Source of the DNA: Candidatus Omnitrophota bacterium
Lineage (GTDB): Bacteria; Omnitrophota; Gorgyraeia; Tantalellales; Tantalellaceae
DNA: 45,555 nt
Assembly (NCBI GenBank): GCA_024277375.1
Contig: JAJRVD010000045.1
Span: 1-45,555, forward strand
Reading direction: 5' to 3'
A model generated the notes under the pieces. It was not told the DNA's origin, searched no databases, and worked only from the letters and a program-made list of their open reading frames with translations. The position numbers were made by a program, and so were the translations under genes. Shown piece after piece: positions 1 to 45,555 of the stretch (its first letter is position 1; every line of letters starts with the position of its first letter).

Positions 1-99
1 GCAAAACTCGTTGAGTATTGCTGATTTGCCATCAATACCGGCTTGCCTGTATCTCTCTCGTATCTTGTTTAGATACTCCTTCTTCGATTTCGTACCCAT
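1..99 (-). CDS. Transposase/integrase-core protein, N-terminal fragment (partial at window edge)
   Basis: Reverse strand reads MGTKSKKEYLNKIRERYRQAGIDGKSAILNEFC from an ATG at 97-99 with GGAGG upstream. It resembles the N-terminus of integrase-core transposases (KxEYLxxxRxRYxxAxxxxKxxILxEFC). Confidence 0.6.
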   Translation of the reverse strand, partial: MGTKSKKEYLNKIRERYRQAGIDGKSAILNEFC

Positions 100-206
100 A
101 TTCATCCTCCATTAACGGGTTAGATGAAATATGAGGCAATTCGCTTATGGCATTATAGTTGCATTACTAAAGTAGCATGATAATATTAATCTTTTAGGGG
201 GAGATT

Positions 207-746
207 ATGGGAAAGAATGCGATCATCAATGGTAGTTGCCAAGTAGCACAAAGAAGTGCGCCAACGATAACTGCAGGATACCAGTACGGTCAGGTAGATA
301 GGCTTGCATGTATGGCTGATGGAACGCCAACAGCGGGAACCATAGCCCAAGCCGCAACCACCCTTTTAGGCTCCACAGGTTATGCCAGTAACATATCTGG
401 ATTAACCACAGGCGCTGGTGGTGTGGCACATTGGCGCTACAGGATAGAAAGTCGTGATTGTCAGCGATTTATAGACCAAGCGGCTGTCTATTCTGCCAAG
501 GTTTATCACAATGTTGGCAGCAACATTAACTACACAATAACAATTAACATAGCTTCCGCTCAGGATAACTTTGCTGCCGTTACCGAAAAAGCTAAATTGT
601 CTGACGTATCTGTATCAACTGCCACAGAGACTACGCTAATTTTTTCCGTGGATGATATCGGTTCTTGCGGTAACGGTATCGAGATAGTAGTTGACGCAAC
701 TTGCGGAGCTGTGACGACAAAGGATTTCTATATCACCGAATTTTAG
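207..746 (+). CDS. Phage tail-fibre/structural-like protein, probably truncated by frameshift
   Basis: 179 aa ORF; N-terminus 'KNAIINGSCQVAQRS' and C-terminus 'KDFYITEF' resemble phage tail fibre domains of the 'NLLINGxFxVWQRG ... FxLEAGTVATPFE' type. GGGGAG RBS upstream. Confidence 0.5.
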   Translation: MGKNAIINGSCQVAQRSAPTITAGYQYGQVDRLACMADGTPTAGTIAQAATTLLGSTGYASNISGLTTGAGGVAHWRYRIESRDCQRFIDQAAVYSAKVYHNVGSNINYTITINIASAQDNFAAVTEKAKLSDVSVSTATETTLIFSVDDIGSCGNGIEIVVDATCGAVTTKDFYITEF

Positions 747-774
747 AGGCGCAGGAACGGTTACTAATGCCTCT

Positions 775-1038
775 GTGGCATTGCTAAGTTTGCCATTTGC
801 TCCAAAGAGAGATATGGTGAATGCAACTCTTGGGTGGTCGGGTCTAACGGATTTTCTGATCCATTCTGGTTCAGTTGGCCAACCCACCGACGGTTTAACG
901 GGCTATTTATACCCCAATGAAGGTGCGGTACTAGAGGCAAAAGATTCTGGTGGCGGGCTCTCAGCTGTTATAGCTGGAGGGGCTCTTTTGCGATCTAACA
1001 GTGCCGGTGCATACCTTGATTGTTCTAACGAATTGTAG
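775..1038 (+). pseudogene. Possible frameshifted continuation of the upstream tail-fibre-like gene
   Basis: The +1 frame continues as '..RGAGTVTNASVALLSLPFAPKRD..' directly after the upstream stop, where the family usually has 'xLEAGTVATPF'. Confidence 0.3.
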
Positions 1039-1329
1039 ACCTTTGCCTTCTGTGCAGAGAGTGCGTCACATAGCCTGAGCCGTCCATATGGGAGATTGAG
1101 CTGGGAAGGGAAGAAAAAGTTTGGTTGTGTGGGTTTACCTTGCGCAACCAAGCGTTGCAAAGTATCGCATACCTATGCTTCTCCGGTTGGTGACACCTTC
1201 TTTTAGCTCCCATATCGTTTTCAAACCCGTCCTTGCCACAAACCCATCTTTGCGTTTGCTCTCTTCATACCACCTCCTTGCTGTTTTTTTATACTAACTT
1301 TAGGGGCTTTCTGTAATACTGTTTGTTGT

Positions 1330-2355
1330 ATGAATTCTAAGAATAAAAAGATACTTATAACCGGAGCCGGGGGCTTTATCGGAGAGGCTTTCCTGAAATT
1401 TTTTTCAGGGAAAGGTTTGCATCTTACCGCAGTGGTTCATCATAAAGATGCCATAAACCGGCTGGAGGAAATCGCCGATATGGTTATCCTCGACTCTTTG
1501 GAAGACGAGGCAAAAGTCTGTGAGATTTTCAGAGATCAAGATGTAATCATCCATCTGGCCGCCCGTGTTCACCGGATGAAAGAAAACTTTAAGGGAAGCA
1601 AGATACTATATAAAAGCATTAACAGGGATATGACGGCGAGGGTTGCCAATGCGTGCCTTAAGGAATCTGTCCCAAAACTTGTTTTTGCGAGTTCGGTGGC
1701 TATATTTGGAAATTCAGGAGTAGGCTTTCTGGACGATGCTACCAAACCTAACCCCGCAACGGAATATGGGTTAAGCAAACTTGAAGCGGAAAAAGAGTTG
1801 GAGAAGATTTTTAACGGAAATGCCACTATTGAATGTCTTGTTCTTCGACTTCCGATGGTATATGGTCCCGGGAATAAGGGAAACTTCCTCAGGTTTTTAA
1901 ACATTGCCGCGCGCGGGTATCCACTTCCTTTGGGGCTGGCGAAGGGGAAAAGAAGTATGCTCTACATTGGGAATCTTTGCGATTCCATCCTAAAAATAGT
2001 GATGGATGATAGAAAAGGCAGGGAGACTGTTAAGAACTATTTTTTAAACGATGGGGAAGATTTGACCAGTAGCGAGCTTTATAAAATGGTATCCAGAATA
2101 TACAATGACAAAGAGGCGGTCTTTCCTTTTCCGGAAGTTTTATTAAGATTTGGTGGACAGGTTGGAACCGCATTGGAAAAATTGTTTGGCAGAAAACTGC
2201 CCTTTACCGCTAGTACCGTTTCGTCCCTTTTTGACGAGTGCTATTTTTCTTCAAAGCAGTTTTGTGAATATTATAATTGGCAACAGCCTTACGGAGTGGA
2301 AGAAGCCGTTACCGAAACCGTAAAATGGCATAAATCGCTAGCTAAAGAGGTTTAG
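1330..2355 (+). CDS. NAD-dependent sugar epimerase/dehydratase (extended SDR)
   Basis: N-terminal ITGAGGFIG Rossmann motif, YGLSK (YxxxK) catalytic motif; adjacent to a GT4 phosphosugar transferase as in wbpV-wbpL-type pairs. Confidence 0.88.
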   Translation: MNSKNKKILITGAGGFIGEAFLKFFSGKGLHLTAVVHHKDAINRLEEIADMVILDSLEDEAKVCEIFRDQDVIIHLAARVHRMKENFKGSKILYKSINRDMTARVANACLKESVPKLVFASSVAIFGNSGVGFLDDATKPNPATEYGLSKLEAEKELEKIFNGNATIECLVLRLPMVYGPGNKGNFLRFLNIAARGYPLPLGLAKGKRSMLYIGNLCDSILKIVMDDRKGRETVKNYFLNDGEDLTSSELYKMVSRIYNDKEAVFPFPEVLLRFGGQVGTALEKLFGRKLPFTASTVSSLFDECYFSSKQFCEYYNWQQPYGVEEAVTETVKWHKSLAKEV

Positions 2356-3378
2356 GTGGGTTTTGCGTCTGTTATTTTAACAGGATTTTTTTTTTCGGTT
2401 CTCCTTACATTTTTTGTGCGGAAGTATGCCATATCCCGTTCGATTATGGATCATCCCGACGAAAGAACCTCACATGATATCTCAACACCGAGGGGAGGAG
2501 GAGCCGCCTTTTATATTCTCTGGCTACTTTTTTTCCCGGTAGCTTTGCTAAACGGGTGGCTGAGCTGGCAACTGGCACTTACACTGGTACCCGGCTCCAT
2601 AGCCATTGGCGCAATAGGTATCTTTGACGATCATTATAAGATAAGAACGTCGGTACGGTTTCTAGTTCATATCTCCTCCGCCATTTTTACGGTTTGGGCA
2701 GGCTCCGGTTTCCCCAGTATGCTGATAAACGGTGCCGAGGTTTATCTTGGGGCATTCGGCTTTATTTTTGTGGTTTTATCAATTGCATGGTCGATTAATC
2801 TTTTTAACTTCTTGGATGGTATAGATACCTATGCATCTATGGAGGGAATAATGGTTCTTACTTCCGGAGGCTTTTTTTTTCTGCTTGCCGGCGGTTACGA
2901 TGAGGCGTTGCTTATCTTTTTTATTGTGGCATCAGTAACTGGTTTCCTTGTTTGGAATATCCCACCAGCAAAGATATTTATGGGCGATTGCGGATCTGGT
3001 TTTCTAGGTTTTATAATTGCCGTATTTGCCTACCTTGGTGAGATCAAGTATGGCATTCCGGTGGTGCTCTGGATTATCACCTACTCAGTTTTCTGGTTTG
3101 ATGCCTTGGTAACTCTGATTAGAAGATTTAGGGTGGGTGAAGAGTGGTATCGCCCGCATAAGAAACACGCGTATCAGCGCCTTTATCAGTCCGGTTGGGG
3201 ACATGGGAGAATATCCTTCTTCGCCTCTTTGCTAAACTTGGTGTTAATATGCCTTGCGGTTATCGGTTACTACTGGCCTACTCTTCAGGCATTGCTCCTG
3301 GTAGTATCTATCGGGTTAATGGCTACAGTTTATATGGCTATTGAGAGGAAAAACCCGATGTACGGGAAGATGGTGTAG
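2356..3378 (+). CDS. Undecaprenyl-phosphate sugar-1-phosphate transferase, GT4/WecA-WbpL family
   Basis: Multi-TM protein with DHPDERTSHxxxTPRGGG, NLFNFLDGIDxYA, FMGDCGSGFLGF and HKKHAYQR motifs typical of WecA/MraY superfamily; GTG start abutting the upstream stop. Confidence 0.92.
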   Translation: MGFASVILTGFFFSVLLTFFVRKYAISRSIMDHPDERTSHDISTPRGGGAAFYILWLLFFPVALLNGWLSWQLALTLVPGSIAIGAIGIFDDHYKIRTSVRFLVHISSAIFTVWAGSGFPSMLINGAEVYLGAFGFIFVVLSIAWSINLFNFLDGIDTYASMEGIMVLTSGGFFFLLAGGYDEALLIFFIVASVTGFLVWNIPPAKIFMGDCGSGFLGFIIAVFAYLGEIKYGIPVVLWIITYSVFWFDALVTLIRRFRVGEEWYRPHKKHAYQRLYQSGWGHGRISFFASLLNLVLICLAVIGYYWPTLQALLLVVSIGLMATVYMAIERKNPMYGKMV

Positions 3379-3382
3379 GGCG

Positions 3383-4354
3383 ATGATTTTCATTGCGGGC
3401 GGTGCGGGGTACATTGGTTCCCACACAAATAAGATGTTAAGTCGCGAGGGCTATGAGACATGTGTTTTCGATAACCTCGTTTCTGGACACAAAGATTTTG
3501 TTAAGTGGGGGAAGTTTTTCGAAGGTGATCTTGCGGATAAAAAAAGTCTGCGGGACTGTTTCAAACAGAATCGAATAGAGGCCGTGATGCACTTCAGCGC
3601 ATTTGCTTACGTTGGGGAGTCGGTTCTAAATCCAGCGAAATACTATATTAATAATGTCGCAAATACGCTTAATCTTCTTGAGGTAATGGTCGAGTTTGGT
3701 GTGAAGATGTTTGTGTTTTCGTCAACCTGCGCTACTTACGGTCTACCACAGACTGAATTTATTACGGAAGAGCATCAGCAAAACCCTATCAGTCCGTATG
3801 GTAAAAGCAAGCTCATGGTTGAGAATATCCTGAAGGACTTCAATAGGGCGTATGGGATAGAGTACGTTAACCTTAGGTACTTCAATGCCGCAGGTGCTGA
3901 CCCGGAAGGAGAGCTGGGGGAAAGGCATAACCCTGAGACCCACCTTATACCGCTCACCATCTTGGCGGCACTCGGGCGACGGGACAGTATACAGGTTTTT
4001 GGTACAGATTACCCAACAAAAGACGGCACATGCGTGCGTGATTACATTCATGTGGCAGACCTCGCCGATGCACATATTTTGGCTCTTGAACAGCTGATGG
4101 AGAACAAAGGAAGTGGTTCCTTTAACCTTTCTAACGCAAGAGGTCATTCCATCAGAGAGATAATCGAACAGGTCAAGGCTGTTTCCAAAAACGACTTCAA
4201 GGTGGTAGATAAGGCAAGGCGGGCAGGCGACCCCCCCATACTGGTGGGGGATGCCACCAAAGCAAAATCTGTGCTTGGCTGGAACCCAAAGTTTGACGAT
4301 ATCTCCGCCATAGTGAAGACAGCATGGAATTGGCATACAAAAGACTCTTGCTGA
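3383..4354 (+). CDS. galE: UDP-glucose 4-epimerase
   Basis: IFIAGGAGYIGSH, FSSTCATYG, YGKSK, NLRYFNAAGADPEGELGERHNPETHLIP are canonical GalE motifs. Start trimmed from the track to ATG at 3383. Confidence 0.93.
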   Translation: MIFIAGGAGYIGSHTNKMLSREGYETCVFDNLVSGHKDFVKWGKFFEGDLADKKSLRDCFKQNRIEAVMHFSAFAYVGESVLNPAKYYINNVANTLNLLEVMVEFGVKMFVFSSTCATYGLPQTEFITEEHQQNPISPYGKSKLMVENILKDFNRAYGIEYVNLRYFNAAGADPEGELGERHNPETHLIPLTILAALGRRDSIQVFGTDYPTKDGTCVRDYIHVADLADAHILALEQLMENKGSGSFNLSNARGHSIREIIEQVKAVSKNDFKVVDKARRAGDPPILVGDATKAKSVLGWNPKFDDISAIVKTAWNWHTKDSC

Positions 4355-4645
4355 CTTTTGGTACGGAGCATACGCGTCAATGGCGGAGCAAAAATGTGCC
4401 TACGCACGGTTTAACTGGAACATATAGCGTTGTGGATAGCGCAGTGTTTATTCGCCCTTCACCTTAGCCATATCAGGCGTTTTCTGGTTCTGGTTTAAGC
4501 TCTATTTAAACCCGTTTTCTAGTAGATTTATAGTGTGAGATATTAATTAAAGGTGTTTCTTGTCTTTGCATAAAAGTAGGATTCATTCATGAGAGCCTCC
4601 GTTTATTGTGTGGATATGTTAAGAAAGTAGATATAGAATGCTACC

Positions 4646-6106
4646 ATGTGGGACGGGTTTTTTGTAAAAATTATTAAAGAGAAAGGGAGGATTTTACTAC
4701 TCTCTGATTTGATAATTATCTTTATCGTCTTTATTGTTTCTTACTACGTTCGTGCAGTTTTGGGTGGCTACATTGAAGGTTTGGTCCCGATAAGTGATTT
4801 GGGGCAGTATGCAAGGGGTGGGTTTGTTTTCAGTATAATTTGGGTATTTCTTATCTGGAATGATGGTGGCTACCAATCAGGGGTCTGGGGGTTGAATATT
4901 GGTGCTTTTCGTTTAAGGGGTGTTGCATCTTCTGGGGCATACGCACTTGCCATATTAATGATTATTTCTTTCCTTTATCGAGGGATGCTTCTTTCTCGCC
5001 TAGTTTATCTGTTTGGTTTTTTGTTTTCCATGGGTCTATTGCTACTCTCAAGGTATTTATTTAAAAACCTCGAACGAAGCTTAGCCAAACGCGATATCAA
5101 GGTACACGGTATTGTTGTTGTTGGCATGAATGATGAAGTTCGGAAGTTTTTGAAGCTATGCTCTGCTAACATTATTGCGGGTAAGTTTCTTGGGAAGTTG
5201 TCGTGGCATAAGGATAGTTCCTCGACCAGTGATTTAATTCCAGAGTTGGGTCCTGTCGATGCGGTAGAGGTATTACACGAAAAGCATAATTTTGATATGG
5301 TTGTTGTTCCACCTCAGGATAAGTCCGACTTAAAAAGCAATGAGTACGATGAGAAGATTATTAATCTGGTCAATTTTTGCGATGAGAAAGGCATAGTTCT
5401 TTACATGCTTCCCGGTTCTTATGATGTCGCTGTGTCCAAGCATGAGGTAGGTAGCTTTTCCGGAATTCCTCTCATAAGGCTAAGGGATACTTCTTTGCAC
5501 CCTGTTTATGCAGTTTTTAAATCTCTAATAGAATGCGTAGTAGCCATCTTGGTGTTAGTCATTGGAGCTCCAATATGGTTTATCTTGGCAATACGGATTA
5601 AGCTGGATAGCAAAGGAGTAATTTTTTTCAAACAGGTTCGTGCTGGAGTGCATGGGAAGCCGTTCACCATGTATAAGTTTAGAACGATGAAAGATAATGC
5701 AGAGGCATCTCTTCCAAATCTGATTAGCATGGACAAACTGGATGAACCAGTTTTTAAAATAAAGAATGACCCGCGCGTTACCGGGTTCGGTAAGTTTTTG
5801 AGACGAACAGGTCTGGATGAAATTCCACAACTGCTTAACGTTATTAAAGGAGAAATGAGCATTGTTGGTCCAAGACCTGAAGAAGTGAAAATAGTTTCTA
5901 AGTACAATCCTTATCAGAGGAGGAGGCTTAAGGCTAAGCCAGGCATTACAGGTTTTCAGCAGATAATGAATCGAGGGGAGCCAGATCTATCAGAGAGAAT
6001 AAAACATGATTTGAATTACCTGAAACATCAGGGACCTATATTGGATTTATATATAATTTTTAAGACTATTGGTGTAATGTTCAAGGGCAAGGGCGTTACA
6101 CACTAA
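4646..6106 (+). CDS. Polyprenyl glycosylphosphotransferase (WbaP/WcaJ-type initiating sugar transferase)
   Basis: N-terminal TM helices, then VIFFKQVRAG..FTMYKFRTM..FLRRTGLDEIPQLLNVIKGEMSIVGPRPE bacterial sugar transferase motif. Confidence 0.92.
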   Translation: MWDGFFVKIIKEKGRILLLSDLIIIFIVFIVSYYVRAVLGGYIEGLVPISDLGQYARGGFVFSIIWVFLIWNDGGYQSGVWGLNIGAFRLRGVASSGAYALAILMIISFLYRGMLLSRLVYLFGFLFSMGLLLLSRYLFKNLERSLAKRDIKVHGIVVVGMNDEVRKFLKLCSANIIAGKFLGKLSWHKDSSSTSDLIPELGPVDAVEVLHEKHNFDMVVVPPQDKSDLKSNEYDEKIINLVNFCDEKGIVLYMLPGSYDVAVSKHEVGSFSGIPLIRLRDTSLHPVYAVFKSLIECVVAILVLVIGAPIWFILAIRIKLDSKGVIFFKQVRAGVHGKPFTMYKFRTMKDNAEASLPNLISMDKLDEPVFKIKNDPRVTGFGKFLRRTGLDEIPQLLNVIKGEMSIVGPRPEEVKIVSKYNPYQRRRLKAKPGITGFQQIMNRGEPDLSERIKHDLNYLKHQGPILDLYIIFKTIGVMFKGKGVTH

Positions 6107-6336
6107 ATTTATAGAAGCTTTTAATATAATAGAATGGATAAATCTAACACTGCGACGAAGCATCATAACAGCCTTGGGGATTTCTCTTACCCACCAGTCG
6201 TATGCGCGCAAGAACTTATCTTTCTTGGTGCTACAGTTTGCATGGCTGTAGTGATGGTTTTGGGTCAAAGGTTTTTATGGAAGAGGGAATTGACTTGTCG
6301 ATGCTATAGGGTCAACGTTTTTGAAGGTGATATTGA

Positions 6337-7485
6337 GTGCGCGAAGTAATACCTCTTTCTATTCCGGTAATCTCAGGTAATGAATGGGCATACGTCAAGG
6401 AATGTCTTGATAGCGGTTGGGTTTCTTTCGGCTCCTATGTGGATAGATTCGAAGATGATTTCAAGAAGTATGTAGGTTCAAAGTATGCGGTTGCTCTTGT
6501 TAATGGAACTTCAGCACTTCACTTGAGCCTCATCACACTTGGTGCTGAACCTGAAGATGAAGTCTTGGTGCCAAGTCTTACATTCATCGCTACAGTTAAT
6601 GTTGTGAGGTATTGCTCGGCAAGCCCAGTTTTTATTGATTGCGACTCAGACACTCTTTGCATTAACCCTAAAAGGGTTGAGGAGTTTCTTGAAAAGGAAA
6701 CGGAGTTGAAGAGTGACGGCTATTCCTACAACAAGAAAACAGGCAAGCGTATAAAAGTGCTTATAGTTGTGCATATGTATGGTCATCCTGCGGATATGGA
6801 TTCTTTGGTGAGGATATCTAAAAAATATAATATCTCACTTGTTGAGGATGCGACGGAAAGCCTTGGATCGGAGTATAGAGGGAAAAAAACAGGCTGTTTT
6901 GGCGATGTTGCCTGTTTTTCCTTTAATGCTAATAAGATAATTACGACAGGCGGCGGCGGGATGCTTGTTACTGACAATGAGGCGATAGCTAAAAGGGTTA
7001 AGTATCTATCACAGCAAGCAAAAAGTGATAGCATCGAATATACACATGACGATATCGGATACAATTACAGGCTTACGAACATTCAGTCTGCCATAGGAGT
7101 TGCCCAGTTAGAGAAGATTGAAGAGTTTGTTTCTATAAAACGGAAAAACTTTGAAGCGTACAAAGAACTGTTGGATGACTTGCCGAATGTAAAGCTGTTG
7201 TCCGAGATGGAATGGGCAAAGAGCAATTACTGGCTCTACACGCTAAAGGTTTCTGCTGAAAAAAGGGAGCCTCTGATGGCATATTTAAATTCATCCGGCA
7301 TTCAGGTTAGGCCTGTTTGGAAGCCGATACACACACACCAAATGTATCAGGGATTTCAAAAGGGGCCTCTTAAAAACTCAATGAACGCATATGAAACAGG
7401 TATTAATATTCCATGTAGTACTAATCTCAAGGGTGATGAGGTTAAAGCTGTTGCAGGGAAAATTCGAGAATTTTTAAAGAAGTGA
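6337..7485 (+). CDS. legC: PLP-dependent sugar aminotransferase (DegT/DnrJ/EryC1), LegC-like
   Basis: [66 protein letters not shown] (PLP Lys region); positioned in a leg operon. Confidence 0.85.
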
Positions 7486-8108
7486 AAAAAGGATTAATGA
7501 TTGGCGGTGGCGGTCATGCCAGGGTTTTACTTGATATGCTCAAAAACTTTACCGATTACCGGATGGAAGGAATTCTTGACCCTAATATTGATAAGGGGAG
7601 CATGGTTGATTCCATTCCAATTCTTGGGGGCGACGACCTACTTGAGAGCTTTCTGGTGGAAGATATAAAAGCCGTTTTTATAGGTATTGGGAGTACAGGA
7701 GAGAATAGCCTAAGAACCAGACTGTATGATGAGGTTGCAGGAATGGGGTTTGATATACCATTCCTTATTCATTCAGATGCGATCGTTTCTTCTGGAGCGG
7801 TGCTTTCGAAAGGGGTGCAGGTGATGGCCGCGGCAGTAGTCCATGTTGGGGCCGAACTTGAAGAAAATTGCGTCATCAACACTGGCACCGTTGTTGAGCA
7901 TGATTGTGCTATTGGTAAACACTCATTTGTGGCTAGCGGGGCAATCTTATCTGGAGGGTGCGAGATAGGTAATGGCGTATTTATTGGAGCTGGGGCCACT
8001 GTTATTCAGGGAGTTAAGATTGGCAATGGTGCGGTGGTGGGTGCAGGAGCAGTTGTTCTAAAAGATGTTGCGGATAATGTTACTGTTGTCGGGGTTCCGG
8101 CAAAATGA
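7482..8108 (+). CDS. Sialic-acid-type O/N-acetyltransferase (NeuD/PglD-like, left-handed beta-helix)
   Basis: [14 protein letters not shown]-terminus and hexapeptide repeats ([33 protein letters not shown] end); 4-nt overlaps with both neighbours. Confidence 0.85.
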
Positions 8109-9154
8109 AACCGTTTATTATTGCGGAAGCAGGCATAAACCACAATGGTGATATTAATACTGCATATAAGCTTATTGATGTGGCTATTGATGCTGGAGCT
8201 GATTCCGTAAAGTTTCAGACTTTGAATACTGAAAAGCTTGTAAGTCGTTATGCACCAAAAGCGGAATATCAAGATAAAAATATCGGTGTCAACGATAGCC
8301 AGTTTGTGATGCTCAAAAAACTAGAGCTTTCTTGTTCTGAGTTTGAAAAACTTAAAGAATATTGCGATACAAAAGGTATACTTTTTCTTTCTACGCCGTT
8401 CGATGAAGAAAGCTCGGATTTTCTTGAATCTATCGGGATGAAAGTTTTTAAAATTCCGTCTGGAGAGGTTGCAAACAAACCTTTGATAGAGCATATCGCA
8501 AAAAAGGGGAAACCGATAATCCTCTCAACCGGGATGTCGTTTCTTGCCGAGGTAGAAGAAGCTATAGGGTGGATAAATGAATGCTGTGTTTCCGTAAGAA
8601 GCAAAGAGAAACTAGGGGACTACCGGTTTAGTGTTCCGTTAACTATTCTTCACTGTGTTTCAAACTATCCAACACCGCCGGAAGATGTTAACCTGCTCGC
8701 CATGAAAACCATGGAGGCCGCTTTTGGGCTTCCGGTTGGTTATTCCGACCATACTGCTGGGATAGAGATATCTGTTGGTGCAGTGGCTTTGGGAGCCATT
8801 GTCATAGAAAAGCATTTTACGCTCGATAAAAATATGGATGGCCCAGACCATAGTGCCAGTCTTGACCCTGCCGAATTAAAGGCTATGGTAAGTGCTATTA
8901 GGAATATGGAAAAGGCTTTGGGAGATGGTCTAAAGCAACCGGCTCCAAGCGAATTCAACGTTAGGGATGTCGCAAGAAAGAGCCTCGTCGCGGCGAGAGC
9001 AATAAAGGCTGGGGAAAAAATTAAAGAAGAGGATATAGTCATAAAAAGACCTGGCACCGGAATCCTTCCAAAACTCAGGGGGTCGGTAATTGGCACAAAA
9101 GCAACCCGTGATATAAGGGTAGATTCGGTGATTGTTCCGGAAGATTTTGAGTGA
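8105..9154 (+). CDS. legI: N-acetylneuraminate/legionaminate synthase with SAF domain
   Basis: [60 protein letters not shown]-terminal SAF-like segment ([22 protein letters not shown]). Confidence 0.9.
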
Positions 9155-10329
9155 TGCGCAAAATTGCAGTCGTAACAGGTTCTAGGGCTGAATACGGACA
9201 TCTCTATAGTGTGATAAAAGGCATTCATGAAGCTAAAGAACTCGAGCTTCAGCTTATAGTAACGGGAACGCACCTCTCTGAACGGTACGGTATGACAGTG
9301 CAGGAGATTATTGATGATGGTTTTCCGATTACAAAAAAAGTTAAAATACTCACCTCTTCCGATACAGGAGTGGGAGTGGCACAGGCGATGGGCAATGGGA
9401 TGATTGGCCTTTCTTTGGCGTATGAAAAATTAAATCCCGATATTCTTCTGGTACTTGGGGATAGGTTTGAGATATTTGCCGCCGTGGCAGCCGCATTGCC
9501 TTTGAATATACCTGTAGCGCATCTGCATGGAGGCGAGCTAACGCTTGGTGCTATTGACGAAATGTTTCGCCATGCGATTACGAAGATGAGTCACATCCAT
9601 TTTACTTCTGCAAAAGAGTACGCGCAACGACTTAGAAACATGGGGGAAAATCCTTCAAATATCTTTAATTTTGGCGCGCCGGGCCTTGATAGGATAATTA
9701 GTCTGGAACTTATGGATAAAAATAGACTCGCTGGGGATTTGAAAATACCTTCTGATAAGAACTGGGGGTTAGTAACGTTTCACCCTGTTACTGCTGAAGA
9801 AGCTGATGATGCTGAAAAAATGGAGAACCTGCTTGGTGCGCTTTGTAAATTTAAGGATATACACTGGGTGATTACCAAGCCTAATGCTGATGCTGGAAAT
9901 AGTAGGATACTGGAAAAAATCGACGGGTATGTAGCTAAGAGCGAGGGTAAAATCTCAGCGTTTACATCACTTGGTAGTTTGAGGTATTTATCAATGATGG
10001 GTCGTTGTAAAGTGGTTGTGGGTAATTCCTCGTCTGGGATTATAGAATCGGCATCATTTGGAGTTCCGGTTGTGAATATCGGCGATAGGCAAAAAGGTAG
10101 GGTAAGGCCCGAAAATGTTATTGATGTATCAGGTTATAATGGCAACGATATTGCTGATGCCATTAGAAGGGCGTTATCCAGTGAGTTTATTAAAAGAGCG
10201 GGAAGGGCCCAAAATCCTTATGGGGATGGCTGTTCAGGGGCAAAAATTGTAGAAAAGCTTAAAATGATTTCCTTGGAAGGGATTTTTAAAAAAGAGTTTT
10301 TTAATATGAAAATCGGCGGTGAAATTTAA
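9151..10329 (+). CDS. legG: UDP-N-acetylglucosamine 2-epimerase (hydrolysing), NeuC/LegG-like
   Basis: VTGSRAEYGHLYSVI, GDRFEIFAAVAAALPLNIPVAHLHGGELTLGAIDEMFRHAITKMSHIHFTS, VGNSSSGIIESASFGVPVVNIGDRQKGR. Confidence 0.9.
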   Translation: MMRKIAVVTGSRAEYGHLYSVIKGIHEAKELELQLIVTGTHLSERYGMTVQEIIDDGFPITKKVKILTSSDTGVGVAQAMGNGMIGLSLAYEKLNPDILLVLGDRFEIFAAVAAALPLNIPVAHLHGGELTLGAIDEMFRHAITKMSHIHFTSAKEYAQRLRNMGENPSNIFNFGAPGLDRIISLELMDKNRLAGDLKIPSDKNWGLVTFHPVTAEEADDAEKMENLLGALCKFKDIHWVITKPNADAGNSRILEKIDGYVAKSEGKISAFTSLGSLRYLSMMGRCKVVVGNSSSGIIESASFGVPVVNIGDRQKGRVRPENVIDVSGYNGNDIADAIRRALSSEFIKRAGRAQNPYGDGCSGAKIVEKLKMISLEGIFKKEFFNMKIGGEI

Positions 10330-11416
10330 AATGAAAATAGCAAAGTTGAAGGATATATCGGTAAGTCCTAGTGACCCTATAAAGGAACTCATGCAAAAGC
10401 TTACCGTGACGGCAGAAAAGATACTCCTTATCTTAGACCAAAGTGGGAAGTTGATCGGTACTATTACTGATGGTGATATAAGGCGTGGAATTATTGATGG
10501 GAGAAAATTTACAGATACTGCAGATACTGTGATGCAAACCAGTTTTATTTTTTTGAAAGATTCGGAATCTGACATTGAGGGTAAAGCGAAGAAGCTTATG
10601 TCTAAGTATGCGCTGAGCCATCTTCCGATTGTAGATATTGACGGGAAACCGATAGATATTATTTCACTAGTCGACTTGCTTGAAGTTGGCATAAAATCGC
10701 AAGATAAACCTCTATTTGAAACGCCTGTTGTAATCATGGCTGGAGGGAAGGGTACTAGGCTTGAACCATTTACCAACATTTTGCCCAAGCCTTTAATTCC
10801 GTTACACGACAAGCCTATTATCGAGCATATTATGGATCGCTATTACAAGCAGGGTTTTAATAACTTTTATATGGTTGTCAATTATAAAAAGGAAATTATT
10901 AAGGGCTATTTTAGTGAGAATGAGTTGCCGTATAAAATTCAATTTATTGATGAGAGTGAATATTTAGGCAGTGCTGGTGGAATTTCTCTTTTAAAAAATA
11001 GGATTAAGGAAACATTTATTATTACCAATTGTGATACGGTTCTTGATGGGAATTGCGGAGATATTCTTAGTTGGCATAAAGGGCGAGGCCATCTTTTTAC
11101 TATCATTGGATCTCATAGGGAGATGGTTTTACCGTACGGGGTTTTAGAGGTGAAAGATGGGGCTTTTGATATGATAAATGAAAAGCCTAAATATGATTTT
11201 TTGATAAACACAGGGACATATATTGTCGAACCTGAAGTATTCGAACTAATACCTGAAAAACAGCCGCTTGCAATGGATGTACTTATAACTAAAGTGAGTA
11301 AAATGGAGGGTAATCGTGTTGGAGTATATCCTTATTGGGGGGAGTGGTTTGATATCGGCCAGTGGGACGAATACCGAAAAAGCCTTGAGTCTTTTGAAGG
11401 CAAGATGGGATTCTGA
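10319..11416 (+). CDS. ptmE: CBS-domain nucleotidyltransferase, PtmE-like (aminosugar-1-phosphate guanylyltransferase type)
   Basis: N-terminal CBS pair (GTITDGDIRRGI) fused to MAGGKGTRLEPFTNILPKPLIPL nucleotidyltransferase; operon context. The more likely start is the ATG at 10331. Confidence 0.82.
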   Translation: MKFKMKIAKLKDISVSPSDPIKELMQKLTVTAEKILLILDQSGKLIGTITDGDIRRGIIDGRKFTDTADTVMQTSFIFLKDSESDIEGKAKKLMSKYALSHLPIVDIDGKPIDIISLVDLLEVGIKSQDKPLFETPVVIMAGGKGTRLEPFTNILPKPLIPLHDKPIIEHIMDRYYKQGFNNFYMVVNYKKEIIKGYFSENELPYKIQFIDESEYLGSAGGISLLKNRIKETFIITNCDTVLDGNCGDILSWHKGRGHLFTIIGSHREMVLPYGVLEVKDGAFDMINEKPKYDFLINTGTYIVEPEVFELIPEKQPLAMDVLITKVSKMEGNRVGVYPYWGEWFDIGQWDEYRKSLESFEGKMGF

Positions 11417-11440
11417 CATATCCTATCTATAATTTGAGTT

Positions 11441-12145
11441 GTGTATAAAAACTATCGTGTTCTTTGCGTAATCCCGGCAAGAGGCGGTTCCAAAGGGCTT
11501 CCAAGGAAGAACATTAAAAACCTTCTTGGCCGTCCTTTAATTTCTTATTCAATAGAGCATGCCAAGAAATCTTCTTATGTCGACAGGCTTGTAGTATCGA
11601 CAGATGATGAAGAAATTGCGGGACAGTCTATTAAATATGGAGCGGAAGTTCCGTTTATAAGGCCCATAGAACTTGCCGGAGATGATGTTGGTGCGATAGA
11701 TGTACTTTTGCATGCAGTTGGCTGGATAGAAAAAGAAGAAAGCGCGGAGTATGACATAATTATTTTGCTACATGCCACCTCGCCGTTGCGAACTCCTGAT
11801 GATATCGATAAGTGTGTTGAGACTATGATTGAGGGACAGGTTGATAATGTTTTCTCCGTGACAGAATCATCCCGTAACCCTTACTTCAATATGGTTGAAT
11901 GTGATGGTAAAACAATCAGGCTTGTGAAGGAAGGTAGCTTTACGACAAGGCAGTCGTCCCCAAAGGTGTTTGATATAAACGCGTCTGTTTATGTCTGGTG
12001 GACTGAAAAGCTGAAAAATGGGAAATCGATCTTTCTTGATAACAGTTCCATATACGAAATGCCAAAGGAGAGATCTGTTGATATTGATGATGAGATAGAC
12101 TTCCAACTGGCAGAAATGCTTTTGAATGAGAAACCTTCTAAATGA
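11441..12145 (+). CDS. legF: CMP-nonulosonate (legionaminate-type) cytidylyltransferase, NeuA/LegF-like
   Basis: VIPARGGSKGLPRKNIKNLLGRPLI, STDDEEIA, LLHATSPLR motifs. Confidence 0.88.
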   Translation: MYKNYRVLCVIPARGGSKGLPRKNIKNLLGRPLISYSIEHAKKSSYVDRLVVSTDDEEIAGQSIKYGAEVPFIRPIELAGDDVGAIDVLLHAVGWIEKEESAEYDIIILLHATSPLRTPDDIDKCVETMIEGQVDNVFSVTESSRNPYFNMVECDGKTIRLVKEGSFTTRQSSPKVFDINASVYVWWTEKLKNGKSIFLDNSSIYEMPKERSVDIDDEIDFQLAEMLLNEKPSK

Positions 12146-13587
12146 AAAGATATAAGGTCTGCCTTGTGGTAGATAATCCATTGCGAGATCTTGACAGTAT
12201 CGTACTTGTCGCAAGGCACCTTGCCGAGAGAGGGTGCGATGCATACCTCGTGCCAATGTATACACAAGGATATGAGATAGCTGACATATGCCCAGATGCT
12301 GTGATTCTTAACTATGTTCGGAAAGTTAATATAGATCTTATAAAGGCGTATTCCAGAGCTGGAATTTTTGTTGGTGTACTTGACACAGAGGGGAGGGTGG
12401 CTATATCTGACGAGCAGTATGTTGGAACGATAGCCCACGAAGAGGGTGTAAAAAATGTGGGGCTCATATGTTTATGGGGGGAAAGACAACGAGATGCCCT
12501 GCTAAAATATAGCTCGTTTACCGAAGATGTGTTGAAGGTGACCGGCACACCGAGAAACGATTTTTTTTCAGATAATTGGAAGGCGGCACTTAAAAAACCG
12601 CTTGAAACTGAAAAACCGGTGATATTGATGGTTACAACCTTTCCACTTGCCTTTCCTCTTTTTACAGGTGATGTTAACAAAGAAATAGAAATTCTTATGA
12701 AGTCCGGCTTTAAAAGAGACTACCTTGTGTCGAGGGTGAGCGATGAAAAAAAAGTAAGGGAAAAACTGCTAGAATTGATAAAAAACCTTTCGAGAAATGT
12801 TCCCGAAGCCCAGATAATAATAAGGCCGCACCCCTTTGAAAATGGAGATGAATACAACGAGAATTTCAGCAGTTTGCCAAACGTGTCTGTGATAAGAGAA
12901 GGTGTTGTTGCTGGGTGGGTGAATGCCGCAGATGTTGTCGTGCATATGAATAGTTCGGTTGCGCTTGATTGTGTACTTAACGGCAAAATTCCGATTACTG
13001 TTGATTGGGTGTTAAGTGATTCTCTTAGAGAGATGGCAGCTCTCTCCTATAATGTCAGCTATAAAGCAAAGAGTGATGAGGATCTTGCAAATGTCGTACG
13101 CTCTGCCATTGCCAAAAAAAGATACGTTCCTGAAAACTTTATTGGCGAAGAACTTATGAATGAGATTGAATCGTTATTTTATCGACTGGATGGTAATGCA
13201 GCCATGAGGGTCGCGGATGCGATTATGGAAAAACTTGAAATCTCAAAAAACAAAAGCTCCAAGAGCGCCTGTGGGAAGATGGGGTGGTATGGAAGTAAAA
13301 ACTCTGACTCTGTCGTAGGCTGGGTTGATGGGATAGGAAGAAAACTTCTCGGAGCTCTGCTTTATGATTCGGTTAGAGCATCGCTTTTGAGGGCTATTCG
13401 CGGGTTTGGTAATAGAGAGATGAAACGTATTCCACTCAAAACGGTGCAAGAGGTGATAAGCAATATTAATTCGTGTACCAGTGACGGGACAAAATTCAGC
13501 GTTGAACTGTTTGCTAGTAAAGATTCAATGTTTAAAAAAGTGGCTGGAGAATCAGTAATGATTCGTGTGAAAGCGGATGCTGGGTAA
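12142..13587 (+). CDS. Surface carbohydrate biosynthesis protein / capsule-type glycosyltransferase candidate
   Basis: 481 aa; IIRPHPFE..NSSVALDCVLNGKIPITVDW pattern of GT-B-like capsule polysaccharide transferases; overlaps the NeuA stop (ATGA). Confidence 0.65.
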   Translation: MKRYKVCLVVDNPLRDLDSIVLVARHLAERGCDAYLVPMYTQGYEIADICPDAVILNYVRKVNIDLIKAYSRAGIFVGVLDTEGRVAISDEQYVGTIAHEEGVKNVGLICLWGERQRDALLKYSSFTEDVLKVTGTPRNDFFSDNWKAALKKPLETEKPVILMVTTFPLAFPLFTGDVNKEIEILMKSGFKRDYLVSRVSDEKKVREKLLELIKNLSRNVPEAQIIIRPHPFENGDEYNENFSSLPNVSVIREGVVAGWVNAADVVVHMNSSVALDCVLNGKIPITVDWVLSDSLREMAALSYNVSYKAKSDEDLANVVRSAIAKKRYVPENFIGEELMNEIESLFYRLDGNAAMRVADAIMEKLEISKNKSSKSACGKMGWYGSKNSDSVVGWVDGIGRKLLGALLYDSVRASLLRAIRGFGNREMKRIPLKTVQEVISNINSCTSDGTKFSVELFASKDSMFKKVAGESVMIRVKADAG

Positions 13588-13601
13588 CAGTACCTTTTGA
13601 G

Positions 13602-15104
13602 ATGAAAAAGAAAATACTGAGGAATGTTTCCTTTAGTGGAAGCGCTTCAATTATTAGCGGTCTTGTAGGCTTTCTTCTCTTACCGTTCATAGTGTCGCGG
13701 ATAGGGCCTGTCGAATACGGTATTTTCCTTATGGTCAACCTTTTTTCGGTTACTGGTTATCTTTATATTCTCGATATGGGGTTCCAAAAGACAGTGGCTA
13801 GGTATACAGCAGAGTATCTCGCCAAAAATCAGACTGAAAAGATTCTGCAACTTCTAAATTCGACCCTGCTGATTTTTCTTTCTTTAGGTCTGCTTGTGGC
13901 TATTTTGGGGTTCTTCCTCTCCCCAGCAGTAGTCAGGTTACTGCTGGATATTCCTGAGGCTAGTCAGGACAGAGCGATATTTGCGCTAACTCTGGTCTTC
14001 TTGAGTTCGCCATACCAGTTTTTCTCGTTAGTTCTTGCAGGTTTTTACGAAGGGCTTCAGAGGTTTGACATAATCAAAACTGTCCATGTGCTTTCTATAA
14101 TTATTAATGCCGTTCTTGTAGTACTGCTTCTAAACATTGGGTACGGTCTTGTTTCGGTAGTTGCTTCACTCCTAATTTCGCAGGCGTTTGTAATCGTAGC
14201 TTACCTCTCAATGGCCAAAAATTCGTTCTCTGGATTTACGCTCGACAGAAAATATATTTCTTTACAGTCAGTCAAGGAGGTATGGGGTGTGGCGAAAATG
14301 TTGTTAATTGGGACTACGTCGACAGTTATTTTTTTTGAGACACCAAAGCTTGTTATAAGCATATTTTTAGGGCCGCTGTATATGACCTACTATGAAATTG
14401 TTTTGAAGCTTCCAAGGTTTTTGAAAGGGATATTGGGATTTGTGAATGCTGTAGTAATGCCTGTCGCTAGCGAGCTTCAATCTGCAAGAAGGCAAGAGAC
14501 CATAAGCGAGCTTTTCAGAAGAGGTTTTCTATATCAGAATTATTTTGCGATTCCAATTATTTTATGCGCAATTTATCTAGCAAACGATTTTCTAATTGTC
14601 TGGGTGGGCAAGGAGTATGTTCAGTTGGCCCCTCTTTTGCAGTTTGCGCTTTTATGGAACATATACACGCCTGTGATTAATTTTGGGAGTGCTTTATTTT
14701 TGGGGATGAATCTAAGGCTCAGGGAAATAACGGTTCTAAACGTAGCTATTACAGCGTTGAGCGTAGTCTTGTCGCTTTCGCTTGTTTCGGAATATGGGAT
14801 ATTTGGAGTGCTGGTTGCTTTCGTTGGCAGCGGGTTTCTAGTTCTTCCATTTTATATTTACTACTTCAGCGAGTTTCGGGTAAAGCCTAAGGTACTTTTT
14901 GGAAAATATGTTTCAACTTTTGCCTTTAGTTTTATCCCATTTTTTATTTTGGAAAATCTAGATCTATTTGATATTCAATTGACACTTGGCCTATTTTTTG
15001 CGGAGGGATTTCTCTGGTGTCTGGTAAGCTGGGGTCTTTTATACCTGTTTCTCTTCGATTCGGAAGATAGGAGTCTTGTTGCTGGTTTTGTTTTTAAGTC
15101 TTGA
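13602..15104 (+). CDS. wzx: Oligosaccharide flippase (Wzx/PST family)
   Basis: 500 aa with about 12-14 TM segments and N-terminal NVSFSGSASIISGLVGFLLLPFIVSRIGPVEYGIFLMV characteristic of polysaccharide flippases. Confidence 0.85.
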   Translation: MKKKILRNVSFSGSASIISGLVGFLLLPFIVSRIGPVEYGIFLMVNLFSVTGYLYILDMGFQKTVARYTAEYLAKNQTEKILQLLNSTLLIFLSLGLLVAILGFFLSPAVVRLLLDIPEASQDRAIFALTLVFLSSPYQFFSLVLAGFYEGLQRFDIIKTVHVLSIIINAVLVVLLLNIGYGLVSVVASLLISQAFVIVAYLSMAKNSFSGFTLDRKYISLQSVKEVWGVAKMLLIGTTSTVIFFETPKLVISIFLGPLYMTYYEIVLKLPRFLKGILGFVNAVVMPVASELQSARRQETISELFRRGFLYQNYFAIPIILCAIYLANDFLIVWVGKEYVQLAPLLQFALLWNIYTPVINFGSALFLGMNLRLREITVLNVAITALSVVLSLSLVSEYGIFGVLVAFVGSGFLVLPFYIYYFSEFRVKPKVLFGKYVSTFAFSFIPFFILENLDLFDIQLTLGLFFAEGFLWCLVSWGLLYLFLFDSEDRSLVAGFVFKS

Positions 15105-15120
15105 GTTTCCAATTTAAGGT

Positions 15121-15162
15121 CACCTGCTAAGATAGTTTTTTGAAAAAAAAATAGCAAGGAGG
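15121..15162. repeat. Leader repeat copy 1 (CACCTGCTAAGATA...ATAGCAAGGAGG)
   Basis: Near-identical to 15201-15246; contains an imperfect inverted pair CCTGCTA/TAGCAAGG. Confidence 0.75.
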
Positions 15163-15200
15163 AAATTGGCCTAAAGTTAGTTGAAATTAAGGTATGACCT

Positions 15201-15246
15201 CACCTGCTAAGATATGTTTGAGAAAGAACAAAAAATAGCAAGGAGG
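15201..15246. repeat. Leader repeat copy 2, immediately upstream of degraded transposase ATG at 15252
   Basis: CACCTGCTAAGATATGTTTGAGAAAGAACAAAAAATAGCAAGGAGG; its 3' end is the apparent RBS. Confidence 0.75.
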
Positions 15247-15251
15247 TCAAT

Positions 15252-15799
15252 ATGGATAGAGTGAACGGGAAGAAGAGTGAGGGCAATAGTAGAATTGAAA
15301 GCGATGTGGACAGCCGTGCCGCGCTTATCCAGATGCTGATTCTGATAGCACTGGAAGCAGTAAGTGAGAAATTATAGTTGGAGTTGTTCCGTTTTGATGG
15401 CAGTCGGCATGGTCGTTGTGGCTGTCCGTTGTGCCGCTGGGGGGCAATCCAAGGTCGGCATGCCTTTGAGGCCGGAAGGTGTCGGTAAAAGTCCATCGTG
15501 TTCGTAATGGCGTTGATGGGAGCGAAGTGCCGTTAGGTGATTACAAGGCGTTGCGAGATACTGGAATTATTGAGGATTCAATATTTGGAATGGTTTTAAA
15601 TGGTCTCAGCCAAAGGAAATATGTGAAGGTGGCGACAGTTGTTAAAGAGACCTTCGGTATAAAGCACAGTAGCGTATCAAGGCGGTTTATCTGTTCGTCC
15701 GCTGGAAATCTTATGAAGCTAAAGGATACCATGAAACGTATCCTGAATATCGGTAAAGCTGTAAAGGTAGCAGACGGTCATGCCGAAAATTTCAACTAA
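15252..15799 (+). pseudogene. Degraded IS256/mutator-family transposase (N-terminal portion only)
   Basis: 15252-15377 reads MDRVNGKKSEGNSRIESDVDSRAALIQMLILIALEAVSEKL*. A second frame reads GGNPRSACL*GRKVSVKVHRVRNGVDGSEVPLGDYKALRDTGIIEDSIFGMVLNGLSQRKYVKVATVVKETFGIKHSSVSRRFI, matching the IS256-family pattern (VxVPRVRxxxxGxEVPLxxYxxL...GxSxRxYxxxxxxVxxxFGxSxSSVSRRFI). Stops, a frame change and a missing catalytic C-terminus mark a pseudogene. Confidence 0.8.
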
Positions 15800-15815
15800 G
15801 AAAGGGCTTGATTCC

Positions 15816-17204
15816 ATGCGAGTATTGCTTGTAGTTTATGACAACGGTTCTCATATCCATCAGTTCCCACAAGGGTTGGCCCATATTGCCAAGATTCTTA
15901 TGCTGGAGGGATATGAGGTCGAAATATACAGTCAAGATGTACACCATTATGCTGATGAGCACTTAAAACAGAAGCTGGATGAGGAAAAGTACGACGTAGT
16001 AGGTCTGAGCCTCATAGCAGGGTATTACCAATACAGGAAACTTTTAAAACTTTCTGATGTAATTAATAAGTCGAAGAACCGTCCGCTATATATTATTGGC
16101 GGTCACGGACCAAGCCCTGACCCTGAGTATTTCTTGAAAAAAACCGGTGCCGATATGATTGTTATGGGAGAGGGCGAGGAAACTGCAAAGGAACTCTTTC
16201 ATGCCATAGACAACAAAGAACCCTTAAGCGGCATCTTGGGAATAGCGTACAAAGATGGCGATGAGGTAATTATAAATAAAGAAAGACCGCTTATTCAAGA
16301 CATTGACAGCCTCCCGTTACCAGCATACGAACTATTTGATATAAGCCATTACAGGATTTTGCCCGCTATTATGCCGGGATCAGAGCCTACCGATTTCGTA
16401 ATGCCGGTGCTTTCAGGCAGGGGTTGTACATTTAAGTGCAATTTTTGCTACAGGATGGATAAAGGTTTTCGACCTCATTCGGCAGAGAGAATAATAGAGA
16501 ATATTTCGCTTCTACAAAACGACTACGGGATAAACTATATTAGCTTCGCCGATGAATTGTTGATGTCATCGGTTAGGAGAACGGAGGAGCTTTGCCATGC
16601 ATTCATGAAGTCTGGCCTTAGGTTCAAATGGGCTTGCAATGGCAGGCTGAATTATGCCAAGCTAGACCTTCTTAAACTAATGAAAAAAGCAGGATGTCTC
16701 TTCATAAACTATGGTATCGAGGCTATGGACAACCAGATACTTAAAAATATGGATAAGGCTCTTACGACGGACCAAGTTACAAAAGGGGTAGAGGCGACCT
16801 TACAGGCTGGTATTAGTCCTGGGTTAAATATCCTTTTTGGGAATATAGGTGAGAATAGGGAAACGCTTAGAAAAGGCGTGGACTTTTTACTGAAGTATGA
16901 CGATGGGGTGCAGATGCGAACCATAAGACCTGTTACACCATATCCAGGTTCGCCTCTTTATTATCACGCAATTGAAAAGGGGTTCCTTAAAGATTGTGAA
17001 GATTTTTATGAAAATAAACATACTAATTCAGATTTAATGGCAGTTAACTTTACCGAGCTGAGCGATGAAGAGTTTTATCAGGCGTTGTATGAAGCGAATA
17101 TGATGCTCTTGGATAATTATATAGCTAGGCGACAGAAGCGAAATTCTGCGACCCTAAAAAAACTATATATCGAAAGAGATTCCAGCTTTCGTGGATTTCG
17201 CTAG
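15816..17204 (+). CDS. B12-binding-domain radical SAM protein
   Basis: N-terminal Rossmann-like B12-binding region (YDVVGLSLIAGYYQYR...IIGGHGPSPDPEYF...GEGEET) and RGCTFKCNFC radical SAM cluster motif. The track start at 15780 is an alternative. Confidence 0.87.
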   Translation: MRVLLVVYDNGSHIHQFPQGLAHIAKILMLEGYEVEIYSQDVHHYADEHLKQKLDEEKYDVVGLSLIAGYYQYRKLLKLSDVINKSKNRPLYIIGGHGPSPDPEYFLKKTGADMIVMGEGEETAKELFHAIDNKEPLSGILGIAYKDGDEVIINKERPLIQDIDSLPLPAYELFDISHYRILPAIMPGSEPTDFVMPVLSGRGCTFKCNFCYRMDKGFRPHSAERIIENISLLQNDYGINYISFADELLMSSVRRTEELCHAFMKSGLRFKWACNGRLNYAKLDLLKLMKKAGCLFINYGIEAMDNQILKNMDKALTTDQVTKGVEATLQAGISPGLNILFGNIGENRETLRKGVDFLLKYDDGVQMRTIRPVTPYPGSPLYYHAIEKGFLKDCEDFYENKHTNSDLMAVNFTELSDEEFYQALYEANMMLLDNYIARRQKRNSATLKKLYIERDSSFRGFR

Positions 17205-17867
17205 ATGACTGGGCCAGAAAAGTGGAAATATAAGAATCTTGTTTTTGATTTTGATGGGGTGATTGTCGAAACAAATGAGATTAGATTCGAAGGGTTCCGC
17301 AAGCTCTTTACTGAGTATCCCTCAGCTAAAGTTCAAGAACTGGTTTCCTATGCAAGGGCCAATGGTGGTATTTCCAGATATGCAAAGATTAGGTATTTTT
17401 TTGAAAAAGTTCTTGGCACAGATATTTCGGAGGTTAGTGTGAACAAGCTAGCTCTACAATATTCAGAGATAGTGAAAGGTCAAGTTGTTAGTGCTGAGGC
17501 TGTGAGCGGCTCTCTTGAATTTTTTGAAACAAATTATGGTAAATATAATTTCGCCATTATTTCAGGATCTGACGAGAAAGAGTTGCGCGAGGTTTGCAAG
17601 AAGAGAAAGATTGACCAGTTTTTTTTGGAGATTCTTGGCTCCCCCACTAATAAGGCTAATAATTTTGAAAAATTATTTAAAAGCACCGGTTGGGAGAAAA
17701 ATGAAACACTTTTTATTGGTGATTCCGTTAATGATTATGAGGCGGCAAGAGTTTTTGGTGTTTACTTCGTTGGGAGAAAAAGTGGGCTGGAGAGCTGGAG
17801 GGCTTTTAAAGTCCCTGTAATCAATGATATAATGGAGCTTCAGAGGCTGTTGGCTGTTAAGCTGTAA
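17205..17867 (+). CDS. HAD-superfamily hydrolase (phosphatase)
   Basis: FDFDGVIVETNEI motif I, ISGSDEKEL motif II, LFIGDSVNDYEAA motif IV. Confidence 0.88.
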   Translation: MTGPEKWKYKNLVFDFDGVIVETNEIRFEGFRKLFTEYPSAKVQELVSYARANGGISRYAKIRYFFEKVLGTDISEVSVNKLALQYSEIVKGQVVSAEAVSGSLEFFETNYGKYNFAIISGSDEKELREVCKKRKIDQFFLEILGSPTNKANNFEKLFKSTGWEKNETLFIGDSVNDYEAARVFGVYFVGRKSGLESWRAFKVPVINDIMELQRLLAVKL

Positions 17868-17897
17868 TTGGCAAAAACCAACAGCTTTAAAAATTTT
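17846..17897 (+). terminator. Possible stem-loop/attenuator after the HAD gene
   Basis: GCTGTTGG (17846-17853) pairs with CCAACAGC (17878-17885); a nested alternative stem AGCTG..TTGG/CCAA..CAGCT is followed by TTTAAAAATTTTT. Confidence 0.35.
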
Positions 17898-17928
17898 TAC
17901 ATATAATAACCAGAAGGTGAGGGTAGTT

Positions 17929-18447
17929 ATGAAAAGGGCAGTGATTGTTACGGCTCAGAATTTCCAGGATGAAGAGTTTACTTATCCATACTACAGGCTT
18001 CTTGAGGAAGGGTACAGCGTTGATGTTGCGACACCTGATCTTATTGAGGTTTTTGGTAAGTATGGTGTTCCAGCTAGAGCAAATAAAAATACGATGGATC
18101 TTAAAGAGTCCGACTACGATCTTGTCATCATTCCGGGAGGGTTTGAAGCTCCAGACAGGGTGAGAATAAGAAAAGAGGTATTGAAGTTTGTTAAAGATAT
18201 GCACGATGCCGGCAAGGTAGTGGCCGCGATATGTCATGGCCCGTGGGTATGTATTTCAGCAGGGATAATGAAAGGCAAGAAGGCTACAGGTTTTATGGCA
18301 ATTGCTGATGATCTGCGTAATGCCGGAGCTGATTATCAGGAAGCGGATGTTGTAATCGACGGCAACCTTATAACATCACCTCACTACAAGAATAATGGCG
18401 ATTTTATGAAGGCTACGATTAAATTAACAAATAAAAGTAGCCTGTAA
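17929..18447 (+). CDS. DJ-1/PfpI-family protein (class I glutamine amidotransferase-like)
   Basis: KRAVIVTAQNFQDEEFTYPYYRL and VAAICHGPWV nucleophile-elbow Cys motif. Track start (GTG 17917) trimmed to ATG 17929. Confidence 0.88.
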   Translation: MKRAVIVTAQNFQDEEFTYPYYRLLEEGYSVDVATPDLIEVFGKYGVPARANKNTMDLKESDYDLVIIPGGFEAPDRVRIRKEVLKFVKDMHDAGKVVAAICHGPWVCISAGIMKGKKATGFMAIADDLRNAGADYQEADVVIDGNLITSPHYKNNGDFMKATIKLTNKSSL

Positions 18448-18465
18448 TGACTGATATATAAAATT

Positions 18466-21030
18466 ATGATACGACGTATACCAAATGACTCTGGGGAGAG
18501 TTATCGTCCTATTGATGAGTTAGAAAAAGGCGAGGTTTATGACTATAGTGATGTTATAGTTAAAAAGCCTTGGGGTTATGAATACCTTGTGTTCGAGAAT
18601 AAGCATGTGGCTATCTGGCTATTGCATATTGCTCGCTTGCGTAAGACCTCAATGCATTGCCATCCAAATAAGAAGACAGGTTTAATTCTACTCCATGGTG
18701 AAGCAACCTTCAGTCATGGAGACGGAGATATTAAGCTGAGTGCTACGGATGGAGTAGTTATAGAGGAAGGCGCTTTTCATTCAACCGAAGCTTCAAGCTC
18801 GCATCCCATTTCTCCATTTTCGGAAAATGGTATATGGGTAATGGAAATTGAATCTCCTCCTTTAAAGACAGACCTTGTTCGCAAGCAGGATGAATATGGC
18901 AGAGCAGGTAAGTCCTACGAGGGTACTGATAATATGGTTTTCGAACCGCAGGAAATTCTAAAATTTGCTGATGTCAAACATGGTGAAGTGATGCAAAAAA
19001 GACTTCAGGATTCGCTGTTTACCGTAAGGAGAGGTGGTTTTGATATCGATGTTAATCCGCCTTCACCGGACGCGCTTGTGTCGATTATTGGCATGGATGA
19101 TGATGAAGCTTCCGATAATCCGAGCCTTGCTATAGGAGATCTTGTTCCTTTTACGGAGTTTTGCGAAAAAACAAAAGATGAAGACTTGTCTAAGTATTTA
19201 ATTCTTACAATTGAAAGGTCAAAAGCATTGGTAAAAGTATCTGATTATATCTTTTCCTACATTGCCAGTTTGGGCGTTAAGGATGTATTTGCGGTTTCAG
19301 GTGGCGGTGCGATGCATTTAGTCGATTCGCTTGGGAGTAACAAGGATCTTAACTATGTGGCCGTTCACCATGAACAGGCAGGTGCGATGGCGGCCGAAGG
19401 GAATTCGCGTATTACCGGCAAGCCGGGGGTGGCGTTAGTAACGTCTGGACCAGGTGGAACTAACGCTATCACCGGCGTATGCGGAGCGTGGATCGATTCA
19501 ATTCCAACCATATACATCTCAGGGCAGGTTACCTCTGATACTCTGATAAAGGATACAGGGCTTAGACAGTTCGGGATACAGGAATCCAATATCGTGGAAC
19601 TTGTAACCCCAATCACAAAGTATGCAGTAACCGTTGAAGATTCAAAAAGAATAAGGTATGAAGTTGAAAAGGCTGTCTATATTGCTACCCATGGGAGGCC
19701 GGGTCCCGTGTGGCTGGATATTCCTCTAAACGTTCAGAGTGCCATAGTTAATGTAGAAGAGCTAGAATCGTTTAGCCCGGAGGAAGAAAAGCCGGATGCC
19801 AAAACTCTTAAAAGAGAGGTTGCTAAGTGTATTGAACTTCTAAAGAAAGCAAAAAGGCCGGTAATAATAAGCGGATATGGGATAAGGCTTGCAGGGGCTG
19901 AAAAAGATTATGTTGAGCTTGTCGAGCGGTTGGAGGTGCCAATAATATCTTCGTGGACGTCGAGCGATCTCTTGCCGACAGACCATGAAAATTATGTTGG
20001 ACGTGGCGGCATTATTGGAGATAGAGCAGGGAACTTTACTGTTCAAAATTCCGATCTTCTTTTGATAATCGGGTCACGCATGTCCATTCCACAAGTCGGG
20101 TATAACTACAAGATATTTGCAAGGGGTGCCAGAAAAATCATGGTCGATATTGCAGATGAAGAGCTTAATAAGCCATCCATTTCGCTTGACCTCTCGATAA
20201 AACGCGATGCAAAAGAGTTTATAGACGAGCTTAATAAACAGTTGAAAGAGGAGAATGTTTCACTGGATATAGGTGAATGGAGAAGTAAGACAGCTGAATG
20301 GAAAAGGAAGTATCCGGTTGTTCTCCCAGAATACAAGGAGAACAAGAATTACATAAATTCATATCACTTTATTGATGTTCTTTCAGAGAAGCTGGATAGC
20401 AGTGCGGTTGTTGTTACTGATATGGGTACCAGCTTTACATGTACGATGCAAACTTTTCGGACAAAGGCGGGACAAAGGCTGTTCACCTCGTCAGGTCATG
20501 CATCAATGGGCTTCGGGTTGCCCGGGGCGATAGGGGCGTGCTATGGACGGGGTAAACGGAAAACCATTTGTATCGCTGGTGATGGCGCATTGCAGATGAA
20601 CATCCAAGAGCTGGAGACGGTGGCTCATAACAAACTTCCAATAATTCTGTTTGTATTGAACAATCGTGGGTACTTGACCATAAAACTGATGCAACAAAAT
20701 CACTTTGGTAAATATATTGGTACCGATCCAAGTAGCGGAGTGACTTGTCCTGATATCATTAAACTTGCCAAAGCACATGGAATTGATGGTGAAAAAGTTT
20801 CCAATCAAAAAGAGCTGGATGAGAGGATAGACGATATTCTTGCCAAGCAGGGTCCTTATATCTGTGAAATTGTTATGTCGGAAGATCAGGCTCTTATACC
20901 GAGGGTTTCATCGTTGAAGAAAGCCGATGGTTCCATAGTCTCCAAACCACTTGAAGATATGTTCCCGTTTCTGGATAGGGATGAATTTAACAACAACATG
21001 GATGTTGATACAGTAGAAGTCCTCAGGTGA
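18466..21030 (+). CDS. Cupin domain fused to TPP-dependent acetolactate-synthase-like enzyme
   Basis: N-terminal about 240 aa: KPWGYEYLVFENKHVAIW...MHCHPNKKTGLILLHGEATF...EEGAFHSTEAS (cupin). C-terminal: FAVSGGGAMHLVDSL, VHHEQAGAMAAEG, VTSGPGGTNAITGVCGAWIDSIPTIYISGQV, TPP motif GDGALQMNIQELETVAHNKLPIILFVLNN. Confidence 0.9.
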   Translation: MIRRIPNDSGESYRPIDELEKGEVYDYSDVIVKKPWGYEYLVFENKHVAIWLLHIARLRKTSMHCHPNKKTGLILLHGEATFSHGDGDIKLSATDGVVIEEGAFHSTEASSSHPISPFSENGIWVMEIESPPLKTDLVRKQDEYGRAGKSYEGTDNMVFEPQEILKFADVKHGEVMQKRLQDSLFTVRRGGFDIDVNPPSPDALVSIIGMDDDEASDNPSLAIGDLVPFTEFCEKTKDEDLSKYLILTIERSKALVKVSDYIFSYIASLGVKDVFAVSGGGAMHLVDSLGSNKDLNYVAVHHEQAGAMAAEGNSRITGKPGVALVTSGPGGTNAITGVCGAWIDSIPTIYISGQVTSDTLIKDTGLRQFGIQESNIVELVTPITKYAVTVEDSKRIRYEVEKAVYIATHGRPGPVWLDIPLNVQSAIVNVEELESFSPEEEKPDAKTLKREVAKCIELLKKAKRPVIISGYGIRLAGAEKDYVELVERLEVPIISSWTSSDLLPTDHENYVGRGGIIGDRAGNFTVQNSDLLLIIGSRMSIPQVGYNYKIFARGARKIMVDIADEELNKPSISLDLSIKRDAKEFIDELNKQLKEENVSLDIGEWRSKTAEWKRKYPVVLPEYKENKNYINSYHFIDVLSEKLDSSAVVVTDMGTSFTCTMQTFRTKAGQRLFTSSGHASMGFGLPGAIGACYGRGKRKTICIAGDGALQMNIQELETVAHNKLPIILFVLNNRGYLTIKLMQQNHFGKYIGTDPSSGVTCPDIIKLAKAHGIDGEKVSNQKELDERIDDILAKQGPYICEIVMSEDQALIPRVSSLKKADGSIVSKPLEDMFPFLDRDEFNNNMDVDTVEVLR

Positions 21031-21055
21031 AAATATTTAACCGGATTGAAATTCG

Positions 21056-22591
21056 ATGGCGACTGTTAATCTTTTAGACCTTGCATTGGTAAGCAACCCA
21101 GATACAGATAATGTTGCGGTTGCTCTTAAAGATATAGCTAAGGGAATCATTGTACCGCTTGCAAACGGTGACAGCTTGAAAGTTAGAGAGAATATTTTAA
21201 AGTCGCACAGGTTTGCAACCCGGAAAATCGGAAAAGGTGACTATCTGATGCAATACGGCCAACCCTTTGGACGTTCGATGGGGATTGAAGCTGGAGAGGC
21301 GGTATCGCCGAAAAATGTGGAAAATGTTTTGCCTAAAATAGATACCAACAGTCATGTTGATCCAGAAAAAACTTTGTATGATTCCGAGCTAACAGAAAAG
21401 AAATTTCTTGGGTATAAAAGAGCCACAGGGAAGGTTGGCACCAGAAACTACTATCTTGTTGTACCCACATCGATGTGCGTTAGTGAGACGGCGCTTCAGG
21501 TATCTCAATTACTGGATAGTACTTCGGAATACTGTAATATAGACGGAATCGTTGCGATTCCAAATACTGAAGGATGCGGGTGCGCATCTACAGGACAGAT
21601 AGAACGTTTCTTGAGAGTCCTCAAAGGTTACATTACCCATCCCAATGTGGGGGGGTGCCTAATAATAGATTTGGGTTGCGAGCAAACTAACTATCAAGTC
21701 GTGAGGGAATATCTCGATAACGGGGTAAACGGCATTCCGGTTGACTGGTTGACTGTTCAGGAATCTGGTGGCACCCGGATGACTATTGAAGAAGGCAAAA
21801 AGTTAATAGAGGGAGTGCTTTCGGAAGTTAATAAAATTGAAAGAACCCCTGTTTCGATATCCAACCTTGTTTTGGGGACAGAATGCGGGGCCTCAGATTC
21901 ATTTTCTGGCATTACTGCGAACCCGTTAATAGGCAGGGTGGCGGATATGATTGTGCGAGGCAAGGGAAAGGCGATTCTATCTGAAATTCCAGAAATGATT
22001 GGAACGCTTGGTGCGTTCTTGCCAAGATTCAGGAGTATGGAAGTTCTGGATAAGTTCAAAAATGTCCAAAAATGGTACGAAGAGTTGGCGCAAAAGCTTG
22101 GGCTTACACTTGAAGATAATCTTGTAGATAAAAATATTGAAGGTGGTTTGATAAATAATGTTTTGAAAAGTTTGGGGGCGGTTATCAAAGGAGGCTCTAC
22201 AGCCATTGAAGATGTGGTGGAGTATGGGGAATCTCTTACAAAGGATGGCCTGACTATTATGCAGGGCCCGGGTGGAGACCCAGAGTCGGTTACCGGAATG
22301 GTTGCAAGCGGCGCAAATATAGTTTGCTTTTCCACAGGTTTTGGCGCGACTTCCGGGAATGCTATATGTCCGGTGATAAAAATTTCCTCGAATGACGAAG
22401 TTTTTGATAAACTTCCTGAAGATATTGACTTTAACGCTGGTGCGATTGTTAGTGAAAAGGCTGATGTTGGTCATCTGTCCGATGAACTGTTGCAAAAGGT
22501 CATAGATGTAGCATCTGGAGAAAAAACATGGTCAGAGAAGTGGAAGCAACGACAATTTCAGGTATGGACAGCAGGGAAATTGCCTCTATAA
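21056..22591 (+). CDS. UxaA/GarD-family (altronate/galactarate dehydratase-like) protein
   Basis: NVAVALKDIAKG N-terminal SAF-like region, GYKRATGKVGTRNYYLVVPTSMCVSETA, NTEGCGCAS, GCEQTNY, LGTECGASDSFSGITANPLIGR, MQGPGGDPESVTGMVASGANIVCFSTGFGATSGNAICPVIKIS. Confidence 0.9.
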   Translation: MATVNLLDLALVSNPDTDNVAVALKDIAKGIIVPLANGDSLKVRENILKSHRFATRKIGKGDYLMQYGQPFGRSMGIEAGEAVSPKNVENVLPKIDTNSHVDPEKTLYDSELTEKKFLGYKRATGKVGTRNYYLVVPTSMCVSETALQVSQLLDSTSEYCNIDGIVAIPNTEGCGCASTGQIERFLRVLKGYITHPNVGGCLIIDLGCEQTNYQVVREYLDNGVNGIPVDWLTVQESGGTRMTIEEGKKLIEGVLSEVNKIERTPVSISNLVLGTECGASDSFSGITANPLIGRVADMIVRGKGKAILSEIPEMIGTLGAFLPRFRSMEVLDKFKNVQKWYEELAQKLGLTLEDNLVDKNIEGGLINNVLKSLGAVIKGGSTAIEDVVEYGESLTKDGLTIMQGPGGDPESVTGMVASGANIVCFSTGFGATSGNAICPVIKISSNDEVFDKLPEDIDFNAGAIVSEKADVGHLSDELLQKVIDVASGEKTWSEKWKQRQFQVWTAGKLPL

Positions 22592-22626
22592 CATTTTCCA
22601 TGATAAGGTATCTCTTGGAGTGATTA

Positions 22627-23919
22627 ATGGATCAACGTAAAGATAAAAATGGCAGGTCAAACCTTGAAACGAATATCCCTGATGAAATAAGTACCGACAA
22701 GCGTGGTGGGCATAAGGTAAGGACTGGAAGAAAAATTGTGGATCGCCACAAGCTTGATCAGGTTCAGGTGAGCGAATCTGGTGAAAAGCATCCCAACACA
22801 TTTACCGGACATACCTACAAGAACAAAGGTGAAAAATTCAGGCTGGATGGGCATAAGCTTCTTTATCACCTTGACATAGTGAATGCCTGGAAAAAAGGGG
22901 AGCGGGTTGCCCCTATCTCAATAGATATGGGGTTAACAAAGTTCTGCAACACCGCCTGTATCTACTGCATCGGTGTTACGCAGGGAGGCTTTAGCCGTGG
23001 TTCAATGATTGAGCGTGATGCCCTTATGCGATTTATAGAAGACTGTGGGCGATTGGGTGTGAAGTCTGTTGCCTTCATAGGTGATGGTGAGCCGACGATG
23101 AACCCAGCAATGTACGACGCTATTGTACTTGGTAAGAAAAACGGGATAGATATAGGTATCGGTACCAACGGTATCGAACTGGACATGAGTAGGGCGCACG
23201 ACATTCTGAGAGATGCTACATACATCAGAATTAATTTAAGTGCTGGAACGCCGAAAGGGTTTAAAAAAATTCATCAATCTCCTGTAGAGAAATTTGATAC
23301 TCTCTGCGAAAAGATGGCTAGCCTTGTAAAGATTAAAAAAGAGAATGACTATCCATGTACTATCGGCATCCAAATGGTTTTGATTCCAGAAAATTTTGGT
23401 GAAGTGATAAGCCTCACTGAGTTGGGCGCGAAGCTTGGGGTTGACTATCTCCAAATCAAGCAATGCTCCGATACTGAATATAAGGAACTGGGGGTGAACC
23501 CCGCAGATTATGAAAGAGCAAGAGACATTCTTAAAAAAGCAGAGACGTACAACACCGATGAATTTTTCGTGAAGGTTAAGTGGAATAAAATAGATATTCT
23601 CAGCGATACTGAAAACTATAAAGGTGGTTTCAGGAAATATGATATTTGCTATGGAACCCCGCTACTTGGGCAAATAAGCGGAAATGGAAAGGTTTACCCT
23701 TGTGGTCCATTCTTCGAAAAACAAAGGTTCCTTATGGGGGATGTAAACAAGGAGTCATACTACGATATTGTTAAAAGCGACAAGTATTGGGAAGTTCAGC
23801 AGGATATTATAGATAACGTGGACGTTCATTATGACTGTACTGTCGGTTGCCGGCAGGATTATATCAACAAGTTTCTCTGGGATGTTAAAAACCCACCGGA
23901 TCACACCAACTTTATCTGA
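22627..23919 (+). CDS. Radical SAM protein with C-terminal SPASM-like cysteine cluster
   Basis: KFCNTACIYC (CxxxCxxC), GDGEPTMNP, C-terminal CYGTPLLGQISGNGKVYPCGPF...HYDCTVGCRQDY. Confidence 0.88.
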   Translation: MDQRKDKNGRSNLETNIPDEISTDKRGGHKVRTGRKIVDRHKLDQVQVSESGEKHPNTFTGHTYKNKGEKFRLDGHKLLYHLDIVNAWKKGERVAPISIDMGLTKFCNTACIYCIGVTQGGFSRGSMIERDALMRFIEDCGRLGVKSVAFIGDGEPTMNPAMYDAIVLGKKNGIDIGIGTNGIELDMSRAHDILRDATYIRINLSAGTPKGFKKIHQSPVEKFDTLCEKMASLVKIKKENDYPCTIGIQMVLIPENFGEVISLTELGAKLGVDYLQIKQCSDTEYKELGVNPADYERARDILKKAETYNTDEFFVKVKWNKIDILSDTENYKGGFRKYDICYGTPLLGQISGNGKVYPCGPFFEKQRFLMGDVNKESYYDIVKSDKYWEVQQDIIDNVDVHYDCTVGCRQDYINKFLWDVKNPPDHTNFI

Positions 23920-23931
23920 ATGCTATAATTT

Positions 23932-24699
23932 ATGGAAAATTCAAAGCTTGATATATCTATAATCATGCCTGCCTTGAACGAACAGGCGAATATAATTGAT
24001 GCAATTGATGACACGAACAAAGCGTTTGATGAATACTCCATTAACGGTGAAATCATCGTTATGAATGATGGGAGTACGGATGATACTAGGCGGCTGGTGG
24101 AAGAGGAAATGAAAAGCAATAGCAGAGTTCGTCTGGTAAACCATGAAAAACCTTACGGTCTGGGAGGGTCATTCTGGGATGGCGTGGATCATGCTAATGG
24201 CGGCGTGATTTTGTGCATACCCGGCGATAATGAAAATGACGTTCCAGAGATTTTACGGTACTTTAAATTACTTGACCATGTTGATATGGTTATTCCGTTC
24301 GTTTATAACAAAGAGGTGCGGTCTCTCTTTAGAAATGGCCTCTCATTCCTGTATCGCTTTATAATAAATTCTACTTTTGGGGTTTATTTAAATTATACCA
24401 ACGGTACCGTGTTGTACAGAAAATCGGTCTTGGAAAAATTGGAGTATCGAAGTTCGAGTTTCTTTTTTCAAACCGATATACTTATTCGGCTATTAAAGCG
24501 CAACTATCTTTTTGCAGAGGTTCCGTATCGTCTGGATGTTAGAAACGTTGGTGAATCAAAGGCGGTGTCATTTCCTTCCTTGTTGCAGGTTGTTAGAGGC
24601 TACTTAAGACTTGTGAAAGATATTTATGGAAAATCAAAGTCGAAAGCTAAAATATTTCCAGATGATACTATGTCTGCTAAAAGGCATAACTCAGATTAA
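23932..24699 (+). CDS. Family 2 glycosyltransferase
   Basis: ISIIMPALNEQANIIDAID, VMNDGSTDDTRRLVEEE, ILCIPGDNENDVPEI; GT-A fold. Confidence 0.88.
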   Translation: MENSKLDISIIMPALNEQANIIDAIDDTNKAFDEYSINGEIIVMNDGSTDDTRRLVEEEMKSNSRVRLVNHEKPYGLGGSFWDGVDHANGGVILCIPGDNENDVPEILRYFKLLDHVDMVIPFVYNKEVRSLFRNGLSFLYRFIINSTFGVYLNYTNGTVLYRKSVLEKLEYRSSSFFFQTDILIRLLKRNYLFAEVPYRLDVRNVGESKAVSFPSLLQVVRGYLRLVKDIYGKSKSKAKIFPDDTMSAKRHNSD

Positions 24700-24714
24700 T
24701 CGGTTTCTGGTTAT

Positions 24715-25236
24715 ATGAAAATCTTTTTATGGGGGAATGCCCTTCTGATTCTCAGTTTTCTTATACATCTTGTAATTTGGAAAATACGAGTTCCGCAACG
24801 ACAGACAAAAACTCTTTTTACCCTGTTTGGTATGTTACTGTTTCTGGAAATCCCTCTTATTGATATTGTTTCCGACCACTTCCCCGCTCTTGCAGAATAT
24901 AGGCTAGATAATCTTATGGAATACGCGCACGTTTCCCTCTATTACCTTTGCCTGTCATTAATGTACATAGTTTTTTATGGAGCTCTTGAGGTTGATAGTC
25001 CTTCGCTGGTGATGGTCTTAAGAGTTGCAAAGGAGGGGGTGCAAGGTTTGCCTATAAGCGAGTTCTACGAATCGATGAACGATGATCTTCTGGTAAAGCC
25101 TCGTGTCGAAAATCTTGTTCGGGATAAGCAGGCTATTTTTGAAAACGGCAAGTATAAAATAAGTGAAAAGGGACGCTCATTCATATCGATTTTTATTTTT
25201 TACAGGAAACTACTCAATGCAGGGAAGGGCGGATAG
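24715..25236 (+). CDS. Small integral membrane protein with possible C-terminal winged-helix-like segment
   Basis: 173 aa; about 3-4 N-terminal TM helices, then LPISEFYESMND..VKPRVENLVRDKQAIFENGKYKISEKG. Confidence 0.7.
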   Translation: MKIFLWGNALLILSFLIHLVIWKIRVPQRQTKTLFTLFGMLLFLEIPLIDIVSDHFPALAEYRLDNLMEYAHVSLYYLCLSLMYIVFYGALEVDSPSLVMVLRVAKEGVQGLPISEFYESMNDDLLVKPRVENLVRDKQAIFENGKYKISEKGRSFISIFIFYRKLLNAGKGG

Positions 25237-25773
25237 TTGGAACAGATGTCAACTAACTTAACTCAGCTACTGATCCCTATCTTTGCAATGGTTGTGAATG
25301 TTCTTGTGCATATTCTTGGATATAGGTACCTGTTGAGGGGTGCGTTGTTGAAATCGTTACTAGTAGGTTTTGCTTCGGGGTTTCTGATGATAACCTTCTG
25401 CGAATCATACCTCTTCTTGCACGGTGATGCAGGTCTTTGGGAAACTTTTCCATTGCTTTTAGTAAATCAGGCGATTTACTTTTCACTTTGGTACTGTTAC
25501 TTTAACTTTGTAAATATGGGAGAGACTGCCCGCAGAGTTAGACTTATGAGAGAGCTGATTGAACAGACCGAGGGGTTGACGTATGATGAACTTCTCCAAA
25601 AGTATAATGCACAAGAAATGGTTAAGCGAAGGATTGGGAGACTTTTGAGTAAATCTCAGATTATCGAAAAGGATGGCAGGTTTTATTCCGGTAAGCCGAC
25701 CGTTCTTTTTATAGCGAAGGTTGTTATATTCATGAAGCTATTTGTTTTAGGCAAAAAGAGCGAGTACGAGTAA
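25237..25773 (+). CDS. Small integral membrane protein, same architecture as upstream neighbour
   Basis: 178 aa; TM helices followed by LTYDELLQKYNAQEMVKRRIGRLLSKSQIIEKDGRFYSGK; starts TTG directly after the upstream stop (alternative ATG 25246). Confidence 0.7.
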   Translation: MEQMSTNLTQLLIPIFAMVVNVLVHILGYRYLLRGALLKSLLVGFASGFLMITFCESYLFLHGDAGLWETFPLLLVNQAIYFSLWYCYFNFVNMGETARRVRLMRELIEQTEGLTYDELLQKYNAQEMVKRRIGRLLSKSQIIEKDGRFYSGKPTVLFIAKVVIFMKLFVLGKKSEYE

Positions 25774-25777
25774 CAGC

Positions 25778-26362
25778 TTATCCGTTTTTGTGAGCAATAA
25801 TCACGTCCAAAAGGCAGTGAAGTATTGCTTGATGAAGAATTTCAACCGGGCCGTAACTGCTAGAGCCAACATAGAAGTTGATTTTTCCCATTTTTGAGAG
25901 TGGGTTTTCGGAGTTAAACCCGGAAAGGGTTATGAGGTTGCATCCTTTTGAAATTGCGACTTTCGCGCCACGAATAATATTCTCTGATTTTCCGGAACTG
26001 CTTATCGCTATCAGAAGGTCTCTGTTATCTGCAAATACCTCTAGAGGTTTTTCAAACAGGCATTCAAATCCGTAGTCGTTTCCAATGCAAGTTAATAACG
26101 AGGAGTCGTTAAAAGCTGTTGCTTTTATCCCGCCGTTTTTCCAAAAATCTGTAGCCATATGGCTGGAAAAAGCGGCACTCGCGCCGTTTCCTATAAATAT
26201 CACCTTCCCGTTTGAATCGGCCGTTGACAGTATTATCTCCGCGGCTTTTTCTATTCCGCAAAAAACCTCAATTTTCTCGCTGTCCTTGCCAGTTGCGTTG
26301 ATAGCGTTCATCAAGGTTTTTAACTCTTCAAAATATTTTTCTGCACTTTTTCGCATTTTCAA
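25778..26362 (-). CDS. SIS-domain phosphosugar isomerase, GmhA-like (divergent)
   Basis: FIGNGASAAFSSHMATDFWKNGGIKATAFNDSSLLTCIGNDYGFECLF, AISSSGKSENI, EILHQAILHCLL. Confidence 0.85.
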   Translation of the reverse strand: MKMRKSAEKYFEELKTLMNAINATGKDSEKIEVFCGIEKAAEIILSTADSNGKVIFIGNGASAAFSSHMATDFWKNGGIKATAFNDSSLLTCIGNDYGFECLFEKPLEVFADNRDLLIAISSSGKSENIIRGAKVAISKGCNLITLSGFNSENPLSKMGKINFYVGSSSYGPVEILHQAILHCLLDVIIAHKNG

Positions 26363-26364
26363 CC

Positions 26365-27897
26365 TTACTTCAATATGGAATGTATGAACTCAAGGAGTTC
26401 GTATTTTTCAACCGAACTTTTGTTGCCGACAATTTGAACGGCCAAAGCTCCGACAGCGTTGCCGATGAAGGATGCAACTTCCATAGGCACCCCTGTCGTT
26501 ACACATGGAGCGGTATATGCAAAAAATGCGTCACCAGCTCCAACAGTATCAACTACTTTCGAGGAAAAAATTGGGGTTCTGCAAGCATCCCGATTATCAT
26601 TTAGCGCTATAGATCCTTTTTTTCCAAGTGTGACGATCAGATTTTTTGCGTCCAGATTTTCTAAAAGTTTTTTGGCAACAGTTTCTATTTCTGTTGTTTT
26701 TTCCTGAGTGGCAAGCCTGACCTCCGGTTCATCAAGGCATAGAAAAGTAGCAGAATTGTATTTCGTGATTAGGTTGAAGCCTCTATTGGCTCCGTTTGTC
26801 TGAGTGTTGACTGCTAGCGTTTTACTGATTTTTTCAAGTGTATTGATTATCTTTTTTGAAATCAGGCCATGCCCAAAGTCCGAGACGAGTAGTAAATCGA
26901 AATCAGGAACAGCGGATTCAAGATATTCGATTATTATATCCTCATCGCTTTCGCATATATTGTCTCCATTGAGGTAGTTTATTTCAAATAGCTTTTGATT
27001 GAGATATTGATTTATGTACCTTTTTTTCACTATGGTTGGTCCGTCATTCCGATAGAAAAAATGTGGCGAAACGTTTGGTTTTAAATTGTTCCGAATAAAC
27101 TCTTCCTGTGAGTTCTTCTTGCCTAGAAGAGAAACCAATTGCACACTATCGCATAAGCTTGCGATATGGTTGGCTACCGCAAAGGCTCCGCCATTAAACA
27201 CTTCGTGGTCTAAAGCCTTGTTTACCACAAGATGTGCTTTGGCTGATTTACCCATCGATTCGCAGTAGTGATATTCGTCAAGAATGCCGTCTCCTATTAG
27301 CAGGACTTTCAGATCGCTAAGATTATTAAGGGTCTCTGAAATATTTTGGAAAGAATATTTGTTTTTAAAGTTTTCCAGATAATTTCTGGTTTCATCAGGG
27401 TAAATATTCATGAAGCTATTAACAAAAGTAGAGGAGCTGAATGAAAAGCCTTCTGTTTCATGAATTTTTGCTTTGCTTTGATTGAGTTCTTTTTCTATAT
27501 TACCTATCTTTTCGTCAATTTTCTGTTCGCGTTCTTTGTGTGTTTTGCCTTTTGCAAAAACATCAGGGTTAAGAGCCTTAACGCATTCGAAAGGTGTTTC
27601 ATCATTAACGATGCTTACAAAGTCGACCTGCTGTAATGATGCAAGGTTTTCGGCGCGCAAGGCATCGGGAAAAACTGGCCTCCCAGGCCCTCTACGTACA
27701 TCTACATCTCTTATGACAGTGGCGACAAGGATGTCTCCCTCACTTCTTGCTGAATTCAAATGCTTGATGTGTCCAGGGTGGATGAGGTCGAAGACTCCAT
27801 GAGTTTGAACAACTGTTTTTCCCTCTTTCTGTAGAGTTCTTATTTTCTCAGTAAGGTTGCTAAAAGGGATGATTTTGCTTTTGATACTTTCTTCCAT
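26365..27897 (-). CDS. Bifunctional HldE-like protein in reversed order: N-terminal nucleotidyltransferase, C-terminal PfkB sugar kinase
   Basis: N-terminus VVQTHGVFDLIHPGHIKHLNSARSEGD (HxGH nucleotidyltransferase); C-terminus VLLIGDGILDEYHY...FNGGAFAVANHIA...KVVDTVGAGDAFFAY (PfkB kinase). Confidence 0.88.
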   Translation of the reverse strand: MEESIKSKIIPFSNLTEKIRTLQKEGKTVVQTHGVFDLIHPGHIKHLNSARSEGDILVATVIRDVDVRRGPGRPVFPDALRAENLASLQQVDFVSIVNDETPFECVKALNPDVFAKGKTHKEREQKIDEKIGNIEKELNQSKAKIHETEGFSFSSSTFVNSFMNIYPDETRNYLENFKNKYSFQNISETLNNLSDLKVLLIGDGILDEYHYCESMGKSAKAHLVVNKALDHEVFNGGAFAVANHIASLCDSVQLVSLLGKKNSQEEFIRNNLKPNVSPHFFYRNDGPTIVKKRYINQYLNQKLFEINYLNGDNICESDEDIIIEYLESAVPDFDLLLVSDFGHGLISKKIINTLEKISKTLAVNTQTNGANRGFNLITKYNSATFLCLDEPEVRLATQEKTTEIETVAKKLLENLDAKNLIVTLGKKGSIALNDNRDACRTPIFSSKVVDTVGAGDAFFAYTAPCVTTGVPMEVASFIGNAVGALAVQIVGNKSSVEKYELLEFIHSILK

Positions 27898-27907
27898 TCT
27901 GCTAACG

Positions 27908-28381
27908 TTATCTTAGATATTTGTTGATGAGTTCTGTAGATGAAAAAACGATTTCGTGTGTAACCTTCATTTCAGCCCCGATATCATCTAGGATATCAAA
28001 CTCTTTTTGTATTTTACCTGTTTTGTCTTTTAGCTTTTCAAATTCCTGCCCTTTAACGTAGTAGTCCGGTTTTAAGAGGCGAAGAGTTTCTTCAGCTGTT
28101 GGCCATTTGTTTATTGAAACATAGTCGACGCATTCCAAAGCTGCAATGGATTCGGCCCTTAGATTTTGATTGTATGCTGGTCTGCCGGGGCCTTTGTCGA
28201 CATATTCATCGGGGGTAAGAGTTACTACTAGAACATCTCCCATAAGTTTTGCCGCCTGAAAGTGTTTGATGTGGCCCGGGTGCATAAGGTCAAAGCATCC
28301 GTGGCAATGGACTACTTTTTTGCCAGCGCCCTTAAGGCTTCTAATTTCTTGAGACAGTTCTTCTATTTCTTTAATTTTCAT
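27908..28381 (-). CDS. Stand-alone RfaE domain II-like nucleotidyltransferase
   Basis: VVHCHGCFDLMHPGHIKHFQAAKLMGDVLVV..KGPGRPAYNQNLRAESIAALECVDYVSI. Confidence 0.87.
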   Translation of the reverse strand: MKIKEIEELSQEIRSLKGAGKKVVHCHGCFDLMHPGHIKHFQAAKLMGDVLVVTLTPDEYVDKGPGRPAYNQNLRAESIAALECVDYVSINKWPTAEETLRLLKPDYYVKGQEFEKLKDKTGKIQKEFDILDDIGAEMKVTHEIVFSSTELINKYLR

Positions 28382-28567
28382 CTACAAAATATGATGTAGT
28401 TTCTTTACTTATCGTAGAGCTACCCAGTCCCTGAAAGTTATTGAACAAACAAGGGCTTGTAGCACGAATTGCATAAGAATACCGCTTAATTTTAGTGGTT
28501 TGTATGGTAGACTCATCGGGTTATTCTATTCTAACACAGCTACTTTTAAACGTTTATTTTATGTGAA

Positions 28568-29575
28568 ATGAAAAAAATTATACTAGGTACCGCAATAGGC
28601 ACTCTGTTTCTCTATTTTTCACTGCGCGGTCTGGATATGAAAGGACTGAGTGACGGGTTATCCAGAGTTAAAATTGTTTATTTCATACCTATTGCGGTGA
28701 TTTTCTTCATTATCCCATATTTAAGATCTCTCAGGTGGGGTATTATAATTTCCCCCATCAAAAAGATAAGCCAGAAAGAACTTTTCCCAATAGCATGTAT
28801 AGGATTCATGGCAATTATTCTTGTTCCGATGAGGTTTGGCGAACTTATCAGGCCGTATCTATTAAAAGAAAAACTGAAGATACCGTTTAGTTCCGGTCTT
28901 GCTACAATATTTGTTGAAAGGATACTTGATGTCTTAATAATCCTTTTTATATTTATAGGAGTAATTATATTTTCGCCTTTGCCGGACTGGTTTGTTAAGT
29001 CTGGTTATACCCTCGCAGGCGGCTTTGTTGTGATGATGCTCTGCTTAACGGTTTTTTATTTAAAAACGGATGATTCTATAAGGTTCTTACAGCCGATAAT
29101 CAGGTCTTTCCCCCATGGATTAAAAGAAGCTATCAACGGGTTTATTTACAATCTTGCCGAAGGGGTCAAAGTTGTCGGCAATCCTAGAAGACTTTTAGCG
29201 GCGCTTGTTTTATCTATTTTAATATGGGGACTTAATGGAGCAGCACTTTATATTTTATTTTTCTCGCATTCGTTTGGCTTGCCGATTGTTGTTGCGTTTA
29301 TAGTGCTGGTAGCTCTTATTGCTGGCATTAGCATGCCAACAGCGCCGGGCATGCTGGGTAACTTTCAATATCCTATAATTGCAACTTTATCACTATTTGG
29401 AGTTCCTAAAGACGACGCATTTATTTTTTCCATGCTTTACTACATTATCGGTTTGGGTATCGCTGTGCTACTTGGAATGCTATTTCTACCCTCAATGAAT
29501 ATTTCCTTCAAAGATGCTTTTAAAAGTATGAAGAACTCCATGAACAATACAATGAGAGACGATGCTACCACATAG
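28568..29575 (+). CDS. Lysylphosphatidylglycerol synthase TM-region/YbhN-like flippase family membrane protein
   Basis: Multi-TM with RLRWG-like start (YLRSLRWGIIISPIKK), MRFGELIRPYLLKEKLKIPFSSGLATIFVERILDVL and PTAPGMLGNFQYP motifs. Confidence 0.85.
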   Translation: MKKIILGTAIGTLFLYFSLRGLDMKGLSDGLSRVKIVYFIPIAVIFFIIPYLRSLRWGIIISPIKKISQKELFPIACIGFMAIILVPMRFGELIRPYLLKEKLKIPFSSGLATIFVERILDVLIILFIFIGVIIFSPLPDWFVKSGYTLAGGFVVMMLCLTVFYLKTDDSIRFLQPIIRSFPHGLKEAINGFIYNLAEGVKVVGNPRRLLAALVLSILIWGLNGAALYILFFSHSFGLPIVVAFIVLVALIAGISMPTAPGMLGNFQYPIIATLSLFGVPKDDAFIFSMLYYIIGLGIAVLLGMLFLPSMNISFKDAFKSMKNSMNNTMRDDATT

Positions 29576-29599
29576 CCTATATTTTTCTAAAGTCAAATA

Positions 29600-31678
29600 A
29601 TGAAACTATCATGTTTGAGTAGCCTAAAAAACGAAAACAGACCGTTACTATTCATAGCAGGGCTTTCTCTTATATGCTGGGTTAGGATCTTGGGGATGGA
29701 AGGGTACTGGGCTGATGATATGGCCTGGGTTTGGCACCATTTCTACTCCTCAAGTTACGAAGAACTAACGCAACCGTTTCGGTGGTTGCGCCATTTGCTT
29801 TCCGGCTTGATGTTATCCGCTTACCTAAGCCTTATGGATATTTTTGGTCTGCATGTGTTTAAGATTTGGTGCATTATGAGGCTTTTGATTTTTACTGCAA
29901 ATGGGATTCTTGTTTATATAATCGCAAGATACCTTTTTAGGCCGGAATCTATCTTGCCACTTGCCATCTCTTTTGCATATATCGTATCGCCTTTGGTTAA
30001 CGATCTTTCTCTGGTTACATTTAACTATCATGTTTTTGTTTTTTTCTGCCTCCTTTCATATTGGTTTTCAATAAAGTCTGTTACTGCTGAAAGTTCGAAC
30101 GGTTTATTTCTAGCTTTGGCGATGGTTTCTATAGTAATTCCTATGGTTAGTCTTGAGAGTACGATCATTCTTGATGGCGTTCGGCCTATAATCTTTATGG
30201 TCATTTTCATGAAAAATAATGGTTATCGCTTTGGAAAGGCGCTGAAAAAAAGTTTGATCAGCTGGGTACCATTTCTTCTAATTGGTACGGCAGTAGTGGT
30301 GGATACGATTCTCAGGCCACAGTATGGTCCTTATGCTGGTCTTTACTCTTCATGGTCGCTAGATGTCGTATTGTTGAAGACTATATTTATCCGTTACATA
30401 AGATCGTTTGAATATGCCTTGTACGGCATTTACGAGTTAACAGTTCGGTTTGCTCTGCTTGAAAGACTGAGTTTTGTTAATATCGTTTTTGCGCTTGGGG
30501 CGGCTTATTTTTCTTATCGCTACTTGTTTCATAAAAGCATGGAAGGTGAGGATGCAGAAAGACCTTTAAACCTGAAGGAAGCGAAATGGGCAATGGCATT
30601 TGGTTTTTTGACTCTCTTTCTTGGAATTTTTATTTATGCCGTAGCAAGAGAGCACCTTATGTATGGTGTAAATAGCCGACATGCTATTTTAGCAAGTATC
30701 GGAGCGTCAATCTTTTTGCCATCGATGATATTTTATTTTGCTCTTAAGATAAGGTTGAAGCTGAAGCAGACAAAACTTTTATTTGCTGTCCTGATTTTTT
30801 TGGGCACTCTTCAATGCAATTTTTCTATTTTATCCCACGACAAAATGTGGGAATATCAGCAATCTATCTGGTGGCAGCTTGCGTGGCGTGCGCCAGATAT
30901 CCAAGAGAATACATTGATGGTGATTGATATGCCATGGGAGGAATCGCCGACAGGGTCAAGCTACGATTTGCCAGCTTTCATTAACTTTGCATATGCCGAC
31001 TCTAAGGACAATCTTAAAAGCCATTTTGCGATGTCTACGCTTAACGCATTTAGGAAGCAGAATGGCTTCGGATACTATGAAAACCATAAAAAGGAACTGC
31101 ATGAGATAACAATATATTCTGGGAAAATTAGTTATTACCCGCAAAACCTCCTTGTTGCCCAGCTTAATCCAGACGGATTACTTTTGTTTGACGATGAGAT
31201 AAGAGGTCGCCCGTGGGATTTTAAAAAGGAAGTAAGTTTTTTAATAAGTAGGGCTACGAAAGACCGGATAGTCTATACGGCGGATAACCAAAAATTTCCA
31301 TACCGGTGGGTTCTTGGTTCTGAGCCTGAGCATGATTGGCGTTATTTTTTTCAAAAGGCTACTGCTTTGAATGAGGTGAAAAATTTTACAGGGGTTATCG
31401 AGCTTTATAAGCGTGCAGGTGGTTCTGGCGTTGATATGAAGGGAACCCGCCCCCAATATCTAGATCCATTCATATTGGCTTTTTACCTTACCGGAGAGTT
31501 AGAGACCGCTAATGAGCTTTTGAAGATGTGGGCTGAATCTCGCAGAGAAAAAGTGTCTGGAGGGCATCTACTACTGGAGAAGGTTAAGCGTTTGCAGAAA
31601 AACTCCTCGCCTGCGGAGGAAATGTGGAAAGAAATGAAGAGGATATGGCCTACAGGCACTCGGCAAAATCGATTTTAA
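29600..31678 (+). CDS. Large multi-TM membrane protein, GT-C glycosyltransferase-like with soluble C-terminal region
   Basis: 692 aa; WADDMAWVWHHF (acidic pair in first loop, GT-C-like), about 11-12 TM helices, soluble alpha-helical C-terminal tail. Confidence 0.6.
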   Translation: MKLSCLSSLKNENRPLLFIAGLSLICWVRILGMEGYWADDMAWVWHHFYSSSYEELTQPFRWLRHLLSGLMLSAYLSLMDIFGLHVFKIWCIMRLLIFTANGILVYIIARYLFRPESILPLAISFAYIVSPLVNDLSLVTFNYHVFVFFCLLSYWFSIKSVTAESSNGLFLALAMVSIVIPMVSLESTIILDGVRPIIFMVIFMKNNGYRFGKALKKSLISWVPFLLIGTAVVVDTILRPQYGPYAGLYSSWSLDVVLLKTIFIRYIRSFEYALYGIYELTVRFALLERLSFVNIVFALGAAYFSYRYLFHKSMEGEDAERPLNLKEAKWAMAFGFLTLFLGIFIYAVAREHLMYGVNSRHAILASIGASIFLPSMIFYFALKIRLKLKQTKLLFAVLIFLGTLQCNFSILSHDKMWEYQQSIWWQLAWRAPDIQENTLMVIDMPWEESPTGSSYDLPAFINFAYADSKDNLKSHFAMSTLNAFRKQNGFGYYENHKKELHEITIYSGKISYYPQNLLVAQLNPDGLLLFDDEIRGRPWDFKKEVSFLISRATKDRIVYTADNQKFPYRWVLGSEPEHDWRYFFQKATALNEVKNFTGVIELYKRAGGSGVDMKGTRPQYLDPFILAFYLTGELETANELLKMWAESRREKVSGGHLLLEKVKRLQKNSSPAEEMWKEMKRIWPTGTRQNRF

Positions 31679-31757
31679 TAGATTCTTTGCAATCTGTTGA
31701 AAAGTTGATGCCTGATCGTTGGTGTTCTTTGGTTATGTAGGTTATATTTAGTTAGTT

Positions 31758-32666
31758 TTGTTTTTGAATACGATGGAGAATTTGATGCAGGGTAATCGCT
31801 TTCCGACTGTAATTGCAGAAATCGGTTGCAATCATAAGGGTGAGATGAAAATTGCCCGTGAAATGATCAAAATTGCTGCACAATTTTGTAAAGCGGATTT
31901 CGTTAAATTCCAGAAGCGGAACCCGAAAGAGCTTTTAACAGAGGTCGAATATAATGCACCGCATCCCAACGAGTATCACTCCTATGGTGATAGCTATGGC
32001 GAACATCGAGAATTTCTGGAATTTTCTATTGACCAGCATAAACAACTGAAGGATTGGTGTGAAGAATGGAAGATTGGCTATTCCGCTTCGGTATGGGACA
32101 TTACCTCCGCCACTGAAATGATTTCTCTTGAGCCAGAGCATGTCAAGGTTCCATCCGCTACAAACCTGAACTTCAAACTTCTTGGTCTGCTTTGCGATAG
32201 TTATGGCGGTGATATCCATATTTCATTTGGGATGACGAGCAGAAAGGAAGAGGAAGATATAGTAGGTTTTTTAAAAAAGAGAGGACGGAATAAAGATCTC
32301 GTTATCTACAGCTGTACATCCGGGTACCCTGTGGCGTTTGAGGATATTTGTCTTCTTGAGATAAGCAGGATAAGAGAAACTTTTGGCAATGATGTTAAGG
32401 CGATAGGGTTTTCCGGCCATCATCTTGGTATTGCGGCCGATGTAGGAGCGATTACCCTTGGAGCCGAAGTTGTTGAGCGGCACTTTACCTTAGACAGGAC
32501 ATGGAAGGGGACTGATCATTCTGCAAGCCTTGAACCTGATGGCATGAGGAGACTTGCAAGGGATGTTAGAAATGTTAAAAAGGCTCTTACCTGTAAAAGT
32601 GAGGAAATACTTCCTGTCGAAAAAGTTCAAAGAGAAAAGCTGAAACGGAGCCGCGAGGAAAACTAG
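31758..32666 (+). CDS. Second NeuB-family sialate/nonulosonate synthase, short form lacking the SAF domain
   Basis: VIAEIGCNHKGEMKIAREMIKIAAQFCKADFVKFQKR, VKVPSATN, GFSGHHLGIAADVGAITLGAEVVERHFTLDRTWKGTDHSASLEPDGM; ends soon after the barrel. Confidence 0.87.
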   Translation: MFLNTMENLMQGNRFPTVIAEIGCNHKGEMKIAREMIKIAAQFCKADFVKFQKRNPKELLTEVEYNAPHPNEYHSYGDSYGEHREFLEFSIDQHKQLKDWCEEWKIGYSASVWDITSATEMISLEPEHVKVPSATNLNFKLLGLLCDSYGGDIHISFGMTSRKEEEDIVGFLKKRGRNKDLVIYSCTSGYPVAFEDICLLEISRIRETFGNDVKAIGFSGHHLGIAADVGAITLGAEVVERHFTLDRTWKGTDHSASLEPDGMRRLARDVRNVKKALTCKSEEILPVEKVQREKLKRSREEN

Positions 32667-33833
32667 ATGACTGTAAAGGTTATTTCGATTATTCCTGCAA
32701 GAGGAGGATCAAAAGGAATCGCCAAAAAAAATACCTACAACCTGCGTGGCATTCCTCTTATCGCCTATACGATAAAGGCTTCTCTCGAATCAGGCTGTAT
32801 AGATAGAACAATAGTTTCGACAGACGATGAAAAAATAGCTGAATTGTCGAGACGATACGGGGCTGAAGTTATAATGCGGCCCTCGGAACTTGCGCAGGAT
32901 GAATCGCCTACCGAGCCTGTGATAAGCCATATACTGGATGTTTTAGAAGAAGAGTCGTGCCTGCCGGAGACCATTTTTTTGCTTCAGCCGACATCTCCTT
33001 TGAGGGATAGCAACAATATAGCCGGAGCGTGCAAGCAATATATCGACGAAGGCGCCGATTCACTTTTAAGCGTTGCCCCTTCCCATGAGTTTCTATGGAA
33101 AGAGGGCGACAACGGGGCAGTTTCTATCAATTATGATTATGCAAATAGGCCGAGGCGACAGGATATGACCCAGTATGGAGAGAATGGCGCGATATATATC
33201 TTCGGGCGGGAAGGTTTTTTAAAAAACCAAAATAGGCTTTTTGGAAAAATTGCTATCTATAAGATGGAAGTAAGCCGGGCAATACAGATAGATGACCCTA
33301 TTGATATGATTGTTGTCAAGGCGAAGCTTGACCAAGACGCCCAACTTGCCGGTACCGATTTTTCAAAAATAAAGCTATTATTTACTGATGTTGATGGTGT
33401 GTTGACAGATGCCGGAATCTATTACGGTCAAGGTGGCGTTCGGATGAAGCGTTTCAATCTGCAAGATGGCATGGGGGTAGAGAGGCTTAGGGATGTTGGG
33501 ATTGAGACGGTTGTTATTACTCGTGAGGATTCTGCTATCGTCAAGGAGCGGTGCAAAAAGCTTAAAATTAAAGAGGCGCATGTCGGGATATGGGAGAAGC
33601 TTCCACTGATAAAGGCTATCGCCGAGCGTCTTGGCGTTCCCCTTGAGCATGCCTGTTATCTTGGAGACGATGTTAACGATCTTGAAGCTATGCGTGCGGT
33701 GGGCATTCCTGTCGCGGTATCTAATGCCAGGCCGGAAATAAAGAATATTGCAAGGTATGTCACTTCGGCGAGTGGGGGCGACGGAGCATTTAGAGAAGTT
33801 TCGGATCTTATCTGTAACTCGGTTAAAAAGTAG
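32667..33833 (+). CDS. Fused CMP-sialate-type cytidylyltransferase (NeuA) and HAD phosphatase (KdsC/YrbI-like)
   Basis: N-terminus IIPARGGSKGIAKKNTYNLRGIPLI..STDDEKIAELSRRYGAEVI..LLQPTSPLR; C-terminus LLFTDVDGVLTDAGIYYG..FNLQDGMGVERL..YLGDDVNDLEAMRAVGIPVAVSNARPEIK. Confidence 0.92.
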   Translation: MTVKVISIIPARGGSKGIAKKNTYNLRGIPLIAYTIKASLESGCIDRTIVSTDDEKIAELSRRYGAEVIMRPSELAQDESPTEPVISHILDVLEEESCLPETIFLLQPTSPLRDSNNIAGACKQYIDEGADSLLSVAPSHEFLWKEGDNGAVSINYDYANRPRRQDMTQYGENGAIYIFGREGFLKNQNRLFGKIAIYKMEVSRAIQIDDPIDMIVVKAKLDQDAQLAGTDFSKIKLLFTDVDGVLTDAGIYYGQGGVRMKRFNLQDGMGVERLRDVGIETVVITREDSAIVKERCKKLKIKEAHVGIWEKLPLIKAIAERLGVPLEHACYLGDDVNDLEAMRAVGIPVAVSNARPEIKNIARYVTSASGGDGAFREVSDLICNSVKK

Positions 33834-33839
33834 GTTTAA

Positions 33840-35243
33840 ATGCGACAGTTCGACCTTCTAATTTCAGTACTGACTCTTCCAGAAGTCAGCTATCTTGAGC
33901 CAATGGTCAGAAAGATGATTGATGGTGGAAATAAGATTGGCTTCATGCTTTTTCATGAGGCTGGCGCGGAGATACTGGAGAAACATCGGATTCCATATTT
34001 CAATATGTTTGATGAAATTGAAAAATGTGATGAGAAAAATCCAACGCTTGCCGATATCGAACTCTTAAGGAGCGAGTTTGGGATAGTTAATTTTGCAGAT
34101 CTGTATGTACACGAAAAGATGGGCTACGGCAGACCGGATGAAGACAAGCTTGGGCAAAAAGTTTATGCTTATCTTAAAACCGTAGATAGAATCTTTTCTG
34201 AGAACGATGTGAGAAGCGTAATGCAGGAACTTGGCGGTTATACCCCGAACCACGCTGTTTATCATGCGGCGCGCAAGAATAGTATACCGCATATTTTTTA
34301 TGAGCCGGCTCCTTTTAAACGAAGGGTTGTTTTTAACAAAGATAGTTTTTTCTCGAATATGCCTGAAGATATACTGGCCAAAACTTCCTCAGATCAGACC
34401 AAAAGGGAAGTGAAAAAGTATTTGGGTGATTACTTGAAGGAGCAAAGCGTGCTTAAACCTTTTAAAGACGCTCATAGGTATAAAGACCAAAGCATATCCA
34501 AAATATTCAACATGGATAATGCCGGCAGGTTGTTGAGAAAACTTAAGCATAAGTATCTTGAAAAAAAGCGTGAAGAATACAACGAAATAGGATTTGTGAT
34601 AAAGGATGCCTTTAAGAGGTATTTTAGGCGGAAGCTCATATCTTCAAAGTATGAAACGCCAGACTATTCCGAGAAGTATGTCTATTTCCCTTTTCATGTT
34701 CCATATGATGTTCAGCTCTCCAGCAGGAGTAGGCTGTTTTATAATCAGGAAGGGTTTGTAGAGTATCTTTGCCGGAGCATTCCGCATGGCTGGAAGGTTT
34801 GTGTTAAGGAACACCCGACATGTATCGGTGGTCACTCATATTCTGTTTTAAGGAAAACGCTGGAGTTGCACAAAAATCTTACGCTTGTGCATCCGGGAGT
34901 TAATTCTTTTGACCTAATTAAGAATTCTGAAATAGTCGCTACTGTTAATTCGAAAGTAGGTTTCGAAGCTCTGATGCAAGGCAAGAAGGTTCTTGTGGTT
35001 GGCGATGTTTTTTATAAGGGCAAGGGAGTTACTTTCGATTGCGATAATCTTGTTAGCTTACCAGAGGTGATACGAAAGGCGGCTGATTCGTCCCCTCCTG
35101 AGATGGAAAGGATTATGGACATTTTAGGAAAAGCGTGGGAATGGAGTCGTCCCGCCGAACTTTTCCTACTTGAAGATGATAACATGAAGGTGTCTGCTGA
35201 AACTTTTTACAGCTACCTAAAAAACTCAGGAATACTTAAATAG
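33840..35243 (+). CDS. Capsule polysaccharide biosynthesis (KpsC/KpsS-like) glycosyltransferase candidate
   Basis: 467 aa; KYVYFPFHVPYDVQLSSRS..VKEHPTCIGGHS..NSKVGFEALMQGKKVLVVGDVFY pattern of capsule biosynthesis transferases. Confidence 0.75.
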   Translation: MRQFDLLISVLTLPEVSYLEPMVRKMIDGGNKIGFMLFHEAGAEILEKHRIPYFNMFDEIEKCDEKNPTLADIELLRSEFGIVNFADLYVHEKMGYGRPDEDKLGQKVYAYLKTVDRIFSENDVRSVMQELGGYTPNHAVYHAARKNSIPHIFYEPAPFKRRVVFNKDSFFSNMPEDILAKTSSDQTKREVKKYLGDYLKEQSVLKPFKDAHRYKDQSISKIFNMDNAGRLLRKLKHKYLEKKREEYNEIGFVIKDAFKRYFRRKLISSKYETPDYSEKYVYFPFHVPYDVQLSSRSRLFYNQEGFVEYLCRSIPHGWKVCVKEHPTCIGGHSYSVLRKTLELHKNLTLVHPGVNSFDLIKNSEIVATVNSKVGFEALMQGKKVLVVGDVFYKGKGVTFDCDNLVSLPEVIRKAADSSPPEMERIMDILGKAWEWSRPAELFLLEDDNMKVSAETFYSYLKNSGILK

Positions 35244-35279
35244 GCTACATCGTCTGAATAATGGAAAAATATTCTTGAA

Positions 35280-36737
35280 ATGTCATTAGAAAATAGAGGT
35301 TATAAAAAAGTCCTCTTGATTTTCCCTGACTATAAGGGGGGACATTTTGGCGCGCTTCGGCCACCTGCCGGTCTTGGATATATTTCTGCCGCATTAAAGA
35401 AATCTTCAATCGAACACGACGTAATTGATATGGCTGTAGGCTCTACGGAAGAAGAGCTTACTGAAAGAATAGCTTCCTTAAAACCTGACCTTATCGGCAT
35501 CTCTCTTATGAGTTTCATGTACCTTCGCTCTTATGAAATTGTGAGAGTCGCCAAACGTTCGGCACCAGACGCAAAGGTTGTTGCTGGCGGACCGCATACC
35601 TCTACTGTAAAGGAAGATGTGCTGAAGGGATGCTCGGAAATCGACTTCGGCGTGATGATGGAAGGTGAAGATACAATTGTTGAACTTTGTGCCGGCAAAC
35701 CTCTCGCAGATATCAAAGGTTTGCTTTATAGGGATGGCGGAAAAATAATAAACAATGGCAAACGGGATTTTATAGAGGTTTTGGATGATACCGATTTTCC
35801 ACGTTATGAAAAGTTCGATATAGACAAGTATGTCACCGAAGAGATAGGGGTAATTACTTCTCGCGGCTGTCCCTTTCAATGTACCTACTGTCCAGTGCTA
35901 GAAGCTATAGGAAGGAAGTGGCGCAAACGTTCGGCAAAAAGCGTTGTTGACGAGATAGAATATTGGCATTCCCGTGGTAAAAAGCAGATAAGCATACTGG
36001 ATGACAACTTTACGCTTAAGCGTGACAGGGTTGAAGCTATTTGCGGTGAGATTGAGAAGAGAAATTTAACAGGGCTGGACATTAACTGCAATAACGGCAT
36101 TAGAGCCGATAGAGTTGACTATGACCTTTTAAAACTCATGAAAGACGCTGGATTTAATTCTGTCGCCTTTGGAGTTGAGGGCGGTAACGACAAGATACTC
36201 GCGAACATTAAAAAAGGCGAAAAGCTTGAGTCGATTGAAAAGGGGATAGAGACTGCTGTTACCCTTGGGTATAAGGTTACACTCTTTTTTATTGTCGGTA
36301 CTCCCGGCGAGACTCTGGAAGATGTTGAGGATTCGATAAAGATTGCGAGGAAGTACGATATTTTTGACGCGAGGTTTTATAATCTTATTCCTTTTCCAGA
36401 GACTGAGCTGTACGGATATATCAAACAAAATAATCTCTTTCTCATAAAATCTGAAGACTATCTTAATCAGTCGTCACAATGGGGGAGTACGCCGGTTTTT
36501 GAAACTCCTGAAATGCCGAAAGCCGATAGGATAAAAGCGTTAGAGAGGGTAGAGGTCGTGCGTAAAGAGATTCTTGAAAGGGCTATGGAGCGAAGGCTTA
36601 AAACAAAGTTTGGTATTTTTGCCAGACCTATTTCAAAGGTTTATGTGACCGATTTTGCACAGGAGCTTTTGATGAAATATTCTTTTGTAAGAAAGCCGAT
36701 GAAACGGCTTTATATGATGTTCTCTTCCCAGTCGTAG
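35280..36737 (+). CDS. B12-binding-domain radical SAM protein
   Basis: PPAGLGYISAALKK, VVAGGPHTSTVKEDVLKGC, MMEGEDT, SRGCPFQCTYCPV, FFIVGTPGETLEDVEDSIK. Confidence 0.9.
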   Translation: MSLENRGYKKVLLIFPDYKGGHFGALRPPAGLGYISAALKKSSIEHDVIDMAVGSTEEELTERIASLKPDLIGISLMSFMYLRSYEIVRVAKRSAPDAKVVAGGPHTSTVKEDVLKGCSEIDFGVMMEGEDTIVELCAGKPLADIKGLLYRDGGKIINNGKRDFIEVLDDTDFPRYEKFDIDKYVTEEIGVITSRGCPFQCTYCPVLEAIGRKWRKRSAKSVVDEIEYWHSRGKKQISILDDNFTLKRDRVEAICGEIEKRNLTGLDINCNNGIRADRVDYDLLKLMKDAGFNSVAFGVEGGNDKILANIKKGEKLESIEKGIETAVTLGYKVTLFFIVGTPGETLEDVEDSIKIARKYDIFDARFYNLIPFPETELYGYIKQNNLFLIKSEDYLNQSSQWGSTPVFETPEMPKADRIKALERVEVVRKEILERAMERRLKTKFGIFARPISKVYVTDFAQELLMKYSFVRKPMKRLYMMFSSQS

Positions 36738-36742
36738 CTGTT

Positions 36743-37711
36743 TTATTTTGCCTTGAAGGCAAGTAGCCCTCTCGCAAGGCCAGCCGAAAGTGACATCGCC
36801 CTTAGCGATATGAAAAACGGCGCGGTAAGGCCCAATGCAAAGCTTCGCTCTAGTGCCCTTGCACTAAGGGGGGCTGTTGAAAGCATAAAAACCATTAAAA
36901 ACATGGCAGAAGCAAACCCAAAAACATCTGCAAGGGGGCAAAGTATTGCTGTAAAGATAATTAACGGTATAAGAAACAGCTGCAGCTTTAAGGTTAGCGG
37001 AGTGTGGCTGTCTCCTGTAGCTTTATTGGGATTTTTTGAAATTAGCAGAACTTTCCAATAGCCGATTTTAAATTTTTTCTTTGCGTAGCCGCTTAACGTA
37101 TCAACATGCCTATGCGAAACTTTTGCGTCTCTAATAAAAACCATTTTCTTTCCGGCATTGGCAAGGCGGAAAGAAAATTCCTGATCTTCTACTGATGCCA
37201 TCGTAAAGCTGGAGTCATACCCGCCCGCTTCGGTAAAAACATCTTTCCTGAAAGCGGCTGAATATGTGTCGATAAAGTCTATATATTCATGTTTCGAAAG
37301 TTCGTCGAACTTTTCTTCGTACTCTACCTGTACAAACCGAGCAATGAGTTCTTTTTGGTTTGATAGATAGGAGCCTTTGGCGCCTGCGATTTCAGGGGTT
37401 TTGAATGGCTCCAGCATTTTTTCGAGCCAGTCCGGTTCGGCTATACAGTCATCATCGGTAAATAGGATAATTTCTCCTTTTGCCTCTTTCGCGCCGTGAT
37501 TTCTCGCGGTACCGGGGCCGCTGTTTTTCTGAGTTAAAATCCGTACATCTTTATATTTGCCGGTCTCTTCAGTTGTGTTGTCGGTTGAGCCGTCATTTAC
37601 GACGATAATTTCAAAGTTCATATCAGTCTTCTGGCTTTTTAACGATTCTATACATTTGCCGATTCTGCCAGCGGCGTTGTATGTCGGAATAATAATGGAA
37701 GCTTTTATCAT
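36743..37711 (-). CDS. Family 2 glycosyltransferase
   Basis: ASIIIPTYNAAGRIGKCIESL, VVNDGSTDNTTEE, GPGTARNHGAKEAKGEIILFTDDDCI. Confidence 0.92.
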   Translation of the reverse strand: MIKASIIIPTYNAAGRIGKCIESLKSQKTDMNFEIIVVNDGSTDNTTEETGKYKDVRILTQKNSGPGTARNHGAKEAKGEIILFTDDDCIAEPDWLEKMLEPFKTPEIAGAKGSYLSNQKELIARFVQVEYEEKFDELSKHEYIDFIDTYSAAFRKDVFTEAGGYDSSFTMASVEDQEFSFRLANAGKKMVFIRDAKVSHRHVDTLSGYAKKKFKIGYWKVLLISKNPNKATGDSHTPLTLKLQLFLIPLIIFTAILCPLADVFGFASAMFLMVFMLSTAPLSARALERSFALGLTAPFFISLRAMSLSAGLARGLLAFKAK

Positions 37712-39217
37712 CTAGCGGTTGCTTGCTTTGCTGGAAGAATTATTAAAAGTTCCCCTTAGTAGAAACTTGGCAAAAACTTTTATCGACTTAACCATTCTAG
37801 GGCCATCGGCAATAGGGTGGAGTATCAGCTGTTTTAAGCGGTAGAGAATGTACCCGGGCCGCAGGTAGAACTCTTTTCTTGCCCTATCGCAAAACTCTAC
37901 AAGCTCTATGTTGGTTAGGCCTGGTCTACTCACCATGCAGTTGTGCAGGCCTTCCTCCGTGTTCCATTCGGTATAGTCTTCGGAGATTAGATAGTTATTT
38001 GTTTTTGCCCAGTCGTATGCCGCAGTTCCGGGGTAGACCATGATAGGAAAAAACTGCGCTGTGTCGGGATTCAGCTTTTTCGCGTAATTAAGAGTGGTTT
38101 GTAATGTTTCCTTTGTCTCTTCCGGATTGCCGACTATAAAGCAACCATGTATCAGTATGCCGGCCTCTTTCGCGCTTTTAACAAATTGGTGCGCTTTTTC
38201 GATCTTAAGATTCTTTTTCATCGCGTTTAGAACTTTTTGATCTCCGCTTTCAAAGCCGACGCAAAGCAGTCTGCAGTTCGCCTTTTTCATTTCGATAAGG
38301 GTATCTACATCGACATCCGCCCGGCTATTGGCTACCCATGAGATCTTTAGCCGAGCTTTTTCGTACGCTTCGCAAAAAGCGGTTACTCTTTTTTTGTCTA
38401 CAGTAAAGGTGTCGTCTTCAATAAAAATTTCTCTAACCTGTGGTAATTCTTTTTCGATAAATCTAAATTCTTCTATAAGGTTTCCTATTGACCGTTTTCT
38501 ATAAGAGTGGCCATGCATCACCTGCGGGTAGACACAGTAGACGCACTGGTAGGGGCATCCACGGCCGGTATAAATGGCGACCTGCGGATATTGCGCGATG
38601 GTGTAAAGATAGTCTTCTACATGAAGATGCTTTTTATAGACTGCGGAAAGGAATGGTAGAGCGTCAAGATTTTGAACCGGCTCCCTTTCGCTGTTGTGGA
38701 ATATTTTATCTTCGAAGCGGAACGATATTCCGGCAATGGAGGATAGCTCATCCTTCGAAATATTGTTCCCTACCTTTTTTAGCTTGTCAGCCAGTTCCTT
38801 TAGTGTTATTTCATATTCTTTTCTGGCAACGGCATCTATCGCTTTTGAACGTTGAAGGGATTCCTCTGGTAAAGCGCTTGGGTGGGTGCCGACAAGTATT
38901 GTAAAGGCAGATGTTACTTCCTTTAGCTTTTCCGCTGTTTCGATATCGTGGTAGATGGAAGGGGTGGATGTGTCTATTACCAGCAGGGTGGGGGAAAATA
39001 CCTCAACCTCACGCATCACTTCTTCCAGACTGGTCTTGGAAGCTGGGGCATCTATAAGCTTAACCTCGAAGCCAGACTTTTCAAGTAGTCCCGTGGCGTA
39101 TGAGAGCCACATAGGGTAGTAAAAGGTTCCGCCCTTTGTTATTGCGGGAGAGCGTTGTTCCCGGCTGAACCTGCCGAATTTCTCCTTAAAAGGAGGGTTT
39201 AACAAAAGAACTTTCAT
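37712..39217 (-). CDS. B12-binding-domain radical SAM protein
   Basis: VLLLNPPF, YPMWLSYATGLLEKSG, LVGTHPSALPEE, TGRGCPYQCVYCVYPQVMHGHSYRKRS, CFIVGNPEETKETLQ. Confidence 0.9.
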   Translation of the reverse strand: MKVLLLNPPFKEKFGRFSREQRSPAITKGGTFYYPMWLSYATGLLEKSGFEVKLIDAPASKTSLEEVMREVEVFSPTLLVIDTSTPSIYHDIETAEKLKEVTSAFTILVGTHPSALPEESLQRSKAIDAVARKEYEITLKELADKLKKVGNNISKDELSSIAGISFRFEDKIFHNSEREPVQNLDALPFLSAVYKKHLHVEDYLYTIAQYPQVAIYTGRGCPYQCVYCVYPQVMHGHSYRKRSIGNLIEEFRFIEKELPQVREIFIEDDTFTVDKKRVTAFCEAYEKARLKISWVANSRADVDVDTLIEMKKANCRLLCVGFESGDQKVLNAMKKNLKIEKAHQFVKSAKEAGILIHGCFIVGNPEETKETLQTTLNYAKKLNPDTAQFFPIMVYPGTAAYDWAKTNNYLISEDYTEWNTEEGLHNCMVSRPGLTNIELVEFCDRARKEFYLRPGYILYRLKQLILHPIADGPRMVKSIKVFAKFLLRGTFNNSSSKASNR

Positions 39218-39389
39218 TATATTCCTTATAAAATCAACTGCTCAGACTATATGATGAGCATCTTTTAGGCAAGGCAAATAGAGTGGTTTGTATAGAGTAG
39301 TTTAATCGTCTGCACCGATGAAGAATGACGGTTTTACACCGTTTTTTGTAGTAGAATGAGCGGATATTCACAATTTAAATAGGACATAT

Positions 39390-39977
39390 ATGGAATATTC
39401 TAAAAAACTTGAAGATTTGATGCGGAAATCTATTGCCGCCAAGGAGGAATTCCTTGCTGATGAGACCCAGCTAAAGGTTTTTCAGAGTGCGGCATCACTC
39501 CTTTTGAGTGCGTACAAGAATGGCGGCAGACTCTATATCGCCGGCAATGGCGGGTCTGCCGCCGATGCGCAACATATTGCCGCAGAGCTTGTCTGCAGGC
39601 TGGCTAGAGACCGCAAGCCTCTTCCGGCTGAGGCGATGACGACTGATTCATCTATACTGACTGCAATCGGAAATGATTACGGGTATGAGAACCTCTTTTC
39701 AAGGCAGGTAGAAGGCAAGATGACAAAGGGTGATGTTTTCCTCGGCATTACAACTTCCGGGAAGTCTGAAAATATCAATAAGGCTTTAAAAAAATGCCGA
39801 GAGCTTGGATTTTCCTCTATCGTTCTGACAGGGCATGATGGCGGAGAGGCTAGAGGGCTTGCTGATTACTGTATTGTCGCCAAAGGCGATTTGACCAGCA
39901 CAATACAGGAGCAACATATAGTGATAGGGCATGCTCTATGTGCTTCTATTGAGGATAGCCTCTTTCCAAAATGCTGA
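39390..39977 (+). CDS. gmhA: Sedoheptulose-7-phosphate isomerase
   Basis: IAGNGGSAADAQHIAAELVCR, TAIGNDYGYENLFSRQVE, GITTSGKSENINKAL, TSTIQEQHIVIGHALC. Confidence 0.92.
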   Translation: MEYSKKLEDLMRKSIAAKEEFLADETQLKVFQSAASLLLSAYKNGGRLYIAGNGGSAADAQHIAAELVCRLARDRKPLPAEAMTTDSSILTAIGNDYGYENLFSRQVEGKMTKGDVFLGITTSGKSENINKALKKCRELGFSSIVLTGHDGGEARGLADYCIVAKGDLTSTIQEQHIVIGHALCASIEDSLFPKC

Positions 39978-40004
39978 ACAGAAAATTTCAAAACTGGAAG
40001 ATAT

Positions 40005-40436
40005 ATGACAAAAAACTTTAATTCCAACGACAATTCGGGAAATGTTTTTCAAGGTGAAAAAGCTGACGAGGATATTACTCGGCATTCGCATAGAACAGTT
40101 CATCGCCCATGGGGAACCTATACGGTGTTGGGAACCGGGCCTAATTTTAAAATAAAAAGTATTGTTGTAAATCCCAAAAGCTCTCTTTCTCTTCAGTTAC
40201 ATAAACGTAGAAGCGAGCATTGGATTGTAGTTTCTGGAACGGCAAAAGTTGTAAACGGGCCGGATGAACTTACTCTTAAACCAAACCAATCGACATACAT
40301 TCCGGCTAATACCAAACACCGCCTCTCGAACCTGCTTGCCGACCCTCTGCTTATGATAGAAGTTCAGACTGGCGACTACCTTGAAGAGGATGATATCGTG
40401 AGGTTTGATGACGATTACGGCCGTGTCGAGAAATAG
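40005..40436 (+). CDS. Stand-alone cupin, mannose-6-phosphate isomerase type II (ManC C-terminal domain)-like
   Basis: VHRPWGTYTVLGTGPNFKIKSIVVNPKSSLSLQLHKRRSEHWIVVSGTAKV..STYIPANTKHRLSN. Confidence 0.9.
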   Translation: MTKNFNSNDNSGNVFQGEKADEDITRHSHRTVHRPWGTYTVLGTGPNFKIKSIVVNPKSSLSLQLHKRRSEHWIVVSGTAKVVNGPDELTLKPNQSTYIPANTKHRLSNLLADPLLMIEVQTGDYLEEDDIVRFDDDYGRVEK

Positions 40437-40471
40437 AGATTGTTTTAGATTCAGGCGCAGTATCTAGTTTT

Positions 40472-41599
40472 CTACAATATTTCTTTTGCGACTTTTTTTA
40501 CTTTTTCGATAACGTACGCTACTTCGTCGTTTTTTAGTGACGGATATAAGGGTAGTGAGAGTATGCTATTCCCTATAGCTGTGGCATTGGGGAAATCTTT
40601 TTCCCTCATTCCGAGTGATTTGAAAAGAGTCAGTTCTGAAAGAGGGCGGTAGTTTATCGCGCATCCAACCCCTTCACCCTTTACTTTCATAACAAACTCA
40701 TCTCTTTTTGTTTTGACCCTTATTGTGTAGAGGTGGTGAGCACTCTTTGTTTTCTTGGGGATTACTGGCGTTGTGATGGTTTCTATTCCTCGAAGTCCCG
40801 CATTGTAGGCATCAACAATTTCCACACGTCTTTCCAGTTTTTTCTCTATTTTCTCAAGCTGGGGGAGGAGAAGAGCGGCTTGCAGGTCATACATATTCGA
40901 CTTGAAGCCGACCTCTTCTATGTCATAGATTGGCAGAGTTCCCTCAAAGCGGTCGATAGCGTTTTTTGTCATTCCATGGTTTCGCAGTACTTTTGTTTTT
41001 TCAGCAATTTTATTGTCTCTTGTAGCGAGCGCTCCTCCCTCGCCGCATGTTATATTCTTGGTAGCGTAAAAGCTGAATGCCACAGCATCTGAAAGGGAAC
41101 CAGGTTTATTGCTGTCCCTTTCTCCTTCAATGCAATGCGCGGCATCCTCGACAACTTTAAGGCTATATTTTTTTGCAATTTCAGAGAGCTGATTCATATC
41201 AGCCATTACCCCGAAAATATGGACGGGGCAAATAGCTTTTGTTTTTGGGGTTATAAGGTTTTCCACTTTTTTTGAATCTATTAGGGCTGTATCAGGCTCT
41301 ACATCCGTAAACAGAGGTTTTGCTCCTGCGTGAAGGATAGCTGTTACCGACGCGGCAAATGTGAAGGCAGGAACAATTACTTCGTCGCCTCGGCCTATTT
41401 TGAGAGCTTTGTAGGCAAGATGAAGCGCGTGGGTGCAGCTCATGGTGCCTGTTGCGTATGGCAAATTCAGGTATTTCGCGAAAGCGTTTTCAAATTCTCT
41501 GGTCTGTGGGCCGGTGGTTAAGAAAAGGCTTCTAGCGGCCTTATTTTGCGATAAAAGGCATTCCTCGTCCAAGTTGTGCCTAAAAAACTCTACCTTCAT
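40472..41599 (-). CDS. DegT/DnrJ/EryC1/StrS PLP-dependent aminotransferase
   Basis: TMSCTHALHLAYKAL, VPAFTFAASVTAILHAGAKPLFTDVEPDT, VEDAAHCIEGERDSNKPGSLSDAVAFSFYATKNITCGEGGAL. Confidence 0.92.
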   Translation of the reverse strand: MKVEFFRHNLDEECLLSQNKAARSLFLTTGPQTREFENAFAKYLNLPYATGTMSCTHALHLAYKALKIGRGDEVIVPAFTFAASVTAILHAGAKPLFTDVEPDTALIDSKKVENLITPKTKAICPVHIFGVMADMNQLSEIAKKYSLKVVEDAAHCIEGERDSNKPGSLSDAVAFSFYATKNITCGEGGALATRDNKIAEKTKVLRNHGMTKNAIDRFEGTLPIYDIEEVGFKSNMYDLQAALLLPQLEKIEKKLERRVEIVDAYNAGLRGIETITTPVIPKKTKSAHHLYTIRVKTKRDEFVMKVKGEGVGCAINYRPLSELTLFKSLGMREKDFPNATAIGNSILSLPLYPSLKNDEVAYVIEKVKKVAKEIL

Positions 41600-41777
41600 A
41601 TCTATCTTACCAAAATCTTTTTAATCCAACGGATTATACCCTAGAGCTCTATTTTGGAACAGGAATAAAAAGCGGTTGGGTAGGTGATATTGCTCTTTTT
41701 ATTTGCAACTGCTTCAGGTATGCCAAACCTCTTCTTGCCTCAGTTCGCAGTAGCAGGTTATCGGGATTTCTGCCATA

Positions 41778-42974
41778 TTAATGCTGGGCATTGCTCCGGC
41801 TGAGCCACTTACGGTAGCTTTCGGTAAGTCCCATCATAAATGTAAGCTGTATCCATACGACGGCGGCACCAAAGTTGTATTCAAAGATACCGGCGAAGGC
41901 GATATTGACAAAGGTGACGGAAAGGCCAAGAAATAATGCTTTAAGTAGGGTATCTTCCTCATGGATAGAAAATTTTATATATTTGGAAATAAAATAGACC
42001 AGCATGGCGAGCATTAACGCTAACCCGACAAAACCTCCTTCTGCTAATTCCTGCATATAAAGACTATGTGCGTGTGCTGTATGCGGGATATAGCCTACCT
42101 TGTATAAAGGTTCTAGGATTTTGCTAAATTGCTCATACCCTACGCCGAAGATGGGGTTTTCCAGAAAGCTGTCCCACGCCACTTTCCAGAATTTAAATCT
42201 CACATCCAAGTCTTTCATTTCAAAGACCCTGACCAAGCGTTCTCTGAAGTACGGGAGGAGTAGAGTGCCGATACCAAAAGATGCTGGTATCAGAAAAAAT
42301 GACGCTACAAAAGTTCTTTTTGATTTGAAAAAAGAAAGAACAAAAACCGCTATGGTAATTCCTAGAAAGTAGCTTCTGGACCCTGAGAGTACTACCCCAG
42401 CAAGTAGAAATGGGAGGTAATAGGCAAAATATCTTTTGTAGAAAAGGGATAGACTTACGCATGAGAGGATAACGATAGAGATAAACCCTCCGTAGTGGAG
42501 GGGGTGTCCAAAATATCCAATCATTCGCCACTTTCCTACATCAAGATTTTGGGCAAAAAATAGTTTTTGATATAACTCTGGAAAGTCAGCGTATCTTTGC
42601 AGTAGGGCATAGACCACAAGTAACGAGTTGGTTACAAATAGCAGATGCAATGTTCGCAGGATAATTTCTTTACTCATCGGGAACCTTCCAATGAGAAGGG
42701 ATGGAAGTTTATCCCACAGTTCTCTTACTTCAATTATTTCTGCATAGAATCCCTTTATTAGCGCTGTAAAAGCTTTCCATGAGTAGATAGCTGTAAAAAC
42801 TGAAAAGTCTAGATTACTGCCTTTCCAATTTCTTGTGCGGTAAATATCAAGAACAAAGAATAGGCACATAAAGGCGAGAACCCCGTTGCTTCCCGCTATA
42901 GAAATGCATGAGGAGAAGGCGCCAAGGTAAAGGAGATAGGAGAATTTTTTGTTCAAATAGTTTTTGTCATTCAT
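41778..42974 (-). CDS. O-antigen ligase/polymerase-family membrane protein (WaaL/Wzy)
   Basis: Multi-TM; large loop with MIGYFGHPLHYGGF and PHTAHAHSLYMQELAEGGFVGLALM (Wzy_C/WaaL-type). Confidence 0.85.
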   Translation of the reverse strand: MNDKNYLNKKFSYLLYLGAFSSCISIAGSNGVLAFMCLFFVLDIYRTRNWKGSNLDFSVFTAIYSWKAFTALIKGFYAEIIEVRELWDKLPSLLIGRFPMSKEIILRTLHLLFVTNSLLVVYALLQRYADFPELYQKLFFAQNLDVGKWRMIGYFGHPLHYGGFISIVILSCVSLSLFYKRYFAYYLPFLLAGVVLSGSRSYFLGITIAVFVLSFFKSKRTFVASFFLIPASFGIGTLLLPYFRERLVRVFEMKDLDVRFKFWKVAWDSFLENPIFGVGYEQFSKILEPLYKVGYIPHTAHAHSLYMQELAEGGFVGLALMLAMLVYFISKYIKFSIHEEDTLLKALFLGLSVTFVNIAFAGIFEYNFGAAVVWIQLTFMMGLTESYRKWLSRSNAQH

Positions 42975-43349
42975 AAATCTTCGTTTTCACCATCTAATTT
43001 TTTTTTGTGGAGGATACCTATGCTTTATCGAGCCATTCATTTTGTATCTGCTATTTGTGCTAGTAAAAGTCAATTACCCAACATCTTATCCATGATGTTA
43101 CCCTAAGAGAATGTTTTTTTGCATTCGAACGTTTTGGAAAATTCTGTCTTCTAAGGAGAGCACTATGATTATAAGCACGACGAAATAATTTAATGAGTAT
43201 CCTACCGCGTGGAAATTCGGCAATCTAGAATAGAGCAATGTATAGTAGCATAAGGCTTATAGCAGTAGGTTTTCAGTAAAGGTTACTTTGCTCTGACAAA
43301 ACTTTGCAAATTCAACCTGAGATTCTCTAATCGTTTGATTTTTTTGATG

Positions 43350-43378
43350 TTGACTTAGTACCCTTTTTAAACTTTAAT
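43350..43378 (+). promoter_or_regulatory. Sigma70-like promoter upstream of wzz-like gene
   Basis: TTGACT (43350-43355), 17-nt spacer, TTTAAT (43373-43378), about 70 nt before the ATG at 43447. Confidence 0.5.
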
Positions 43379-43446
43379 ATAGCCTAACTACGCTCCGGTA
43401 TTATTGCAAAACATGATTTCTATAGAGTTAGGTGGGCTATTAAAGT

Positions 43447-44337
43447 ATGAGTGATAAGGACGACAAAGTGACCGATTTAGATAAGAGCGTGAACCCCCAA
43501 AATGTTAACTTCCTTGCTCCACCACATAACTATGATTATTCATACGGTGATGAGTTCGATCTTGTTGATATTTGGGTGAAGGTATTAAAAAACTGGAAGG
43601 CCCTCCTGTTGGTGTGGGTACTTATTTTTGCGGCTGGGCTGATTATTGGGAATGCACAGCCTGTCCGTTATCCTTATACAGCGACAATCGAGGTTAGTGC
43701 GGTCTTCAATGGAAGCACATATCAGCCTATCGAAGCCACTGACTCTTTGGTGAAAAAGCTTGAAAATGTCCTTATTCCTAATGAGTTTAGAAAGTCTAGG
43801 CGTGCTGGTAATAAAAATGGCATAGGGATAATCACCATTGAAAGCCCGGCAGACCTGTTGCTGTCATTAAGCTTTAGCGTCGAAGGTAAGAGTGATGCAA
43901 ATTACAGAGGGTTTGTTGAAGATATTTTAAAAAGTCTTAATAATGATTTGGCGCCTAAGATTGAGGATGCTAAGAATAGATTAAAAGCATTGAGTGTTGA
44001 GGCTTCGCTAGAGCTACTTGATAAAAGTGACATTCTTCGATCGACGCTGGCGGATGCTGAGTTGCCCGAATCACAGAAACATTCGGAAGTAGTTTCTCTT
44101 AAGAGTCAAATAAAACTTCTAAAAAGAAAAATTATATTCTATCAGCAAGAGATAGATAATATTTCTGAAGCGAGGTTTATCACTGGGCCTGAAATATCCT
44201 TAAGCGCGCTATCCAATAAAAAGAAAACTATTATTTGGGCATCGTCTGCTCTTGGTGCGATAGCCGGTTTAATATTGGTATTTTTTATTGAACTTAACAA
44301 AGCGGCACTTGAAAGAATGAGATCCGAAAATGGTTAG
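43447..44337 (+). CDS. wzz: Chain-length determinant (Wzz)-family protein
   Basis: EFDLVDIWVKVLKNWKALLLVWVLIFAAGLIIG N-terminal TM, coiled middle, C-terminal TM (TIIWASSALGAIAGLILVFFIEL). Confidence 0.85.
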   Translation: MSDKDDKVTDLDKSVNPQNVNFLAPPHNYDYSYGDEFDLVDIWVKVLKNWKALLLVWVLIFAAGLIIGNAQPVRYPYTATIEVSAVFNGSTYQPIEATDSLVKKLENVLIPNEFRKSRRAGNKNGIGIITIESPADLLLSLSFSVEGKSDANYRGFVEDILKSLNNDLAPKIEDAKNRLKALSVEASLELLDKSDILRSTLADAELPESQKHSEVVSLKSQIKLLKRKIIFYQQEIDNISEARFITGPEISLSALSNKKKTIIWASSALGAIAGLILVFFIELNKAALERMRSENG

Positions 44338-44380
44338 TTGCCAGTACTGTGTTAATTCTATTTGTTGGCCAGCGGGAGTT

Positions 44381-45091
44381 TTAAAAAGATAGTGACCCTG
44401 TGCCGTTGTACTGGTACTTGAGTTTGTAACAGGCTGGAACAGTTCCGCAGTAGTAGTCAATAATCTGCATTTTCGCGTAATGCCCATCGGCAGTTCTTAA
44501 TACATAGACCCTCGGTTTTGGTTTTAGTTTGTGTAGCCAGAAATCATAGTCGTACCATTTATCGAACATAGGATTTTCCGGTTCGCTAGGGTTCTTTGTG
44601 GCGGTATCCAGTATATACCCGTCTTTTGGAGCGGCTCTCACCGAGTCGAATTTATCGGTGTCATATGCCATTACGCCGGCTTGTCCGTTTTTGTTTGTAG
44701 CCCCTCCATTCGTAACTATTTTGGCTCTTCTGAACGCGATATCCCACTCAAGCGACTTTCTGTCCAGCAGTTCACTTTTAAAAATTTCGCCGGTTGAAAA
44801 CCTGAAATGTACCCACTGCTCCAGCTCTGTAGAATCTACCGTATAAACAAGCGACTCTCCAAGAGTGCCGGAAATATCTTTCGGCGGTCTGTTTTTTGAA
44901 ATGGAGGTTTCTACCAGCTTTGCCCTTTCTTCCAAAAGTTTATTTTTTTCTTCTGGCGATTCGAAGGCTGGCTTGGTTGTTTGCCATAGGAAGAACACTA
45001 GAAGGAGTAATAGATTAAGGGCAAGAAATCTCTTCACCCATGTGGATGGTATTGGAAGTTCTTTAGGATTTGTGCTTTTATTTGGTGCCAT
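44381..45091 (-). CDS. HmuY-like membrane-anchored protein
   Basis: N-terminal TM helix, then LEWDIAFRRAKIVTNGGATNKNGQAGVMAYDT...WYDYDFWLHKLKPKPRVYVLRTADGHYAKMQIIDYYC, resembling the HmuY family (WDIxFxR..NGG...YVxRTxDGxYxKxQI). Confidence 0.72.
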   Translation of the reverse strand: MAPNKSTNPKELPIPSTWVKRFLALNLLLLLVFFLWQTTKPAFESPEEKNKLLEERAKLVETSISKNRPPKDISGTLGESLVYTVDSTELEQWVHFRFSTGEIFKSELLDRKSLEWDIAFRRAKIVTNGGATNKNGQAGVMAYDTDKFDSVRAAPKDGYILDTATKNPSEPENPMFDKWYDYDFWLHKLKPKPRVYVLRTADGHYAKMQIIDYYCGTVPACYKLKYQYNGTGSLSF

Positions 45092-45437
45092 AGCGGTAAT
45101 ACTAAATGATTTTCAACGCAAATTCTTCTATAAACTACAGGCTAAATTTACAGGAGAGTTTTCTGTTTTTAGAAAGAGTTACACTTTTAGTAACTTTCTC
45201 CAGTTTTGAATGCCAGATGATAGCTTTATAACCGCTATTAGAGGCATAGGCCGCGTAAGTTTGCCTTTAAGATAATTTTGCCGGAGAGAGTTCCGGTGGA
45301 GGCAGTGGGCTAAGGTGAGAAGCGAAAAGCTATTGCTCTTGGTTGGTAATTCAAGTTTCATTTTCTAGCTATTTCACTTCTTACCTGTCTTAAAGACAAC
45401 GCTTAGCCGGGTAACTAGAAGGCGTTTAAAGTTCAGC

Positions 45438-45555
45438 CTAGAAGTACCAAGCTGTCTGTATAAGCAGAGTGTCATTCTTCGGCTTTACGCCGCCTGCCGG
45501 CATCTTCTCATCCTTGGTTACATAGTTGGCCTGAATTTTGGTGTGGTGCTTCTGA
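45438..45555 (-). CDS. Outer-membrane beta-barrel (porin-like) protein, C-terminal fragment (partial at window edge)
   Basis: Reverse strand reads ...QKHHTKIQANYVTKDEKMPAGGVKPKNDTLLIQTAWYF*; alternating pattern ending in aromatic Phe, typical of OM barrels. Confidence 0.65.
   Translation of the reverse strand, partial: QKHHTKIQANYVTKDEKMPAGGVKPKNDTLLIQTAWYF

Follow-up and report, generated by a model that had tools for sequence, protein, structure and literature searches.

A candidate carbon-carbon bond-forming cassette for an unusual glycan sugar, centered on a cupin-ThDP fusion, in Candidatus Omnitrophota

Nine genes in a Candidatus Omnitrophota contig (JAJRVD010000045.1, analyzed over a window of 45,555 nucleotides) include what may be a cassette that forms a carbon-carbon bond in an unusual glycan sugar, with a UxaA-family dehydratase supplying the donor, a ThDP enzyme carrying out the addition, and radical-SAM and GT2 proteins acting on the same sugar. 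We put the probability of this reading at roughly 0.5, and the result is probably an extra carbon branch or extension on a rare sugar. The reading is based on the conserved order of three core genes in three families, with UxaA otherwise nearly absent; on a cupin that is fused to two ThDP architectures and has a ThDP enzyme adjacent in every readable locus; on a ThDP domain to which JanthE is far nearer than any acetolactate synthase; and on the interchange, beside related SPASM genes, of E1, transketolase and YerE-like enzymes, the three kinds of ThDP enzyme for which addition to ketones is known (PMC12247030).

Features of the nine-gene stretch and of the adjoining minus-strand genes, in window coordinates.
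Feature	Coordinates	Strand	Remarks
B12-binding + radical SAM protein, 462 aa	15816..17204	+	nearest solved structure AprD4
HAD_2 phosphatase-like protein	17205..17867	+	domain match
DJ-1/PfpI-family protein	17917..18447	+	GTG start; ATG 17929 also possible
Fusion of cupin (residues ~30-165) and YerE/JanthE-like ThDP lyase (~255-854)	18466..21030	+	
UxaA/GarD-family sugar-acid dehydratase	21056..22591	+	GD_AH/UxaA domains, weak SAF
Twitch/SPASM radical-SAM protein, SPASM1 group, Cys280	22627..23919	+	Radical_SAM + SPASM
GT2 glycosyltransferase, nearest polyprenyl-phosphate sugar transferases	23932..24699	+	
Small membrane protein M1, no family match	24715..25236	+	
Small membrane protein M2, no family match	25237..25773	+	
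SIS/GmhA-like phosphoheptose isomerase relative	25778..26362	-	below NCBIfam cut-off
HldE-like kinase/nucleotidyltransferase, domain order swapped	26365..27897	-	below cut-off
Heptose-1-phosphate adenylyltransferase-like protein	27908..28381	-	below cut-off

The nine ORFs (15816-25773) all lie on the plus strand with spacers of, in order, 0, 58, 18, 25, 35, 12, 15 and 0 bases, where the spacer between the HAD and DJ-1 genes is 58 if counted from the in-frame position 17926 and 49 if counted from the GTG at 17917. An RBS-like sequence, AAGAAAGGG, stands 5' of the start at 15816. GC content is flat over the whole operon, so composition gives no sign of recent transfer, and promoter and terminator scans of the stretch returned signal at chance level only. 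Intact motifs include CX3CX2C in both radical-SAM proteins, DFD and GDSVND in the HAD protein, Cys-His in the DJ-1 protein, the catalytic Glu303 and the ThDP/Mg motif (GDG 705-707 ... NN) in the ThDP domain, and H64/H66/H105 in the cupin. The gene order, spacing and motifs reported in the initial annotation were thus borne out by ORF, domain and motif checks. Its own test, co-occurrence of the genes in other genomes, is passed by a core, DJ-1 - cupin-ThDP fusion - UxaA, but conservation does not extend to all nine as a single unit: the stretch is a mosaic rather than one fixed operon.

This core keeps its gene order in G000, G217 and G309, each from a different family. DJ-1 copies, 74-78% identical, adjoin the fusion in G198, G217 and G309, and UxaA copies, 53-56% identical, lie directly 3' of it in G217 and G309; UxaA is otherwise rare, occurring in 4 of 384 genomes. 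A ThDP enzyme stands beside the cupin in all 16 readable loci of the 17 cupin loci, DJ-1 is present at 14 of the 17, and an HAD_2 gene is found near the cupin in 13, making HAD a member of the wider cupin-ThDP cassette. In the DJ-1 protein of the window, Gln occupies the position of Glu12 in PH1704.

It is rather improbable that DJ1-cupinThDP-UxaA(-HAD), SPASM-GT2-M1-M2 and the B12 radical-SAM gene are mere neighbors, each serving a different building block, as might be argued from the lack of GT2, M1 and M2 after the SPASM gene in G217, from a SPASM1 gene that is absent or very divergent (23%) in G309, and from the generic character of the B12 radical-SAM protein. Speaking against separate roles, a 70% identical SPASM1 gene lies directly 3' of UxaA in G217, a SPASM2 gene lies directly 5' of DJ-1 in both G309 and G198, where DJ-1-cupinThDP occupies the ThDP slot of a SPASM module, and one type of ThDP enzyme replaces another next to the same SPASM genes.

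The ThDP half of the fusion matches Pfam TPP_enzyme N, M and C at residues ~257-802, and its N-terminal ~250 aa, with no Pfam match, are predicted to fold as a cupin (mean pLDDT 74), with KdgF and other cupins among the top Foldseek matches. The architectures to which this cupin is found fused are YerE/AHAS-type and E1-alpha. Against JanthE the ThDP domain scores 448 bits, versus 296 bits for the best acetolactate synthase; it shares an IPQxGY stretch and a C-terminal signature with JanthE, and in the tree it is set apart from AHAS, the window clade forming its own deep branch of the YerE-like radiation rather than a sister to JanthE. Score and tree therefore place the fusion in the family of YerE, ErwE and JanthE, which builds C-branched sugars (PMC12247030), and it likewise lies in a glycan locus. 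Unlike these enzymes, it has an N-terminal cupin and DJ-1, HAD, UxaA and radical-SAM neighbors. Compared with JanthE, whose own physiological substrate is unknown, the window protein has a canonical GDG instead of CDG, and I, I and R in place of V121, Y268 and K567. A role as AHAS in branched-chain amino-acid synthesis was rejected on the bit scores (the curated AHAS cut-off was also missed, 396 vs 538 bits), the tree, and a separate acetolactate-synthase-like gene in the same genome, at C12. In a plasmid search, the best of the matches listed were AHAS-like.

In the same genome (95.7% complete) no protein reaches the curated cut-off for CDP-glucose 4,6-dehydratase, one that an L062 relative also missed, so the classical YerE acceptor, a CDP-4-keto-3,6-dideoxysugar, is probably absent, and the classical yersiniose/CDP-dideoxysugar route is unsupported for the window. 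Cupin-less YerE-like cousins in the phylum do fit that route, and YerE-like loci of the phylum contain glucose-1-phosphate cytidylyltransferase, RfbH and 2-oxo-acid aldolases.

We propose that the UxaA product is a 2-oxo-3-deoxy-acid donor. The protein contains both the GD_AH_second and GD_AH_C domains and matches GarD (6u7l) over its full length (201 bits), but its 259 bits fall short of the 731 bits set for the GarD (galactarate dehydratase) equivalog, and it differs from the altronate and galactarate dehydratases in its biosynthetic setting. In 15 of 39 other YerE-like loci there are aldolases or NeuB-type enzymes, which yield 4-hydroxy-2-oxo or 2-oxo-3-deoxy acids. ErwE favors donors of just these types, and UxaA therefore fits the same slot. 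The UxaA/GarD and AHAS families are chiefly catabolic or central-metabolic, and another UxaA relative (32%), in G185, lies elsewhere, beside an ORF that resembles a sugar-acid dehydrogenase by eye, as would suit a sugar-acid catabolic cassette (UxaA, a DJ-1 glyoxalase and an acetolactate-synthase-like enzyme) placed in a glycan locus by chance. We consider this highly improbable, given the JanthE-like ThDP domain, the separate gene at C12, the absence of a UxaB/UxaC/KdgK-type partner among the window proteins scanned, and the trio's position in G309, where it fills the ThDP slot of a radical-SAM module.

The 'SPASM' label of the initial annotation needs revision, as there are no more than four auxiliary cysteines in the protein (C341, C359, C404 and C408), the twitch pattern with one cluster. 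The CX3CX2C and the CX17C...CX3C auxiliary cysteines are invariant in 73 SPASM1/SPASM2 sequences, and Cys280 separates the two groups (29/29 SPASM1, 0/44 SPASM2). CX3CX2C and four auxiliary cysteines are also common to BtrN, NeoN and HygY, and Cys280 is a candidate H donor in SPASM1; no significant sequence relation was found between the window protein and a solved twitch radical-SAM carbohydrate enzyme. Function in SPASM/twitch proteins is hard to foretell from sequence similarity (PMC6231123).

SPASM-GT2(-M1-M2) is part of a second, wider module in many genomes of the phylum. Its ThDP slot is filled by E1, transketolase or YerE-like enzymes; copies 62-70% identical to the window SPASM gene lie beside three kinds of ThDP enzyme, and the module also includes 48-60% identical copies of GT2. 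The order GT2-M1-M2 recurs there and in L012, L063 and L075; the structure prediction for M1, with a pLDDT of 50, was set aside. A ThDP gene lies within 5 kb of SPASM in 41 of 51 SPASM loci, and Transket_pyr alone places one at that distance from SPASM in 12 of 13 test genomes, versus ~2% expected from 50 domains in ~26 Mb. Among these kinds, alpha-KADH2 (E1 alpha/beta) and transketolase-type enzymes are known from sugar branching in antibiotic pathways, but here they occupy surface-glycan loci beside heptose-type and twitch radical-SAM genes.

The heptose-type genes on the minus strand (25778-28381) are part of the same neighborhood: HldE-SIS lies 5' of SPASM2 in many module loci, and the order CTl-HldE-SIS-SPASM2-ThDP is found in L093, L120 and L124. 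The window copies miss the equivalog cut-offs of GmhA (87 bits against 265) and HldE (196 bits against 521). The nearby kinase and nucleotidyltransferase genes, the HAD conserved at cupin loci, and the transketolase-type replacements in the module (the normal transketolase reaction lengthens aldoses) are all consistent with chain extension, in which an aldehyde, either sugar C1 or that of a sugar phosphate, receives an acyl group from the ThDP enzyme and the product is a higher-carbon ketose or ulosonic acid, later dephosphorylated by HAD and activated by the nucleotidyltransferase. We regard this as plausible though unlikely; the nearest characterized ThDP relatives take ketones, and the YerE-like cousins of the phylum lie in CDP-dideoxysugar loci, typical of branching.

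In the cassette as we read it, UxaA would dehydrate an aldonate to a 2-oxo-3-deoxy acid, as its family suggests, and the YerE-like half of the fusion would decarboxylate this acid and pass the acyl anion to a carbonyl group on a sugar intermediate that is probably derived from a heptose. A C-branched (or chain-extended) sugar would result. By association, the substrate or product of this step may be handled by the cupin, DJ-1 and HAD proteins, for example by isomerization or dephosphorylation. SPASM2-type proteins, which lack Cys280, may form the ketone as BtrN-like dehydrogenases, and SPASM1-type proteins, as in the window, may be NeoN/HygY-like epimerases. Because no second SPASM-type gene was found in the window genome at E<=1e-50, the ketone-forming step is unaccounted for there. 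GT2, with M1 and M2, might then transfer the sugar, perhaps to polyprenyl phosphate.

Searches of open-access papers returned no description of the gene set, as initially supposed, but the accompanying claim that it fits no known route was too strong, because the ThDP enzyme is YerE/JanthE-like and heptose-type genes adjoin. ThDP-dependent C-branching of sugars is known; the pairing of a cupin-fused ThDP enzyme with radical-SAM proteins is an undescribed combination in the literature searched. More tentatively, twitch radical-SAM enzymes could ready a heptose-type sugar for C-C bond formation by any of three interchangeable ThDP enzymes in an undescribed phylum-wide glycan system. The cupin-ThDP/DJ-1/HAD(/UxaA) cassette would be a self-contained version of it, with a range that takes in Archaea and several bacterial phyla. 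If the main reading of the cassette is right, C-branched or chain-extended sugars gain a route that is coupled to radical SAM and assisted by a cupin, UxaA dehydration would be a new donor supply for ThDP biocatalysis, and surface glycans throughout a phylum would be predicted to contain an unseen sugar. The swapping of three ThDP kinds at one genomic position makes their common reaction directly testable.

Membership of the B12 radical-SAM gene in the cassette is uncertain. Kin genomes gave generic ~30% relatives only, with no specific conservation, and its place as a conserved core member is not supported. At one locus (L001), a relative of this gene adjoins DJ1-cupinThDP-HAD.

The initial annotation had described nine genes running in one direction, mostly abutting or with short spacers, inside a glycan locus, and this description was confirmed: nine ORFs occupy the plus strand with short or no spacers, and the named domains are present with intact motifs; gene order, motifs and family assignments are direct observations. 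The window is the complete contig C32 of a 2.07-Mb genome (95.7% complete). Every enzyme of the set falls in a known family, and ThDP-dependent sugar branching is already known; the open-access literature searched contained no description of the cupin-ThDP/DJ-1/HAD cassette, with or without UxaA, or of its radical-SAM setting.

The best solved-structure match of the window's ThDP enzyme is 8RPH (448 bits), followed by an acetolactate synthase (296 bits). 8RPH is JanthE (PMC12188165), a YerE-like enzyme; such enzymes transfer acyl units of 2-oxo acids onto ketones, the acceptor of YerE itself being a sugar, and ErwE favors donors of the 2-oxo-3-deoxy or 4-hydroxy-2-oxo acid type (PMC12247030). 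In a tree, the window enzyme groups (100/100) with those of G198 and G217, two genomes of the same phylum, on its own deep branch separate from acetolactate synthases. P293 and Y297 of JanthE are retained; V121, Y268 and K567 are replaced by I, I and R, as counted by hand on the JanthE alignment (chain numbering is one higher), and the CDG of JanthE reads GDG.

Cupin-less YerE-like cousins in the phylum sit in CDP-dideoxysugar loci (at locus L062, TIGR02623 and RfbH both score above cut-off), and in 15 of 39 loci they adjoin HpcH/HpaI, 4-hydroxy-2-oxovalerate-aldolase-like or NeuB genes. The products of these families are 2-oxo-3-deoxy or 4-hydroxy-2-oxo acids, the same class into which UxaA dehydratases convert aldonates. 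The aldolase cases (seven loci) weigh most, because the NeuB genes may instead serve nonulosonate synthesis. UxaA relatives occur in four of 384 genomes of the phylum, three of which, from three different families, share the order DJ-1, cupin-ThDP fusion, UxaA: the window, G217 (UxaA 53%) and G309 (56%). The fourth relative (G185, 32%) is located elsewhere; in G198, the contig ends after SPASM2, DJ-1 and the fusion. Given that its product class matches both the ErwE-preferred donors and the aldolase products, the simplest reading is that UxaA would supply the donor for the ThDP enzyme. The donor, the acceptor, branching versus extension and the lipid carrier, as well as the roles of cupin, DJ-1, HAD, M1 and M2, are inferred.

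Using the fusion protein to query ~85,000 species genomes, we found cupin loci in Pacearchaeota, Curtissbacteria, Parcubacteria and Acidobacteria, among other groups. A DJ-1 gene lies alongside, usually with an HAD gene, and a ThDP enzyme is beside the cupin in every locus where contig extent permits reading. The fusions are seen directly: some loci join the cupin to a YerE/AHAS-type enzyme, and L133-L136, which belong to the window's phylum, join it to E1-alpha; in L023, L025 and L026, the cupin is unfused beside E1-type genes. Good evidence that cupin and ThDP enzyme act together comes from the cupin being fused to ThDP enzymes of two distant architectures. The cupin is scarce in the window's phylum (8 of 285 genomes). 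In L133-L136, where the same cupin sits on the second architecture, E1-beta follows next, HAD is present, and DJ-1 where visible. Four fusions lack the GDG motif (see table); in L002, L003 and L020 an intact-looking second YerE-like protein (GEG...NN) directly follows, and L061 has one too, but farther away. The two proteins look like a degenerate partner and a catalytic one, which may form an alpha/beta heteromer.

With the SPASM protein as query, 51 of 285 genomes showed a strong relative. The module order is CTl-HldE-SIS or GT9, SPASM2, ThDP enzyme, GT2, SPASM1, M1, M2, with variants; its ThDP enzyme is E1 alpha/beta or a split transketolase, sometimes YerE-like. A ThDP gene lies within 5 kb in 41 of the 51 loci, several of the remainder being short contigs or contig ends. 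In a background check (50 Transket_pyr domains in 14 genomes), such a domain lay within 5 kb of a SPASM gene in 12 of 13 non-window genomes, versus roughly 2% expected. Besides this recurrence, slot-swapping is observed: in G309, DJ-1, cupin-ThDP fusion and UxaA fill the post-SPASM2 slot held elsewhere by E1 or transketolase, and the nearest relatives of the window SPASM protein (62-70%) adjoin the fusion (G217), transketolase (G176) or E1 (G247). M1 and M2, two adjacent small membrane proteins, are repeatedly encoded beside this GT2.

The CX3CX2C motif and C341/C359/C404/C408, a twitch pattern by sequence, are invariant in 29 SPASM1 and 44 SPASM2 sequences, and Cys280 is present in all SPASM1 and no SPASM2. 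In NeoN the hydrogen donor is a cysteine, and a reference title cited in the same paper reports dehydrogenase activity for a single-cysteine mutant of HygY (PMC10991966); BtrN is a twitch dehydrogenase acting on a carbohydrate-like cyclitol (PMC9012708). By these precedents, the Cys280 split makes SPASM1 a candidate epimerase and SPASM2 a candidate dehydrogenase, which can be tested.

Features of the window and of GDG-less cupin fusions elsewhere
Feature	Position	Remarks
Nine-gene set	15816-25773	plus strand
M1 + M2	24715-25773	C-terminal stretch of each winged-helix-like by eye; no family
Legionaminic-acid-type set	6337-12145	DegT aminotransferase, hexapeptide acyltransferase, NeuB, UDP-GlcNAc 2-epimerase, CBS-NTP transferase, CMP transferase
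CTl-HldE-SIS heptose-type genes	25778-28381	minus strand, convergent with nine-gene set
HldE-like protein	within 26365-28381	
Extra nucleotidyltransferase	27908-28381	separate, beside HldE-like protein
Second NeuB + fused cytidylyltransferase-HAD protein	31758-33833	
HmuY-like protein	44381-45091	edge of glycan locus
Fusion, ThDP half without GDG	L002:1023-5210	
Fusion, ThDP half without GDG	L003:7423-11818	
Fusion, ThDP half without GDG	L020:56-4437	
Fusion, ThDP half without GDG	L061:3900-6677	

The second NeuB and its fused neighbor are probably a second nonulosonate route. In the HldE-like protein, the nucleotidyltransferase domain precedes the PfkB kinase, reversed relative to the HldE model.
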